From Planctomycetota bacterium (GTDB taxonomy: Bacteria; Planctomycetota; UBA1135), in the NCBI GenBank assembly GCA_021776795.1, contig JAJFFC010000002.1, positions 1-64,000 of the forward strand: a DNA stretch of 64,000 nucleotides, in the 5' to 3' direction. Below are positions 1-64,000 of the stretch, piece after piece. Position numbers and translations under genes: made by a program. Positions within the stretch are counted from its first letter, which is position 1. Each line of letters opens with the position of its first letter. Under the pieces are notes generated by a model. The model did no database searches and was not told the DNA's origin. It saw only the letters and a list, made by a program, of their open reading frames with translations.

Positions 1-428
1 TCGGCGCGCGCGAGGGTGGGGGAAGCCCCTGCGTCGAGCAATGCCTGCAGGAGTTCGGCCTTCGGAGGGTAGGTATCAAAGACCATGAAGCTGGCTGGGC
101 TGCCGCCAGGACCGGCCGTGATGTCTACAGCCGGCTTGCCCTCGAGCACAGCCTTCAGGCAATCCAAGTTGCCGCCGCGCACCGCAATGTGAATCGCCAT
201 GTTGCCGCGCTCATCCAATGGTGTGGCCAACAACTCTGGATGCTCGGCGAGGAGTGCCTTGGCGCTTTCCGCATTACCTCCGCCCAAGGCATTGGCGAGT
301 TGTTGCGCTGGGGTGGCGTTTTCCTGTGCGGCGCTTTGCTCCGAAGCGGCAGTCTTCGGCTCTTCCTTGGCGCAGGCAGGAATCAGCAAGCCAAGAGTCA
401 GAAGCCAGGCGGGGTTGAGGCGCTGCAT
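1..428 (-). CDS. Ankyrin-repeat-like lipoprotein, partial (3' end outside window)
   Basis: The reading frame begins at the ATG whose first base is 428 and runs off the left edge, giving about 142 visible residues. The start reads MQRLNPAWLL followed by a hydrophobic stretch and the lipobox LIPAC, so the mature protein would begin at a lipidated Cys19. After a Gln/Ala-rich linker, residues about 50 to 142 show helix-turn-helix repeats of ankyrin type (for example GNMAIHIAVRGGNLDCLKAVLEG and ELLQALLDAGASP, given here as short matches to the ankyrin consensus). Ankyrin repeats bind protein partners; no enzymatic domain is visible. The gene lies 34 bases downstream of the broken ASPIC gene on the same strand. 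The lipoprotein call is firm; the ankyrin assignment is by eye. Confidence 0.75.
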   Translation of the reverse strand, partial: MQRLNPAWLLTLGLLIPACAKEEPKTAASEQSAAQENATPAQQLANALGGGNAESAKALLAEHPELLATPLDERGNMAIHIAVRGGNLDCLKAVLEGKPAVDITAGPGGSPASFMVFDTYPPKAELLQALLDAGASPTLARA

Positions 429-462
429 GCCCCCAGTTTAGGCGTAAGCCGGAATGCCGAGG

Positions 463-2246
463 CTATTCCGCGGCGTTCGGCGCAATCGTGACCAAGCCGG
501 CCGGCACATGCTGCACCGTCGAGGATTCACCATTCGTCCACACCACGGTGATTTCTTCGGCCACCGTGGCGGCGCCCAATCCGAAAATCTGCTCTGGCGC
601 ATGGCCACTCAAATAGCTGCTTTCCGTAATCCACCAACGCAGTTGCTGCCGGTCTTGGCAGCGCAAGATGATCTTTGCGCCTTTACACAGCGCCGCGGGT
701 GCTTCTAGGCGCACGGAAATCGCATGGTGCGAGGACTCGGAATCATTGCGGTACAGGAGAGGGGCGCCACGGTTCACATTGATGGCGACATCGAGGTCCC
801 CATCTAAATCAAAATCCGCTACGGCTAGGCCTCGTCCAGAGTAGAGCGCATCGAATTCTTGTCCGGCTTGGGCGCGCACTTCATGAAAGCTCTTGCCATC
901 ATTCCAAAATAGGAATGGGTGTTCGGCGATGAGGAATTTTTTGTCGTCGCGCTTCTCGAGCGTGCTGCCGTTGGTCACCAAGATGTCGGCATGCCCATCC
1001 AAATCAAAGTCGGCAATCGCGGTGCCCCAGCCGACAGATTGGATGGAGAGTTCGCCCAAACGAAGGTTCTGGATCTTGTCGCGGTACTCCAGGCCGAGGC
1101 CTTTGCGCGAGAGACTTTGGTATAGCGCATTTTCTTGAGCCAGCCAATGAGTGATGAACAAATCCGGCAGACCATCGTCTTGGTCGGTCATATAGCCGAG
1201 TTCCGCTACGCCAATTCCCATCGAGCCGCGCGGGTCGGCAGTGCCGGTTTGCGTGGACAAATCCGCGAACAGCAGAGTGCCGGTAGAGCCACCCAAGTTT
1301 TAGAAAAGCTTGTTGGTGCTGACGTCATTGTTGACATAAAGATCTAGCAGGGCATCGCCATCGAGGTCGCAGAAAATGGCTTCTAGGCTGCGGCCTTGCG
1401 GGTTGGCCAAACCAAGTTCCTCGGCCATTTCAGTGAAGGTTCCATCGCCATTGTTGCGGTAAAATTTGTTCGCAGCAGGGTCAAAGGAGTTGGGTTGAGG
1501 GCAATCGGAATGCCGTCATCATCTTCTTGGTTGGCCGCGGCTTGGCTGGCCAACTGATTCGCACCGAGTTTCAGGTAGTTGCAAACATAGAGGTCTAAGT
1601 CACCATCTCGGTCGACGTCGCTCCAAGCCACACCGGTGGACCAATCGGTACAGTCCACGCCAGCTTTTTCCCCGACCTCTTCGAAGGTGCCGTCGCCTTT
1701 GTTTTGGTACAAACGGTTCGGGCCATAGTTGGTGACATAAATACCGACTTGGCCATCTTGGTTGAAGTCGGCGAAGGAAACACCCATGCATTAGGCACTG
1801 GCATCGGCGACGCCTGCCGATTCGGTGATGTCGACAGACTGGCCCTGATCAATGCGGTAAAGCCGATTGGCGTCGGATTGCGGGTCGTCTCCGGAGGGGA
1901 AATTCGCGACGAACAAGTCCCAATCGCCATCGAGGTCGATGTCGCCCCAAGCAATGCCGGAACCGGTGTCTTCCAGCAACAGCCGTTTGCGAGGGCCCGG
2001 CGCGTGAACCATGTCAATCCCGACTTCCGCCGCCACATTGGTGAAGCGGATGGGGGGAAGCAAATCGGCATCTTCGCTGCTCATGGCATTGGTGATGCTC
2101 TCCGAGGAATCGACCAAGTCGGTGTTCCGTTGCTCGGCAATGCCCACCGCCAACCAAGTGAAACCGCAGGTGGCGAGGATAGTCACCACGATGGAGAAAG
2201 TCATCTTTTGCTTTCTCCCCATGCGCTTCGGTTTTTTGCGCGTCAC
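463..2246 (-). pseudogene. Broken FG-GAP/ASPIC-UnbV (CRTAC1-like) protein gene
   Basis: Read from a GTG at 2246, the product has an N-terminal membrane anchor, then FG-GAP repeats with DxDxDGxxD calcium-loop motifs (DLDGDWDLF, DVDRDGDLDLY), and ends in an ASPIC/UnbV domain. It aligns along its length with the intact gene at 35318-37078. Three lesions interrupt it: an in-frame TAA at 1791-1793, a one-base loss near 1489-1493 (the frame resumes as SFDPAANKFYRNNGDG), and an in-frame TAA at 1300-1302. Both stops lie where a CAA (Gln) codon would fit the family. The GTG overlaps the stop of the upstream cytochrome gene (GTGA), so the two were translationally coupled. It is either a true pseudogene or an assembly with several errors; neighbouring genes outside this pair are intact. 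Confidence 0.8.
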
Positions 2247-4402
2247 TGCCCTGCCTCATGCCCTGGCGGCTGTGCAGGAGCTGCAGTCGGGTCACGTAGG
2301 ACGATGTGCTTGATTGCGCTGTCATGCGTCACCGTTGGTTGATAGAAACCTGCCTCGGTTTCCATTTCCGGCACGACCAAGTCCAAGAACTCTTGGCGAT
2401 AACGGCGGAAATTTAACTCGGCCTTGACCGTGAGCGGGCCCATAGTCCCTTCCGGGATTGCCAAGGCGTACACCTGTTGGTCTGAGTACTTGGGGAAAAT
2501 GATGCGTTGGTTTTCGCCACCGGCTTTCTTCCACAAGTCATGTTTGGTGAGCGCTTCGCCTTACGCATTCAATGGAATGGCTTCGAGCATCATGGTGCCG
2601 TCTTTGACGGAGTTGCCGGCCACATGGGGCACGCCAGGTCGGTCTTCAATCCAACGGGTTTCGGGGTTGATGCTGCCCCATTCGCCGAAAACCGTGCCGT
2701 CGGCATCTTCCACCGTGAGGTGGATCCAAGCGCGCGTAAAGTCGAGAGGGCGGGTGGTGAGGTTGTGCCCCACTTTGCTGTTTTTGACAAAGACCTTGAT
2801 CTCGACGGTTTCGCCAGCAGCGGCATTGTCTGGCGCGGCCATGGTGACCTTGGCGACCGGTCCCTCGGGCCAAAGGTGGGCAATCTCGGGGATGACGGTT
2901 TCGCCGCGAATCCATTCTTTCGTCAGCGCGACTTGCTCTTCCCAATGGGGGAGCTGCATGACCTTGGGCACGAGGAAGTTGGTGGCAATAAAGCCATGAT
3001 GGCGGTGGGCGTTGTCAGCGACCGACCGTCGCAAGTCGCCACCTTCCCCGCGGCCCGGGTCTTTGGAGTCGTACACCAAGCGCATATGACAGTCGCGGCA
3101 GCTCAAGTCAGTGTTGGGGTTGTCTTCGGTGTGCCAATGACTCTTGCTCCATTCGTCAAACTGGTTTTGCCCGCCACTGCGCCCGAAACGATTGAGTGCT
3201 TCGGGAATGAACTGCTTGTGACAAGCGCCGCAATACTCAGCAGAGCGCAAGATATTGCGATCGTAGTCGGCAAGATGTTGCCGAGGGTAAGCGCGGATCA
3301 GGAAATCAGAGAGCGATTTCTGGAAACCCGTGGTGTCTTCCCACAGATATTTTTGTGGGGCAGTGATCACGTAATCGGCATTGCCGCGGATGTCGACTTG
3401 CGAAATGCTGTGGCAGGCGGCGCAAGAGTTGCCTTCTTGCATGCCCGGCGCGGCGAGGTCCATGTTGTGAATGTCCTTCGCTCCGGCAAACAGCGAAATC
3501 GGGTCGTGGCATCCGGCGCAATAGCGCGTTTGGGTGGCATCGCGGTCGGCGGCGAAGTTCTTTTGCACCGCCTGAAACGCCGGGTTATTGGCCGAGAAGC
3601 GGTGCGCGCTGGGTTCCCATTCGGCAAGGATTTCCTCGTGGCAGCCAGTGGTGCCACAAGATGCCGAACCGGCAAGAGCGGCAGGGTCAATCAACACGTT
3701 GCCCTCGGTCCGTGCATTGGTGGGGGCAAAGGGACTGTCGCGGTACTCCTCAAAATCGGCCAAGTACTCCGGCATGGAGTAATCACTGGGAACTTCATAG
3801 GTCAGGTTTTTGCTGCCGAAACTAAGCACCAAGGCGAGAACTCCGACGGTAGAGGCGCCGGCCCAAACGCCGCCGCGACGGAAAAACTGGTTCACGGCCA
3901 GCGCAAAGGATGGCGTCTTGCGGATGACCGGCAAGCGTCGGCGCAGCGCGAAGGCCACATGCAAGACCAGTAAAACTAGCGCCGCAACTCCAGATACCAG
4001 GTGCACCAGGTCATAGGTGGCGCTGATCTTGGGACCGAAGAAGCTTTGGTAGGTGAGGACGAAGCCCGAGAAAATGCAGGTCAGGATGGCCGCCATCAAG
4101 GCGAAGCCAAGCACCATCATCACCGTGGCTTTTTGCTTGTACCAAGCCTGCAGGTGGCGCACCTGATAATAGGTGTAGAGCACGCTCATGCCGATGCCCA
4201 GCCCGGTGTGGAGCAGAACCATGACCTGGGCGGTCAGGGAGAACTCCCCTAAATAGAGCCAGAGCCCAGTGACCGCTTCGACGAATAAAAAGGCCGTGGT
4301 ACAGGCGGCAAGTTTAGAGGCCCATCCTTTCTGGGAAATTTCCGCTGGAGTAGCCCGATCCGCAGATGGGGCGGAGGAAGAAAGGGTGTTCGGGGCATTC
4401 AT
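2243..4402 (-). pseudogene. Pentahaem membrane cytochrome c gene with an in-frame stop
   Basis: The ATG at 4402 opens a 613-codon frame that ends at a TAA at 2561-2563, but the same frame continues for another 105 codons (GEALTKHDLWKKAGGEN onward) to a TGA at 2243, so the full product would be about 719 residues. Four or five N-terminal membrane helices (residues about 30 to 170, and one near 190) are followed by a periplasmic part with haem sites CAGCH, CAACH, CGACH, CRDCH and an unusual CX4CH site (CGTTGCH), resembling the cytochrome c554 family. The layout resembles the intact protein at 20364-23096, minus its TPR tail. TAA sits where CAA (Gln) is plausible. A 613-residue truncated protein keeping all haem sites might still be made, so loss of function is not certain. 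Confidence 0.75.
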
Positions 4403-4573
4403 GGCCTGATGGGAGGGATTAGGGGTCTATCAATTCTTCGACCATTCCCACCAAGACCTAATCCAGATAATTGACTCTTTTATTCGAAATAATCTCGGTT
4501 TAATGTTAATTGTCACCACGAGTCCTCCCCCGTTCTGCCTTTCGACACGCCCAACTCAGGTTAGATTTCTCCC

Positions 4574-5776
4574 TTGTCTGCCCTCTCCGCGCCAGCTCCA
4601 AGCCCGCAAGATCATAGTCTGCGCCACCACCCCTATCGGGTGCTCTTTCCCTTGGGATGGTTCCTCGGGTGGTGGGCCGCCGCGCCGTGGGTGCTGTTTG
4701 GGTTGGGGGTGGAGATCACTTATCCCTACCAAACGCATTCGCTGATTTTCATTCAGGGGGTGCTCACCACCTTTGCAGCAGGGTTCCTGTTCACCATGTT
4801 CCCGCGGCGCTTGGGCGCCCCGGCGCCGAGCGTGGTTCAGCTTTTGGTGGTGATCGTGGTGCCGTTGCTCCATACCGTGCTGGTGTGGATGCAGCAGATT
4901 GGTTTGGCTCAACTGATTTGGCTGGTGGAAGGACTGGTGCTGTTGGAGTTCAGCGCTTCTCGGGGCCTCGGCAAAAAGGGCACGCGCTCGGGGCCAGCAG
5001 CATTTGTTTGGGTGCCAATCGGTTTTCTGTGCGGGTGCATCGGCAGTGGTTCCGAGGCCTATCGAGAATTGATGTCGGCGCAATTCCCCTTTGAGTGGTA
5101 TCGCTTTAGCCGGGTATTGCTGACGCAAGGGATGTTCCTGTCCTTAGCAATGGGCATCGGCGCGATGTTCATCCCGTTGACCGCGCGCAAAGAAGCTAGT
5201 GTCGACGTCACCATGGCCGAAAAACCAAGGCTGCGCCGTATGGGGCATGTGCTTGGTGCTGCTGGATTGTTGATGGGGTTTTGGCTCGACGCCACCAGCC
5301 TCCGGCCATTGGGCGGATACCTTGCTGCAGGCAGTGTTGCCGCGGTACTTCTGGTCTCGGCGCGGATCTATCGCCTGCCGAGTATGGGCGGAACCCAGCG
5401 CCGATTGATTTGGATTTCCTCTTGGTGCATGCCGCTTGGGTTGTTGTTGGCTTCGCTCCTTCCTGAGCGGCCGCAAATCGGCTTCCACGTGCTGATGATC
5501 GGTGGTTTATTACTGCTTACTCTTAGTGTGGCATTGCATGTCGGCTTAGCGCATACGCAGGGGCAAGAGTTGGTGCATCGGCCTTTGCCTGCAGTGCGCA
5601 CCTTCGGCGGACTTCTGTTACTGGCCTTGTCGGTGCGCATCTTTGCCGAGTACGCCATGGTGGACCGCTTTGAATACCTGGCAATAGCCGCCGGCTGCAT
5701 TCTATTCGCCTTGGTCGCGTGGGGTCTCTTGCTGATGCCCCGTTTCGTCCGTTCTTGGCGTGGTTTGACTTGGTAG
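4574..5776 (+). CDS. NnrS-like haem-copper membrane protein
   Basis: A 400-residue, almost entirely hydrophobic protein with about 12 predicted membrane helices. The N-terminal pattern HHPYRVLFPLGW and the later GVLTTFAAGFLFTMFPR and SRVLLTQGMFL stretches match the NnrS family, whose members are haem- and copper-containing inner-membrane proteins tied to nitric oxide stress. The first usable start is a TTG at 4574; no ATG or GTG lies close enough upstream to keep the frame, and the first in-frame ATG would remove two membrane helices. The gene diverges from the broken cytochrome gene across 171 bases. I looked for an FNR/NNR-type TTGAT-N4-ATCAA box there and saw none. Family assignment is fairly strong; the nitric oxide role is known for relatives only. 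Confidence 0.75.
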   Translation: MSALSAPAPSPQDHSLRHHPYRVLFPLGWFLGWWAAAPWVLFGLGVEITYPYQTHSLIFIQGVLTTFAAGFLFTMFPRRLGAPAPSVVQLLVVIVVPLLHTVLVWMQQIGLAQLIWLVEGLVLLEFSASRGLGKKGTRSGPAAFVWVPIGFLCGCIGSGSEAYRELMSAQFPFEWYRFSRVLLTQGMFLSLAMGIGAMFIPLTARKEASVDVTMAEKPRLRRMGHVLGAAGLLMGFWLDATSLRPLGGYLAAGSVAAVLLVSARIYRLPSMGGTQRRLIWISSWCMPLGLLLASLLPERPQIGFHVLMIGGLLLLTLSVALHVGLAHTQGQELVHRPLPAVRTFGGLLLLALSVRIFAEYAMVDRFEYLAIAAGCILFALVAWGLLLMPRFVRSWRGLTW

Positions 5777-6115
5777 TTTGCTATAAAAGGCGCAATCCAC
5801 TCTCTACATCGGGAATGGGAATGCAAAGGCCTCATTTACCTGCCTGTGGGTGTTGAAAGTTAGGATGGCGCAAAGCAATTTGGGGGGGCAATGAGAGGGA
5901 TGGTGGTTTTTCCGAGGAAGAGAGTGGAATAGTGCCTAGGGAATCGCACGCTCATTTGCTGTTTTATAGTTAGGTAGGCTCCATTTTTACTATCATTAGG
6001 ATATCGGAAATGAGACAAGAACCCATTGCTAAAAAGTTTTTCTGAGTATTGCTTGAGAGAGAAAAAGGCATGCTAGTATGCAAATGGCGCTTTTGCCACA
6101 AAACAAGAGTAGAAA
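5777..6115. other. 339-base intergenic region at the left edge of an A+T-rich islet
   Basis: No coding frame with plausible start, length and codon use is visible. Base composition changes here from about 60% G+C to clearly A+T-richer sequence, which continues to about 11.2 kb. The region holds a possible promoter at 6053-6079, described separately. No inverted repeat with a T-tract was found behind the NnrS gene, and no tRNA, integrase or flanking direct repeat was recognised at the junction. Confidence 0.5.
6053..6079 (+). promoter_or_regulatory. Possible extended -10 promoter for the Cys-rich protein gene
   Basis: TTGAGA at 6053-6058 and TAGTAT at 6074-6079, the latter preceded by TGC to give an extended -10 element (TGnTAnnnT). 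The 15-base spacing is short, which an extended -10 can tolerate. It lies 36 bases before the ATG at 6116. Assigned by consensus only. Confidence 0.3.
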
Positions 6116-6538
6116 ATGAAAACGATTACTTCAATACTATGCGGCGCATTTTTAGCAGCGTTTTCCCAGTCCCAATCCAGCGCAATGTCATTAGTATCCA
6201 GTGCAGACACTGCAATTCTTGGAGGAATGCTTCAATTGCCGAACGACCAACAATGTGTTACCTCTTCGGCTGATTGCAATTCGAGCAATGCATCCACTTG
6301 CACCCAAGAGCAAGCACTTTGCATTTTTGGCTGTGATCAGGATCCTGGCGGTCGCCGAGTTTGTGCGACTTTTCCCGAAGCAACCTGTTTGCAAAAGCTC
6401 CCTCAACATCAGACTATATCTGAATGCGGAAAAATTAAAAAAGGGCGGTGTTTGACCGTAGTTGGAGGCGGACTTGAATGCACCTTCATTTCAACCACTA
6501 CCCAGGATTGTGTAGACTTGAACCATTTCTGTGATTGA
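6116..6538 (+). CDS. Small exported cysteine-rich protein (12 Cys in mature part)
   Basis: The 140-residue product starts MKTITSILCGAFLAAF and has a Sec-type signal peptide with a likely cut after Ala23 (SQSSA). The mature part, about 117 residues, contains 12 cysteines, spaced as in a disulfide-rich fold (STC, ALC, FGC, RVC, ATC, SEC, GRC, LEC, QDC, HFC). An even number of cysteines suggests six disulfides outside the cytoplasm; no CXXCH haem site is present. I do not recognise the family. It is followed by a strong hairpin and then by a membrane protein with a C39-peptidase-like domain, the arrangement expected of a highly expressed exported substrate followed by a less expressed processing protein. 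That relation is inference. Codon use is A+T-richer than the flanks. Confidence 0.7.
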   Translation: MKTITSILCGAFLAAFSQSQSSAMSLVSSADTAILGGMLQLPNDQQCVTSSADCNSSNASTCTQEQALCIFGCDQDPGGRRVCATFPEATCLQKLPQHQTISECGKIKKGRCLTVVGGGLECTFISTTTQDCVDLNHFCD

Positions 6539-6548
6539 AGTTCATCGG

Positions 6549-6579
6549 GGTGAGAGGACAGATTGTCTGCCCTCTCACC
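6549..6579 (+). terminator. Strong hairpin between the Cys-rich gene and the C39/DUF1573 gene
   Basis: Arms GGTGAGAGG (6549-6557) and CCTCTCACC (6571-6579) pair perfectly over 9 bases. After one A-C mismatch the stem continues with CAGA/TCTG around a TTG loop. It starts 11 bases after the TGA at 6536-6538. The downstream sequence TCTCTCAAATATTTT is only loosely T-rich, so it may be a partial terminator or an mRNA-stabilising structure rather than a full stop. Confidence 0.6.
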
Positions 6580-6606
6580 TCTCTCAAATATTTTCCCACG
6601 AAATAA

Positions 6607-9090
6607 ATGCTAATCACCTCAATATTTCTCTGCCTCCATTTATCACCTCATGCGCAGAATGTGTCAATTCAAGACATCAGGGACATCTTGCGGTTCCGCG
6701 ACCAGACATTGTCTCAGCTTTCCTTTGAGGCAAAAATTGAAATCATTCAGGAAGAAAGCTCTCATGAAATTTTTCAACATAGTGTATGGTTTGATGATGC
6801 TCGCCTTCTTGTCGAAAGCAATCCCGAGGGCAAAATTTTGAGGGCCTTTCGAGAAGATCGATTCGAAGGGGAATCATTTATAGCGGGAGGTGCCGGCAAA
6901 ATCGGTAGACATACAATTGGAGTTGAGAAATGTCGCGAGCTTCGATCTTCAAATAATGCAGAATCTTTTGGACTTTGGACTTTAGGTCTTTCTGGGCAGG
7001 ATTGGCTTGGGCCACACGCCGACGTTGAGGTTATTTCAAGTGTCGGCTCCAGTCGCGTTTCCATCGTTAGGTATGGCGCGGGCGGAAGTTCAATTGGAGA
7101 TACAATATGGAGGTTCGACTGGGATCCTGACTCAATGCTTTTCCTCCGAGCTGACCAGCTTGTTCAATGGCCGGATGACGGGGATATAAAAAGACCGATT
7201 GATTCTCTATTTTTTAAGGGAATTATGTTTGGCACTGTCCAGAGATGGGAGTGCACCGATTGGTATTGGGATCAAGCGGTTGGCGTTGCCATACCAACGC
7301 GAGGGAGAATGGAGATTATTGCGGAGCCAAATGACCCTTTTCCATCTCTACCAACCATAATCAACATGTCTATCCTCGAGAGTTCCATAGAAATTGGGAA
7401 TGCCGTCGAATTGTCCGATACGTTTCTTGTAATCCCAGATGAGGTTGAGGTAGAAGACCAAAGGCTGGGACTGGTCATGACAACTGCATCGGCCGCGAGG
7501 CAAAAGCAGATGCTGCGGTTTTTGTCCCTAGTTCGCATTGCAAGGGAATGGGGGGGACACGATGAAGGAGAATTGATGCAATCTCCAGGCAATGAGGTGC
7601 CATGCGGTATTTCAGCAGCCTTTCTCTATCTAAGTGCCCGAAACATGGAGGTGAGCCTGTCTGGGCTAATAAATGATTTTGGCGGTGATAGCTTGAATTC
7701 TTGGATTTCAATAGAGTCAATGACCACGGTAATAAGCAAGTATGAGAATATGACTCCAGTTAGAATTGGGAACGCTTCAGCGATTCAAGCTATTACTGAG
7801 CCATTTATCGCGCTAATTAACCCCTCAACTGAAAATGCTGGACACTATGTCGTCGGGAGAGTTCACCCCGAAGGAGTCGAATTTCTTGACCCTCTTGAGG
7901 ACCTCCGATTTATTAGTTTTAGTGAACTGGAGGCTTCCGCATCGAATTGGATTTTTTTGATCCCCAACCCAAGGGTGCACATAGGTACCTGGAAAGTAGC
8001 AACTACTCTTTTGGGCATTGGCACTGCATTCTTTTTGCTTTTATTGTGTAGAAATAAGTTCAAAAGAATACCTAGACACGGCATTGTTACTTCTGTTCTG
8101 GCCGGCCTGATTGTTACAGGATTTTCGTGTGGTCCCTTGAAGGTAGAATCTCAAGGTCTTGTTTCCACAAGTGGAGGATTTGTTGAATATGATGGCTTGC
8201 GACCAAATTCAATTGTCGAGCATGAATTCGTGGTCAAAAATTTCGGTACTAATGCGATATTGGTAGATGAAATAACAGCATCGTGTGGCTGTTCAGGCGT
8301 TGAAATTGACAAGAAAAATATCATGCCTGGAGAATCGGCAACGGTGAGTGCCGAGATTCAAATGGAGATGGTTGGAGGTAAGCGTGTGATAATTTCATTA
8401 ATGGGCAAGGACTCTAGCCCCTTAATCAGCTTGGTCGTTGAGGCCCAGGTTGAGCCAACAAATGTCATTCTTCCCCCAGTTGGTTTGGTATTTCTAGAGA
8501 AAAATGCAAACTCAGGAATATATGAAGGAAATGGCCAATTCGACTTTTTCCATAGGGGGAATCCACTTCGCGTTCCTAAAATCTCGTTTGCTGACTCAAG
8601 TTTGTCAGGAAAGGTTTCAGGTGTTTCTACAAGGATGGACATTGCAAACCCGGGTGTTGAAATCCAGACATTTGATTTCACTGTAGTCGCAGCAAATCTG
8701 GAACACCAAGAGCCTGAGAGCAAAAAATTCAAGGGTAAAATTGAGGGCGTTCACTTGGGGAAGAAACAGATGGCTGAATTCACGACAATTATTAAGCGGC
8801 ACAGAATGGTAAAAGTTTCTCCTGCAGTCGGCTTGCTTAGCTCTAGGGCGCCAAGCCGTGTGGTTCAGTGCACTTTCACTGGATCAGAAAGGATGGAGCT
8901 GGCCCTAGGTCCAGTTCAGTCACCATATTTTGAGGCGACACTTTCTGAAACCAATGATGGATACGAGATAAAAATTTTGATGGTAGCAGAGCCCGTTCAG
9001 GAAACTGTGCGTGAAGAATTGCAATTGGTTGATAAGGGTAGAAATGAAGCCGTTGGTTCTATACCAATTTTGATTCGCGGGGGACAATAG
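6607..9090 (+). CDS. C39-peptidase-like domain fused to a DUF1573 domain, membrane protein
   Basis: An 827-residue protein with a short N-terminal signal (MLITSIFLCLHLSPHAQ). Residues about 325 to 450 form a papain-like C39 peptidase domain: Cys333 in VPCGISAAFL, His413 in GHYVVG and Asp428 in FLDP make a credible catalytic triad. Two hydrophobic segments follow (about 464-481 and 493-508); the second ends in TGFSC, which looks like an internal lipobox. Residues about 530 to 590 match DUF1573 (KNFGTNAILVDEITASCGCSG), an Ig-like exported domain common in planctomycetes and Bacteroidetes; its SCGC motif is intact. The first ~300 residues are unrecognised. It lies 68 bases after the Cys-rich gene, behind the hairpin. 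A processing role for that neighbour is inferred from position only. A+T-rich codon use. Confidence 0.7.
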   Translation: MLITSIFLCLHLSPHAQNVSIQDIRDILRFRDQTLSQLSFEAKIEIIQEESSHEIFQHSVWFDDARLLVESNPEGKILRAFREDRFEGESFIAGGAGKIGRHTIGVEKCRELRSSNNAESFGLWTLGLSGQDWLGPHADVEVISSVGSSRVSIVRYGAGGSSIGDTIWRFDWDPDSMLFLRADQLVQWPDDGDIKRPIDSLFFKGIMFGTVQRWECTDWYWDQAVGVAIPTRGRMEIIAEPNDPFPSLPTIINMSILESSIEIGNAVELSDTFLVIPDEVEVEDQRLGLVMTTASAARQKQMLRFLSLVRIAREWGGHDEGELMQSPGNEVPCGISAAFLYLSARNMEVSLSGLINDFGGDSLNSWISIESMTTVISKYENMTPVRIGNASAIQAITEPFIALINPSTENAGHYVVGRVHPEGVEFLDPLEDLRFISFSELEASASNWIFLIPNPRVHIGTWKVATTLLGIGTAFFLLLLCRNKFKRIPRHGIVTSVLAGLIVTGFSCGPLKVESQGLVSTSGGFVEYDGLRPNSIVEHEFVVKNFGTNAILVDEITASCGCSGVEIDKKNIMPGESATVSAEIQMEMVGGKRVIISLMGKDSSPLISLVVEAQVEPTNVILPPVGLVFLEKNANSGIYEGNGQFDFFHRGNPLRVPKISFADSSLSGKVSGVSTRMDIANPGVEIQTFDFTVVAANLEHQEPESKKFKGKIEGVHLGKKQMAEFTTIIKRHRMVKVSPAVGLLSSRAPSRVVQCTFTGSERMELALGPVQSPYFEATLSETNDGYEIKILMVAEPVQETVREELQLVDKGRNEAVGSIPILIRGGQ

Positions 9091-9102
9091 GCGGTTAGCA
9101 AG

Positions 9103-11205
9103 ATGAAGACTATTTCAACGCGTATTGCAGCACTTGCAATTTTGGGTTTGATACTGGTTGTTTGTTGGCTTCTCATTAGAGATGTTGGGCCAGGAGGAAC
9201 GCTCGTATCTGGCACAAAGGGAACGGAAGGCACGGCAGGTGGGAGCATTGGTGCAAATGTGAGTAACCCCATAGGAACTATTGACAGAGCTTCGGGCGAG
9301 GCGGAAATCCCTTCCGATAATCCAATTTCTGACCAAGATAAACTGAACTTTGCGTCAAGGATTCACATCGGAAGCGTGCCTGTTCCAGGCGCACTTGTGC
9401 GCCACGGTGGCAGCGAGGTAGTCTCAAATGATCAAGGTCAATTTGCATTTTCCAATTTTTCTGCCTGGAGTATGCTCGAGTTCCGCCCACTGGATTCCCC
9501 AAGTGTAATCGAACAGGTGGGTAGATCTTTTAATAGGGAGTATGAGTTGGCTGCAAAAAGCAGAATCGATATTTTTGCAAATGGTAATCCTCCAAGTTTG
9601 TTTGCCGGGCTGCCAGTCTCACTAATGTATTGGCCGGGTCGACCGGGTGCACCAGTTATGCTTGGTGATTCCTTGGTCGAATTATGGGCTGGGCATTTGA
9701 ATGCGGATGGAGAATCCTCTGCAAATGGGATACCAACTCCTTCCTACGGCAATGACGCTTCTTCTCGCTTCTTTGTTCGAATTGCCCTGCCAGATGGCAC
9801 TGAATATTATTCGCCAGTAGTAATTTCGTGGGATCGCAGCCCAGAGGGAGAAGGGGAATGCCTGATGTCTTCGGTCCTCGAAATGGATGTGGCCTTGACA
9901 CCCTCCTTCTTGAAAGTTCTCAGCTCAGTTCAGGCAGAATCATTTCGACCTAAAATTGCATATCGCAGAAATGGCTCTTTTGACTCCCCATGGAGGTTGG
10001 GGAAAGTCGACGAAAACGGCTTGGTGTTGACAGATGGGCCAATCCAATCGCATGGAATGGTCATGGCTTGGATGAGTGAGAAATCATGCTATGGGGCCAA
10101 TGGAGTGGATCTGGGAAGCGGCGGTGGTGGTCAGGAGCTCTCCTTGCCGGCAGGAACGGATTTCGATTTGAGCATTGAATTTTCAAAGGAGAGTGTCCTT
10201 GCCGACCGAGTGAACATTCTCGCTACTAGTATAGCGTGGGACAGTACATTCTCTGGTTCCCTTAATCCCAGCCAGCTGTACTCGGGCCCTGCCGCTCCCG
10301 CATTTTTTGGCTGGACAGCTATTGCTCCCAATGCGGAAAGGAGCATAGGCGGAGGTTGGTTTGGTAATCGAATGGGTACTGCGCTTCGAGCTGACCCCGG
10401 TGGAGCAATTATCTATTTAGGACTTCGTTCTGAACCTGGCCAAGCGCAGCGTGTTGTCTTGCCTGAACTTGGGCTTGTGAATATTCGAATCAATGACGGT
10501 GGGCTAGCCATCGGCAATTCTTCCAAATTGGTTTTTTTGGAAGGTGAAGCACAAGTAGTGCCGTATTATTTTGATTTAGATGGTGGCAATACAACGCAAG
10601 TGGTAGTCCCAACTGGGGAGTACATGTTGTACTTTCAAAATCCAGATGCAGCCCTTCCACTTGGAAAGCATTTCATTGCAGGCGGGGAATCCGAATTAGC
10701 CTTGTCCTTGGTCCCCCAAGAAGAATATCGTCTCCTCGTTACCTATGTGAATTCTTCAATCGGAGCTGGTGCAGATTACTTTGATGGAAAACGGATTACC
10801 CTTACACCTCAGGGTTCTTTTGATTTCATGTCAGAAATAGGCAAAACTCATGTCCTGGAAATAGGTCCAAGGGGAGCTGCGAGGGCAAGTGGTAGCGATG
10901 GAAAGACTGCAAATATCTTCCTTGGCTTCGAAACTGAAATTTCGATAGCAAACCATGACTCAGACTTAAGTATCGAAATTCCATTTGGTCTGGTGCTGAT
11001 TGAGCAGGGATCTCGAGCGCCCTCCCCCGTGATTAGGCGGATAGGAACTAATGGACTACCCGAGAGGGCTGCTGCAGTCGTTGCGTTTGCCGAGGATGGA
11101 TTTTGGAGAGCCAAGTTACCAGTTGGGGATTATCAAATTAAATTTTCTGAGTCCGCATCCCCGATTGATTTTAAAGTATTTCAGGATAGTGAAACGAGGC
11201 TATAG
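9103..11205 (+). CDS. Large exported protein with carboxypeptidase-regulatory-like beta domain
   Basis: A 700-residue protein starting 12 bases after the previous gene. Residues about 8 to 27 form a signal anchor (ALAILGLILVVCWLLI), followed by a Gly/Thr-rich linker. Around residues 85 to 125 the pattern of a small beta-sandwich with VPGALVRHGG and VSNDQGQFAFSN resembles a carboxypeptidase-regulatory (CarboxypepD_reg) domain. The rest is beta-rich with no recognised catalytic motif. Three Cys residues only. The tight spacing implies cotranscription with the C39/DUF1573 gene, and the base composition is shared. Function unknown; it could be a cell-surface structural partner of the other two products. 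Confidence 0.6.
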   Translation: MKTISTRIAALAILGLILVVCWLLIRDVGPGGTLVSGTKGTEGTAGGSIGANVSNPIGTIDRASGEAEIPSDNPISDQDKLNFASRIHIGSVPVPGALVRHGGSEVVSNDQGQFAFSNFSAWSMLEFRPLDSPSVIEQVGRSFNREYELAAKSRIDIFANGNPPSLFAGLPVSLMYWPGRPGAPVMLGDSLVELWAGHLNADGESSANGIPTPSYGNDASSRFFVRIALPDGTEYYSPVVISWDRSPEGEGECLMSSVLEMDVALTPSFLKVLSSVQAESFRPKIAYRRNGSFDSPWRLGKVDENGLVLTDGPIQSHGMVMAWMSEKSCYGANGVDLGSGGGGQELSLPAGTDFDLSIEFSKESVLADRVNILATSIAWDSTFSGSLNPSQLYSGPAAPAFFGWTAIAPNAERSIGGGWFGNRMGTALRADPGGAIIYLGLRSEPGQAQRVVLPELGLVNIRINDGGLAIGNSSKLVFLEGEAQVVPYYFDLDGGNTTQVVVPTGEYMLYFQNPDAALPLGKHFIAGGESELALSLVPQEEYRLLVTYVNSSIGAGADYFDGKRITLTPQGSFDFMSEIGKTHVLEIGPRGAARASGSDGKTANIFLGFETEISIANHDSDLSIEIPFGLVLIEQGSRAPSPVIRRIGTNGLPERAAAVVAFAEDGFWRAKLPVGDYQIKFSESASPIDFKVFQDSETRL

Positions 11206-11285
11206 GGAGGATTGGCCGGGTGCTGTCAGTAATGCAAGCTTGCCAATCAGAATGGCCTTAATCGGGGCCTCTAGTCTGCTATTCA

Positions 11286-11711
11286 TTAACGCGACACGAC
11301 ATCGCGGGCGTCGTCGCGGCTGAAGCAGCTGCCGGTGGAGGGGCCGTACCTGGCGAAGAAGTCTTCTTGGTCGGCAAAGATGAGGACGGTGTTGCCCTCG
11401 ACCTTGGCGGTGCGGGCGGTCTTGTCTTCGAAGTAGCGGCGGAGGAAGGCTTCGTCGGCATCGGAAAGGGGAGTAAAGGAGATGGTGCCGCCTTCGATAT
11501 CCCAATCGCCAACCAGGTTCATATCCGAACCCACGACGCAGCCATGCCAGTTGCAGCGAAACACGCCGTCGGCCTCGAGGGTCAGGCTCAGATTCCAGCC
11601 CAGGCCATCGCCGGAATAGTAGTCGCCAGCTAGGGCGGTTCTTTCCGCATGGTTCACTTGAGGGCCAGCGCAGGCGGCAAGCAGGCAAAGAGCAATCACG
11701 GCGACTTTCAT
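11286..11711 (-). CDS. Small lipoprotein of unknown function
   Basis: The frame can be extended upstream, but the ATG at 11711 gives a clean lipoprotein signal, MKVAVIALCLLAAC, with lipobox LAAC, so it is taken as the start (141 residues). The mature part has alternating beta-strand patterns (LSLTLEADGVFRCNWHGC, GDWDIEGGTISFTPL) typical of a small lipocalin- or META-like barrel, but no family is recognised with certainty. G+C-rich like the flanks, so it lies just outside the A+T-rich islet. It is convergent with the large exported protein gene (80 bases between stops) and divergent from lipA. Confidence 0.6.
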   Translation of the reverse strand: MKVAVIALCLLAACAGPQVNHAERTALAGDYYSGDGLGWNLSLTLEADGVFRCNWHGCVVGSDMNLVGDWDIEGGTISFTPLSDADEAFLRRYFEDKTARTAKVEGNTVLIFADQEDFFARYGPSTGSCFSRDDARDVVSR

Positions 11712-11762
11712 ACCCCGACAACGATACCAACAGGTCATTCTTGGGGGATTTTGCGCTAATAA

Positions 11763-11782
11763 ATTCGGCAAAATTGCCGAAT
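11763..11782. promoter_or_regulatory. 20-base palindrome upstream of lipA, candidate operator
   Basis: Perfect 9-base arms around a central AA: ATTCGGCAA-AA-TTGCCGAAT. It lies in the 139-base divergent region between the small lipoprotein gene and lipA, about 31 bases before a consensus -10 box. A palindrome of this size in a short divergent region is typical of a dimeric regulator site; the regulator is unknown. With no T-tract it is an unlikely terminator. Confidence 0.5.
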
Positions 11783-11813
11783 GTGTTTCCCGGGGATTTC
11801 GGCCTCGCTCAAC

Positions 11814-11819
11814 TATAAT
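11814..11819 (+). promoter_or_regulatory. Consensus -10 box for the lipA/2-oxoacid dehydrogenase operon
   Basis: TATAAT, a perfect -10 hexamer, 32 bases before the TTG start of lipA. No good -35 hexamer is found at 15-19 bases upstream (the sequence there is G+C-rich), which would fit an activator-dependent promoter using the palindrome at 11763-11782. Confidence 0.45.
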
Positions 11820-11850
11820 CTGCGCTTCATCGTTCCCTGAACTGCCTCTT

Positions 11851-12777
11851 TTGACGACCAAACCGAAACCCTCCTGGCTGAAAATGCGCCTCCCGACCGG
11901 GGAGACCACAGCCGCTCTGCGCGATTCCCTGCGCAAAAGGAGCCTGTTTACGGTGTGCGAAGAGGCGCGCTGCCCCAATCTCGGCGAATGCTGGGCCGAT
12001 GGCACCGCCACCATCATGATTATGGGCGACACCTGCACCCGCGGCTGTCGTTTCTGTGCTGTGAAGACCGGAAATCCGCGGGGCTGGCTCGACCACGACG
12101 AGCCGCGCAAGGTTGCCGAGTCGGCGAGCATCCCTTCGCTGCGCTACATCGTCCTGACCAGCGTCGACCGCGACGATCTCGAAGACTTCGGCGCCGAGCA
12201 CTACGCCGCGACCATCCGTGCGCTCAAGGCCAAGCGCCCCGAGCTGCTGGTCGAAGCCCTCACCCCAGATTTCCAGGGCCGCGATTCCTGCATTCACACC
12301 CTGTGCGACAGCGGGGTCGATGTCTTCGCCCACAACATCGAAACCGTCGAGCGCCTGCACCGCACCGTCCGCGATGTGCGCGCCAAGTACGACCAAACCC
12401 TGGCCGTGCTCGCGGAAGCCAAGCGCTACCGCCCCTCCGTGGTGACCAAGTCCTCGATCATGCTCGGCCTCGGCGAGACTGATCAGGAAATCCGCACCAC
12501 CATGGCCGATCTGCGCCAAGCCGGCGTCGACATCCTCACCCTCGGCCAGTACCTCCAACCCACCAAGCGTCACCTCACGGTCGAAGCCTATGTCACTCCC
12601 GAAGCTTTCGACCAATGGAAGGTCGTCGCCGAAGAGGAATATGGTTTCGCCTACTGCGCCTCCGGTCCTTTGGTCCGCTCTTCGTACAAAGCTGCGGAGA
12701 ACTTCCTGCTCAGCCGCCTCGGCGGGCAGCAGGCGGAGCAAACTTTGGCCGACGGCGCCGGCGTCATGGTGGTGTAA
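11851..12777 (+). CDS. lipA: Lipoyl synthase
   Basis: Radical SAM enzyme that inserts two sulfurs into octanoyl groups on lipoyl domains. Of 308 residues, both iron-sulfur clusters are complete: the auxiliary cluster Cys36, Cys41, Cys47 (CEEARCPNLGEC) and the SAM cluster Cys62, Cys66, Cys69 (CTRGCRFC). The conserved C-terminal RSSY serine ligand is present (VRSSYKA). The start is a TTG at 11851; the protein then reads TTKPKPSWLKMRLP, the normal LipA beginning, and no ATG fits. It leads an operon with E1alpha, E1beta, E2 and a second E1alpha, so the enzyme is made together with its E2 substrate. Partner octanoyltransferase lipB is at 60219. Confidence 0.96.
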   Translation: MTTKPKPSWLKMRLPTGETTAALRDSLRKRSLFTVCEEARCPNLGECWADGTATIMIMGDTCTRGCRFCAVKTGNPRGWLDHDEPRKVAESASIPSLRYIVLTSVDRDDLEDFGAEHYAATIRALKAKRPELLVEALTPDFQGRDSCIHTLCDSGVDVFAHNIETVERLHRTVRDVRAKYDQTLAVLAEAKRYRPSVVTKSSIMLGLGETDQEIRTTMADLRQAGVDILTLGQYLQPTKRHLTVEAYVTPEAFDQWKVVAEEEYGFAYCASGPLVRSSYKAAENFLLSRLGGQQAEQTLADGAGVMVV

Positions 12778-12792
12778 GTCACGTTCCTCAAC

Positions 12793-13908
12793 ATGAGCGA
12801 CACTCTGCAAATCATCGACGAGTCCGGCAAAAAGGTCGGCAAGGCCCCGCGCCTCAAGCGCGAGACGCTCTTGCGCATGTACCGGGCCATCGTCAGTACC
12901 CGCTCCTTCGACGATCGCTGCATGAAACTGCAGCGCACGGGGCGCATCGGCTTCTCGATCCCGAACAAGGGTGTCGAAGCGACTTCCGTTGGCGCCGCCG
13001 CCGCGCTCGATGCCGCGCAAGATTGGATTGCGCCGCATTACCGCGACTTCGCCATGATGTTCTACCTGGGCATCGATGTGAACGGCATGTTCGACAACAT
13101 GTTTGGCAACGCCGATGACAATGCCGTCGGCCGCCAGATGCCGGTGCACTTCAGCTTCCGCGACCCGGTCAACTGGTTGTCGATTAGCTCGCCGCTCGGT
13201 ACCCAAATCCCGCAAGCGGTTGGCGTGGCCATGGCCATGAAGCAGCGTGGTGAAAAGGGCATTGCCCTGACCACCTTCGGCGACGGTTCCACCAGCACCT
13301 TGGGTTTCCACTCCGGCCTCAACTTTGCCGGTGTCTTTGGTAGTCCGGTGGTGTTTCTGTGCCAGAACAACCAGTGGGCGATTAGCTGCCCCAGCGAAGA
13401 GCAAACCGCTTCCGAAAGTTACGCCATCAAGGGCGAGGCTTACGGCATTCCTGGCATCAAGGTCGATGGCAACGATGTGCTTGCGGTCTACCGCGTGGTC
13501 AGTGAAGCGGTGAAGCGCGCGCGCGCGGGCGAGGGCCCGACGCTGATTGAAGCCGTGACCTTCCGCATGGGTGGTCACTCCACTTCCGATGACCCTTCAC
13601 GCTACGTCGAACAAAGCGAGTTCGACGCTTGGGAAAAGCGCGACCCGCTGTTCCGTTTCGAAACGTGGTTGAAGAGTGAAGGCCACCTAGATGACGAGAA
13701 AATTGCCGCCATCCGCGCCGAAACCGACGCCGAAATGATGGCTGCCGCCAAGGCCGCCGAAGCCAAGCCGCGTCCGAAGCTTGGCACCATCTTTAGCGAT
13801 GTCTGGGAACAGATGCCGCCACACCTCGATGCACAAATGAATGCGTGCATCAGCCACTTTGCCGAGCGCGACGAAGCCGTCGACGAAAAAGGAGAATTCC
13901 CCCTGTGA
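12793..13908 (+). CDS. 2-oxoacid dehydrogenase E1 alpha subunit (pyruvate or branched-chain type)
   Basis: Thiamine-diphosphate-dependent decarboxylating subunit, 371 residues, cytoplasmic. The ThDP-binding motif starts GDGSTSTLGFHSG and ends at the Asn pair QNNQWAIS; the phosphorylation-loop-like region YRMGGHSTSDDPSRY is written FRMGGHSTSDDPSRY here. Sequence style (GRIGFSIPNKGVEA, QMPVHFS) is closest to the two-component E1 of branched-chain or pyruvate dehydrogenases. It starts 15 bases after lipA and its TGA overlaps the GTG of E1beta. The substrate (pyruvate versus branched-chain 2-oxoacids) cannot be settled by eye; no separate single-chain AceE-type E1 is present in the window. Confidence 0.9.
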   Translation: MSDTLQIIDESGKKVGKAPRLKRETLLRMYRAIVSTRSFDDRCMKLQRTGRIGFSIPNKGVEATSVGAAAALDAAQDWIAPHYRDFAMMFYLGIDVNGMFDNMFGNADDNAVGRQMPVHFSFRDPVNWLSISSPLGTQIPQAVGVAMAMKQRGEKGIALTTFGDGSTSTLGFHSGLNFAGVFGSPVVFLCQNNQWAISCPSEEQTASESYAIKGEAYGIPGIKVDGNDVLAVYRVVSEAVKRARAGEGPTLIEAVTFRMGGHSTSDDPSRYVEQSEFDAWEKRDPLFRFETWLKSEGHLDDEKIAAIRAETDAEMMAAAKAAEAKPRPKLGTIFSDVWEQMPPHLDAQMNACISHFAERDEAVDEKGEFPL

Positions 13909-14882
13909 GCGAACTCACCATGGTCCAAGCCGTCAATGACGGCCTCCGCACCATCATGAAGGAAGACGAGTCTGTCCTCGTGATGGGTGAAGACGTCGGC
14001 CCCAAAGGCGGCGTGTTTCTGGCAACGGAAAACCTCACCAAGGAATTCGGAAAGGAGCGTTGCTTCGATACGCCGCTTTCCGAAGACGGCATCATTGGTG
14101 TCGGCGTCGGCCTGGCCATGAATGGCATGAAGCCGGTGTGTGAGATTCAGTTCCAGGATTTCATCTACCCGGCCTTCGACCAGATTGTGTCCGAGGCGGC
14201 CAAGATGCGTTATCGCTCCGGTGGCCAATACACCGTGCCGATGACCATCCGCACGCCTTATGGCGGCGGCATTCGCGGTGGTCTGTATCACTCCCAATCC
14301 GGCGAAGCGTACTTTGCGCACACCGCGGGTTTGAAGGTGGTGATTCCGAGCACTCCATACGATGCCAAAGGCCTGTTGATTTCGAGCATCATGGATCCGG
14401 ACCCGGTCATGTTCTTCGAACCGAAAGCGCTGTATCGCGCCGGCCGCGAAGAAGTGCCCGAAGGCATGTACACCGTCGACCTATCTAAGGTGCGTGAAGT
14501 CACCCAAGGTGGCGACGCGGTGGTCTTCTGTTACGGCGCAATGGTTCCGGTTTGCACCGAAGCGGCGCGCCGGATTAAGGAGTCGCGCAACAAAGACATT
14601 CGCGTGATTGATTTACGCACTCTCATGCCGCTCGACGAAGAAGCGGTCCTGCAAGCCGCGCGCGACTGCGGTCGTGTGGTCATGGTTCACGAAGCGCCAC
14701 GCTTCTGTGGATACGGTTCCGAAATCTCGGCGCTGATTGCCGAGAACGCGATCGAATACATGGAGGCGCCAATCAAGCGCGTCACCGGTTTCGACACTCC
14801 CTTCCCCAACACCCTCGAGAATTACTACCTTCCCGATGCGCGCCGTGTGTTCGACGCGATCGAAGAGGTGCTCGACTTTTAG
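13905..14882 (+). CDS. 2-oxoacid dehydrogenase E1 beta subunit
   Basis: 325 residues, partner of E1alpha in the alpha2-beta2 decarboxylase. The GTG at 13905 is chosen because it overlaps the E1alpha stop (GTGA), has the ribosome site AGGAG about 9 bases upstream, and gives the family beginning SELTMVQAVNDGL; the longer upstream frame is spurious Arg-rich sequence. Family motifs: VLVMGEDVGPKGGVF, CEIQFQDFIYPAFDQI, and the transketolase C-terminal domain with VIDLRTLMPLDEEAV. The product shares its ThDP site with the alpha subunit. The operon contains one beta but two alpha genes. Confidence 0.93.
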   Translation: MSELTMVQAVNDGLRTIMKEDESVLVMGEDVGPKGGVFLATENLTKEFGKERCFDTPLSEDGIIGVGVGLAMNGMKPVCEIQFQDFIYPAFDQIVSEAAKMRYRSGGQYTVPMTIRTPYGGGIRGGLYHSQSGEAYFAHTAGLKVVIPSTPYDAKGLLISSIMDPDPVMFFEPKALYRAGREEVPEGMYTVDLSKVREVTQGGDAVVFCYGAMVPVCTEAARRIKESRNKDIRVIDLRTLMPLDEEAVLQAARDCGRVVMVHEAPRFCGYGSEISALIAENAIEYMEAPIKRVTGFDTPFPNTLENYYLPDARRVFDAIEEVLDF

Positions 14883-14909
14883 CCCTAGCCGTTCAGCAAA
14901 CCTTTAGAC

Positions 14910-16586
14910 ATGAGTGCACTCGAGTTCAAACTGCCGGATATCGGCGAAGGCGTCCACGAAGGTGAGATCGTGCGTTGGATTGTGGCCGAAGGGGCCGCGG
15001 TTCAAGAGGACGAGCCTGTGGTCGAGGTCATGACCGACAAGGCCACGGTCGAAATCCCCGCGCCCGCAAGCGGAACCATTTCCAAGCATCTTTACGGCGA
15101 GGGCGATGTCGCCAACGTCGGCGATGTGATCTTTGTGTTGGATCAAGGTGGTGGAGGAGCAGCTGCTCCGGCCGCACCTGCCGCCGAGGCTGCTCCGGCT
15201 GCGGCCGAGGCCGCACCGTCACCGGCACCAGCAGCTGTCGCCGCACCACCTGCGCCCGCAGCTGGCGGTGGCACCTTGGAGTTCAAGTTGCCCGACATCG
15301 GCGAAGGTGTCCACGAAGGCGAGATCGTGCGTTGGATTGTTGCCGAAGGTGGCAGCGTTCAGGAAGACGATCCTGTCGTCGAAGTCATGACCGACAAGGC
15401 CACCGTGGAAATCCCTGCGCCGGCTTCAGGCACAGTGGCTAAGACTTTGGTCGCCGAGGGTGAAGTCGCCAACGTTGGCGATGTCATCTTTGTGTTGGCA
15501 ACTAGTGGCGGTGGCGCGGCTCCGGCTGCTGCTGCCCCTGCAGCTCCGGTGGCGGCTCCTGCCAGCAATGGCGCCGCACCTGCGGTTGCAGCTCCTGCCG
15601 CAGCAGTTGCGGTTCAGCCTGCAGACCCCAACCGTAAGGTTCTGGCTGCTCCAGCCACGCGCCGCTTGGCGCGGGAGTTGGATGTGGACCTGAGCACAGT
15701 CGCCGGCAGCGGGCCGAAAGGCCGCGTCAAGCCCGAAGACGTGCGCGCGGCATCGGCAGCTCCTGCTGCTCCCGCCGCCGCGCCTGCCTCCGCTCCAGCG
15801 CCAAGTGCGGCACCTGCTGCCGCTCCTGCTGCGCCGGCCGCCGAAGCTCCCGCCGCCGCCTTGCCGAACTTCCCACAAATCATGGGTTCGCGCGAAGTCG
15901 AAGAGGTGCCGTTCCGCGGCATTCGTCGCAAGACCGCCGAGGCTATGACCCGTTCGAAGTTCACGGCCACGCACTTCAGCCTGATTGAGGAGGTCGATTG
16001 CACCGACATGGTCGAGGCGCGCAACACCGCGAAGAAGGTCGGCGAGCGTTACGGCGTCAAGGTCACCTACATGGGTTACATCATGAAGGCCACAGCCATC
16101 GCGCTGCAGGAATTCCCGCAGCTCAACGCCGAACTCGATGAAGAGCGTGGTGTAATCAAGGTCAAGAAGTACGTGAACCTGGGCATTGCGGTGGACACGC
16201 CGAATGGCCTAGTGGTGCCGGCAGTCAAAGATGCCAACCTCAAGAGCATTTTGCAGTTGTCCGCCGACTTGATGGACATTGCGAACCGCGCACGCACCGG
16301 CAAGCTCAAGCCAGATGACTTCGCCGATAGCACCTTCAGCATCAGCAATGCCGGCAACATCGGCGGTGTGCTCGCCACCCCGATCATCAACTTCCCGGAA
16401 GTGGCCATCATGGGTGTGCATGTCATGCGCAAGATGCCTCGCTGCGTCGGCGATGACATTGTCGCGCGCCAGGTCATGAACTTGTCGATTAGCATTGACC
16501 ACCGCCTGGTCGATGGCGCTGACGGCGCGCGCTTCATGGTGCGTGTGCGTGAGTTGCTCGAAGACCCAAGCCTGATGCTTCTGTAA
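14910..16586 (+). CDS. Dihydrolipoamide acyltransferase E2 with two lipoyl domains
   Basis: The E2 core of the 2-oxoacid dehydrogenase complex, 558 residues. Order: lipoyl domain 1 (about 3-78, lipoyl Lys44 in MTDKATVE), Ala/Pro linker, lipoyl domain 2 (about 122-197, Lys163, same motif), second Ala/Pro linker, peripheral subunit-binding domain (about 245-280, VLAAPATRRLARELDVDL and GSGPKGRVKPEDV), third Ala/Pro linker, catalytic chloramphenicol-acetyltransferase-like domain (about 325-558) with the active-site HRLVDG near residues 531-536. It is the substrate of LipA/LipB and binds the E3 encoded at 58803. The two lipoyl domains are nearly identical, pointing to a recent duplication. Confidence 0.95.
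   Translation: MSALEFKLPDIGEGVHEGEIVRWIVAEGAAVQEDEPVVEVMTDKATVEIPAPASGTISKHLYGEGDVANVGDVIFVLDQGGGGAAAPAAPAAEAAPAAAEAAPSPAPAAVAAPPAPAAGGGTLEFKLPDIGEGVHEGEIVRWIVAEGGSVQEDDPVVEVMTDKATVEIPAPASGTVAKTLVAEGEVANVGDVIFVLATSGGGAAPAAAAPAAPVAAPASNGAAPAVAAPAAAVAVQPADPNRKVLAAPATRRLARELDVDLSTVAGSGPKGRVKPEDVRAASAAPAAPAAAPASAPAPSAAPAAAPAAPAAEAPAAALPNFPQIMGSREVEEVPFRGIRRKTAEAMTRSKFTATHFSLIEEVDCTDMVEARNTAKKVGERYGVKVTYMGYIMKATAIALQEFPQLNAELDEERGVIKVKKYVNLGIAVDTPNGLVVPAVKDANLKSILQLSADLMDIANRARTGKLKPDDFADSTFSISNAGNIGGVLATPIINFPEVAIMGVHVMRKMPRCVGDDIVARQVMNLSISIDHRLVDGADGARFMVRVRELLEDPSLMLL
14922..15509 (+). repeat. In-gene tandem duplication encoding the two lipoyl domains
   Basis: The segments 14922-15140 and 15279-15497 encode domains that match at about four residues in five, offset by exactly 119 codons, separated by an Ala/Pro-rich linker. 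Many stretches, such as the VHEGEIVRWIVAEG and VVEVMTDKATVEIPAP parts, are identical. Multi-lipoyl E2 proteins are known; the closeness of the copies is what stands out. Confidence 0.8.
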
Positions 16587-16594
16587 AGAGAAAC

Positions 16595-17743
16595 ATGAGC
16601 GACATTCGCGTACTCGAACCGGAAGGCGTTTCCCTGGTCAAGGTGATGCGCGAGGACGGTCGTGGATTACGCAAAGGCACCAAGGGCCCACTGCCGAATG
16701 ACGAAACGCTGTTGAGCATCCATCGCGCGATGTTGACCACGCGTTTGATGGATGACCGCATGCTCAAGTTGCAACGTCAGGGTCGCGTGGCTTTTGTCGG
16801 TTCTTCCACCGGACAAGAGGCCGCGATTCACGCCTCTGCTGCCGCCTTTGGTGCCGAAGATTGGATTTTCTCCGCCCTGCGCGAAGGTGGGGTGACCATC
16901 CAACGTGGCATGCCGATTCGCGAGTATGTCGCGCATATGTTTGGCAACGCCGAGGACACGGCGAAGGGGAGGCAAATGCCGAACCACTTCCAGTGCAAAG
17001 ATGTCAACTTCCCGTCATGGTCGAGCGTGCTCGGTACCCAGCTGCCGCATGCGGTGGGGGCAGCCGTCGCCATGAAGCGGCGCGGCGAAAAGAGCGTGAC
17101 TTGCGCGTACTCCGGGGATGGCGCAACTTCGAGTTGCGGCTTTCACAGCGCCATGAACTTTGCCGCAGTCATGAAAGCACCGGTGGTGTTCGTGGTGATT
17201 GACAATGGCTGGGCGATTTCGGTACCGAGTGCCGAACAAACCGCAGCCAAGAGTTATGGCACCAAAGCGGTGGCTTACGGCATGCCTGGTGTCGACGTCG
17301 ATGGCAACGATGTCATCGCTGTGTGGCAGACGGTACGCGAAGCGGTCGAGCGCGCCCGCGCCGGCGAAGGCCCCACGCTGTTGAACCTGCGCTCCTATCG
17401 CATGGGCGGCCACTCCAGCTCCGACGACCCCACCCGCTACCGCGCCGACGAGGAAGTCGAGTACTGGGCGAAGCGTGACCCACTCACCCGAGTCGAGGCT
17501 TACCTCGCCAAACAGGGTTTGCTGCAGCAGGCCGCACGCGAAACCATGGCCGAAGAAATCACCGAAGCCATCGCCGAGGCCGTGACCCACGCCGAAACGG
17601 TGGGTCCGCCTGCCTTAGAAACCCTGGTCGAAGATGTTTTTGCGGTTCCGCCCAAGCACTTATCGAAGCAAGTGGTCGAAGCGCTGCGTATCGTCGCTGA
17701 ACAGGGCGAAGCCGACCGCGTTCAAGGCGCCTTTCCGCTTTAG
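16595..17743 (+). CDS. Second 2-oxoacid dehydrogenase E1 alpha paralogue
   Basis: A 382-residue E1alpha homologue 8 bases after the E2 gene. The ThDP motif begins SGDGATSSCGFHS and ends with IDNGWAIS, so an Asp-Asn pair replaces the Asn-Asn of the first copy. The GRVAFVGSSTGQEA and YRMGGHSSSDDPTRY stretches are normal. It differs widely from the E1alpha at 12793, so this is an old paralogue rather than a recent copy. With only one E1beta in the operon, the two alpha subunits may share it and give alternative substrate ranges, or this one may pair with a beta encoded elsewhere. It ends the operon; 89 bases separate it from the first FG-GAP lipoprotein. Confidence 0.88.
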   Translation: MSDIRVLEPEGVSLVKVMREDGRGLRKGTKGPLPNDETLLSIHRAMLTTRLMDDRMLKLQRQGRVAFVGSSTGQEAAIHASAAAFGAEDWIFSALREGGVTIQRGMPIREYVAHMFGNAEDTAKGRQMPNHFQCKDVNFPSWSSVLGTQLPHAVGAAVAMKRRGEKSVTCAYSGDGATSSCGFHSAMNFAAVMKAPVVFVVIDNGWAISVPSAEQTAAKSYGTKAVAYGMPGVDVDGNDVIAVWQTVREAVERARAGEGPTLLNLRSYRMGGHSSSDDPTRYRADEEVEYWAKRDPLTRVEAYLAKQGLLQQAARETMAEEITEAIAEAVTHAETVGPPALETLVEDVFAVPPKHLSKQVVEALRIVAEQGEADRVQGAFPL

Positions 17744-17832
17744 GCGGCAGGTCTGGTTTTCGTCACACCCGATTCGAGGTAAACTAATCGCACTTTGTGC
17801 TGGCGTGAGGCACATTACCCCCCAACGCTGTT

Positions 17833-20211
17833 ATGGCTAAAGCAACTCCCATTTCCACGGCACTTGTTGCCGTCGCCCTTTTTGCTGCTTCCTGCAGCAA
17901 GTCTCCCGAGGCTTACCCCCAGATCCCGATTGGGGTCCCTGTGCCTGCTCCTGAGACTCCTCTCCAAGACATGAAGTTGTCTGAGGACTACTCGATTGAG
18001 CTTGAGGACATGCTGTTTCATCACGCACGCGCGTTGGAGAAGAAGGATTTTTCCTGGATCGACGACATCCTGACCGTCGATTTCCAGGGTGAAGCCTGGC
18101 ACTCCCTAAAGGATTTGGGCGTGACCGAGGGGATTCACAGCACTCACCACGCCGACTTCGACCCGGACAGTGGCGAAGTCGTGGGGGGAGTCGCCTTCTC
18201 GGCCTCGATGGCGGAGCTGTTCCAGCCCTGGCAGGAAATCAGTTCTGCACGCTGGGATGTCTACCGCGCGGATTTCCAGCCCGGCCGGCCGACTTGGGGA
18301 CAAGCCACCCTGACCTTGAAGGTGCTCGGCCTCGATGTGAAGGGGCGTCCAACTTCCTTGACTCTCGATGGCATCGCCCAGTTTGTGCGCGACCGCAACA
18401 ATTGGTACTTGCGCGGCTTTGATGTGGTGGCCCTTGAGCGCTTGAACCGCGCTAATCCCATGTTCACCGAGGTGACCAAGGAAGTCGGAATCGGCTACGA
18501 GCCGCTTCCACGGGAAGACGATGACGCTGCCTTCCCCTTCCGTCACCTTCGTCTGCCCTATAACGGGGCTGGTGCCGGAGATGCCAATGGCGATGGCATT
18601 TTTGACATCTTCGTATCCGGCAAGGAGCGCAACTTCCTATACCTCGGGCGAAAAGACGGGACCTTCGATGAGGCCGCGGAAGCATGGGGCTTGCTGGAGC
18701 CTGGCGATGGCACCGGCTCGGTCTTCTTCGACTACGACAACGATGGCGATCAAGACCTCGCGGTAGGCGGCGAAGGCTTCCTTAGCAAGGACGGAACGCC
18801 GAAATACAACCAGTTGCGCTTGTATCGCAACGATGGCGACCATTACACCGACGTCAGCGTGGATATGGGCATGGGCCAGTACATGTTCAGCTATGGCCTT
18901 GCGGTGGTGGACTACGACCTCGATGGCTGGCTCGACCTCTACGTCTGCAATTATGGCACCTTCAGTCTGTTCCGCAACAACGCTTGGGACGAGGCTGACA
19001 ATGGCCAGGCCGACGTCTTCTTCCGCAACATGGAAGGCAAAGGCTTTAAAGAGGTCTCCGAGAAGGCGAACACTGCGGATCCTAGGTGGAGTTTCGCCGC
19101 TGCCGCTGCCGATTATGATCGCGATGGCGATCAGGACATCTACGTGGTTCATGACTTCGGCCTCAATGCCCTCTTCGGCAACAACGGCGACGGCACGTTC
19201 ACCGATATTGCCGACCGCGCCACCACCATGGACCTTGGCTTCGGCATGAACGTCTCCTGGGGTGACCTGAATAACGACGGGCTCTTGGACCTGTATATCG
19301 CCAACATGCGGACTTCGGCCGGTATGCGCGTGGTGGACCGTTTGAACCGCCAGGCCGACGGCATGATGGCGGTCATGAAGTTGTCGCGTGGCAACACCAT
19401 TCTTCTGCAACAGGAAGACCATTCGTTCGAGCTCCTGCCCGAGGAAAAGGGCGGAATCCAGGGCGATTGGGCCTGGGGCTGCCTGCCCAATGACTTTGAC
19501 CTAGATGGTCGACTCGATGTTTTCTGCACCAATGGCTACATCTCCCGCAATGGCGCTGGAGACATCAATAGCTTCTTCTGGCAGCACGTCGTGAGTTCGA
19601 CCACCGATGTTGCCATGCAGCCGACCGTGACCTTCGCAGAAGAGGTCAACAGTCCGGCTTACACCAATGGCTTGAGCGCCAAGGTCAAGGAGCAGCGGTC
19701 TTGGAGCGGCTGGGAGCACGACAAGCTGTGGATTAACCAGGGCGAGGAAGGATTCATCGATGTCTCGGACGTCAGTGGCGCCAACTCCCGTGGTGACGGC
19801 CGTGCCGCCATCGCCATCGACTTTGACGACGACGGCGACATGGACATTTTCCTCAACGAGTGGTCCGCTTACGAGCAAAACGTGTTCAAGATGTACCGCA
19901 ACGACCTCCATGCTGAACCCACGGGTTTCCTCAAGATCCGCTTGGAAGGCACTCGTTTGCATCCTTCGGCGATTGGTGCTGAGGTCGTCGTGACCACCCC
20001 GCACGGCCCGTGCAGCCAGGTGCTGAGTTCCGGCACCGGCTTCCTTTCGGCCAACCCTCTGGAGCTGCATTACGGCCTCGGCGAGGCCGAAACGGCAGAG
20101 ATCGAGGTCATCTGGCCTGGAGCCATCCGCGAATCCTTTGGTACGGTTTCTGCGGACAGCCGCATTCTCCTGGTCGAGGGTGCCGGTAAGGCGGTGCCAT
20201 TTGGGCAGTAA
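17833..20211 (+). CDS. FG-GAP/ASPIC-UnbV lipoprotein, paralogue 1
   Basis: A 792-residue exported protein. Residues 1-20 are a lipoprotein signal with lipobox FAASC. Residues about 35 to 200 form an N-terminal domain shared with the paralogues at 24878 and 27286 (IPIGVPVPAPETPL, SIELEDMLFHHARAL, DFQGEAW). Residues about 215 to 680 carry at least seven FG-GAP/VCBS repeats with calcium loops such as DYDNDGDQDL, DYDLDGWLDLY and DYDRDGDQDIY, predicting a beta-propeller. Residues about 690 to 780 are the ASPIC/UnbV domain (LGLGEAETAEIEVIWPG region). Such proteins are extracellular and calcium-binding; no catalytic site is known. It precedes the cytochrome-led operon by 152 bases and may be transcribed separately. 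Confidence 0.88.
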   Translation: MAKATPISTALVAVALFAASCSKSPEAYPQIPIGVPVPAPETPLQDMKLSEDYSIELEDMLFHHARALEKKDFSWIDDILTVDFQGEAWHSLKDLGVTEGIHSTHHADFDPDSGEVVGGVAFSASMAELFQPWQEISSARWDVYRADFQPGRPTWGQATLTLKVLGLDVKGRPTSLTLDGIAQFVRDRNNWYLRGFDVVALERLNRANPMFTEVTKEVGIGYEPLPREDDDAAFPFRHLRLPYNGAGAGDANGDGIFDIFVSGKERNFLYLGRKDGTFDEAAEAWGLLEPGDGTGSVFFDYDNDGDQDLAVGGEGFLSKDGTPKYNQLRLYRNDGDHYTDVSVDMGMGQYMFSYGLAVVDYDLDGWLDLYVCNYGTFSLFRNNAWDEADNGQADVFFRNMEGKGFKEVSEKANTADPRWSFAAAAADYDRDGDQDIYVVHDFGLNALFGNNGDGTFTDIADRATTMDLGFGMNVSWGDLNNDGLLDLYIANMRTSAGMRVVDRLNRQADGMMAVMKLSRGNTILLQQEDHSFELLPEEKGGIQGDWAWGCLPNDFDLDGRLDVFCTNGYISRNGAGDINSFFWQHVVSSTTDVAMQPTVTFAEEVNSPAYTNGLSAKVKEQRSWSGWEHDKLWINQGEEGFIDVSDVSGANSRGDGRAAIAIDFDDDGDMDIFLNEWSAYEQNVFKMYRNDLHAEPTGFLKIRLEGTRLHPSAIGAEVVVTTPHGPCSQVLSSGTGFLSANPLELHYGLGEAETAEIEVIWPGAIRESFGTVSADSRILLVEGAGKAVPFGQ

Positions 20212-20363
20212 ATCAGCCGCTCCCAATAGCGGGGGAAGCAATTATGCTGAACCCGCCACAAAATCATGGGAATAGTAGCCGATGTTAACTGTCAGAAGGG
20301 CGCTGGCACTTTCCCAATTTGCGCCAGATTTGTTCGTTTTGCCCGCACATCGCCAATCCTCCC

Positions 20364-23096
20364 ATGGCTGAATCCAAAGTCTTAGAAAAGTTTCGCCTCC
20401 TGACTCCCTTTCAGCGCAAGCTGTATCAGGTGCTCGTGGTCGTCGGCACCTTGATTCTGGCGAATTCGATTTATCTCTACGGGTACACCCTGTACCAGGA
20501 CTTCAATGACGCTCGCGCCAAGCTCCTGACCTCCTATCAATGGATGCTGATGGCCCACTTTGGCGTCGGCATTATCTTTTCGATTCTTTCGGTCTGGTTT
20601 TGCGCGGTTCACATTCGCAAGGTTCGGCGACACCGCAATAAAAAGGCTATGGCTACTGGCACGACGGCCTTTGCCTGTGTCATCGCTCTTCTCGTGACCG
20701 GCTTGTTGCTTTTGAGCTACGGCAACAGTGAGAACAACCGCATCGTGTTCCACATTCACCGCCTCGGCGGTCTTTTCGGCCTAGGTTTCTTCCTGTTCCA
20801 CCGCTGGTATTCACAGCACAGCCCAACGTCGCCTGGTGTGCGCTGGCGAGTCACCGGATTGATTACCGGCTTTGCCCTCATGATGGCGGGGATTCACGGC
20901 TATGAATCCATGAACACCCCTCCGCCAGAGGGTCACCAAGTGCAGGCCTTCCCTGAGCTCGATGTGAGCAGTGACCCATTCCTGCCCTTCGAGGCGATTG
21001 GTGACGTGCCCAAGACTGCCCCGTTCTGGCCTTCACCGACCACTGTAGCTAGTGGAGAATTGCTCGATCCGGATGCCCTGATGCCAGGCGGGCGCCCCGA
21101 TATGGCGCAACTAGAGGCGGAATACCAATTGAAGGGATTTACCACCGAGCAGTCGATTGGCGCTGAAGATTGCCGTTTGTGCCACATGGATATTGTGGAA
21201 CAGTGGGAGCGTTCCGCTCACCGTTTCTCCTCCTTTAACAACCCGTTCTACACCGCCTCCGTTATGGGGCTGCGCAAGTTGGAGGGTGGAGTCACCGCTT
21301 CGCAGTGGTGCGGAGGGTGCCATGACCCCTCGGTCATGCTGGCCGGTGAATTTGAGGGCGAAATCAAGCGCGACTCCATGTTCTCCCAGGCAGGCATTAC
21401 CTGCACGATTTGCCACCTCGTGAATTCGATTCACGACAACACGGGTAACGGTAACTACCAATTGTCGGATACCGGAACTGACCCTTACCTATTCGCCGAT
21501 GCCAGCGAAGGTTTGGATCTGGAATTGCGCAAGTACCTGATCAAGGCGCGCCCACGAGACCACATGGACTTCTTCCAGCGTCCATTTTATGAGCAGTCAG
21601 AGTATTGTTCGACCTGCCACAAGGTCAGCCTCGATGTGCCGGTCAACGGTTATAAGTGGCTGCGTGGCCAAGACGAGTACGACAACTGGCACGACTCGGG
21701 AGTGTCGCGCAATGCCGCGCGCACCTTCTACCTGCCACCGGAAGCAAAGGATTGCCAGGACTGCCACATGCCCAAAGTGGAAGCCCCGCTGGGCGACTTA
21801 GCGGCAAAGGACGGCAAGGTGAGTTCACACGCCTTCCCAGGGATTAACACCGCGTTGCCGCATGTCCGCAACGACCAAAAATCTTTAGACGAGATCGAGG
21901 CCTACTTGCAGGACAACAAGCTACGTGTCGACTTGTTCGCGATTGAGCATCCACGAGATGGGCTCATCATGGACCCGGAGCGCAATCGCCCTGAGCTTCA
22001 GCCCGGGGATGAAATCGTGGTCTATGTCTTGGTGCGCAACAAAGGGGTTGGTCACACCTTCCCTGGTGGCACCAACGACTCGAACCAAGGTTGGATTGAG
22101 TTCAAGGCCGTTGATGAGGCGGGCAAAATGGTCACCATGAGCGGTGAAATTGATCAGGAAGGCTTCCTCCCTGAGGAGGCTCACCAGTACAAGGCCATCA
22201 TGTTGAATAAAGATGCGGAAGCCGCGATGGAGCGGGATGCGCATAATTTCCACGTCGCCGGTCTCACTCGTGTGATTCCTCCTGGCAACGTCGACCTTGC
22301 CCGTTATCGCGTGAAGGTTCCCGAGACCGGGGCCCTGTCCATCTCGGCACGCTTGTTGTGGCGCAAGTTCAATCGTTTCTATACCATCTTTAGTTACGAA
22401 GAGCTTGGCCTGGAACCACCAGTCCTGCCCGTGACCGAGATTGCCACCTACGAACTGGATCTGGCGGTCGGTAAGACCGCAGAAACCCAGGGCGATACGG
22501 CAGATTGGCTGCGGTACAACGACCTTGGGATTGGTTTGTTGCGTCAAGGAGATTCCAAAGCCTCTTTAGATGCCTTTGGCATGGTGACGAAACTGGAGCC
22601 GGAGCGCATTGATGGCTACCGCAACCTGGCTCGCGTCCACATCCTGCAGGGCGATCCCGAATCGGCACTGCCTTTGTTGCAGCGCTGCGAAGAGATTAAG
22701 CCTGGTGATGCGCAAACCATGCTGTGGTGGGCCGAGTACCTCCAGCTCCAAGGCAATCTCAACGCCGCGGCCAAGATGTACCGCGCCGTTCTCCAGGTAT
22801 TCCCGGACGACCGCGATACTTGGCGCCGCCAATCTGAAGTCCTGTTTCGCATTCAGCGTTACGAAGACTCCTTGGCATCTGCCCTGCAAGTTTTGCGCAT
22901 CGACCCGGAAAACGTCTCCGCGCATTACCAACGCATGCTGATTTACCGCGCCATGGGCGAAACCGAGTTTGAACAACAAGCGCGGATTGCCTTTAACAAA
23001 TATCGCATTGATGACAATGCGCCGCAGGTGGTCAAGGAATGGCGCCTGAAGAACCCCATTGCCAACCGAGAAGTTGAGCCTCGACATGTCCACTAA
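20364..23096 (+). CDS. Membrane-anchored multihaem cytochrome c with C-terminal TPRs
   Basis: The ATG at 20364 (MAESKVLEKF) is preferred to an in-frame start 45 bases upstream, giving 910 residues. About four to five membrane helices occupy residues 15-195. The periplasmic part has five CXXCH haem sites (CRLCH, CGGCH, CTICH, CSTCH, CQDCH), in the order and context of the cytochrome c554 family, with distal-type histidines such as ERSAHRFSS. A beta-rich domain (about 520-690) and TPR helices (about 705-880, GDTADWLRYNDLGIGLLRQG start) follow. It presumably carries electrons between the membrane quinone pool or alternative complex III and exported partners. It heads a run of eight tightly packed genes, and resembles the broken gene at 2243-4402. 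Confidence 0.88.
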   Translation: MAESKVLEKFRLLTPFQRKLYQVLVVVGTLILANSIYLYGYTLYQDFNDARAKLLTSYQWMLMAHFGVGIIFSILSVWFCAVHIRKVRRHRNKKAMATGTTAFACVIALLVTGLLLLSYGNSENNRIVFHIHRLGGLFGLGFFLFHRWYSQHSPTSPGVRWRVTGLITGFALMMAGIHGYESMNTPPPEGHQVQAFPELDVSSDPFLPFEAIGDVPKTAPFWPSPTTVASGELLDPDALMPGGRPDMAQLEAEYQLKGFTTEQSIGAEDCRLCHMDIVEQWERSAHRFSSFNNPFYTASVMGLRKLEGGVTASQWCGGCHDPSVMLAGEFEGEIKRDSMFSQAGITCTICHLVNSIHDNTGNGNYQLSDTGTDPYLFADASEGLDLELRKYLIKARPRDHMDFFQRPFYEQSEYCSTCHKVSLDVPVNGYKWLRGQDEYDNWHDSGVSRNAARTFYLPPEAKDCQDCHMPKVEAPLGDLAAKDGKVSSHAFPGINTALPHVRNDQKSLDEIEAYLQDNKLRVDLFAIEHPRDGLIMDPERNRPELQPGDEIVVYVLVRNKGVGHTFPGGTNDSNQGWIEFKAVDEAGKMVTMSGEIDQEGFLPEEAHQYKAIMLNKDAEAAMERDAHNFHVAGLTRVIPPGNVDLARYRVKVPETGALSISARLLWRKFNRFYTIFSYEELGLEPPVLPVTEIATYELDLAVGKTAETQGDTADWLRYNDLGIGLLRQGDSKASLDAFGMVTKLEPERIDGYRNLARVHILQGDPESALPLLQRCEEIKPGDAQTMLWWAEYLQLQGNLNAAAKMYRAVLQVFPDDRDTWRRQSEVLFRIQRYEDSLASALQVLRIDPENVSAHYQRMLIYRAMGETEFEQQARIAFNKYRIDDNAPQVVKEWRLKNPIANREVEPRHVH

Positions 23097-24870
23097 GCTT
23101 TCCCCACTTTCCGTTATCGCGGCCTCCGGGCTCACGCTGTTTTTCGTCGGCTGTAGTGGCGATGACAAGCCAGTCCATAAAGTTCGTGAAGGCAAAAAGG
23201 TGGAAGTGCCCACCGTGATTGATTTGCCGGAGGAGGTTGAGGTTGAACCAGTCAGCTTTGTCGAAGCGACGGAAGATTTTGGCCTAAACTTTACCCACAA
23301 CAGCGGGGCGGATGGTCGCAAGTTTATGCCGGAAACGATGAGCCCCGGCGTCGCCCTGTTCGATCGTGATCAAGACGGAGACTTGGACCTGTTCATCACC
23401 AACAGTCGAGCCTGGGAAGGCAAGGGCGATCCCACCACAGGTCGCATGTTCGACATGGTGGACGGACAATTTGTCGACGTCACCGAAAAGGTCGGACTTG
23501 CTGGCCCCGAGTTCAGCATGATCGGTCAAGGCGTCTGCGCTGCAGATTATGACGGCGACGGCGACTTAGATTTGTTCCTCACCGCTTTGGGGCCGAATCA
23601 TTTGCTCGAGAACCGTGATGGCCGCTTTGTCGATGTCACGGAAAAAGCTGGCCTCGCAGAGGGCACCTGGACCGATGGTGAAGGTCGCGAACATCCGATC
23701 TGGAGTACGAGTGCTTCCTTTGCTGACTTCGATGGCGATGGCCTGCTGGATTTGTTTGTGGCCTCTTACCTTGAATGGAGCATCGAAAATGATGTGGACT
23801 TCATTCTGACCGGCGAGATTAAGGGCTATGCGAGCCCAAGTTTGTATGCCGGATCTAGCTGCCGCCTGTACCGGAATCAGGGTGATGGCACTTTCCAAGA
23901 CATCACTGAGGCCAGTGGCATTCAAAGTGATGACCACAAGTCTCTTGGCGTTTGCGTGGTCGACATCAATGGCGATCAGCGCCTAGACATCTTGGTTGCG
24001 AATGACACGCAGCCAAACTGCTTGTTCGTCAACCAGGGCGACATGACCTTTAAGGACATGGGCCGTGAGACGGGCATGGGTTATGGCGCCAACGGCGCGG
24101 TTCGTGCCGGCATGGGAATCGATGCCGCGCGTTACAGCAACGATGATCAGCTTGCTGTGGCGATTGGCAACTTTAGTGCGGAGCCGGTCTCCTTCTTCCG
24201 TTCCTTGGGCTCCAAGAATCTCTTGTTCTCCGATGACAACATGATGACTGGCCTCGGGCGCACCACAGGTCCAAGCTTGACCTTCTCCACGGTTTTCTTC
24301 GATGCCAACCTAGATGGCTACGATGATCTCCTTGCCATCAACGGTCACATTGAGCCAGACATCGAACTACTCAGCGCTTCCACGACTTGGAAGCAACGCC
24401 CTCAGTTGTTCTTGAACCTTGGCGCGAATGGTCGCTTCCGCGATTCTTCGGACGCGGCGGGCAAGGCCTTTACGGTAGCCATGGTGGGCCGTGGCTTGGC
24501 CTTGGGTGACCTGGACCAAGATGGTGACCTCGACGCTGTCGTCGCCGAGTGCAACGGACCGGCGCGGATTTGGCGCAACGAAAACCCAGCCGGCCACAAA
24601 AGCCTTCGCTTGGATCTACGTGGCCCAGGCCCAAACCACTTCGCGATTGGTGCTGAAGTGCGTGTGCTCGGTGGACCTTTCCCGCAAACGGATTGGGTTC
24701 GCTCCGGTAGTGGCTATCTTTCGCAAAGCGAGACCGTCCTGACTTTTGGTTTGGGTGCTACTGAGAAAGCCACCGTAGAAATCACTTGGCCCGATGGTCA
24801 GAAAACGAGCCACGCCGACCTGGCGGCTGGGCAAACCCACAAACTGAAACACCCAAGCCTGGGTCAATAA
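23086..24870 (+). CDS. FG-GAP/ASPIC-UnbV lipoprotein (CRTAC1-like)
   Basis: The ATG at 23086 overlaps the last 11 bases of the cytochrome gene and gives a good lipoprotein signal (MSTKLSPLSVIAASG, lipobox FFVGC); 594 residues. The body begins FVEATEDFGLNFTHNSGADG, the usual first repeat of CRTAC1-like proteins, and carries calcium loops DRDQDGDLDLF, DYDGDGDLDLF, DFDGDGLLDLF and DLDQDGDLDAV. The C-terminal ASPIC/UnbV domain runs from about residue 500 (LDLRGPGPNHFAIGAEVRV) to the end. It is a different subfamily from the ~795-residue paralogues, lacking their N-terminal domain. The overlap with the cytochrome gene mirrors the coupling of the broken cytochrome/ASPIC pair at 0.46-4.4 kb, suggesting the two product types act together. 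Confidence 0.88.
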   Translation: MSTKLSPLSVIAASGLTLFFVGCSGDDKPVHKVREGKKVEVPTVIDLPEEVEVEPVSFVEATEDFGLNFTHNSGADGRKFMPETMSPGVALFDRDQDGDLDLFITNSRAWEGKGDPTTGRMFDMVDGQFVDVTEKVGLAGPEFSMIGQGVCAADYDGDGDLDLFLTALGPNHLLENRDGRFVDVTEKAGLAEGTWTDGEGREHPIWSTSASFADFDGDGLLDLFVASYLEWSIENDVDFILTGEIKGYASPSLYAGSSCRLYRNQGDGTFQDITEASGIQSDDHKSLGVCVVDINGDQRLDILVANDTQPNCLFVNQGDMTFKDMGRETGMGYGANGAVRAGMGIDAARYSNDDQLAVAIGNFSAEPVSFFRSLGSKNLLFSDDNMMTGLGRTTGPSLTFSTVFFDANLDGYDDLLAINGHIEPDIELLSASTTWKQRPQLFLNLGANGRFRDSSDAAGKAFTVAMVGRGLALGDLDQDGDLDAVVAECNGPARIWRNENPAGHKSLRLDLRGPGPNHFAIGAEVRVLGGPFPQTDWVRSGSGYLSQSETVLTFGLGATEKATVEITWPDGQKTSHADLAAGQTHKLKHPSLGQ

Positions 24871-24877
24871 CGCGAAC

Positions 24878-27265
24878 ATGTCCTTGCGTTCCATTCTTGT
24901 GGCTGCGGCTTTGGCCGCCTCCCTTTTTTGCAGCGGATGCAGTGAAGGTGCGGCGGACTTCAGCGCTGTGCCGACTGGATTCCCGATTGCTGAGCCGTCG
25001 ACACCGATCACTGACCTCGAAATTGCCGAGAGTCTTACGGTGGAGATCGAAGACAGGCTGTTCCTGATTGGCCAGAAAATGGTCCAAGGAAAGGTCGACG
25101 CCTTGCAAGACATCCTTGCCGCAGACTTCCAAGGCCATTCCTTTGCGGGCCTTCCTGTAGCCACCGAGGAAGTACAAATTCACGATAGTCTGCTGGTGAC
25201 ATACGACGTGAGACAAGCGCAAGTGGGGGATGGCCCCGCTTTTGTGGAGGGGTTGCGCTCGGCTTGGGGTTCGTGGCAGGCCGTCGACTTCGTGCGCTGG
25301 GATATTTTCCGCTGTGAAATCCAGCCTGGGCGCCCAACCTGGGCCAAGGCCAACATGACTCTGCACGTCGTTGGCAATGACGAAGCTGGTCAAGTGCGCA
25401 CCGACCTGCTCACCGTAGATGCGCAGTTGGTTCAGGACAGGGGTAAGTGGGTGTTACACGCCATCGAGCTCCTCGACATGGAGAGTCGCTCTCGCGGCAA
25501 AACCATGTTCACCGACATCAGCAAGGCCGCTGGTGTGGGCTACACCGGGATGCCCAAAGAAGATTCCACGCCCTTCCCGTTTCGCCATTTACGTTTGCCC
25601 TATAACGGTGCCGCAAGTGCCGACATCAATGGCGATGGCATTTGGGATATCTTTGCCTCTGGCAAGGAGCGTAACTTTTTGTACATCGGCAAGGGCGATG
25701 GCACCTTCGAAGATCAGGCCGTGGAGTGGGGCGTTCTGAAGCCAAGTGACGGCACTGGCGCGGTGTTCTTCGATTACGACAACGATGGCGACCAAGATCT
25801 ATTCGTGGCCGGCGAAGGCCACCTTGCCGATGACGGGCGAGAAATGGGCAACCGTCTGCGCCTCTACCGCAATGAAGGCGACCACTTCAAGAATGTCGCA
25901 GAGGAGGTTGGCCTCAACCAATTCATGTTCTCTTACTCCGTCGCCGTCATGGATTATGACCAAGACGGTTGGTTAGACATTTACGTGTGCAACTATGGTC
26001 AATATGGCTTGGAGCGCAACAACTCGTGGCGTGACGGCAACAATGGCGACGTCGATGCCTTGTTCCGCAACATCGAAGGCAAGAGCTTCGAAAACGTACA
26101 GCTTCCAGCTGGCCTCGATACGACGCGCTGGAGCTTTGCTGTTGGTGCCGCCGACTACGATCGTGATGGCGACCAAGACATTTACGTCGCCCATGATTAC
26201 GGCATCAATTCCTTCTACATCAACCAAGGCGACGGCACGTTCAAGGACATTGGCCAAGATTTGGCCGCGGAAGATATGGGTTTTGGCATGGGCGTGTGCT
26301 GGGGTGACCTCAATAACGATGGCCTGCTAGACCTTTACATTTCGAATATGTACGTCCCGGTGGCCACTCGGGTCATCAATCGCCTGCCGATGGTCGATGG
26401 CGTCGACAGCCCGATGAAACTTTCGCGCGGCAACACTATTTTGCTCCAGGAGGAGGGCGGAACCTTCCGCAATCCCGAGAATGAACTCGGGGGCATTCGT
26501 GGCATGTGGGCGTGGGGGTCCGCGGTCAATGACTTTGACCTTGACGGCCGCCTCGATGTCTTCTGCTCCAACGGTTTCTTCACCCGTCCTGGGATTGGAG
26601 ACATCCACAGCTACTTCTGGCGGCACGTCATTGCCACCACCGTGGACTCCGGCATGGCGCCGATGATTGGCAATAACGAAGAAGCCAACAACCCTGCATA
26701 TGTCGGCGGTTTGGCCCGGCGCAGCGGCGAGGGGCGAAGTTGGGCTGGCCACGAGCGCAATAAGCTTTGGTTCAATCGTGGCAGTGAAGGTTTCTTAGAT
26801 CTGTCCGACACCAGTGGAGTGGATTCTCCGGGCGATGGTCGCGCGGCAGTTGCCCTCGACATCGACGACGACGGCGACCTCGACTTGTTCTTAAACGAGT
26901 GGTCATTCTTGGAGCGCAATCGCATCGGCCTGTATCGCAACGATTTAGTCGCGGAGCCGAAGAGTTTCCTCAAGATTCAACTGCGCGCAACGACTGGGCA
27001 ATACCAGGCCGCTGGCGCTGAAGTCATCGTTCACACGCCGGAGGGGCCTTGTAGTCAAGTGCTTTCCTTTGGAACCGGCTTCCTGAGCTCGAATCCCCCT
27101 GAACTAATTTTTGGTTTGGGTGAATCTTCTACCGCCAAGGTGGAAGTGATTTGGCCCGGTGCCATCCGCGAGGGTTTTGGCGAAATCGACGCCGGCTCCC
27201 GCGTTCTCTTAGTAGAAGGCAACGGCAAAGCCGAAGCCATCCCCACGGCGAAGTCCACAGACTGA
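24878..27265 (+). CDS. FG-GAP/ASPIC-UnbV lipoprotein, paralogue 2
   Basis: 795 residues, starting 7 bases after the previous stop. Lipobox FCSGC at residues 17-21. The N-terminal domain (FSAVPTGFPIAEPSTPI, VEIEDRLFLIGQKM, DILAADFQGHSF) is shared with the proteins at 17833 and 27286. The propeller carries DYDNDGDQDLF, DYDQDGWLDIY, DYDRDGDQDIY and DIDDDGDLDLF loops, and the ASPIC/UnbV domain ends the protein. Between paralogues, not only the calcium loops but whole phrases are conserved (FRHLRLPYNGA, MKLSRGNTILLQ, LDVFCSNGFFTRPGIGDIHSYFW), so they probably keep the same fold and a related job. Confidence 0.88.
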   Translation: MSLRSILVAAALAASLFCSGCSEGAADFSAVPTGFPIAEPSTPITDLEIAESLTVEIEDRLFLIGQKMVQGKVDALQDILAADFQGHSFAGLPVATEEVQIHDSLLVTYDVRQAQVGDGPAFVEGLRSAWGSWQAVDFVRWDIFRCEIQPGRPTWAKANMTLHVVGNDEAGQVRTDLLTVDAQLVQDRGKWVLHAIELLDMESRSRGKTMFTDISKAAGVGYTGMPKEDSTPFPFRHLRLPYNGAASADINGDGIWDIFASGKERNFLYIGKGDGTFEDQAVEWGVLKPSDGTGAVFFDYDNDGDQDLFVAGEGHLADDGREMGNRLRLYRNEGDHFKNVAEEVGLNQFMFSYSVAVMDYDQDGWLDIYVCNYGQYGLERNNSWRDGNNGDVDALFRNIEGKSFENVQLPAGLDTTRWSFAVGAADYDRDGDQDIYVAHDYGINSFYINQGDGTFKDIGQDLAAEDMGFGMGVCWGDLNNDGLLDLYISNMYVPVATRVINRLPMVDGVDSPMKLSRGNTILLQEEGGTFRNPENELGGIRGMWAWGSAVNDFDLDGRLDVFCSNGFFTRPGIGDIHSYFWRHVIATTVDSGMAPMIGNNEEANNPAYVGGLARRSGEGRSWAGHERNKLWFNRGSEGFLDLSDTSGVDSPGDGRAAVALDIDDDGDLDLFLNEWSFLERNRIGLYRNDLVAEPKSFLKIQLRATTGQYQAAGAEVIVHTPEGPCSQVLSFGTGFLSSNPPELIFGLGESSTAKVEVIWPGAIREGFGEIDAGSRVLLVEGNGKAEAIPTAKSTD

Positions 27266-27285
27266 GCCTTTCTTGCCACATCCTC

Positions 27286-29679
27286 ATGCACCTTCGACCC
27301 TCCTTGCGGGGGCCACGAGCCATGCTCTTGGCTACCGTGCTCGCGGCACTTAGTTGTAGCCGGGGGGCCGTGGACCTTTCTCAGGTGCCAACAGGATTCC
27401 CTGTTCCTGAGCCCGAGTCGATTCTCGCCGACATGGAGGCCGCGGAATCCTACTCCGTGGAAATCGAAGATGCCCTATTCGTGCTTGGTCGCGAGCTTCA
27501 GGCAAAGAATTGGCCAGCGCTAGAGGAGATCCTCACCCCGGACTTCTTGGCCTCGCCCTTGCCCGCCATCGAGAGTGCGACCAAGGTTGCGCTACCGCTT
27601 GGCGGTATCCAGCATGAGTTCCCCACGGAGAGTTCTAACCCTTCTCCGGGCGATGCTTTTGCCGAGAGTTGGCAGCAGCACCTTGGAGACTGGCAAGAAA
27701 TCGCCACAACTCGGTGGACTCTTCCGCAGGCTGATTTTCAGGTCGGCAGACCCGTTTGGGCGCGAACCTCACTGCAGCTTGAAGTGCACGGCAAGAATGC
27801 CGCTGGCGATGTCGCGTCTTGGTCCCTGGCTGCTACGGCGCAAATGGTCAAAGTGCAAGGCTCTTGGCGTTTGCGTTCCTTTGCCTTGCACCGTTTGCAA
27901 GGGAAGAGTCGGGAGCGGGCGCTGTTCACCGACGTCTCGGTAGATTTGGGCATCGCTTATCGGGAAGAGGTGAGGGAAGATGGCAAACCCTTCCGACAGG
28001 GCGCGACACGGCAGCCCTTCAACGGCGCGGCCTGTGCCGATGTCAACGGCGATGGTTGGTGGGACTTTTTCTTTGCCGGCAAATTGCGCAATAGCTTGTA
28101 CCTTGCCAATGGCCTAGGCGGTTTCCAAGAAGTCGCTGCGGAATGGGGACTCGCGACTCCCGCAGATGGTTCCGGATGCGCCTTCTTCGACTACGACAAC
28201 GATGGCGACCAAGACCTCTTTGTGGCGAGCGAAGGTCGTCGCGAAAAGGACGGCAGCATTCGCGGGCAACCTTGGCGCATGTATCGCCAAGATGACGGGC
28301 GATTTACGGAAGTTGGGGCGGAGCTAGGTTTAGATCAATGCATGGCATCCCAATCCGTGGTCATTCTGGATTACGATCAAGATGGCTGGCTCGATATCTA
28401 CGTTACGAATTACGGGGATCGCCGCACGGAAGACGTGAATTCCTGGCACGACGGTGACAACGGCCAAGCCGATGCCCTCATGCGCAATTTGGCAGGCAAA
28501 GGCTTTCAAGATATGGCCGAGGAAGCTGGCGTTGCCCTGCCGCGGTGGAGTTACGCCGCCGCCGCCGCCGACTTTGACCGAGACGGCGACCAAGATATTT
28601 ATGTTGCGCACGACTATGCGGTGAACGCCTTCTTCCGCAACAATGGTGACGGCACTTTTGTCGAGGTGGGGGCGGAAATCGCTGCTGAGGATTTAGGCTT
28701 TGGCATGGGGGTGAATTGGGCCGACCTCAATCACGACGGACTCCTAGACTTATACATTGCCAACATGTTTGTGCCCGCAGCGGCGCGCATTATGGGCCGA
28801 TTGCAAATCGACGCCAACGACATGGCCATGCCGCACAAGCTGTCTCGCGGCAACACCATCTTGTGGCAACAACCAGATGGCACATTTCGCCTGGCTTCCG
28901 AGGAAATCGGTGGCGTGAACGGTCTCTGGGCGTGGGGAGTTGCCGTCAACGACTTTGACCTCGACGGCTATCTCGATGTCTTCTGCACCAACGGGATGTT
29001 CACGCGCCAGGGTATCGGCGAAATCCACAGCTACTTCTGGCGCAATGTGGTTGCCGCAATGTTGGACCCTAAAGAAGATCCTTCTATCGGCATGCGCGCC
29101 GACCCCAATGGCAGTGCTTTCCGCCAACAACGCGTGCGCCAAGGGCGTGCGGGGCGTTCCTGGGGCGGCCATGAGCGCGACAAGTTTTGGTGGAGCCGGC
29201 AGGGGCAAGATTTTGTCGACCTCTCTGATTTCAGCGGCGTCGACTCTGCGGGCGACGGCCGCGCCGCAATTGCCGTGGATTTCGACCAGGATGGCGACCT
29301 CGATTTGCTTGTGAATGAGTGGTCCTTCACCGAGTTCAACCGCCAGATTCTGTACCGCAACGACGTGCAGGCGCAGCCAATTGGCTATTTGGCGATTCGC
29401 CTACGCGCCACCACGACCCAGTACGAAGCCATTGGCTCCGAGGTCGTCGTGACCACTCCAGAGGGCCCTTTGAGCCAGGTTTTGGTTTGCGGCCACGGCT
29501 TCCTGAGTGCCGGCCCGCCCGAACTTGTGTTCGGTCTGGGTAAACATTCAGACGCCGAGGTCGAGGTCTTTTGGCCTAGCGGTCGCCGCGAGGCCTTTGG
29601 TAGACTTTCCACTAACAGCCAAAATTTGCTCGTGGAGGGCACAGGAAAACCCTTGCCGTTCCCGCACTCCACAGATTGA
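27286..29679 (+). CDS. FG-GAP/ASPIC-UnbV lipoprotein, paralogue 3
   Basis: The frame is open from 27151, but the ATG at 27286 lies 20 bases after the previous gene and starts MHLRPSLRGPRAMLLATVL with lipobox AALSC, giving 797 residues, the same size as its paralogues. The N-terminal domain (VPTGFPVPEPES, VEIEDALFVLGREL), the FG-GAP propeller (DYDNDGDQDLF, DYDQDGWLDIY, DFDRDGDQDIY, DFDQDGDLDLL) and the ASPIC/UnbV domain are all present. It differs more from copy 2 in the first 250 residues than in the propeller. Direct tandem position with copy 2 points to local duplication. Confidence 0.88.
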   Translation: MHLRPSLRGPRAMLLATVLAALSCSRGAVDLSQVPTGFPVPEPESILADMEAAESYSVEIEDALFVLGRELQAKNWPALEEILTPDFLASPLPAIESATKVALPLGGIQHEFPTESSNPSPGDAFAESWQQHLGDWQEIATTRWTLPQADFQVGRPVWARTSLQLEVHGKNAAGDVASWSLAATAQMVKVQGSWRLRSFALHRLQGKSRERALFTDVSVDLGIAYREEVREDGKPFRQGATRQPFNGAACADVNGDGWWDFFFAGKLRNSLYLANGLGGFQEVAAEWGLATPADGSGCAFFDYDNDGDQDLFVASEGRREKDGSIRGQPWRMYRQDDGRFTEVGAELGLDQCMASQSVVILDYDQDGWLDIYVTNYGDRRTEDVNSWHDGDNGQADALMRNLAGKGFQDMAEEAGVALPRWSYAAAAADFDRDGDQDIYVAHDYAVNAFFRNNGDGTFVEVGAEIAAEDLGFGMGVNWADLNHDGLLDLYIANMFVPAAARIMGRLQIDANDMAMPHKLSRGNTILWQQPDGTFRLASEEIGGVNGLWAWGVAVNDFDLDGYLDVFCTNGMFTRQGIGEIHSYFWRNVVAAMLDPKEDPSIGMRADPNGSAFRQQRVRQGRAGRSWGGHERDKFWWSRQGQDFVDLSDFSGVDSAGDGRAAIAVDFDQDGDLDLLVNEWSFTEFNRQILYRNDVQAQPIGYLAIRLRATTTQYEAIGSEVVVTTPEGPLSQVLVCGHGFLSAGPPELVFGLGKHSDAEVEVFWPSGRREAFGRLSTNSQNLLVEGTGKPLPFPHSTD

Positions 29680-29698
29680 GGATGGCTGAACAATCACC

Positions 29699-32600
29699 AT
29701 GAAAATGCTCCCCATGCGCTTTCCCTTTGCTCTTTTACTGGCCTTCGGCGTCGCGTCCTGCGGCCAAGGCGAAGTCGACGGCCCCGAAGAAGAGTTCGAG
29801 GTCACTCAAGAAGACCAACTGGCGCGCGAACGCGCAGCGGTGTTGTTCGCAGAAGAAGACCTGCCTGGTTCGGTCAAGGCCCTGAGCCCTCTAATTGAGC
29901 GCGACGATGCCCTCGGCATCGACCTGTTGCGGATGGGCATCATTCACCTGACTCAGGAAGATGTCGAAGGTGCACGCAAATACTTGCAAGCGGCAGGGAA
30001 AAAGCTCAAGCGGTCGCCCTCCTTGGCCTACAACTTGGGGCGCATTGCCTCGCGCGATGGCAATTTTGAGGCTTGCGTAGAGCATTTCGGCCGGGCCCAC
30101 GAACTCGCCCCAGACGACACCCCTTCCTTGTTCCAGTTGGCCTCGGCTTACGCCACTCTTGGCGACGACAAGGCCGTCGGTCTGTTTCAGGAGCTTCTGG
30201 ATAAGGGCGTAGAGAACACCAATAGTTGGTATCTCGCTGCTTTGTATCGCCTCGGGCGCTTCCATTTGGAATCGGGCGACGCTGCCGCATCTGCCGAAGC
30301 GATGGGCGACTTCAATCGCCTCCAGGCCACGGGCCTCGCCACCATGTCTTCGACGGATATGGACCGTGGCAACTACGGTACTTTGGAACAGCCAGCTCCC
30401 GTGGGCTTTGCCGGTGCCAAAGAGGTAACCCTTGCCTTGGAACCTGCGGAAACGCTCTCCGACTTGGCGGGCATGACCGGCTTCATGGTGGTGGATTTGA
30501 TTGATGACTGGGTGATGCCGAGTGCGGACAGCAAGGTGGTGCCAACGATTGGTTCGACCAACCTAATGGCTTGGGGCCCAACGGGCGTCAAGGCAGCCAC
30601 TCCCACGGCATCGGGCTCGTGGCTGGTCTCGCTCCTGTGGCCAGAGTCGGTCGAGGTGGTGCAAGGGCTCGACTTTGACCAGGACGGCGACCTGGACTTG
30701 TTCATCTACGGCGATGGCGAACTTGCCCTGCTGCGCCAAGACAACGGTGCTTTCGCCGACGCTGGCGTCACGATGCCGGCGTCTCCTGGCCTTGTCCGCG
30801 ACGTGCGCGTGGTCGACCAAGACCATGAAGGAGACCTAGATTTGCTCTTGGTGGGGGACTTTGGCGCCCGTTTGTGGCGTGCCGATGGCGCTGCCCAAGG
30901 TGGTGAGTTCGCCGACATCAGCGACATTAGTGGGGTCAACCACACAGGCGCCCTGCAATGGTGTGTGACCGAAGATTTTGACACCGATTCCGATGTCGAC
31001 TTCCTGGTCGGCGGCGATCAGGGTGTGGTTTGGTACTCGAACCTGCGTGGTAGTCGTTTTGAAACTCTTTCGGCCGGTTTTGCTCAGGTTGCTGACACCG
31101 TGGCCCCCGAGGTGCGCGACGCCAACGCCGACGGGCGTCCGGATATCCGTTTTGCCGATGGTAAATGGTGGGCTGGCGCTGCTGGAGCACGCTTTGTTGA
31201 GAGCGACTTGAGCTTGCCTGCCACCGCAACTTTGGCGGACCTTGACCGCGATTCTGTGCAAGATCGCCTCAGCCTGAGCGCAGATGGCGTGAGTTTCGAA
31301 AGGGGCAAAGACACCGGCACCGGCCATATGGTTTTGGCCCTTCGCGGCACTGCCGATAATCGTCGCGCAGTGGGTGCCATTGTCGAGTACCGCGCCGGCC
31401 CGATGTACCGCCGCGTGTATTGGCGTGGCGAGCCGCAGATTCTGGATTTCGGCGGCCAGCAAACGGCGGATTGGTTGAAGGTGACTTGGACCAACGGCGT
31501 GACGCAGTTTGGGGTGGACATTCCGAATGGAGAGAACATCATCTTGACCCAGAAAGAGGGTTTGGCTGGATCTTGCCCCTTCTTGTACACCTGGAATGGT
31601 GAGAAGTACGAGTTCATCTCCGATGTCCTCGGCGCAACACCCCTCGGACTGCCGATGGCAGAGGGTATGTATGTGCCGCCGGACCATGACGAATATGTTT
31701 TGGTACTTGGTGAGCAACTTGCCCCGAAAGATGGCTTCCTCGATGTCCAGTTCACCGAAGAGCTGCGCGAAGTCACTTATCTCGACAAGATTCGTCTAGA
31801 TGTGGTGGATCACCCGGAAGGCACCGAGCTCTACCCCAACGAAAAGTTCACCTTCCCGCCCTTCCCCGAAGCGCATAACCATTTTGTGGAAGATCCGGTA
31901 TTGCCGAGCTCCGCACGTGGCAGCGACGGAAAGGACTGGACCGAGTCTTTGCAGGCGATTGACCTCAACTTTGCCGTGCCCTTTGATCACTACCAAGGCA
32001 CGCTACCGAGCGATGAGCCGGGCGGCGGTCAGTTCTTAGGTTTGGCGCCGCATCACAGTCTGGAAATCAGCTTTGCGGACGACAGCATCGCCTCGGCCGA
32101 TAAGTTGCGCTTGCTCTTCACCGGCTGGTTCTACTGGAGCGTGGCTAGTGTCAACATGGCCGCAAGCCGCACGCCTGGAATCGACTTCGTGCCGCCCATG
32201 CTGGAAGTCCCTGATGGGGAAGGTGGCTGGCGCATGGTGGAACCGCCGATTGGCTTCCCTGCCGGCAAGCTCAAGACCATGGTGATTGATGTCACTGACA
32301 TTCTGGTTCGAGAAGATCCGCGGATTCGCGTTTCGAGCACCTTGCGCCTGTACTGGGATTGCATTCGTCTTGCGACCGATGGCGACAACACGCCAAACCG
32401 CATCACCAGTCTTGACCCTGCCTCGGCCGATCTTTGGTTCCGCGGTTTCAGCAAGCCGGTCGAGATGGAGCAGTCTTCCGAGCTTCTGTTGGAGTGGTTC
32501 GACTGGAGTGAACTGGAGCCAGCGCCACGCTGGAATCAGCACCCTGGTTTGTACACTCGCCTCGGCGACGTCTTGCCCCTGGTGCAAGAGGCCGAAGACA

Positions 32601-32911
32601 TGTTCGTGGTCATGGGCTCTGGCGACGCCCTCCACGTGCGTTTCGATGCCAGCCAACTGCCGGAGCTTCCGGATGGATGGCGTCGTGATTACTTGGTGTA
32701 TCTCGATGGCTGGGCCAAAGACCGCGACCACAGTTGCGCCGATGTCGAATACACCGAGCCCTTCCCCTTCCATGGCATGAGCGGCTTCCCTTACGGAGAA
32801 GACGAGCATTTCCCTGACGACCCTGAGTACTTGGAGTGGCGTCTGGAATGGTTGACCCGCCCTGCGCGTTTCTTGCTTGACGAATACACCGCCGAAGCAT
32901 CCTCGAAATGA
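29699..32911 (+). CDS. TPR and FG-GAP lipoprotein with large unrecognised C-terminal region
   Basis: A 1070-residue exported protein, lipobox FGVASC near residue 21. Residues about 38 to 205 form TPR-like helical repeats (AYNLGRIASRDGNFEACVEHFGRAHELAP region). Residues about 300 to 540 carry degenerate FG-GAP units (DFDQDGDLDLF, DQDHEGDLDLL, DFDTDSDVDFL), and 540 to 620 resemble ASPIC/UnbV. From about residue 625 a ~440-residue region begins CPFLYTWNGEKYEFISDVLG and contains many Trp, Tyr and Asp residues; I cannot name its domain. It overlaps the radical SAM gene by 4 bases (ATGA), so the two proteins are made together, making this the closest exported partner of that enzyme. Confidence 0.82.
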   Translation: MKMLPMRFPFALLLAFGVASCGQGEVDGPEEEFEVTQEDQLARERAAVLFAEEDLPGSVKALSPLIERDDALGIDLLRMGIIHLTQEDVEGARKYLQAAGKKLKRSPSLAYNLGRIASRDGNFEACVEHFGRAHELAPDDTPSLFQLASAYATLGDDKAVGLFQELLDKGVENTNSWYLAALYRLGRFHLESGDAAASAEAMGDFNRLQATGLATMSSTDMDRGNYGTLEQPAPVGFAGAKEVTLALEPAETLSDLAGMTGFMVVDLIDDWVMPSADSKVVPTIGSTNLMAWGPTGVKAATPTASGSWLVSLLWPESVEVVQGLDFDQDGDLDLFIYGDGELALLRQDNGAFADAGVTMPASPGLVRDVRVVDQDHEGDLDLLLVGDFGARLWRADGAAQGGEFADISDISGVNHTGALQWCVTEDFDTDSDVDFLVGGDQGVVWYSNLRGSRFETLSAGFAQVADTVAPEVRDANADGRPDIRFADGKWWAGAAGARFVESDLSLPATATLADLDRDSVQDRLSLSADGVSFERGKDTGTGHMVLALRGTADNRRAVGAIVEYRAGPMYRRVYWRGEPQILDFGGQQTADWLKVTWTNGVTQFGVDIPNGENIILTQKEGLAGSCPFLYTWNGEKYEFISDVLGATPLGLPMAEGMYVPPDHDEYVLVLGEQLAPKDGFLDVQFTEELREVTYLDKIRLDVVDHPEGTELYPNEKFTFPPFPEAHNHFVEDPVLPSSARGSDGKDWTESLQAIDLNFAVPFDHYQGTLPSDEPGGGQFLGLAPHHSLEISFADDSIASADKLRLLFTGWFYWSVASVNMAASRTPGIDFVPPMLEVPDGEGGWRMVEPPIGFPAGKLKTMVIDVTDILVREDPRIRVSSTLRLYWDCIRLATDGDNTPNRITSLDPASADLWFRGFSKPVEMEQSSELLLEWFDWSELEPAPRWNQHPGLYTRLGDVLPLVQEAEDMFVVMGSGDALHVRFDASQLPELPDGWRRDYLVYLDGWAKDRDHSCADVEYTEPFPFHGMSGFPYGEDEHFPDDPEYLEWRLEWLTRPARFLLDEYTAEASSK

Positions 32912-35118
32912 AAACACTTCTCATCTTTCCGCCGCAAGGCCACTTCACGCAGCCCTTTTTGGCGCTGCCCTCCTTGCAGGCATACTTGAAGCAAGAGGGC
33001 TTTCCCGACACCCACATGATGGACGCCAACATCGAGGCCTACGATTGGTTGTTGTCGAAGGAGCGCCTGCAACAGGCAGCAGCGGCGGTGAAATCCAATG
33101 GTCGTCTGGCGGAACTCGAAGCCAAGGACGCCTTTGATTACAACGACATGATGGAGTACCGGGCCTATCTGCAATCAGAACTGGTTGGAGAGTGGACGGC
33201 CGAAAATGTAGAAGACGCGAAGAGCGTGATGCGCGATCCTGAGCGCTTTTACGACCGCGACACCTACACTTGGGCTGCCAAGGTGATGGAGCACGGCATG
33301 GCCTTGACTTCGTCGCGTTACTTTCCCACTCACCTTTCTGCGCATGGCTTCTCGATGAAGCATTCTCTGCAGAAAACTGACGACATCATTGCCGGTGCGT
33401 TTGACGAAGAGACCAACCCGTACCTGGACTTCTTCCGCGAAGTCACGATGCCCAAGATCAAGGAGCTTGATCCTGATTTAATCGGCTTCTCGGTGACCTT
33501 TGGTAGTCAAGCGATTCCTAGCTTGGCGCTTTCGGCCATGATTAAGGAGTGGAAGCCTGAAGTGCACATCACTTGGGGTGGCGGCCTGATGGCCTATGTT
33601 GCGCACAAACTCTCAAACCGCGCCGAGATTTTCGACACCGTGGACAGCATGGTTGTCTTGGAAGGCGAGCGTCCGCTGAAGGCGATTGCCGAAGCTGTGC
33701 GTGACGGCAAAGATGTCTATGGCATCGCCAATGTCATTCATCGCGACGACGAAGGCATGGTGCACGTGGCACACGAGCAAGACCCACTGTCGATCGACAC
33801 CTTGCCCGCGCCTGATTTCGATGGCCTTCCGCTGAACAAATACTTCACGCCGGAGTTCATCGTGCCGCTGTCGATCACTCGCGGCTGCTATTGGGGTAAG
33901 TGCGTGTTCTGCACCCTGCACGAAGTCATTGGCCCAGGCTATCGCGGGCGCACGATTGAACGCGTAATCGATGACATCCGCAGCCTGCAAGAGAAGCATG
34001 GGGCCAAGCGCTTCTATTTCCCGATTGAAGACCTGCCGCCGAACATGGTGCGTAAGTTGCCGCGGGCCATTCTTGACGCCGGCCTGGATATTGAATGGTG
34101 GTGCGACGCCAAGCTCGAACCCGAGGTTTTCACCGATGAGGTTTGTGAGGAATTGGCGGCTTCGGGCTGCAAACGCCTGGCCTTCGGCTATGAATCGGCA
34201 AGCAAACGCGTGCTCGACCTCATGTGCAAGGGTTCTGATCCGGAGCCTGGTATGGGCGTGATTCAACGCGTGCACAAGGCTGGCATTTCCGTCACCCTTT
34301 ATGTGATGGTGGGCTTCCCCACTGAAACCGAGGAAGAGGCTCAGCTGACGATGGACACCTTGTTGGCCAACCGCGAATATTTCGAAGAAGTCAGCATGCG
34401 CGTGTTCTACCTCGACTTTAAGTCTGAAATCTATAAGCGCTACCGCGAGTTCGCCATTTCTGACATTGTCGAAGAGGAAGGATGCGACCTTCAGGTGTAC
34501 TTCGACTTCAGCACTTCAGAAGGCATGAGCCGGAAAGAGGCGCGAGCGAAGTACTTGGAAATGCTCGGCGAGTTGAAAAGTCACCTCCCCGTGTTTCAGA
34601 ACCAAAACTTGCTGTACCACGAGTTGAAGTCGCACTACTTCTTGCATCTTGCGCGTGCTGGCAACGTGAAGAACTTGCTCGAGGGCCCATTCGCCGAAGT
34701 GCCTGCGCCTGAGTTGTACGACGACTCCCCAGTCGGCAAGGCCGAGCACCTACGCATGCTCGATAGTCGCTTCGATCGTGATGACGTCGACGAAGCCATG
34801 GAGCGCGCTGTCGATGGCCTCACCCTGCCGCGGTATCAGTTTGACCTGATTACCGGCAAAGAAATTGAGGCCATGAACCGTCAGGCGCCTATTGTGCGCC
34901 CACGTCCGTCGGTCTTGGTGTTGAATACCAAGACTGCGGAACTGGCAAGTATTTCCCCAGAGGGTAAGCAATTGCTTGATGGCCTGAACGGCTCACGCAC
35001 CGTTGCCGAAATCCTTGCCGACTTCCCGGAACAGCAGCGCGCTGGTGTTCGGGAGTTTCTACAACACCTGCTCCAGTTCGGAATGTTAGAACAGGAGCCT
35101 CTTGGAGCCATCGCATGA
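32908..35118 (+). CDS. B12-binding-type radical SAM protein with C-terminal PqqD-like domain
   Basis: 736 residues, cytoplasmic. The N-terminal ~230 residues have the Rossmann-like start LLIFPPQGHFTQPFLALPSL and the ITWGGG turn of cobalamin-binding radical SAM enzymes, without the DxHxxG base-off motif, as is usual there. The radical SAM core (about 315-560) binds its 4Fe-4S cluster through Cys327, Cys332, Cys335 (CYWGKCVFC, a CX4CX2C spacing). The last ~75 residues (LNTKTAELASISPEGKQLLDGL, then RTVAEILADF) match PqqD-like RiPP recognition elements that bind leader peptides. It overlaps the preceding lipoprotein gene and the following 62-residue protein gene by ATGA. A role in modifying that small protein or an exported neighbour is inferred. 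Confidence 0.85.
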   Translation: MKTLLIFPPQGHFTQPFLALPSLQAYLKQEGFPDTHMMDANIEAYDWLLSKERLQQAAAAVKSNGRLAELEAKDAFDYNDMMEYRAYLQSELVGEWTAENVEDAKSVMRDPERFYDRDTYTWAAKVMEHGMALTSSRYFPTHLSAHGFSMKHSLQKTDDIIAGAFDEETNPYLDFFREVTMPKIKELDPDLIGFSVTFGSQAIPSLALSAMIKEWKPEVHITWGGGLMAYVAHKLSNRAEIFDTVDSMVVLEGERPLKAIAEAVRDGKDVYGIANVIHRDDEGMVHVAHEQDPLSIDTLPAPDFDGLPLNKYFTPEFIVPLSITRGCYWGKCVFCTLHEVIGPGYRGRTIERVIDDIRSLQEKHGAKRFYFPIEDLPPNMVRKLPRAILDAGLDIEWWCDAKLEPEVFTDEVCEELAASGCKRLAFGYESASKRVLDLMCKGSDPEPGMGVIQRVHKAGISVTLYVMVGFPTETEEEAQLTMDTLLANREYFEEVSMRVFYLDFKSEIYKRYREFAISDIVEEEGCDLQVYFDFSTSEGMSRKEARAKYLEMLGELKSHLPVFQNQNLLYHELKSHYFLHLARAGNVKNLLEGPFAEVPAPELYDDSPVGKAEHLRMLDSRFDRDDVDEAMERAVDGLTLPRYQFDLITGKEIEAMNRQAPIVRPRPSVLVLNTKTAELASISPEGKQLLDGLNGSRTVAEILADFPEQQRAGVREFLQHLLQFGMLEQEPLGAIA

Positions 35119-35303
35119 GTGATTCGAAAAAGAAGCAAGCTAAGTCTTCCGAAGAGGAAGAACCCAAGGTCAAGCCGCAGGCTGAAGAAGAAGTTCAAGC
35201 CCAAGATGGCGGGGACGACGACGCAGAATTGCCAAACCCATTCCGCTTTCGCCGCTTGGACGGGCAAGACCCGATGAAGTACGAAGACGTCGCCGATAAG
35301 TAA
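35115..35303 (+). CDS. 62-residue acidic protein, candidate substrate of the radical SAM enzyme
   Basis: Its ATG overlaps the radical SAM stop codon (ATGA), which argues that it is a real gene, and the next gene starts 14 bases later. Residues 1-38 are Glu/Asp/Lys/Gln-rich and low in complexity (KKKQAKSSEEEEPKVKP); residues 39-62 are less biased (ELPNPFRFRRLDGQDP then MKYEDVADK). There is no Cys, no signal peptide and no membrane segment. Position beside a PqqD-domain radical SAM enzyme and the leader-plus-core look fit a RiPP precursor, but it could equally be a small accessory or chaperone-like protein. No known family recognised. Confidence 0.6.
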   Translation: MSDSKKKQAKSSEEEEPKVKPQAEEEVQAQDGGDDDAELPNPFRFRRLDGQDPMKYEDVADK

Positions 35304-35317
35304 CGGTCACGCACCTC

Positions 35318-37078
35318 ATGAATGACTCATCCTCAACGGGCCAAGCGCCCGGCGGCGGCCTATTGCTGCCTACTGTCAGCGCCGTTCTTGCGGTGATTTT
35401 AATTGGCTTGGCTTGCTGTGCGGCGTTCACGCCGGGGCCGCTTCCGCGTGACCAGCCCCATGGCGATTCCAGGCATGGGGCCGCCGCGGCGATGGCCTTT
35501 ACCGAGGTGGCGCAGCAGTTGGGGCTAACCATGCGCCATGCTCCAGGAAAACGCGAACGCACCTTGCCGGAGGACACCGGCTCGGGCTTGGCTTGGGGAG
35601 ACATCGACGCTGATGGCGATTGGGACTTGTATGTCGTGAACTACGCGGCGCCCTGGGAAGGGCAGGCGCCCGATGCTGGGAGCAATCGTTTGTTCCGCAA
35701 CGATGGGGGGCGCTTTGTCGACATCACCGACAAGGCTGGCGTCGCCGATGCAGAGAGCTTTGGCCTAGGTGCAAGCTTTGCTGATTACGACAACGATGGC
35801 GACCAAGATATTTACGTCACCAACTTTGGGCCTAATCGCTTGTTTCGTAACGAAGGAAGCAACCGCTTCACCGAAGTGGCCAAGGCAGCTGGTGTAGACA
35901 ATGCCCTGCTTTCGACGGGAGTTGCGTGGGGCGATGCCGACCGCGATGGCGACCTCGACCTCTACGTGTGCAACTACGTTGACTGGGTTCCCGGGGATCC
36001 CAATGAAATGGTGGTCGCCGAAGATGAGGGAGTGACCATGAGCATTCCGATAACGGTCGATCCCTATTCGTATGAGCCGCAGCGCAATGCTTTTTACCGC
36101 AACAATGGCGATGGCACTTTTGAAGACGTTGCCGAAGAGTTAGGCATTGCCAATCCAGAAGGGCGCAGCCTAGAGGTGGTGATGATCGACCTCGATGCCG
36201 ACGGCTGGCTCGACCTCTACGTCAACAACGACCTTTCCACCAACCGCCTGTACCGCAACATGGGTGGCACCAAACTGGGCTTTGCCGATCTTTCCGACAT
36301 GACTGGCACGGCAGATCCGCGGGGTTCGATGGGTTTGGGCATTGGTGAGTTAGGCAATATGGGCGGCACCGCCGATGGTCTTCCCGATTTGGTGTTGACG
36401 CATTGGTTCACCGAGGCCAACGCGATTTATCGTAGCCGGAGCCACTCTGGTTCAGACCTCGGCTATGAAGACGCGAGCGAACTCCTTGGCATGTCCGGCC
36501 CATCTGCGCCAACCGTGGGGTGGGGGACATGCTTGGTCGATTTCGATCTCGATGGCGATCTCGATGTCATGGTTGCAAACGGCAGCACCAGCGAGCAAGA
36601 ACAAAATCTAGACTTGCTCATTGCCGAGCCGTTGCATTTGTTCCAAAGCGATGGCGCACGTTTCCAAGAAGTGAGCGCACAAGCTGGTTCGGTATTCGCT
36701 GGGCGCTACAGCGCACGCGGATTGGCCGCAGCGGACTTTGATCAGGACGGTGACGTCGACGTTGCTGTCAATGACAATCACGGCTCGCTTTTGTTGCTGC
36801 GCAATGACACTCCAACCACCTACCAGTCCTTGGTCGTGACTTTCGATGCTCCCTCTCACCAGGTTTTCGGCGCCCGGGTGGAGGCCACCATCGGCGGCGA
36901 ACGGCATGTGCGCTGGGCGGTGAGTGACTCCAGTTTCCTCAGCGGGCATTCTTCAGAGGCAATTTTCGGCCTTGGCGACGCTGGCAAAGTGGAAAAGCTG
37001 GTGGTGCATTGGGTTGGCGGCGAAACCTCGGTCTGGGAAGACCTGGAAGCGGGTTCTCTCCGCGCCACGCGCGAGTAG
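35318..37078 (+). CDS. FG-GAP/ASPIC-UnbV protein (CRTAC1-like), intact homologue of the broken gene
   Basis: 586 residues with an uncleaved or Sec-type N-terminal hydrophobic segment (about 14-36, LLLPTVSAVLAVILIGLACC). The body begins FTEVAQQLGLTMRHAPGKRERTLPEDTGSG and carries calcium loops DADGDWDLY, DYDNDGDQDIY, DADRDGDLDLY, DLDADGWLDLY, DFDLDGDLDVM and DFDQDGDVDVA, then the C-terminal ASPIC/UnbV domain (VSDSSFLSGHSSEAIFGLG). It ends the tightly packed run and aligns from end to end with the pseudogene at 463-2246. Extracellular location is likely; function unknown. Confidence 0.88.
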   Translation: MNDSSSTGQAPGGGLLLPTVSAVLAVILIGLACCAAFTPGPLPRDQPHGDSRHGAAAAMAFTEVAQQLGLTMRHAPGKRERTLPEDTGSGLAWGDIDADGDWDLYVVNYAAPWEGQAPDAGSNRLFRNDGGRFVDITDKAGVADAESFGLGASFADYDNDGDQDIYVTNFGPNRLFRNEGSNRFTEVAKAAGVDNALLSTGVAWGDADRDGDLDLYVCNYVDWVPGDPNEMVVAEDEGVTMSIPITVDPYSYEPQRNAFYRNNGDGTFEDVAEELGIANPEGRSLEVVMIDLDADGWLDLYVNNDLSTNRLYRNMGGTKLGFADLSDMTGTADPRGSMGLGIGELGNMGGTADGLPDLVLTHWFTEANAIYRSRSHSGSDLGYEDASELLGMSGPSAPTVGWGTCLVDFDLDGDLDVMVANGSTSEQEQNLDLLIAEPLHLFQSDGARFQEVSAQAGSVFAGRYSARGLAAADFDQDGDVDVAVNDNHGSLLLLRNDTPTTYQSLVVTFDAPSHQVFGARVEATIGGERHVRWAVSDSSFLSGHSSEAIFGLGDAGKVEKLVVHWVGGETSVWEDLEAGSLRATRE

Positions 37079-37353
37079 AGGGAGCAGTTGGAGCTAAGCT
37101 CCTAGGCCATAAACACTTGAGTGCACGGCCAATCAGGGCAATATAGTGCCCGAAGGCGCTCCCGCAACCCTTGTTGCGATTCGGTCTCAATAGATGTCTA
37201 AGTCCTGCATTCTGCACCATTTAGGCGCAGAAAAAATCTATTGAACCTGAGGAAGTCTGCTTCCCACTAGGGCCCGGCTCAGGTATCCTCTGCCGCCAAA
37301 TCCGAAATTTGTCACTCATGCATGGTGACGAACCGTCGGAACCCTTCCTTCCC
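37079..37353. other. 275-base intergenic region before the alternative complex III operon
   Basis: No convincing gene. It begins with a small hairpin (37090-37102, GGAGC-TAA-GCTCC) with no T-tract, a weak terminator candidate at best. A promoter for actA is expected here because the two gene groups are functionally distinct, but I could not point to a -35/-10 pair with good spacing. Confidence 0.4.
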
Positions 37354-38010
37354 ATGAGTGTGTACCACTTTCCCAGGTGGACGGATCGCCTCCGTCCCAT
37401 CATGGGGATCGCCGCCGTTCTCGTGCCCACCTACCTGGTGGTGCTCGTAGCCTACGCGTTCTCCGCGGACAACCTGAACGTCGGCTATGCCCCAGAGCAG
37501 CCGATTCCGTTCAGCCACCAGTTGCATGCCGGCGAGCTCGGTATGGACTGTCGCTACTGCCACAACACAGTTGATCAAGGCGCAGCGGCATCCATTCCAC
37601 CGACCTCGACCTGCTTGAACTGTCACACGCGCGTGCGCACCGACAGCAAGCTGTTGGCACCGCTGTTTGAGGCTGCTGAAACGGGCGAACCCATTGAGTG
37701 GGTGCGCGTTCACGACCTGCCCGAGTTTGCGTACTTCAACCACAGCGCGCACTTGAGCGCTGGTGTGAGCTGCGTTTCTTGTCACGGCCGTGTGGACCAA
37801 ATGGAAGTGGTCCGCCAAGAGCAACCGCTGAGCATGGGTTGGTGCCTGGAGTGCCACCGTGATCCGGCGCCGCACATTCGCCCGCAAGAACACCTCACTG
37901 ATCTTGCTTGGAAGCCAGAAGTCTCCCCCGGTGCCCGTGCACTTGGCGAGGCACTGATTCAAGAGAGAAACATCAACCCGCGCACGGACTGCACCTCTTG
38001 TCACCGATGA
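37354..38010 (+). CDS. actA: Alternative complex III subunit A, pentahaem cytochrome c
   Basis: 218 residues from the ATG at 37354 (MSVYHFPRWTDRLRP), which matches the family's short N-terminus; earlier in-frame starts add unrelated residues. One membrane helix (about 10-33) anchors a periplasmic domain with five CXXCH haem sites: CRYCH (Cys66), CLNCH, CVSCH, CLECH and CTSCH. In the complex, ActA takes electrons from the iron-sulfur subunit ActB towards ActE or the oxidase. Its stop overlaps the actB start (ATGA). First gene of a respiratory operon running to about 51.2 kb. Confidence 0.93.
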   Translation: MSVYHFPRWTDRLRPIMGIAAVLVPTYLVVLVAYAFSADNLNVGYAPEQPIPFSHQLHAGELGMDCRYCHNTVDQGAAASIPPTSTCLNCHTRVRTDSKLLAPLFEAAETGEPIEWVRVHDLPEFAYFNHSAHLSAGVSCVSCHGRVDQMEVVRQEQPLSMGWCLECHRDPAPHIRPQEHLTDLAWKPEVSPGARALGEALIQERNINPRTDCTSCHR

Positions 38011-41006
38011 ACCGTTCCGACAACACTACGCGCTACTGGCGCAGCCTCAACGATCTGGAGCAAACGGAAGAGTTCCAGGGCATGATGGCGACCGAGTTCC
38101 CGGGCGGGCCAGAAGAACACTGGACAGCCTCAACGCGTCGCCGTTTCTTGCAACTGATGGGTGCCTCTGTGGCCTTGGCTGGCGCAACCAGCTGCCGCTG
38201 GAAGGAAGAGACTATCCGTCCGCTTGCCACCCGCGATGAAAACCGCGTTCCGGGTACGCCCAAGACCTACGCCAGTCACCTCACACTCGGTGGTTTTGCG
38301 CAGGGCACCTTGGTCACGGCCTTTGACGGCCGCCCGAGCAAGATTGAGGGTAACCCCAAGCATCCAGAGTCCCTGGGCGCGACTTCGGTTTACGCCCAAG
38401 CGGCCACCTTGCACCTCTACGACCCCGATCGCAGCCGCGGCATCGCGCGCATGGCGGGGGGAGAGCAAGACAGCGACCTAGCTTCCTTCGAAGCGGCGCT
38501 GAAGGGCGTTATGGACAAGGCCAGCGGCACCAATGGCAAAGGCCTTGCGGTGTTGGCTCCACCGACATCCTCGCCAACCATCAACCGCCTGCGCGGTCGC
38601 TTGTTGTCGAAGTTCTCCGAGGCCACTTGGGTGAGCTACTCGCCGATGTCTCGCGACAACGAAGTCGATGGCTGCCGCCTCGCCTTTGGCGTGAGCGCTC
38701 GTCCGTATTACCGCATGGACAAGGCACGAGTCATCGTCGCTCTCGACGACGACTTCCTGCAAGACGGACCCTCTGCTCTGCGCCTGACCCGCGAAGTCGC
38801 TTCGCGCCGCAAGCCAGAAAACGGATGGATGAACCGCATCTATTCGGTCGAAGCGGACTTCACCTCGACTGGTGCCTTCGCGGATCACCGCCTGCGCATG
38901 CGCTCGAGTGACATCGGTCGTTTTGTCGTGGCTTTGCGCGCCATGGTCGAAGGTAAGGACAGCAGCGAGTTCAGTGGCAAGGCCCACCAAGTCCTGGCGG
39001 CGATGGCGGAAGACCTTCGCGCCAACAAAGGCGACGTCTGCATCACTTGCGGGCCGAACCAGCCTGCGGCAGTGCACGCCCATGTGCAGGCACTCAACGT
39101 CTACCTCGGCAATGCCGATCGCACCGTGGCTTACCTGCCGGCAACCGCCGTCGGTTCGCCTCTGAAGGAAGTGCAAGCTCTGGTCTCTGCCATGAACGGC
39201 GGCGAGGTTTCGAGCTTGGTCATCCTTGGCGGCAACCCGGTCTACGACATGCCGGCCGACTTGGAGTTCGGCGCTGCCCTGGGCAAGGTCGAAACCAGCA
39301 TTCATCTCGGTCAATACCGCGATGAAACTGCACTCGCTTGCACCTGGCACGCCCCGCAAACGCATGAGCTGGAGTCCTGGACCGATGCCCTCGCTTCCGA
39401 TGGCACCCTGTCCATCGGCCAGCCGATGATTGAAGCTCTGTGGGACGGCATGGCCGACACTGAGTTGCTTTCGCGCTTGTTCGGCGAGAAGACCTCGGCT
39501 CACGATGCGGTGCGTGAAACCACGCGCCTCGACGACAAAGCTTGGCGCGTCGCGCTGCACGAAGGTGTGGTTGCTGGCAGTGCCGCTCTGCCGTTGAACG
39601 TGAAGCTCGGTCAGCTTCCCGAAATCCCTGCCGCGGCTTCCGGATTGGAAGTGCGCTTTGTGACATGCCGCACGATTGCCGATGGTCGCTACGCCAACCT
39701 CGGTTGGTTGCAGGAGCTGCCAGACCCGATGACCAAGTTGACTTGGGACAACGCCGCCATGGTGAGCTTTGCCACGGCCAAGAGTCTTGGTCTGCAGCAC
39801 GAAGGCATGGCACGCCTCACGGTCGCGGGTCGCACCCTCGACGTGGCTGTGTTCCTGATGCCAGGTCATGCCGACGACTCCATCACCTTGGCGCTCGGTT
39901 ACGGCCGTACCGCCGCTGGTCATGTTGCCGGTCTCAACGATGACTGGGTCGAACCGGTGGGCTTCGATAGCTACAAGTTGCGCGGAACCGACAGCATGTA
40001 TTTGGCCACTGGCGCCAGCGCGACCTCGACCGCCGGTACCTACCGCCTGGCCACCACCCAAGATCACTTTGCGATGGATGAAATCGGTCGCAAAGGTTTG
40101 GAGCAGCGCATGCCCAACTTGGTCAAAGAGGGCGACGTCAGCACCTACGAAAAGAACTCCAAGTTCGCCAAGGATGCTCCAGATTTCTGGGGCCCGGAAG
40201 TGACCTTGTGGCAGGAAGTGGAGCAGACCAAAGATCCCGACCACCGTTGGGGTATGGCCATCGACCTCAGCTCTTGCACCGGTTGCGGTACCTGCACCAT
40301 TGCTTGCCAATCGGAGAACAACATCTCGGTGGTCGGCAAAGAGCAAGTGTTGAAAGGTCGTGAAATGGCATGGATTCGCATGGACCGCTACTTCGTCGGT
40401 TCTGCCGAAGAGCCGAGCGCGGTGAGTCAGCCAGTTGGCTGCCAGCACTGCGAGTTGGCGCCATGTGAGTCGGTTTGCCCGGTGGGTGCCACGGTACACA
40501 CCAGCGAAGGCCTCAACGACATGGTTTACAACCGTTGCATCGGCACTCGCTACTGCTCGAACAACTGCCCGTACAAGGTGCGGCGCTTCAACTTCTTCAA
40601 CTTCAATAAGGACCAAGCCAAAGCTGGCAACGAGGTCCTGCAGATGGCCGCGAACCCAGATGTCACTGTGCGCAGCCGCGGTGTGATGGAGAAGTGCTCC
40701 TACTGTGTGCAGCGCATTGAGCGCGCGCGGATTACGACGCGCAATGTCGATCGCAGCATCTTCCTTCCAGATGGTTCGGTGAAGTCGGCCTGTGAACAGG
40801 CTTGCCCTGCCGACGCCATCTCCTTTGGCGACCTGATGGACGAAACGAGCAAAGTCAGCAAAGACCACGCCAACGATCGCACCTACAGCTTGCTCGCTGA
40901 GTTGAACATCAAACCGCGGACGAAGTACCTAGCCCGCATTCGCAACCCGCATCCATCACTGGCTGTGGCTCACGCCGCTGCCGAGGAGGGTGTCCACCAT
41001 GGCTGA
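38007..41006 (+). CDS. actB: Alternative complex III subunit B, fused molybdopterin-like and ferredoxin-like protein
   Basis: 999 residues from the ATG at 38007. A Tat signal ([20 protein letters not shown]) sits near residue 45. Residues about 75-700 resemble the molybdopterin oxidoreductase fold ([27 protein letters not shown] region); in this subunit family the cofactor is absent. Residues about 745-960 form the ferredoxin-like part with four cluster motifs: [37 protein letters not shown] and CSYCVQR with CEQACP. It passes electrons from quinol oxidation at ActC to the ActA haems. The N-terminal 45 residues before the Tat motif are normal for ActB. It overlaps actA by 4 and actC by 8 bases. 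Confidence 0.94.
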
Positions 41007-42384
41007 TTCCTCTGCAATCACACACGAAGCCGTCTTCCCGCCCGCCTTGGTGCAAGGGAAGAATGACTTTCACTCCATTACGGAGACCGTTTGCGGTGTC
41101 CTCGAGGCACCCAAGCCGCCCAAGTCCTGGTACATGATCTTCGGTACCGCGGTCGCCCTGCTTGGCGTCCTCGGCGCCATGATTGTTTACCTGATCGCCA
41201 CGGGTGTTGGTGTCTGGGGTAACAACCAGCCGGTTGCCTGGGGTTGGCCGATTGTGAACTTCGTGTTCTGGGTTGGTATCGGTCACGCCGGTACGCTCAT
41301 CTCGGCCGTGTTGTTCTTGTTCCGCCAAGATTGGCGCACAGGCATTAACCGATTCTCCGAGGCGATGACCATCTTTGCGGTCATCTGCGCGGGTATGTTC
41401 CCCGCGATTCACGTCGGTCGTATCTGGGTGATTTGGTGGGTGTTCCCACTGCCTAACCAGATGAGCATGTGGCCGAACTTCCGTTCGCCACTGCTGTGGG
41501 ACGTGTTCGCCGTCTCGACCTACTTCTCGGTCTCCCTGCTGTTCTGGTACATGGGATTGGTTCCTGACCTCGCCACTGTGCGTGACCGCGCCAAGACCAA
41601 GGCCCGCCGTTTCTGGTACGGCTTGTTTGCGCTCGGCTGGAACGGCTCGAACCGTCAGTGGCACCGTTACGAGCGCGCCTACTTGCTGTTGGCCGCACTC
41701 GCCACGCCACTGGTGCTCTCGGTGCACTCGGTCGTGTCCTTTGACTTCGCGACTTCGCAGTTGCCGGGTTGGCACACCACCATCTTCCCGCCGTACTTTG
41801 TTGCGGGCGCGATTTTCTCCGGTTTCGCCATGGTGCTTACCCTGTCGATTCCGGCGCGCAAAATCTTCGGATTGGAAGAGCTCATCACCATGCGCCACAT
41901 TGACAACATGTGCAAGGTGATCATGGCGACCGGCATGATGGTCGGTTACGCCTACGCGATGGAGTTCTTTATGGCCTGGTACTCGGGTAACGAGTACGAG
42001 GGCTTCGCCTTCATCAACCGCGCCTTCGGCCCCTACTGGTGGGCTTACTGGATCATGGTCAGCTGCAACGTGTTGTCGCCGCAGATCTTCTGGTCCAAGA
42101 AGATGCGCAATAACCTGACGGTGGTCTTCATCATGTCGATCTTCGTCAACATCGGCATGTGGTTCGAACGCTTCGTGATTACGGTCACCTCGCTCAACCG
42201 CGACTTCCTGCCGTCTAGCTGGCATTACTTCTCGCCGACTTGGGTCGATGTCCTGACCCTCCTCGGTAGCTTCGGTCTCTTCTTCACCTTCTTCATGCTC
42301 TTCTGCCGCTACCTCCCGCAGGTCGCGATTTCTGAAGTCAAGAACGTGTTGCCAGAGGCGCATCCTCACCACGAGGACCACTAG
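40999..42384 (+). CDS. actC: Alternative complex III subunit C, NrfD-like quinol-binding protein
   Basis: 461 residues from the ATG at 40999, which overlaps the actB stop. An NrfD/PsrC-type integral membrane protein with about ten helices; family stretches include [25 protein letters not shown] and [19 protein letters not shown], with conserved His in the GHAG turn. It holds the quinol-oxidising site next to ActB. It is separated from the actD-actE fusion by 11 bases. Confidence 0.93.
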
Positions 42385-42395
42385 GGAGCCGAACC

Positions 42396-43907
42396 ATGAG
42401 TCATGACATGAGCAACGTCCCGTCATCCTCGGAGCCGGAAATGTACGGCCTGATGGCCGAGTTCCACGACGTGAACACCCTCTGCGCTGCCGCAAGCAAG
42501 GTACGCGAGGCGGGTTACCGTCATTGGGATTGTCACACCCCGTTCCCAGTGCATGGTCTCGATGACCACATGGGGATTAAGTTCACCAAGCTGCCTTGGA
42601 TTGTGCTGTTCATGGGCCTGCTGGGCCTGGGTTCGGCGATTCTTATGCAGTGGTGGATGAACGCCTACGACTACCCCTACGACATCTCCGGTAAGCCGGT
42701 GTGGTCGATTCCGGCCAACGTGCCGGTCATGTTCGAACTGACCGTTCTGTTCAGTGCATTCACCGCCTTCTTCGCGATGTGGATCATGAACGGCCTGCCT
42801 AGGTGGTACAACCCGCTTCTGCGCAAGGAGCGTTTTGCGCGCGCGACCGACGACCGCTTCTTCATCTCGATTGAAGCCAAGGACGGCCTCTACAACGAAG
42901 CCGACACCACTGCCTTCTTGCAGGGATTGGGTGCGGATCACATTGAGTCCGTCGAGGAGCCAGCGGAGCGCACCAAGCTGCCGAGTAACCTCAAGGGCAA
43001 GCTGATTGTCGCGGCCTGCTTGTTGTTCGTGCCGCCTGCCATGGTGTACAACAGCTATGGCAAGACCACGACCAAGACTCGCGTGCACTTGGTACCAGAC
43101 ATGGACATGCAGCCGCGTTTCCGTGCTCAGGGTGCTAGCGCGTTCTTTGCCGATGGCCGCATGAGCCGTCAGCCGGTCGAGGGCACTGTCGCGCAGGGCG
43201 AACTCAATCTCGATACCGCTTGGCATCAAGGCAAAGATGGCGCCGACTATGTGCAGAAGATTCCGTCTGTCGTCGACGAAGCCATGCTTGACCGCGGTCG
43301 CCAACGCTTTGGTATCTACTGCGCTCCTTGCCACGGCCACGATGGCCGAGGGCAGGGCACGGTGCATAAGCGCGCCAGCCTGTTGACCGATCAGGGCCAC
43401 GCGCAATGGGTTCCGCCAACTGACCTCTCGGCGAAGCGCATTCTGGAGCAGCCCGCGGGCATGATTTACGAAACGATTGCGCAAGGCCGCAACAACATGC
43501 CGGCATACGCCGTGCAGATGCCTGTTGCGGATCGCTGGGCGGTTGTGGCCTACACCCAAGCCTTGGGCTTGGCGCAAGCCACCGCTGGCCCTTCCGAGGA
43601 AGAGCTCAACACCATGACGCCAGCGCAGCGTGGCGAAATCTTGTTTAAGGACAAGACTTGCAACGCCTGTCACAGCATCGATGGCTCAGTGATTCTTGGC
43701 CCTCCTCTGAACGGCCGCTTCGGCAAGGACGCCTCTCTCGCAGACGGAACCACGGTTCTGTTTGATGACGCCTATGTGATTGAGTCCATCAAGGACCCCA
43801 ACGCAAAAATGGCAACCGGTGGACTCCCCGGCATGGTCATGGCGCCTTTGCCAACTTCCGACGAAGAGATCGCTGATCTCATCGAGTACATGAAGACCCT
43901 GAAGTAG
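42396..43907 (+). CDS. actDE: Fused alternative complex III subunits D and E with an extra cytochrome c domain
   Basis: 503 residues. Residues 1-195 are ActD (DUF3341): two membrane helices (about 68-90 and 107-130) in the MYGLMAEFHDVNTL context. Residues about 200-395 correspond to ActE, with a membrane helix near 207-222 and a haem site CAPCHGHDGRG. Residues about 405-503 are a second cytochrome c domain, haem site CNACHSIDGS, which resembles the C-terminal domain of the oxidase subunit II at 46385 (both have GPPLNGRFGK or GPALNGLYGK and end in a DLIEYMKTLK/WLITYIKSVK helix). ActD and ActE are usually separate genes, so this is a fusion; the added domain may be a built-in electron carrier to the oxidase. 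Confidence 0.88.
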   Translation: MSHDMSNVPSSSEPEMYGLMAEFHDVNTLCAAASKVREAGYRHWDCHTPFPVHGLDDHMGIKFTKLPWIVLFMGLLGLGSAILMQWWMNAYDYPYDISGKPVWSIPANVPVMFELTVLFSAFTAFFAMWIMNGLPRWYNPLLRKERFARATDDRFFISIEAKDGLYNEADTTAFLQGLGADHIESVEEPAERTKLPSNLKGKLIVAACLLFVPPAMVYNSYGKTTTKTRVHLVPDMDMQPRFRAQGASAFFADGRMSRQPVEGTVAQGELNLDTAWHQGKDGADYVQKIPSVVDEAMLDRGRQRFGIYCAPCHGHDGRGQGTVHKRASLLTDQGHAQWVPPTDLSAKRILEQPAGMIYETIAQGRNNMPAYAVQMPVADRWAVVAYTQALGLAQATAGPSEEELNTMTPAQRGEILFKDKTCNACHSIDGSVILGPPLNGRFGKDASLADGTTVLFDDAYVIESIKDPNAKMATGGLPGMVMAPLPTSDEEIADLIEYMKTLK

Positions 43908-43917
43908 GAATCGAATC

Positions 43918-45234
43918 ATGACTTCCCACGATTTGCAACTCGGTGGCGACAACCAAGCAGGTGACGTCGCCCCACGCGTCGCGCGTGTTGGCTTCGCCCT
44001 CGGTGTCATTGGCATCGCCGCGGCAGCTGGCCTTGGCTACCTCACCGATGGCGAAGATGGCCCGACCCACTTCTGGTTTGCCTACCTGGTGGGCTTCGCT
44101 TTTATCCTGACCATCGGGATGGGCGCCATGTTCTTCACCATCATTCAGCACTTGGTGAATGCACACTGGAGCGTTACGGTTCGCCGCCTTGCCGAAGTGA
44201 CCATGCGCACGGTACCGATGATCGGCCTGTTGGGTCTGCCCTTGCTGTACCCCTTGCTGTCCCACGATGTCACCATCTGGCAGTGGGCTGACGCTGGTCA
44301 CCACGAGGTCGCTGCCGATCACGGCGCTGCTGCTGGTGGTGCCCTGAGTGACGAAGCTCTTGCCCACAAGCTAGAGAGTGAACTGCACCACAGCTTGGTC
44401 GAACACAAGGGTGGTTTCCTCAACACCAACTTCTTCATTGCACGCCTCGCGGGTTACTTCCTCATTTGGTGGCTGCTCGCGCGCTTCTTCTTCCGCAAGT
44501 CGGTGGAGCAAGATACGGCCGATGGCATTGAGCCAACCCTGCGCATGAAAAAGTTCTCGGCGCCCTCGGTGATTCTGTTCGCCTTGACGCTGAGCTTTGC
44601 CGCCTTCGACCTACTGATGTCGCTCGACGAGACTTGGTTCTCGACCATCTTCGGCGTGTACATCTTCTCTGGTGCCTTCCTCAGTTCGGTGGCATGGCTG
44701 GTTGTCATGGCCAAGTACTTGCAGCGCAAGGGCCGCTTGACGGAAGTTATTCACGACGAGCACTACCATGACCTTGGTAAGTGGATGTTCGCCTTCACCT
44801 TCTTTTGGGGTTACATCGCGTTCTCGCAGTTCATGCTGATCTGGTACGCGAACATTCCTGAGGAAACCCACTTCTACGCTTGGCGGATTCTTCCAGCCTG
44901 GCATGGTTGGTCGTGGTTCCTCCTGATTGGTCACTTCATCATTCCATTCGGTGGTCTGCTTTCGCGCCACGTCAAGCGCAATACCAACGTGCTTCTGGGC
45001 TGGGCGGTGTACATCCTGTGCATGCACTGGATTGACCTCTACTGGATCGTGATGCCTAACTTCCACCGCGGCGAAGTCGATTTCGCCAACCCGTTCAGCG
45101 CTGTCGAGGTTCTCCTCGCCATCGGCATGTTCGGCATCTTGGTGGGCTTGGTCGCAAAACGACTTGGCGGCCAATCGCTCGTGGCCTTGCGCGATCCGCT
45201 GCTAGGCAAGTCCCTCGGTTTCAAGAACCTCTAG
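43918..45234 (+). CDS. actF: Alternative complex III subunit F
   Basis: 438 residues, about ten membrane helices, distantly NrfD-like and paralogous to ActC. Family traits include IGMGAMFFTIIQHLVNAHWSVTVRR near residue 80, the pair of stretches FSAPSVILFALTLSFAAFDLLMSLDETWFSTIFGVY (shown as a landmark) and IAFSQFMLIWYANIPEET. A His/Ala-rich loop lies at about 130-165. It starts 10 bases after actDE and completes the membrane part of the complex. Confidence 0.92.
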   Translation: MTSHDLQLGGDNQAGDVAPRVARVGFALGVIGIAAAAGLGYLTDGEDGPTHFWFAYLVGFAFILTIGMGAMFFTIIQHLVNAHWSVTVRRLAEVTMRTVPMIGLLGLPLLYPLLSHDVTIWQWADAGHHEVAADHGAAAGGALSDEALAHKLESELHHSLVEHKGGFLNTNFFIARLAGYFLIWWLLARFFFRKSVEQDTADGIEPTLRMKKFSAPSVILFALTLSFAAFDLLMSLDETWFSTIFGVYIFSGAFLSSVAWLVVMAKYLQRKGRLTEVIHDEHYHDLGKWMFAFTFFWGYIAFSQFMLIWYANIPEETHFYAWRILPAWHGWSWFLLIGHFIIPFGGLLSRHVKRNTNVLLGWAVYILCMHWIDLYWIVMPNFHRGEVDFANPFSAVEVLLAIGMFGILVGLVAKRLGGQSLVALRDPLLGKSLGFKNL

Positions 45235-45238
45235 AGCC

Positions 45239-45499
45239 ATGGTCATTCAACACGACGAAATCAACGCCACGCGCTTGGTCAACATCGGCCTAATCGCCAT
45301 CTTCTTGTCGATTGCCGTGGCCTACGCTTCGGCTGGCTTGTACCGCAGCCTCAGCTCAGAACTGACGGCAGACCGCAACATCCAGGATCAAATCGCCGAG
45401 ACTCGGGCCTTGCGCCAAGAGCAACTCGATGCGATTGATGCCACGGGTGAAATGACCCTCGCCGAAGCTCGCGCGGCCATCATCGAGGCCAACCAGTAA
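45239..45499 (+). CDS. Small single-helix membrane protein within the respiratory operon
   Basis: 86 residues. One membrane helix (about 12-34, LVNIGLIAIFLSIAVAYASAGLYR) followed by a charged, probably periplasmic helical tail (DRNIQDQIAETRALRQEQ). It lies 4 bases after actF and 7 before the SCO gene, so it belongs to the operon. Alternative complex III can contain a small single-helix subunit (ActG in Rhodothermus), but the match is by position and topology, not sequence. Confidence 0.65.
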   Translation: MVIQHDEINATRLVNIGLIAIFLSIAVAYASAGLYRSLSSELTADRNIQDQIAETRALRQEQLDAIDATGEMTLAEARAAIIEANQ

Positions 45500-45506
45500 A
45501 GCACTC

Positions 45507-46388
45507 GTGACACTTTCCTTGTCCCGCCTGTTGACCACTGCTCTACTGTTGCAGGGTGTTGTGGGGACGGCATGGGCAATGGAAGTGCAACAGGACGGGG
45601 CACTTGCCGACCAGCCCGCCATCCAAACCGGCAACCGCGAGCCAGAAGGCATGCGCGGCGTCGGCATTGATGAGCAGCTCGGTGCGCAGCTTCCACTCGA
45701 CATGACTTTCCGCAATGCGCAAGGGGAGTCGGTGCAGTTGGCGAGCCTTTTGGATCAAGAGCGCCCCGTGGTGCTGACGCTGAACTATGCCAACTGCCCG
45801 AACCTGTGTTCGACGCAGCTCGCCGGTTTTGTCGACACTCTCAACTCGATGGAGAAGTGGCAAGTCGGCAAGCAGTTTCAGATTGTGACTCTCAGTCTGG
45901 ATCCCAACGAATCCGACGAGCTCAACCAAGCCTTTAAGGGCCAAACGCTTGCCTCCTATGAAGGGGATCAAGAGTTGGCAGGCCAAGGTTGGCACTTCTG
46001 GCGCGGCCAGGAGCAAGACGTGCGGCACATCGCCGACACCGTTGGCTTCCGATACAACACCGTGGCAGGGGGCACCCAGTTTGCTCACACCGCTGCCTTG
46101 GTCCTTCTCGATCCGCAGGGCAAGGTCGCTCGTTACCTCTATGGGGTGACTTACGAACCCAACACCCTGCGCCTTTCCCTGGCCGAGACCGCGGCCGGGA
46201 AATACGTCTCCACCCTCGACGCCCTCATCCTCAAGTGCTTCTTGTACAACGCCGCTGCCGGCGGGTACACCGCGAGTGCTTGGGCGATCACTAAGGGCAT
46301 CATGACCTTCCTCGCCTTGCTCCTGTTCGGCCTCATCGGCTGGATGTTGGTGCTTGAGCGCAGGAGAAAACTCGCACACGCGACATGA
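45507..46388 (+). CDS. SCO1/SenC-type copper chaperone for the CuA site
   Basis: 293 residues starting GTG at 45507. Signal peptide of about 24 residues (ending GTAWA), a thioredoxin-fold SCO domain (about 55-225) with copper ligands Cys97 and Cys101 (CPNLC) and His194 (QFAHTAAL), and a C-terminal membrane helix (about 262-284). SCO proteins deliver copper to CuA of oxidase subunit II, the gene for which overlaps its end by 4 bases (ATGA-type coupling). The C-terminal rather than N-terminal anchor is seen in relatives within ACIII/caa3 clusters. Confidence 0.9.
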   Translation: MTLSLSRLLTTALLLQGVVGTAWAMEVQQDGALADQPAIQTGNREPEGMRGVGIDEQLGAQLPLDMTFRNAQGESVQLASLLDQERPVVLTLNYANCPNLCSTQLAGFVDTLNSMEKWQVGKQFQIVTLSLDPNESDELNQAFKGQTLASYEGDQELAGQGWHFWRGQEQDVRHIADTVGFRYNTVAGGTQFAHTAALVLLDPQGKVARYLYGVTYEPNTLRLSLAETAAGKYVSTLDALILKCFLYNAAAGGYTASAWAITKGIMTFLALLLFGLIGWMLVLERRRKLAHAT

Positions 46389-47383
46389 ACTTGTCAGCAC
46401 TACTTCGCGCGGCCGCCTGGTTGCAGCAGGACGGCGATTACTTCTTCCCAGTTGAGGCTTCGACCAACGCTGGTGAGGTGGATCGCATCTACTACTTCAT
46501 CTTCTGGGTTTCCGCGGTTTCCTTCGCTTTGATTGTCGGCGCGACGATCTACTTTGCGATCAAGTATCGCCGTACCAAGGTGGGTATGAACCCCGAGGAT
46601 TCCCCGCACCACTCGACATCGATCGAGATTGTGTGGTCGGTGATTCCGACTTTGTTCATGATTGTCATGTTCAAGTGGGGCTTCGATGACTATGTTGACC
46701 GTCGCACTCCTCCGGGTGACGCTTATCAAGTCAACGTCCATGCCCAGAAATGGTCGTGGGCCTACAGCTACGACGAAGGCGCAGAAACCGGCATGGGCTG
46801 GCTCGGTGGAGAGGGCGAGGGTCTTGTCGTTCCGGTTGGTGTGCCAATCAAGTTGCGGATTGATTCCGCCGACGTGCTGCACTCCTTCTCGGTGCCGGCT
46901 TTCCGCATCAAGATGGATGCGGTCCCGGGCCGCTACACCTATGCGTGGTTCGAAGCCACCAAGATTGGTGAGTACCCAGTTTTCTGCACCGAGTACTGCG
47001 GCACGCGCCACTCGCGCATGCTGTCCAAGGTCCAAGTGTTATCCCAGGAAGACTTTGACGCCTGGATGAAGAAGCAGGGCAACTTGGCAGATTTGCCTCC
47101 GGTCGAAGCGGGGCAGAAGTTGTTCCAGCGCAAGTGTGCTTCTTGTCACAACATGGACGGATCCAAGTTGATTGGCCCCGCCCTCAATGGCCTCTACGGC
47201 AAGGAAGAAAGCCTTGTTGGCGGAGCTAAGGTCACGGTCGACGACAACTACCTGCGTGAATCCATCTTGGAGCCCTCGGCGAAAATCGTCGAAGGCTATC
47301 CAGATGCCATGACTCCCTTTGCTGGTCAACTCAGTGAGGACGAGATCAGCTGGCTGATCACCTACATCAAGTCCGTGAAGTAG
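46385..47383 (+). CDS. coxB: Cytochrome c oxidase subunit II with fused cytochrome c (caa3 type)
   Basis: 332 residues. Two membrane helices (about 33-58 and 78-98), then the CuA domain with ligands around His164 (VLHSF), Cys201, Cys205, His209 and Met212 (CTEYCGTRHSRM). A C-terminal class I cytochrome c domain follows with haem site Cys251-Cys254-His255 (CASCHN). The fused haem domain defines caa3-type oxidases, which receive electrons directly from alternative complex III. It overlaps the SCO gene and is followed by coxA after 12 bases. Confidence 0.95.
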   Translation: MNLSALLRAAAWLQQDGDYFFPVEASTNAGEVDRIYYFIFWVSAVSFALIVGATIYFAIKYRRTKVGMNPEDSPHHSTSIEIVWSVIPTLFMIVMFKWGFDDYVDRRTPPGDAYQVNVHAQKWSWAYSYDEGAETGMGWLGGEGEGLVVPVGVPIKLRIDSADVLHSFSVPAFRIKMDAVPGRYTYAWFEATKIGEYPVFCTEYCGTRHSRMLSKVQVLSQEDFDAWMKKQGNLADLPPVEAGQKLFQRKCASCHNMDGSKLIGPALNGLYGKEESLVGGAKVTVDDNYLRESILEPSAKIVEGYPDAMTPFAGQLSEDEISWLITYIKSVK

Positions 47384-47395
47384 AAGGCTAGAAAC

Positions 47396-49141
47396 ATGAC
47401 ACCATCTACCAACACACTCGAACGCACGAACTACCTCAACGCCACTAAGGGCTTCATGTCATGGTTCTGGACCATTGACCACAAGCGCCTTGGCCTGATG
47501 TACATGTGGTCCGTCGTGGCCGCGTTCATTCTCGGCGGCTTCTTCGCGCTGAAGATTCGCATGACCCTGATGCCCGGTGCTGTCGATTTCGCCAGCCAAA
47601 CGGCAGAACAAATGAACGCGTACAACAATGCGTTCACAGTGCACGGCGCGGTGATGATCTTCCTGGTCATCATTCCCTCCATCCCCGCAGCGCTCGGCAA
47701 CTTTGTGGTGCCGATGATGCTGGGGGCAAAGGATGTGGCCTTCCCCAGACTGAATCGATTCAGTTACCACCTGTGGATCATTGGCGCCCTTCTGTTCACG
47801 GGCACCTTCTTCATCGGCAACCTCGATACCGGGTGGACCTTCTACCCGCCGTACTCCACGGGCTCGACGGACAACACCGTCATCCTGGCGACATTAGGCG
47901 CCTTTGTGCTGGGCTTTAGTTCGATATTCACCGGATTGAACTTCATCGTGACCATCCACAAGATGCGTCCGGCGAACATGACTTGGTTTCGCATGCCCCT
48001 GTTCTTGTGGGCCATCTACGCGACGGCGGTCATCCAGATTCTGGCCACGCCAGTCATCGGAATCTCGCTGCTGCTGCTGTTGGTCGAGAAGACCATGAGC
48101 ATCGGCATCTTCAACCCCGAGCTTGGCGGCGACCCGGTGTTCTTTCAGCACCTGTTCTGGTTCTACAGCCACCCAGCTGTGTACATCATGATTTTGCCTG
48201 GCATGGGTGTGATGTCCGAACTGTTCGCGACCTTCAGTCGCAAGCCCATTTTCGGTTACAAGTCGATCGCGATGTCTTCCCTCGCGATTGCGCTGTTCAG
48301 CTTCATCGTTTGGGGTCACCACATGTTCCTGAGTGGTCAGTCGCAGTTGATGTCGGTCATCTTCTCGGCGCTCACCTTTTCAGTGGCGGTGCCGTCCGCG
48401 ATTAAGGTGTTTAACTGGATTGCCACGATGTACAAAGGGTCAGTGGCCTTTACCACACCAATGATCTACGGCATGTCGATCATCTGGCTGTTTGGTATTG
48501 GCGGTCTGACCGGTCTGTTTCTGGCAACTCTGGGTACCGACGTCCAGTTCCACGACACCTACTTCGTGGTCGCACACTTCCACTACGTAATGGTGGGTTC
48601 GGCGCTGTTTGGTTTCATCGGTGGTATCTACTACTGGTGGCCAAAAATGTACGGCCGCATGGCGGACAACTTCTGGACTAAGCTCGCTTGGTTTATGTCC
48701 TTCATTGGCTTTAACCTGACCTTCCTGCCACAGTTCGTCGGCGGCTCTCGAGGCATGCCCCGGCGCTACGCCGGCTACGGCACCGAGGCTGGTTACGACT
48801 CCTTCAACTACTGGAGCACAATTGGCGCCATGATCTTGGCTGTCGGCCTCACTATGGCACTCGGCACCTTGATCTACTCCATGTTCCGCGGCCGCAAGGC
48901 ACCTTCCAATCCTTGGGGTGGTGTCACGCTGGAATGGCAAACGCCAACTCCACCTCCTGAGCACAACTTCGAGATCGACGCCTTCCCGGTCGGCGATCCC
49001 TACGACATGAACTTGTGCGAGTACAATGGCGAGGAAGAAGGCTTCCTGCCTGTGAACCCGCGCGCCGACGACCCTTGTGTCGCCGATGTCGCGATTGACC
49101 CGGTTTACTTCGAGCCGGAATCCGAGAACGCTCCAGCCTAG
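47396..49141 (+). CDS. coxA: Cytochrome c oxidase subunit I (A2-type)
   Basis: 581 residues, twelve or more helices. Ligands are visible: TVHGAVMIF (low-spin haem a His), His259 of CuB in [10 protein letters not shown], His308-His309 (WGHHMF), and the [14 protein letters not shown] stretch for haem a3 and the second haem a ligand. The YSHP motif in place of the GHPEVY glutamate places it in the A2 family with a Tyr-Ser proton channel, like Thermus caa3. It reduces oxygen to water and pumps protons. Ribosome site AAGG precedes the ATG. Confidence 0.96.
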
Positions 49142-49149
49142 GTGATTAC

Positions 49150-49929
49150 ATGAGTTCCACCACTGCAGACGCGCACGCTGGAGGTCACGGCCACGGCCAT
49201 GACCATCCCAAGCATCTGGCGCACCACTTTGAGACTCTGGAGCAGCAATACGGCTCCGGCAAGCTCGGCATCTGGACTTTCCTTCTTACCGAAGTGCTGT
49301 TCTTCAGCGCGTTGTTCGTGGCTTACACCATGTACCGCGCCCAGTACCCCGAGGTCTTCCAGTTTGCCTCGCAGTACCTCGACACCAACCTTGGTGCCAT
49401 CAACACGATCGTCCTGCTGTTCAGCTCGCTGACGGTTGCTTGGGGCGTGCGCAACGCCATGCTCGGCCAGCACAAGATGCTCTGCATCAACTTGCTGCTG
49501 ACCCTCGCTTGCGCCGGTGGCTTTATGGGCATTAAGTACGTGGAGTACAGTCACAAGTTCCACGAAGGAACTTTGTGGGGCGGTCACGTCGACTCCATCT
49601 TCAAGGCAGACCCCGCCGACATTTCCGAGACGATGAAGGAGCACTCCCACGCTTGGAACGGCGACGGCGAGCTCGTGGCCGTGAAGGATCTCGATCCGGT
49701 CTTCCGCCAGCGCCTCGGCCTGTTCTTCGCGGTGTACTTCTGCCTCACTGGTCTCCACGGTATTCACGTGTTGATCGGTATGATCCTTCTGACTTGGCTC
49801 TTATTGAGAGCCATGAAGAAAGAGTTCGGGCCGGACCATTTCGGCGCCATCGACTTCGGTGGCTTGTACTGGCACCTGGTTGACCTCATCTGGATCTTCC
49901 TCTTCCCGCTGCTCTACCTCATCAGCTGA
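49150..49929 (+). CDS. coxC: Cytochrome c oxidase subunit III
   Basis: 259 residues with a His-rich N-terminus (AHAGGHGHGHDHPKH), about five to seven helices, and the family motifs GIWTFLLTEVLFFSALF, LTGLHGIHVLIGM and YWHLVDLIWIFLFPLLYL. It lacks catalytic metals and stabilises subunit I and its proton entry. Starts 8 bases after coxA. A loop of about 50 residues between helices (HEGTLWGGHVDSIFKADP) is longer than usual. Confidence 0.93.
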   Translation: MSSTTADAHAGGHGHGHDHPKHLAHHFETLEQQYGSGKLGIWTFLLTEVLFFSALFVAYTMYRAQYPEVFQFASQYLDTNLGAINTIVLLFSSLTVAWGVRNAMLGQHKMLCINLLLTLACAGGFMGIKYVEYSHKFHEGTLWGGHVDSIFKADPADISETMKEHSHAWNGDGELVAVKDLDPVFRQRLGLFFAVYFCLTGLHGIHVLIGMILLTWLLLRAMKKEFGPDHFGAIDFGGLYWHLVDLIWIFLFPLLYLIS

Positions 49930-49931
49930 AC

Positions 49932-50297
49932 ATGGCCGACTCCTCACATAACCACGACGCTCACGACGACCACGGGCTTGCCCATCCGGTCCCGCTGAAG
50001 CTGCTGTTTGCCGTCTTCTTTACGCTGGTCGGTCTCACGATTTTGACCGTGATCACCGGGCAAATGACTTTCGCGGGCTTCGACTTGGCTCTGGCCATGG
50101 TCATTGCCACTTGCAAAGCCACCTTGGTGTGCCTGATTTTCATGCACCTCAAGTACGACAAGCCATTCCTTGGCATGATTTTCTTGTTCTCGGTTCTGTT
50201 TGTGGGCCTGTTTTTGGCCTTCACATTCTTGGACTCTAATGAGTACAACGCAGACATCAATGCCTGGGTGCGTGACAACATGACGATTAGTCAGTAA
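49932..50297 (+). CDS. Cytochrome c oxidase subunit IV
   Basis: 121 residues, three membrane helices (about 18-37, 43-62, 76-97), starting with a His/Asp-rich segment (NHDAHDDHGLAHP). Matches the prokaryotic COX4 (CtaF-like) family, with the stretch LVCLIFMHLKYDKPFL. A small stabilising subunit; 2 bases after coxC. Confidence 0.85.
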   Translation: MADSSHNHDAHDDHGLAHPVPLKLLFAVFFTLVGLTILTVITGQMTFAGFDLALAMVIATCKATLVCLIFMHLKYDKPFLGMIFLFSVLFVGLFLAFTFLDSNEYNADINAWVRDNMTISQ

Positions 50298-50300
50298 ATC

Positions 50301-51197
50301 ATGAACACTTCAGGCGAAGCACTGGCCGCTCCACGCGGTGGAGCTTCGCCGGAAAGTACCAGCCGCCTGGGACTTCGCGTATTGCTCGCGTCCCTGGCGG
50401 CTCTCTTTTTAGCCACCTTGTTCTGCGGTTGGTACTTCCGCGATACTGGGCGCGAAGGCGCAGATGGTGCTGCTCCCGGACTGCCTTGGGGACTTTGGCC
50501 GACGAGTGCGCTCTTGCCACTCCTAAGTTATTGGGCGGAAAAGGCTCGGCGTGCCACCACTTCGCGGCCGCTCCTTCTGCGTGCCTGTTTTGGTCTTGGG
50601 CTATTGTTCTTGGCGGGTCAAAGCTGGAACTGGTGGACCCTGTTGAAGATGGAAACCGGCGCGGGGGTACATCCGATGTACGCCTTTAACTTCTATCTCA
50701 TGACGGTGCTGCATGCCTTGCACGTGGTCGGAGGATTGATCTACACCCTGGTCGCCATGAGTAGCGTGAAGGCTGGGGTAGACGAAAGGTCCTTGGCTTC
50801 ACGATTGCACAATCATGCGAGCTATTGGCATTTCCTGATGGCAGTCTGGCTATTCGTGCTGCTGAACCTATTGGGGATGCAAATTGACGTTCCTGAAGAT
50901 TCTTGGCTCGCGCCCGCTTCGGTTTGGCTGGCCGGGTTCCTGGCGCTGGGCTGCGTGGTTTATCAAGTGCAAGCCATCGCGCTGTTGTGGCGCCGCGGTG
51001 AAAAGCTGTTTGCCATGTTCGCGCTACTGCCTCCCTTGGCTTATCTGCACATTTGGGCCCGAGCCGAAGAGCTGAAGACCGAGCGTATGGCTCTGCGCTG
51101 GGGAGTGCTGCAGTTGGTGCTGCTTTTAGTGCTGATGTTCGCCGGCACCCTGAACTTAGGGCGCTTCGCCGCGAATTACGAAACCATCGACTACTAA
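50301..51197 (+). CDS. Second oxidase subunit III-like protein
   Basis: 298 residues, about eight helices. The middle shows the subunit III signatures LHALHVVGGLIY and NHASYWHFLMAVWLFVLLNL; an extra C-terminal part (about 205-290) adds two or three helices with no named family. It lies 3 bases after the subunit IV gene. Two subunit III genes in one operon are known in some ACIII/caa3 clusters; whether both enter the same enzyme is open. Confidence 0.8.
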   Translation: MNTSGEALAAPRGGASPESTSRLGLRVLLASLAALFLATLFCGWYFRDTGREGADGAAPGLPWGLWPTSALLPLLSYWAEKARRATTSRPLLLRACFGLGLLFLAGQSWNWWTLLKMETGAGVHPMYAFNFYLMTVLHALHVVGGLIYTLVAMSSVKAGVDERSLASRLHNHASYWHFLMAVWLFVLLNLLGMQIDVPEDSWLAPASVWLAGFLALGCVVYQVQAIALLWRRGEKLFAMFALLPPLAYLHIWARAEELKTERMALRWGVLQLVLLLVLMFAGTLNLGRFAANYETIDY

Positions 51198-51207
51198 GGC
51201 GAGCGCA

Positions 51208-51819
51208 GTGCTCCTGAATCCATTTGAACGTCGATTGGTTTCCGGCGGGCTGCGTCGGCAAGTGTTGCGTCGCTGGGACGTCTCACGATGGAGAAGCCTT
51301 GGCGCTGATTTCACGGAGCAAACTGTATTGGAAATCGGTTGCGGCTGCGGCCATGGCGTGGCAGCGGCTTATGAACTCATGGGTGCGAAGGAAGTGCATG
51401 CCTTCGATCCTGATCCGCAAATGGTGACCACAGCGCGGCAGACTTTGACGCGTCATGGATTATTTTCGCGTCGGCCGTCGGTGCAGTTGTGGCAGGGAGA
51501 AGCCACCGCAATCCCCGGTGGGGGCGCAAGCTACGACGCCGTGATGTCCTTCCAAGTCTTGCACCATGTTGAAAATTGGCGTGCGGCCTTGGAAGAAGTC
51601 GCGCGAGTCCTCAAACCAGGCGGCAGCTTATTCCTTGCCGAGAGTTTGCGCGGCTTTGTGGAACACCCTTTGTGGGGACGGTGGATGGAGCATCCGGCGG
51701 AAGATCGTTTTGATTTGCCCGAACTCGAGGCAGAGCTCCAAAGGTACGGCTTCTCCATTCAGGGCCGCCGCGGCCGGGGTCGCTGGATGACCTGGCTTCA
51801 CGCGAAGAAAACAAATTGA
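51208..51819 (+). CDS. Class I SAM-dependent methyltransferase
   Basis: 203 residues from a GTG at 51208, 10 bases after the oxidase gene. The SAM-binding motif I VLEIGCGCGHG is near residue 40, motif II acidic residue in VHAFDPDPQM near 65, and post-I/II region FQVLHHVENWRAALEEVARVLKPGGSLFLAE follows (quoted as landmark). These are UbiE/Methyltransf_11-type features. The substrate is unknown; it could be a small molecule such as a quinone or lipid, given its place at the end of a respiratory operon. Confidence 0.8.
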   Translation: MLLNPFERRLVSGGLRRQVLRRWDVSRWRSLGADFTEQTVLEIGCGCGHGVAAAYELMGAKEVHAFDPDPQMVTTARQTLTRHGLFSRRPSVQLWQGEATAIPGGGASYDAVMSFQVLHHVENWRAALEEVARVLKPGGSLFLAESLRGFVEHPLWGRWMEHPAEDRFDLPELEAELQRYGFSIQGRRGRGRWMTWLHAKKTN

Positions 51820-51829
51820 TGCAAGCGGA

Positions 51830-52708
51830 CTAAAGCGCGCGCAACCAATCCGGGCGGAAGGGCGCGTTCTCTGGGTGAGCCAGGATTTGGTCGAGGCCCG
51901 CGACTAGGGCAGCTTGATCTTTCGGCAGCGTGCCGGCGAGCGCCAGATAATTGCTGGCATGATTAGAGCGGAACACGGTCGCGCGCAGGTCGAGGGCATC
52001 GAGGAAAGTGCGCAACTCGGCGGCGAGCTCGATCGGACTGAGGTGCTCGACTTCGCCGCGTGCATCGGCCTCGAATAGGGGAGTGTTCTCAACTGGAGTC
52101 ATGACCAGAGTCGAAACGAAGCGCGGCTGGATGGCATTGACGACCTTTGCCGAAGCTAGGGCATGCTCGCGACTTCGGGCGCGGCCACCGGCGCCAAGCA
52201 GAATCATGGTGCTGAGGCGGACACCTGCTTCATGGGCCTTATTGGCGACGCGTGCCATCTCTTCGCCATCGACGCCTTTGTCGAGGTCTTCGAGGACTTG
52301 ATCATCGCCCGATTCGATACCTAGGTAGTATTGGACAAGCCCTAGCTCTTGTAAGCGAGCCATTTCATCCACCGTGCGCACATCGAGAGACTGGGGGCTG
52401 GCGTAGCAGCTGATGCGGCGCAGGTCTGGCCAAGTCTGCTTGAGCTCCAGCAGCAGGTCCTCGAGGTAGGAGGCCTTGGCCATCAGGGCGTCGCCATCGG
52501 CCAGGAAAACCTTGCGCGGCGAGCCAAACTGGCTGTCGTACCAGGCGATTTCCTTCTGCAGCTCCTCGAGCTTGCGCACGCGGAACTTCTTGTCGCGGTA
52601 CATCCCGCAAAAGGTGCAGCGGTTCCAGCTGCAGCCCAAGGTGGCCTGCAAAATCAAACTGTCGGCCTCGCTCGGCGGACGATAGACGGAACCTTGGTAC
52701 TGAATCAT
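51830..52708 (-). CDS. Radical SAM protein of unknown substrate
   Basis: 292 residues from the ATG at 52708. The cluster motif CSWNRCTFC (Cys26, Cys31, Cys34) lies close to the N-terminus and has CX4CX2C spacing. Core features follow: VFLADGDALM, ISCYASPQSLDV, YLGIESGDDQVL and the MILLGAGG turn of Elp3/HemN-like radical SAM domains. No B12 or SPASM domain is present. It is convergent with the methyltransferase (10 bases between stops) and divergent from the DUF1080 gene. Annotated relatives are simply radical SAM proteins; function unknown. Confidence 0.8.
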   Translation of the reverse strand: MIQYQGSVYRPPSEADSLILQATLGCSWNRCTFCGMYRDKKFRVRKLEELQKEIAWYDSQFGSPRKVFLADGDALMAKASYLEDLLLELKQTWPDLRRISCYASPQSLDVRTVDEMARLQELGLVQYYLGIESGDDQVLEDLDKGVDGEEMARVANKAHEAGVRLSTMILLGAGGRARSREHALASAKVVNAIQPRFVSTLVMTPVENTPLFEADARGEVEHLSPIELAAELRTFLDALDLRATVFRSNHASNYLALAGTLPKDQAALVAGLDQILAHPENAPFRPDWLRAL

Positions 52709-52758
52709 GGGCGAATCTGGTCGTGGCTTGGCGTACGCTGGAGGCCAAGCTGCTCCTC

Positions 52759-53388
52759 ATGATACCCATGGTGCCTACTTTCCGCGTTTCTCCCCTAGCT
52801 TGGCTTAGCGCCGGCTTGCTCCTGACTTTTGCCGCCTGCCAGCAACCGTCGGCTCTTCATGGGCAGGCGCAGTCGCCGTGGTTTGTGGCCGGAAGTGCTG
52901 AGTTTCTCGAAGAATCCAACAGCGTGATTCATGGCATCGGCCGTGGTCTGCCACGCAACTCCTTTTTGGTGAGCCAGGAGTCCTATGGAGACTTTGAGCT
53001 CAACGTCGAAGTCAAGATCGAGGGCGGGAACTCCGGGATTCAGATTCGTTCTCATTACGATGCCGAAAACGACCGCGTGTTTGGTTATCAAATCGAAGTC
53101 GATCCCAGCGAGCGCGCCTGGTCCGGTGGCTTATACGATGAAGGACGGCGCGGGTGGCTCGATTCCAATGTGGGCAAGGAAGATGCGCGCGCGGCCTTCG
53201 ATGTCGACGGCTGGAATCATTACCGCATCCGTTGCGTGGGCAATCATATTCAGACCTGGGTCAACGGTGTGGCGTGTGCCGATTTCCACGACGATGCCGA
53301 TGCCGAAGGGCATATTGCGCTGCAGGTGCATGGTGGCGCCAAGACCGATGTCTGGTGGCGCGGCTTAACGATTCAGCGTTTGCCCTGA
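52759..53388 (+). CDS. DUF1080 (3-keto-disaccharide hydrolase-like) lipoprotein
   Basis: The ATG at 52759 (MIPMVPTFRVSP) or the one at 52768 gives a normal lipoprotein signal with lipobox TFAAC; the upstream extension lacks sense. About 209 residues. The body is a concanavalin-like lectin/glucanase sandwich with DUF1080 landmarks: YGDFELNVEVKIEGGNSGIQIRS, GYQIEVDPS and NHYRIRCVGNHIQTWVNGV with DFHDD. This domain is very common in planctomycetes; some relatives hydrolyse 3-keto-glycosides. No partner gene for sugar oxidation is adjacent, so the substrate is open. Confidence 0.85.
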   Translation: MIPMVPTFRVSPLAWLSAGLLLTFAACQQPSALHGQAQSPWFVAGSAEFLEESNSVIHGIGRGLPRNSFLVSQESYGDFELNVEVKIEGGNSGIQIRSHYDAENDRVFGYQIEVDPSERAWSGGLYDEGRRGWLDSNVGKEDARAAFDVDGWNHYRIRCVGNHIQTWVNGVACADFHDDADAEGHIALQVHGGAKTDVWWRGLTIQRLP

Positions 53389-53397
53389 GCGCTTTTG

Positions 53398-56052
53398 TTA
53401 TTGGGGCGGCCCTTGAGCGCGCACTTCGGCCACCATTGCGGCGGGGATTAACTTCGGCTCCGACGACCACTCTTTCTTGATGTAGGTGAGAATGGCGGCA
53501 AGTTCTTCGTCGGAGTAACTCGACCAGCCTGGCATGCTGAGGTCGTAGGCTTCTCCGGCAACTTCAATCGGACCGGATAAACCGAACAGGGCAATCTCGG
53601 CCAGTCGTTCGTCCTCAAGATCCAGCCATTCCGATCCGGCAAGCGGGGGAGCTAAGCCGCGCTGGCCTCGACCATTTTCCTGATGGCATGCTGCGCAACT
53701 TTGCGCGTAGAGCTGGCGACCGCGGTTGGCGACGGCAACTAGGTCTGCTTGGTCTACCTTCGGCAACGGCGCGCCATCCCAAACGATGCCAGTGGTCAGT
53801 CGCTCGACCTCTTTTGGGTTCAGGCCGATATCTTCGCCGCTTGCAAGACGCTCGGCCAGTGTGGTCAATCCCATTGGTTGCGCATGGACAAAGCGGTAGT
53901 TCTTGTGCGGCAGGCTCGAAGGTAATCCAGCAACGGCTCCTTGCAGCATCGCCTGACCCTGCCAGGCTGGCGCCAGCTGCGTCGCCCATTGCAAAAGGCG
54001 AAGGACATCTGATTCTCGATGCCGGCGCATGATGCAGCGCGAAAGCTCCTGAAAGAGTTCGCGCGTGGATTGGCGCTCCTGTTGCCAATGGTGCTGTGGA
54101 GATTGGGACAGCAGGTAGGCAATGGCGTCATCCTCGCGCTCGACTAGGCCGACCAGAATGCAATCGCGCAAACGCTTGTCCTGTGGGTGCTCGCGCGAAA
54201 GGTTGAGTAGTGCTGGTACCGCTTCTGGTAATGGCGAAGTCCCTAGAGTCAAGGCAAGTTGCCAACGGTAGGCCGGGTCATCGAGGATTGGAGCGGAGGC
54301 GACAGTTTGCAAAACCTCCCGAGAGTCCAAGTACTCTTCATTCTTCCGCAGTACCTGTTGACGCCAAATGGAGGGCCCTATGCTGAGATCCCTTCTTAGG
54401 CTTTGGCTAGGCACTTCCTCGATGATTCCGTGAGGAACGGAGCTCAAACCATCTAAGGTCCACATAGCGTGAGCTCGAGAAACGAAACTGACGGGGTTGC
54501 CGACCTTAGATTCACCGGCATCCATGCCTTGCAGTGCCTGCAAGTGAAACAGGAAACAATTGCAATCTTCGAGCTCGGTGCAATCCGAGCACGGATCTTC
54601 GAATCCTTTCTCGACCAACAATCGTTGTGCGGTGCGCCGCTGCCACGCGTTGGTGTTACTCAGTTGCTCGATGAGTCCCCCAGGCGTGAGACCTGCAAGC
54701 GTGCTCGGTTCTGCCGCTTTCCCATCCACATGTCGGATACGCCAAATCCTTCCCAAGCCAGTTGGATCGCCCAACCCTCGCTCCTCGGTTTGGCGGCGCA
54801 GGAAGGAAGTCATGAACACTTTGTGCTGCAAGATGCCGCGGTACAGGTCTACAACATAGAGCGCACCGTCGGGGCCGACGCGCAAATTGACCGGGCGGAA
54901 GCGTTCGTCGCTTGACGTTAGAAAGTCGAGCCTTGGGTTTCCATCCTCGAGCATCAGAGTCGATTTGATGTTCCCGGCGCTCTCATGAACGTCAAATCGT
55001 TGCACTACATTGGCGCAGGGTTCACAACTAAACAAACGGCCACGGTCTTCTGCGGCCAATCCGGTGCCGGTAAACCAAGTCGGCCCGCATGCGCCAGTGA
55101 GGTTCGCCAGGCGCCCGTCTTCACGTAGAGTTCCCTTGCGATAGCCACGGTTGACTCCAGGATTGATCCGCGAAGGGAATACGCGTCGATCGGAACTGGT
55201 GGCTATGTTCACACCCGGCGACCGCCCCAAGGCCGGATTGCGCACGGCAGCGGTAGGCGGCAAAACATTGACGTGCACTGCCGAAGAGTTGTAGTTAAAC
55301 GCCAATCGACCCCATTCATCTTGGGACTGCCCCCATTGCCCTCCGCGTGCGCTAGGTTCGCTGACCCATTTGCCCTGAATCTGGCGATACCTCCGGCCAT
55401 GATTGGCGACGTACAACCAGTTGTCCATGCCGAGCACTAAAGAGTTTGGTGCATGTTCGGGGTTGTTCAAGCCAGCAGTCATCCCATCGGCGAGCACTTG
55501 ACGATGGTCGACGACATCGTCACCGTCGCGGTCCATCAAGAACACCATTTGCGGAGGCAAAATCGCAACTACGCCACCAGGAACAAAGCAGATGGAGCGC
55601 GGCAATACCAGCTTGTCGAGGAAGACCTTGCGCTTGTCGAAAATGCCGTCGCCATCTTCATCCGACAGAATGACAATATTGCAATTAGGCTCGAGCTCAT
55701 CGGTGGCATCGGCATCGAGCATGAGCTGGTTCATTTCCACCACCCACAAACGTCCTTGGGCATCCCAGGCGACATCGACCGGGTCCTGCACCAGAGGTTC
55801 GGTGGCGACCGCTTCAATCACATAGCCAGGAGGCAGCTGAAAGCGCGCGAGCGCTTCCTGTGGGGACAGTGCTGGAGTGGGGGGAACCCACCATTGGCGG
55901 TCCAACATGGGCTGGCTCTCTCCCGCTTGATCTCCATTTTGGATCAACAAGGGAGATGCCGTCGCAGCCAGTGGCGCTACCATCGCAGTCAACAGTGCGA
56001 GCTTTAGGCCGAGGGAAAAAATCCCACGAGGGACACCAGCAAGAAGGTCCAT
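53398..56052 (-). CDS. PVC-type haem-binding protein: propeller, HEAT-like and cytochrome c domains
   Basis: The ATG at 56052 (MDLLAGVPRGIFSLGLKLALL) provides the signal peptide and gives 884 residues; the 68-codon upstream extension overlaps the icd promoter region and is rejected. Residues about 55-470 form the membrane-bound dehydrogenase-like six-bladed propeller (PPGYVIEAVATEPLVQDPVDVAWDAQGRLWVVEM region). Residues about 480-745 are helical repeats. The C-terminal ~100 residues hold a cytochrome c with CAACHQENGRG and an axial Met in MPGW. This architecture is characteristic of Planctomycetes and Verrucomicrobia and is thought to act in periplasmic sugar or polysaccharide metabolism. Convergent with the DUF1080 gene. 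Confidence 0.88.
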   Translation of the reverse strand: MDLLAGVPRGIFSLGLKLALLTAMVAPLAATASPLLIQNGDQAGESQPMLDRQWWVPPTPALSPQEALARFQLPPGYVIEAVATEPLVQDPVDVAWDAQGRLWVVEMNQLMLDADATDELEPNCNIVILSDEDGDGIFDKRKVFLDKLVLPRSICFVPGGVVAILPPQMVFLMDRDGDDVVDHRQVLADGMTAGLNNPEHAPNSLVLGMDNWLYVANHGRRYRQIQGKWVSEPSARGGQWGQSQDEWGRLAFNYNSSAVHVNVLPPTAAVRNPALGRSPGVNIATSSDRRVFPSRINPGVNRGYRKGTLREDGRLANLTGACGPTWFTGTGLAAEDRGRLFSCEPCANVVQRFDVHESAGNIKSTLMLEDGNPRLDFLTSSDERFRPVNLRVGPDGALYVVDLYRGILQHKVFMTSFLRRQTEERGLGDPTGLGRIWRIRHVDGKAAEPSTLAGLTPGGLIEQLSNTNAWQRRTAQRLLVEKGFEDPCSDCTELEDCNCFLFHLQALQGMDAGESKVGNPVSFVSRAHAMWTLDGLSSVPHGIIEEVPSQSLRRDLSIGPSIWRQQVLRKNEEYLDSREVLQTVASAPILDDPAYRWQLALTLGTSPLPEAVPALLNLSREHPQDKRLRDCILVGLVEREDDAIAYLLSQSPQHHWQQERQSTRELFQELSRCIMRRHRESDVLRLLQWATQLAPAWQGQAMLQGAVAGLPSSLPHKNYRFVHAQPMGLTTLAERLASGEDIGLNPKEVERLTTGIVWDGAPLPKVDQADLVAVANRGRQLYAQSCAACHQENGRGQRGLAPPLAGSEWLDLEDERLAEIALFGLSGPIEVAGEAYDLSMPGWSSYSDEELAAILTYIKKEWSSEPKLIPAAMVAEVRAQGPPQ

Positions 56053-56146
56053 TGTCACTGATTGTAGGGCGAGGCCGTGATAACGTGCTCCCTCCCTGGC
56101 GGCGCTTTGGCGCTGCTCCCGCTCTCCCCCGAAACGCCAACCCATC

Positions 56147-57361
56147 ATGGCCAAAATCCCCGTACAAAATCCAGTCGTCGAACTCGACGGCGATGAGATG
56201 ACCCGCATCATTTGGGCCTTTATCAAGGACCGCTTGATTTTGCCGTATTTGGACATCGACTTGAAGTATTACGACCTCGGGATGGAGTCTCGCGACGAAA
56301 CCGATGACCAAATCACCATCGATGCCGCGCACGCCATTCAGAAGTACGGCGTCGGCGTGAAGTGCGCAACGATTACTCCCGATGAAGACCGAGTCGAGGA
56401 GTTTGGTTTGAAGAAAATGTGGCGTTCTCCCAACGGCACCATCCGCAATATTTTGGGCGGCACCGTCTTCCGCGAACCCATCATTTGTAGCAATGTGCCG
56501 CGGCTCGTCCCCGGCTGGGAACAGCCGATGGTGATTGGCCGTCATGCCTTCGGTGACCAATATCGCGCGACCGATTTCCTGGTTCCCGGTAAGGGCAAGT
56601 TGACCATGACCTTTACGCCAGAGGATGGCAGCGAGCCCACGGAATATGAAATCTTTGATTTCCCCAGTAGTGGGGTGGCCATGGGCATGTACAACCTCGA
56701 CGATTCCATTCGCGGTTTCGCCAAGGCGTGCTTGAACTTTGGCCTCAAGCGCAAGTGGCCGGTCTACCTCAGTACCAAGAACACCATTCTCAAGGCTTAC
56801 GATGGCCGCTTTAAGGACCTATTCCAAGAGGTCTTTGAGCAAGACTTCCAAGCCGCCTTTGAAGAAGCTGGCATTCATTATGAGCACCGTCTGATTGATG
56901 ACATGGTCGCCGCCGCATTGAAATGGAACGGCGGCTTCATCTGGGCGTGTAAGAATTACGACGGCGATGTCCAATCCGATACCGTCGCCCAAGGTTTTGG
57001 TTCACTCGGTCTCATGACCAGTGTGCTGATGACTCCCGACGGCAAAACCGTAGAAGCGGAAGCGGCACACGGTACGGTCACTCGGCACTATCGCGTGCAC
57101 CAACAAGGTGGCAAAACGTCGACCAACCCGATTGCCAGCATCTTTGCTTGGACGCGCGGTCTAGAGCACCGTGCCAAGCTCGATGGCAACCAGGCACTGT
57201 CCGATTTCGCCACGTCACTCGAACAGGTCTGCGTGGAAACTGTCGAAGCCGGCAAGATGACCAAAGACCTCGCCCTCTTGGTAGGGGAAGGTACCCCCTT
57301 CTTGACTACCGAAGAGTTCCTCGCCGCATTGGACGAGGGTCTCCAGGCGAAGCTGGCTTAG
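56147..57361 (+). CDS. icd: NADP-dependent isocitrate dehydrogenase
   Basis: 404 residues; oxidises isocitrate to 2-oxoglutarate in the citrate cycle. Landmarks of the eukaryote-like dimeric type: [40 protein letters not shown] (substrate serine loop) and [13 protein letters not shown] with the NADP-selective region. Length fits IDH1-like enzymes rather than the E. coli type. The gene is divergent from the PVC-type cytochrome gene with 94 bases between, and its stop is 3 bases from that of a small convergent gene. Confidence 0.95.
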
Positions 57362-57364
57362 GGC

Positions 57365-57703
57365 CTAGCCCTGACGCTCGAGCTCGTGCAAGGCAGCAGC
57401 AAGTAGCGCTGCCTGCAACTCCTGTTGGTGAGTCCCAGCGGCGGTTTCCATGGCCTGAAGCACGGCAACGGTGTCCTGGTCCACTCCCTTTGGAGCGGCA
57501 AAGGCGGTGGTACTGTGCAAAAGCTCCTCGGCTAAGGTCTCTCTCTCGGTGGAGACCTCGTCGTTTTGGAGGATAGTCATGCCGTGATCCCAGGCGTTGC
57601 TCGGGGTCAAGGCCGCGACGGACTTGCCCGGAAACTTGGGCAGGAGGAACAAGGTCAGGAGGATGGCGGAGATGGCCAGCCAAGGTAGAAGGGTTTTGAA
57701 CAT
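57365..57703 (-). CDS. Small single-helix membrane or exported protein
   Basis: 112 residues. N-terminal hydrophobic segment (about 5-22, LLPWLAISAILLTLFLLP), then a mostly helical, Gln/Ala/Glu-rich tail (ETLAEELLHSTTAFAA, ELQAALLAAALHELERQG). No family recognised. It stands alone between convergent icd and an upstream small lipoprotein gene 37 bases away on the same strand. Confidence 0.5.
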   Translation of the reverse strand: MFKTLLPWLAISAILLTLFLLPKFPGKSVAALTPSNAWDHGMTILQNDEVSTERETLAEELLHSTTAFAAPKGVDQDTVAVLQAMETAAGTHQQELQAALLAAALHELERQG

Positions 57704-57740
57704 CGGGGGTACTTAGCAGGGGGTTTGCCTGCTTCGATGT

Positions 57741-58217
57741 TTATCGGCTACGCAGGCGGGGTGGCGAAAGGCTTGCTAAATCTTTGCGCAAGCTCACGCG
57801 GAAAGAGAGGTTTTTGCCCTCTGTTGTAAGTGTTTGCAAATCCCAGATGCCTTGTAGTTCCGGGGCTAACTCCCATTCGCCGAGCTCATGTTCGACCACA
57901 AATTCTTGATTTTGGTCTCCGCGGCCCTGATCCACCTTCAGGGTGCCGAAATAGGTTGGCCCGGGGCTGTAATCGCCGTAGATTTGGTAGCGCATTTGCA
58001 GGCCTGATTCGGGGTCTGGCACCCCAAACAAGGTGAGCTCGCGCTTGCGCTGGCCCTTCACGCGGCTGTCGAGGAGCAATTCTTGGCCTTCACGCACCTC
58101 GAAATGGATATCGAGTCCGGTGCCTGGGGGGGCGCCTGGGCTGGTGGCGATGCCACAGCTCACACTTGAGCCGAGCAGAGCAGTTGCTGCGAGAACACAC
58201 ATGATTAGACCTTTCAT
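57741..58217 (-). CDS. Small lipoprotein of unknown function
   Basis: 158 residues with a lipoprotein signal (MKGLIMCVLAATALLGSSVSC; lipobox SVSC). The mature part has beta-strand alternation (LDIHFEVREGQELLLDSRV, LQMRYQIYGDYSPGP) and no motif I can name. Its ATG directly follows the TAA of the next upstream gene, so the two are coupled. The product resembles that neighbour only in being a small exported beta-rich protein. Confidence 0.6.
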   Translation of the reverse strand: MKGLIMCVLAATALLGSSVSCGIATSPGAPPGTGLDIHFEVREGQELLLDSRVKGQRKRELTLFGVPDPESGLQMRYQIYGDYSPGPTYFGTLKVDQGRGDQNQEFVVEHELGEWELAPELQGIWDLQTLTTEGKNLSFRVSLRKDLASLSPPRLRSR

Positions 58218-58649
58218 TTACGGTTGCCAATGGGGCTCGAATGAGAAGAAAATGGCGAAAGCTGGCCCTGAACGGGCTGGGCAACTGAAAATCCAATCAT
58301 ATGGCGCTTCCGCGCAAGTGGACCATTGCCCCAGTTCTCCCTGTAGGTCGGAGAGGGTCCAAGTGGCCTGGAAACCAGAAGAATCCAGCTGAGTGGCCGC
58401 CATGGCGAGTACCAAACCCAGCTCTTGGGCGGCCGCTTCCGAAAGGCCAGTGGAAAAGGAAACCACCCCCTGAGAGAGCAGCTGGTTCTTGCCTAAGAGT
58501 TCATCCCCTTGCCACACTTGGTAACTCACTTGCGGGATTGCGGCGACCTGGGAGGGCCGAGAAGCTTCCTGAGGAGTGCCGTAGCGCTGGTACTGGCTAC
58601 AGCTGAGCGCCAACAGGCTGGCAAGGAGGAGAAGCGCGAAGGATTTCAT
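58218..58649 (-). CDS. Small lipoprotein of unknown function
   Basis: The ATG at 58649 gives a clean lipoprotein signal (MKSFALLLLASLLALSC, lipobox ALSC) and a 143-residue product; the longer frame adds a non-hydrophobic Arg-rich head. Mature sequence is beta-rich (VSYQVWQGDELLG, GFQATWTLSDLQGELG) with two further Cys residues that could form a disulfide. It is followed immediately by the previous lipoprotein gene (TAA-ATG contact). No family recognised. Confidence 0.6.
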   Translation of the reverse strand: MKSFALLLLASLLALSCSQYQRYGTPQEASRPSQVAAIPQVSYQVWQGDELLGKNQLLSQGVVSFSTGLSEAAAQELGLVLAMAATQLDSSGFQATWTLSDLQGELGQWSTCAEAPYDWIFSCPARSGPAFAIFFSFEPHWQP

Positions 58650-58802
58650 GGTGGCGGGGGAGGCTGAAGCCTTCCTCCTGCAAATATGACGCGGTTCTAG
58701 CCGCCGCGACACCCAGTTTTTTTATCATTTCAGGCTCGCCTCACCGCGCCATGCCCCATCTGGAGGCCTCGAGCGCCGCGGCGACCTAGCAACAACACCG
58801 CC

Positions 58803-60209
58803 ATGTCGACCATCCAAACTGATGTCGTCGTGCTGGGCGCGGGCCCGGCCGGATACGTATGCGCCATTCGCGCCGCTGACCAAGGAAAGAAGGTCGTCTG
58901 CGTCGAGCTGGACAATCTCGGAGGCACCTGCCTCAATTGGGGCTGCATCCCCTCCAAGGCGCTCATCTCCGCCGGCCACTTCGTCGAGTCGACCAAGCAT
59001 GCCGCCGACATGGGTTTCACCGTTGCAGCGCCCACTCTCGACCTGTCCAAGCTGATTGCGTGGAAAGACGGCATTGTCAAGAAGCTCACCGGTGGCGTCG
59101 GCATGTTGTTCAAGTCGCGCAAGATTGAGTGGGTCAAAGGCCGCGGCACGATTAAGAACGCGAGCACGATTGAGGTCGAAACTGCCGAAGGCAAAGTGAC
59201 CATCAACTGCACCGACCTAGTGGTGGCCACTGGTTCCGAGCCAGCACCGATTCCTGGTTTCGAATTTGGCGAGCATGTGTGGTCGAGCACCGAGGCGCTT
59301 TCGCCGAAGGAACTGCCCAAGCGCCTGTTCGTGATTGGCGGCGGCGTGATCGGCATGGAGCTCGGCATGTTCTACGCGCAGGTCGGCTGCGAAGTCACTG
59401 TGGTCGAATTCATGGACCAGATTCTGCCTGGCACCGACCCGGAGTTGGTCAAGGTCGTGGCGCGCAAAGCCAAGAAGGCCGGCATCAAGATCCACACTAA
59501 GTCTGCAGCCAAGAGCTGGAAGAAGACCGCCGATGGCGTGTCCGTCACTGCAGATGTCCAGGGCAAGGAACAGACCTTCGAGGCTGACGCCATCCTGCTC
59601 ACCGTGGGTCGTCGCCCGATGACTTCAGACATTGGTTTGGAAAACGTCGGCGTGAAGCCAGACAAGCGCGGCTTCCTGGAAGTCGACGCGCAGTGCCAAA
59701 CCAAAACTCCGCATGTCTACGCCGTCGGCGACATCACCCACGGCCCCATGCTCGCGCACAAAGGTAGTGCGCAGGGTTTGGTGGCCGCCGGTGCCATCAC
59801 CCGCCAGCCCGGCGTGGCTTGGGATTACAAAGTGGTCCCTGCGGTGATCTTCACCGACCCCGAAATCGCTTGGGTGGGCATGACCGAAGCCGAGTGCAAA
59901 GAGAAAGGCATCGACTACAAGGTCGGCAAGTTTAACTTCGGCGCCAACGGTCGCGCCATGAGCATGCACGCCACCGATGGCCTGGTCAAAGTCATCGCCG
60001 ATGCCAAAGACGACACCGTTCTCGGTGTGCACATGGTTGGTCCAAGTGTGACGGACCTAATCTCCGAGGCATCCTTGGCGATCGAAGGCGGCTTGAGTGT
60101 CGAAGACATCACGCTGACCATCCACCCGCACCCGACCTTGTCGGAAGTGTTCATGGAAGCTTGCGAAGACGTCCACAAGATGTCGCCGCACGCGATCTAC
60201 AAACGATAG
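58803..60209 (+). CDS. lpdA: Dihydrolipoyl dehydrogenase (E3)
   Basis: 468 residues, the FAD enzyme that reoxidises dihydrolipoyl groups and makes NADH. FAD site VVVLGAGPAGYVCAI, redox disulfide Cys43-Cys48 in GGTCLNWGCIPSKAL, NAD site VIGGGVIGMELG, second FAD motif YAVGDI, and the catalytic His-Glu region HPHPTLSEVFMEA near the C-terminus are all present. It is the E3 partner expected for the E1/E2 genes at 12.8-17.7 kb and is followed after 9 bases by lipB. Confidence 0.96.
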   Translation: MSTIQTDVVVLGAGPAGYVCAIRAADQGKKVVCVELDNLGGTCLNWGCIPSKALISAGHFVESTKHAADMGFTVAAPTLDLSKLIAWKDGIVKKLTGGVGMLFKSRKIEWVKGRGTIKNASTIEVETAEGKVTINCTDLVVATGSEPAPIPGFEFGEHVWSSTEALSPKELPKRLFVIGGGVIGMELGMFYAQVGCEVTVVEFMDQILPGTDPELVKVVARKAKKAGIKIHTKSAAKSWKKTADGVSVTADVQGKEQTFEADAILLTVGRRPMTSDIGLENVGVKPDKRGFLEVDAQCQTKTPHVYAVGDITHGPMLAHKGSAQGLVAAGAITRQPGVAWDYKVVPAVIFTDPEIAWVGMTEAECKEKGIDYKVGKFNFGANGRAMSMHATDGLVKVIADAKDDTVLGVHMVGPSVTDLISEASLAIEGGLSVEDITLTIHPHPTLSEVFMEACEDVHKMSPHAIYKR

Positions 60210-60218
60210 GCAAGTCTC

Positions 60219-60857
60219 ATGCGCTTCAGTCGCTCCGACGACCTCCAGGTCCTCGACCTGGGTCGGACGACATACGAACATGCCGACAAACTCATGCTCG
60301 AGTTAGTCGATCGCATTGTTGCCGACGACGCGCCGGACCATCTACTCCTTGCCGAGTTCGACCCGGTCTTAACCGTCGGTCGTGGCGCAGGCGCCGAAGC
60401 CTATTCCGCCGTTGGCTTGCCGGTGCATGAGATCTCGCGCGGCGGCAAAGCCACCTTTCATGGCCCTGGCCAACTGGTGGCTTACCCTTTGATCAAGCTG
60501 CATGACAAAGCGCGCGATTTACACGCCTATCTGCATGCGCTGGAAGAAGGGTTGATTCGCACGGTGTCTTCTTTCGACTTACCGGCCAGCCGCGATCCAC
60601 GCAACACCGGGTGTTGGATTGATGGCCATAAAGTCGCGAGCATTGGCGTGGCGGTGCGCAAGTGGGTGACCTACCACGGCATCGCGCTCAATGTGTCCAC
60701 CGATCTGTCTTGGTTCCGTCGCTTCGACCCCTGCGGCCTAGAGCCAGACCTCATGACCTCCATGGAGCGCGCCCGCCACGGCCAAGCTCCCGACATGGAA
60801 CAGGTCAAACAAGCCGTGGCCAAGCACCTGCAGGAGGTGCTCCGTGAACAAAGCTGA
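60219..60857 (+). CDS. lipB: Octanoyl-[ACP]:protein octanoyltransferase
   Basis: 212 residues. Transfers octanoyl groups from acyl carrier protein to lipoyl domains before LipA acts. Family landmarks: RGGKATFHGPGQLVAYPL (with the conserved His), the catalytic lysine region HKVASIGVAVRKWVTYHG and the active-site Cys in FDPCGLE. It overlaps the following acyl-CoA synthetase gene by 14 bases and follows lpdA closely, so the three are cotranscribed. Confidence 0.94.
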   Translation: MRFSRSDDLQVLDLGRTTYEHADKLMLELVDRIVADDAPDHLLLAEFDPVLTVGRGAGAEAYSAVGLPVHEISRGGKATFHGPGQLVAYPLIKLHDKARDLHAYLHALEEGLIRTVSSFDLPASRDPRNTGCWIDGHKVASIGVAVRKWVTYHGIALNVSTDLSWFRRFDPCGLEPDLMTSMERARHGQAPDMEQVKQAVAKHLQEVLREQS

Positions 60858-62958
60858 ACTCCGTTCCATCGACGCAATCTTCCGTCCGCAAAGCATTGCG
60901 GTCATCGGCGCCAGTCGCAAGCGTTATCAAATCGGCCATGAGATTGTGCGCAATCTCGTTTTGGGTGGATTCACCGGACGTGTGTATCCGGTCAACCCCA
61001 AGGCCGACGTTGTCCATAGCATGCATTGCTACCCCAAAGTTTCGGCGATTCCCGATGCCGTGGATCTTGCGGTCATCACCGTACCTGCGCCCTTAGTGTT
61101 GGCCGCGGCGAAGGACTGCGCGCGCAAAGGCGTGAAGGCTCTGATTGTGATTACCGCAGGCTTTGCCGAAGTTGGTGGCGAAGGCAGTAAGCGCCAAGAA
61201 GACCTGATGAAGGTATGCCGCAAAGCTGGCATGCGCGTGGTTGGCCCGAACTGCATGGGTGTGGTGAACACGGACCCTGCCTTCGCCATGAACGCTTCTT
61301 TTGCTGCAAGTACACCATCAGCAGGTGGCGCCGCGTTCCTTTCGCAGTCGGGTGCGCTCGGCGAAGCGATTTTGGCCGACGCGCGCCAACTCGGTTTGGG
61401 TGTGAGCATGTTCGCAAGTGTAGGTAACCGCGCCGACGTCGCCCCGTCTGACTTGCTCGACTATTGGGCAGAAGACCCGCGTTGTCAACAAATCTTGATG
61501 TACCTCGAAGCATTCGGCGCCCCCGAACGATTCATTGCCACCGCGCGCCGCGTGTCGCGACAGAAGCCGATTCTGGTGGTGAAATCCGGACGCTCCGCCC
61601 GTGGTGCCGAAGCAGCAATTAGTCACACCGGATCTTTGGCTGGTTCTGAAGCTGCGGTGGATAGTTTGCTGAACCAATGCGGTGTGTTGCGCCTGAACTC
61701 GATGGCAGATTTGTTTGCCCTGGCTTCGGCGGCGCAAACCGGCAAGTTCCCGAAAGGTCCGCGCGTAGGCATTGTGACCAATGCCGGCGGCCCTGCGATT
61801 TTGGCGACCGATGCCTGCTTCGCGCAAGGCTTAGAAGTGGGGGACTTGCAACCGGCATCGGCGCGCAAGCTCAAGCGCTTCCTGCCACCCGAAGCTTCGG
61901 TGGCCAATCCGGTGGACTTGATTGCGAGCGGCAACGCCCAAAGTTATGACAAGGCACTCGATGTCGTTCTTGCCGACGACCACGTGGACATGGTCCTCGC
62001 GATTTTCGTCTCGCCAGTCATGATCGACTCGGCCGAGGTTGCGCGCGTGTTCGTCAAGCATGCCGAGCAAAGTGATAAGCCTTTGGTCGCTTGTTTACTG
62101 GGTAAATCGCAAGGCGAAGACGCCGCAGAGATCCTTGCCCAGGGTGGTGTGCCGAACTACCGCTTCCCTGAGTTCGCCGCCCAAGCTCTAGCTGGCTTGC
62201 ATCAGTTGCAACAACTGCACCAACGCCCGGAGTTGCCTTTGCCGAAATTCCGCGTGAAGCGCGCGCAAGCACGGCGCGTGATTGAAGGCGCGCTTGCGGA
62301 CGGCCGCAATCTACTCCAAGGCCAGGAACTGCAAGAGCTCTTTACCGCTTACGGCATCCCAATGGTGCCGAGCAAAGTGGTGAGCAATCGCGACGAAGCC
62401 TTACAGGCGGCGCGCAAACTTGGCTTCCCCTTAGTGATGAAGGTCGAGGCCGAAGACGTGGTACACAAATCCGATCGCGGCGGCGTGTTGGTCGATATTC
62501 GCGATCGCGAAGGATTACTCGACGCCTACGACCAACTCGAGGACACCTTCCGTAGGGAATGTCCGCAGATGAAAATCCTCATGCAGTCGATGCGCTCGGA
62601 GGGCATCGAAACTTTCTTCGGTGCGGCGACCGACCCGCAGTTCGGGCGCATGCTCGCTTTCGGTTTGGGCGGCGTGCATGTCGAGGTGTTCAAAGATGTG
62701 CTGTTCCGCCTGCATCCACTCGACCCGACCGATGCGCGCGAAATGGTCGAAGGCGTCCGCGCCAAAGCCCTATTCCGCGGCGCGCGCGGCAAGCCTCCAG
62801 TCGACGAAGAACAACTCGTCGACACGCTGCTACGCCTGAGTCGTTTGCTCACCGACAACCCCGAAATCGCCGAGTTCGACCTCAACCCCTACTTGGCCGC
62901 CTGGGTCAGCAAAGAGTCGTGCGTGCTCGACGCGCGAGTGCGTTTAGGGACTCACTGA
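60844..62958 (+). CDS. ADP-forming acetate/acyl-CoA ligase
   Basis: 704 residues from a GTG at 60844 inside the end of lipB. The alpha part (about 1-460) has a CoA-binding Rossmann domain (IAVIGASRKRYQIGHEI), a succinyl-CoA-synthetase-like domain (GPNCMGVVNT, FLSQSGALGEAILADA) and the active-site His in AAISHTGSLAGSE. The beta part (about 480-704) is an ATP-grasp domain (FPLVMKVEAEDVVHKSDRGGV, FDLNPYLA). It makes acyl-CoA, or ATP from it, with ADP and phosphate; related proteins include acetyltransferase fusions, but no GNAT domain is present here. Convergent overlap of 7 bases with the next gene. Confidence 0.88.
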   Translation: MNKAELRSIDAIFRPQSIAVIGASRKRYQIGHEIVRNLVLGGFTGRVYPVNPKADVVHSMHCYPKVSAIPDAVDLAVITVPAPLVLAAAKDCARKGVKALIVITAGFAEVGGEGSKRQEDLMKVCRKAGMRVVGPNCMGVVNTDPAFAMNASFAASTPSAGGAAFLSQSGALGEAILADARQLGLGVSMFASVGNRADVAPSDLLDYWAEDPRCQQILMYLEAFGAPERFIATARRVSRQKPILVVKSGRSARGAEAAISHTGSLAGSEAAVDSLLNQCGVLRLNSMADLFALASAAQTGKFPKGPRVGIVTNAGGPAILATDACFAQGLEVGDLQPASARKLKRFLPPEASVANPVDLIASGNAQSYDKALDVVLADDHVDMVLAIFVSPVMIDSAEVARVFVKHAEQSDKPLVACLLGKSQGEDAAEILAQGGVPNYRFPEFAAQALAGLHQLQQLHQRPELPLPKFRVKRAQARRVIEGALADGRNLLQGQELQELFTAYGIPMVPSKVVSNRDEALQAARKLGFPLVMKVEAEDVVHKSDRGGVLVDIRDREGLLDAYDQLEDTFRRECPQMKILMQSMRSEGIETFFGAATDPQFGRMLAFGLGGVHVEVFKDVLFRLHPLDPTDAREMVEGVRAKALFRGARGKPPVDEEQLVDTLLRLSRLLTDNPEIAEFDLNPYLAAWVSKESCVLDARVRLGTH

Positions 62959-63833
62959 TCCCCGGCTGAGGGAAAGCCATTCAGGAGTAAGTAGGTGCGT
63001 ATCGCTTCCAGGTACTGCTCTCTGTTCTGTTCCCTCTCAAGTTCAAGGCGATCATATTCAGGCAAAATTTTTCGCCATCCAAGCCTGGTGGAGTCTGGGA
63101 ACGTTATCCCGGTTTCCAGGGCGGCCTCTCGCTTTGAAAATTCCATAAGTGATTCTTCTTGGTAGAGCAAAGCCTCTTGGCGAAGATGTCGGTCACGAAT
63201 TCTGCCTAGGTCCATCCATGCTTGTGGAGATAAATCTTCAGCTGAGGCACCAGTAAATCGATGGACATAGGATTCTGGCGGGTAGTTGAGGGCATTGAAA
63301 GCCATGCCATCTGCCACCGAGTAGGGTTGTCCTGCTTCGATTGCGCGGCTCATTTCCTGAAAATGCAACCTCTGCTGTGTGAGCGTATTGCTAATCGTGG
63401 TTCTCCCGAAGCTCAGTAGATCTACGAGTAGGCCGTCAATGTTCTCCACAGCAATCATCCCCAGGGATTCCATTCGCATAGGCTCTTCAAGGAGCCAATG
63501 CAATCGTCTTTGGCCATTGGGATTCTGAATGGCTTGTTCTTGGCTTTGCAGAGCTCGTTCTTCTCCGCCCTCTTCAAAGTGAATTCTCCGAAAGGCCGCC
63601 CTAGTTGCTTTGCGCAAGTCTGGCCGAGTTCCCCAAGCAGTGTCTTCTTCATCCAAATCTAATGATTCGGAGGTCCTGTGAATACTAATGCCATGATTGG
63701 GGTAATCATTGACCTCGTCAACGTCTCTCGATTGACTGCTCAGAAGATTCGGTTGTCCTCCTGGATTAAACCAAATCAACCAAATGGCTAAACCAATTAC
63801 GAGTAGAAGTAAAAAGAGTCTGGTCAACCGCAT
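62952..63833 (-). CDS. Membrane-anchored protein of unknown function in an A+T-richer islet
   Basis: The ATG at 63833 is preferred over one 36 bases upstream because its A is also the last base of the preceding TGA (TGATG) and it leads straight into the anchor (MRLTRLFLLLLVIGLAIWLIWF). 293 residues; one N-terminal helix, then a soluble, charged and mostly helical region rich in Glu, Arg and Gln (ERALQSQEQAIQ, RLELEREQNREQYLEAI). No family recognised. G+C content is visibly lower than in the adjoining acyl-CoA ligase gene, as in the islet at 5.8-11.2 kb. Confidence 0.6.
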   Translation of the reverse strand: MRLTRLFLLLLVIGLAIWLIWFNPGGQPNLLSSQSRDVDEVNDYPNHGISIHRTSESLDLDEEDTAWGTRPDLRKATRAAFRRIHFEEGGEERALQSQEQAIQNPNGQRRLHWLLEEPMRMESLGMIAVENIDGLLVDLLSFGRTTISNTLTQQRLHFQEMSRAIEAGQPYSVADGMAFNALNYPPESYVHRFTGASAEDLSPQAWMDLGRIRDRHLRQEALLYQEESLMEFSKREAALETGITFPDSTRLGWRKILPEYDRLELEREQNREQYLEAIRTYLLLNGFPSAGDQ

Positions 63834-64000
63834 CAAGAGCCGCCTCCGCCAACTGGACACTGCTTGCATTTAAGGGTTAGGTTTGCAGTTGCCATTACGG
63901 TGCTATTTGTATCCAGAATTTGAACAGTTCGGGTGGTATTGTCGCCACATCCCAGGTTACTCACCCGAATGGGCATTGTTGTTGTTCCGCTCCATCCAGT
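63833..64000 (-). CDS. C-terminal end of an exported-looking protein, partial
   Basis: A frame open from the right edge ends at the TGA at 63835-63833, giving 55 visible residues (start outside). It reads as beta-rich, Thr/Asn-rich sequence (IRVSNLGCGDNTTRTVQI) and ends KCKQCPVGGGGS, with three Cys in all. The TGATG contact with the next gene on the strand and A+T-richer codon use support it as genuine. The beta-sandwich look suggests an extracellular domain; family unknown. Confidence 0.5.
   Translation of the reverse strand, partial: TGWSGTTTMPIRVSNLGCGDNTTRTVQILDTNSTVMATANLTLKCKQCPVGGGGS

Follow-up and report, generated by a model that had tools for sequence, protein, structure and literature searches.

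RiPP pathways mostly keep the leader of their precursor and vary its core, and cofactor-like products are derived from the precursors PqqA and MftA. We know of no B12-radical SAM enzyme that yields such a conserved product. Here we describe a gene for a B12-binding radical SAM enzyme with a C-terminal RiPP recognition element (RRE) together with an overlapping gene for a small protein, its candidate precursor. With the PQQ system (PqqA/PqqD/PqqE) this locus would share a PqqD-type domain, a short precursor, a radical SAM enzyme, and a product that is conserved across species. It is unlike PQQ in that its enzyme belongs to the B12-binding class and carries the RRE fused at its C-terminus, in that the Glu-x3-Tyr of PqqA is absent (no Tyr is invariant across clades), and in that no PqqB, PqqC, or PqqF neighbors were seen. 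As in mycofactocin biosynthesis (MftA/B/C), the extreme C-terminus of the short precursor is conserved, and an RRE and a radical SAM enzyme would work on it; unlike the situation here, MftA ends in Val-Tyr rather than in D-K, MftC is not a B12 enzyme, and the RRE is not fused.

Among curated families the enzyme comes closest to the RiPP C-methyltransferases of TIGR03975 (rSAM_ocin_1), its best NCBIfam match, which covers the B12 and radical SAM domains at 125.3 bits and lies far below the curated cut-off of 281.85 bits; a C-terminal RRE is present here. Its second match is the RiPP B12-radical SAM enzyme ApyD (NF050148), at 75.6 bits against a cut-off of 750 bits. ApyD is also the best match (about 196 bits, likewise below the cut-off) of a second B12 enzyme that neighbors the first in one clade of loci, clade B. 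Unlike the ApyD system, the loci have a different precursor, and no MNIO (DUF692) gene was noticed in the neighborhoods scanned. The best matches of both B12 enzymes are RiPP-maturing families, an observation that speaks for a RiPP reading; that the scores stay below cut-off speaks against it. Finally, in the biphenomycin-type pbs cluster a B12-radical SAM enzyme cross-links ortho-tyrosines, and an RRE protein partners an MNIO (PMC12257519). The combination of a B12-radical SAM enzyme and an RRE with a short precursor may be analogous, whereas the RRE of the pbs cluster pairs with the MNIO.

A search of the open-licence literature found no prior description of the pair, and two papers on RREs (PMC12710340, PMC7470986) contained nothing matching it. 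The pair shows features of a RiPP system (precursor and RRE). Its enzyme scores below the curated thresholds of the families named above, and its small protein has neither the PQQ nor the mycofactocin precursor signature.

Results

Gene Organization

The window (the whole stretch of 64,000 nucleotides that was analyzed) contains the following features.

29699..32911, + strand: TPR and FG-GAP protein (Pfam); its end overlaps the start of the enzyme gene by ATGA
32908..35118, + strand: B12-binding radical SAM enzyme of 736 aa with a C-terminal RRE (ORF with ATG start, Pfam, AlphaFold2)
33439..33687, + strand: B12-binding (Rossmann) domain of the enzyme, residues 178-260 (PF02310, 2.2e-7)
33871..34359, + strand: radical SAM core, residues 322-484 (PF04055, 4.7e-18; CX4CX2C at 327/332/335)
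34885..35100, + strand: PqqD-like RRE, approximately residues 660-731 (PqqD profiles in homologues, fold matches)
35115..35303, + strand: candidate precursor of 62 aa with ATG start (ORF; counterpart in 69 further loci)
35115..35240, + strand: N-terminal part of the precursor, variable and of low complexity, acidic and Lys-rich (first 30 residues poorly conserved)
35241..35270, + strand: candidate recognition motif FRFRRLDGQD (conserved position before the tail; putative RRE-binding role)
35271..35300, + strand: conserved C-terminal core PMKYEDVADK (E-D-x-A-D-K in 27 of 27 clade A sequences)
35318..37078, + strand: FG-GAP/UnbV_ASPIC protein, next after the small gene (Pfam)

The preliminary description of this DNA had reported a 736-residue enzyme and a 62-codon gene that overlaps it by ATGA, and both ORFs are present as described. 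As the TPR/FG-GAP gene also overlaps the enzyme gene by ATGA, three genes are coupled.

In a Pfam scan the Radical_SAM match was strong, and the B12-binding match, at 31.2 bits, fell just under its cut-off of 32.1 bits. The three cysteines of C327-X4-C332-X2-C335 are invariant in 63 homologues. An AlphaFold2 model of the full-length enzyme had a mean pLDDT of 92.1, and its nearest solved structures in a fold comparison with the PDB were the B12-radical SAM enzymes OxsB, TsrM, MgmA, and CysS. The cobalamin-fold N-terminus and the Cys327/332/335 cluster that had been recognized earlier are thereby upheld, and the protein has the B12 domain, the radical SAM domain, and the three cluster cysteines by which cobalamin-dependent radical SAM enzymes are known.

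The C-terminal domain of the window enzyme is by itself a weak PqqD match (E 0.015; 16 bits versus a cut-off of 23.4). Among 23 homologous C-terminal domains, however, 13 matched PqqD (best 1e-5), and matches to the NCBIfam models PqqD_rel_X, PQQ_PqqD, and ScmD numbered 11, five, and four. Modeled alone, the domain had a pLDDT of 84.6, and its top fold match in the PDB (Foldseek, probability 0.99) was the lasso-peptide RRE TbiB1 with bound leader; PqqD and CteB, a sactipeptide enzyme, through its RRE also matched, followed at a lower level by TigE and another lasso RRE. The E-values of these matches are weak (about 0.1 to 0.4, the best being 0.1), as is expected for so small a domain, and the argument therefore rests on which proteins match. 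A sequence search of the PDB with a profile of this RRE returned no RRE. As judged from the profiles of the homologues and from the modeled fold, which agree with the earlier PqqD-like assignment, the C-terminal domain is a PqqD-like RRE.

Conservation of the Pair

When 84,980 species genomes were scanned, 79 enzyme loci emerged. Every named source belongs to the Planctomycetota (the isolates Pla163, Engelhardtia mirabilis Pla86, and Poly30 among them), and the remainder are unclassified bins. A small gene with the same type of tail lies downstream of the enzyme gene in 69 of the 79 loci, a count from which strongly divergent tails would escape, as tails were detected by family-derived patterns. 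The distance between the two genes is mostly no more than 240 bases, and in two loci it is 1.3-1.9 kb. Seven of the ten loci without a small gene are contig ends or truncations (L056, L059, L073, L085, L090, L094, and L101). In L063 an assembly gap falls inside the small gene; in L089 the enzyme gene stands alone, and the small gene is found on another contig of the same genome (G054); and L108 is a paralogue that is 30% identical. With these exceptions, the short gene keeps following the enzyme gene; its regular absence, named earlier as a ground for refutation, is not seen, and the loci display the arrangement of a RiPP pair, in which a short precursor gene beside a modifying enzyme is kept in homologues.

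In 154 genomes of the order, a count that leaves out three genomes with distant enzyme matches only, enzyme and tail were found together in 77, the enzyme alone in three, the tail alone in one, and neither in 73. The genomes with the enzyme alone (G082, G102, and G113) are accounted for by a contig end, a gap, and a truncation, and the genome with the tail alone (G103) is 76% complete. The tail is almost always present in a single copy per genome. Within the window's own family, four of 26 genomes carry the tail, whereas nearly every genome of family f8 has it. Because the species are related, the counts of loci and genomes are not independent, and most of the genomes are metagenome bins, GC-rich and with rough gene calls.

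Outlying families provided a further view of the association. Across the phylum, more distant homologues in families f49, f78, f96, and f69 lack an RRE in a profile search, and no known tail pattern was found alongside them. In family f47, each of five genomes has exactly one gene with an RNIFDK tail, on the same strand and 0.3-6 kb downstream of the enzyme gene; a control search with the reversed pattern gave zero matches. The RRE is clear in four of these five and marginal in L165. Thus, where the RRE is missing the small gene tends to be missing as well, and where one is present so is the other. L173 is an exception that counts against a RiPP reading: this copy from f49 has an RRE-like C-terminal tail, and no small gene was identified at its locus.

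Conservation of the Small Protein

The conserved part of the small protein is its last approximately 22 residues. Between enzymes that are 50-70% identical, identity amounts to 74-82% over this stretch and to 10-12% over the N-terminal 30 residues. Correspondingly, pairwise enzyme identity correlates with tail identity at 0.92 and with identity over the N-terminal 30 residues at 0.32. A tail that is random across species, which would have gone against the earlier proposal, is therefore not observed, and the earlier picture of an acidic leader followed by a core can be kept in part: a candidate precursor with a conserved tail stands, whereas the acidic half proves to be the unconserved portion. 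A hypervariable N-terminus with a conserved C-terminus is unusual for a RiPP, and we count this against a RiPP reading.

All 27 clade A sequences, that of the window among them, share E-D-x-A-D-K. Across the 40 sequences of clade B, the positions R, P, E-T-N, and F-D-K never vary, and the clade C ending is YG(S/R)EDIADK. The type of tail (DVADK, NVFDK, or DIADK) follows the enzyme clade, and types A, B, and C each correspond to one clade on the enzyme tree, with two changes, the minimum. Just before the tail lies a motif that reads FRFRRLDGQD in the window and LDLTVExVEER in clade B; the letters FRF of the window precursor are absent from most of its homologues. All ADK/FDK tails have V/I/T-x-D-K in common; these residues offer no obvious target for methylation, a point that we likewise count against a RiPP reading. 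None of 70 small proteins contains a cysteine.

This GC-rich window has many ORFs of 40-60 aa, and the small gene might have been a chance ORF behind the enzyme gene. This explanation is refuted and retains a negligible likelihood: the tail is conserved across families at the level of protein, co-occurrence with the enzyme is near perfect, and codons at the conserved tail sites vary synonymously, from which it follows that selection acts on the protein.

In clade C (L058/L177, L104/L167, L069, and L166) two small genes in tandem follow one enzyme gene. Both products have an LDLxxE-type motif, and their cores differ, one being KEGFTGQE(R/M) (for example, LKEGFTGQER) and the other the YG(S/R)EDIADK type (for example, YGSEDIADK).

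These features bear on the idea that the small protein serves as a carrier or scaffold. On this view its C-terminus would hold another substrate, in a LysW-like or PEARL-extended manner, to be released once the enzyme has modified it. A small acidic protein whose C-terminus does not vary has a LysW-like layout, and the variation in the tail stays within clades. Such a carrier is nevertheless quite unlikely, given that the last residue, which is Lys in clades A, B, and D, is replaced by Arg or Met in one of the two clade C precursors, the second, and that the recurrent neighbors scanned included neither an ATP-grasp ligase nor a PEARL or tRNA-dependent enzyme.

Neighboring Genes

Outside the window's family, the gene directly upstream of the enzyme gene is of the CRTAC1-like FG-GAP/UnbV_ASPIC kind in almost every clade A locus. 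In the window and in L032-L034, FG-GAP proteins are found nearby in its place, and the TPR/FG-GAP gene of the window occupies its position. In most clade B loci it is the gene for the second B12-radical SAM enzyme that lies directly upstream; one of ten members of this second enzyme matched PqqD, at 0.049. The near-constant CRTAC1-like gene of clade A and the second B12 enzyme of clade B would suit a scheme in which the small protein is a chaperone or allosteric subunit rather than a substrate and some other protein, such as the CRTAC1-like one, is what the enzyme modifies. Against this scheme, the small gene is constant while the upstream gene changes between clades, and the tandem precursors of clade C are better suited to being substrates, so that we regard it as very unlikely. 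UnbV_ASPIC was also considered as an obligatory partner. It is present in each of the 26 genomes of the family to which the window belongs, whether or not they have the enzyme-tail system, which speaks against the scheme above and weakens this proposal too, as does the second B12 enzyme that takes its place in clade B. No report linking UnbV_ASPIC with a radical SAM enzyme, or UnbV with a cytochrome in planctomycetes, was found in the open-licence literature.

Downstream of the pair, genes of respiration recur. A nuo (complex I) operon comes after the small gene, either directly or past genes for a pentaheme cytochrome and a VWA protein, in 13 or more clade B loci, the relocated small gene of G054 being among them. 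In clade B the small gene is often followed by one for a c554-like cytochrome with five hemes (pentaheme), and in the window an operon for alternative complex III and cytochrome oxidase lies downstream. On this basis the small protein could be modified and remain uncut, its tail serving a respiratory complex as a small subunit or a redox-active accessory. We consider this rather unlikely: alternative complex III adjoins the pair in the window only and so may reflect inherited gene order, and the pentaheme protein turns up in genomes that lack the system, while some genomes with the system do not encode it. (The latter observation also weakens the cytochrome as an obligatory partner.) Indeed, with UnbV_ASPIC everywhere in the family and the pentaheme protein occurring without the system, the FG-GAP and respiratory links alike may be matters of inherited gene order. 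A respiratory subunit overlaps with the explanation we favor and differs from it in the fate of the product, and its likelihood is accordingly not to be added to those of the other explanations.

The remark in the preliminary description that no peptidase or ABC exporter is adjacent holds more widely, as none was found among the neighboring genes scanned, nor any conserved protease or exporter. This counts against a RiPP reading; a protease that removes the leader could be encoded elsewhere.

Discussion

Our comparisons establish a dedicated pair of enzyme and small protein with an RRE, with a core that is conserved at the protein level, and with correlated evolution. Since the short gene is rarely missing, the tail is not random, and the C-terminal domain belongs with PqqD and the RREs, the small protein is best read as a substrate dedicated to this enzyme, one part of it serving for recognition and another as the core, in line with the precursor role first suggested for it.

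We think it probable that the two constitute a RiPP-type pair, in which the RRE would hold the small protein while the B12/radical SAM core modifies its near-invariant C-terminal core to give a conserved internal product. In this pathway the RRE would grip the short motif of alternating hydrophobic residues that precedes the tail (FRFRRLDGQD here and LDLTVExVEER in clade B), and at least one residue of the C-terminal core of approximately ten residues (PMKYEDVADK here) would be modified. The likeliest reaction would be C-methylation, as the nearest curated model, TIGR03975, describes C-methyltransferases, far below its cut-off as the match is; the alternative would be another cobalamin-radical reaction. 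In clade B the neighboring second B12-radical SAM enzyme probably adds a further modification.

Together with the near-constant pairing, a tail that hardly varies suggests a product derived from a peptide that has yet to be described. As the core is near-invariant, present in a single copy, and near-universal in one family, a conserved internal product is likelier than an exported antibiotic. The product is thus more likely to be cofactor-like, or a modified peptide subunit. Indeed, a cofactor-like product would be expected to leave just this pattern, with a core that is nearly fixed across families while the rest of the protein drifts. More tentatively, it is possible, if somewhat doubtful, that the product is a novel cofactor of the Planctomycetota built from a peptide, or a peptide subunit that stays modified, with a tie to respiratory electron transfer.

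If this last reading is correct, the product would be the first with a conserved core to be made by RRE-fused B12-radical SAM enzymes. The system spans a large group of mostly uncultured planctomycetes, and because its minimal two-gene form is also present in the cultured strains Pla86, Pla163, and Poly30, the substrate, the site of modification, and the chemistry are directly testable.

Genes surrounding the cluster

The genome that contains the window has 13 UnbV_ASPIC matches. Besides the enzyme and its small gene, the window holds the following:

12793-17743, 2-oxoacid-dehydrogenase-type genes, with an E2 acyltransferase between two E1 components
17833-29679 and 35318-37078, a series of FG-GAP/UnbV_ASPIC paralogues
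20319-23096, a TPR-cytochrome c554 protein amid these paralogues
37225-51194, alternative complex III (pentaheme ActA, ActB and NrfD-type ActC), SCO1 and cytochrome oxidase genes, immediately 3' of the cluster
51830-52708 (-), a 292-aa radical SAM protein separate from the 736-aa enzyme

Respiratory genes are also found in clade B of the enzyme tree, where a pentaheme c554-like cytochrome gene and a nuo (complex I) operon lie downstream of the small gene (loci L086, L074, L079, L087, L107, L109, L066, L067 and L157), as exemplified by:

L086:12397-21919, small gene with a pentaheme c554-like cytochrome gene and the nuo operon downstream

Variation among enzyme homologues

In clade C (L167, L177, L166, L104, L058 and L069) a single enzyme gene is followed by two candidate precursor genes in tandem, with the cores KEGFTGQE(R/M) and YG(S/R)EDIADK:

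L167:7094-7282 and the next gene, tandem candidate precursors

Other homologues, of approximately 580-685 aa, lack the C-terminal RRE (L169-L172, L174-L176, L178 and L179; families f49, f78, f96 and f69), and no small-gene tails were found with them. Unlike these proteins, one f49 copy (L173) has an RRE-like tail.

Finally, a distant paralogue (L108, 30% identical) is followed, after position 12190, by a 71-aa acidic ORF, whose tail, SEDVAARDRGPRQAF, differs from the other small-gene tails and which possibly represents another precursor family.
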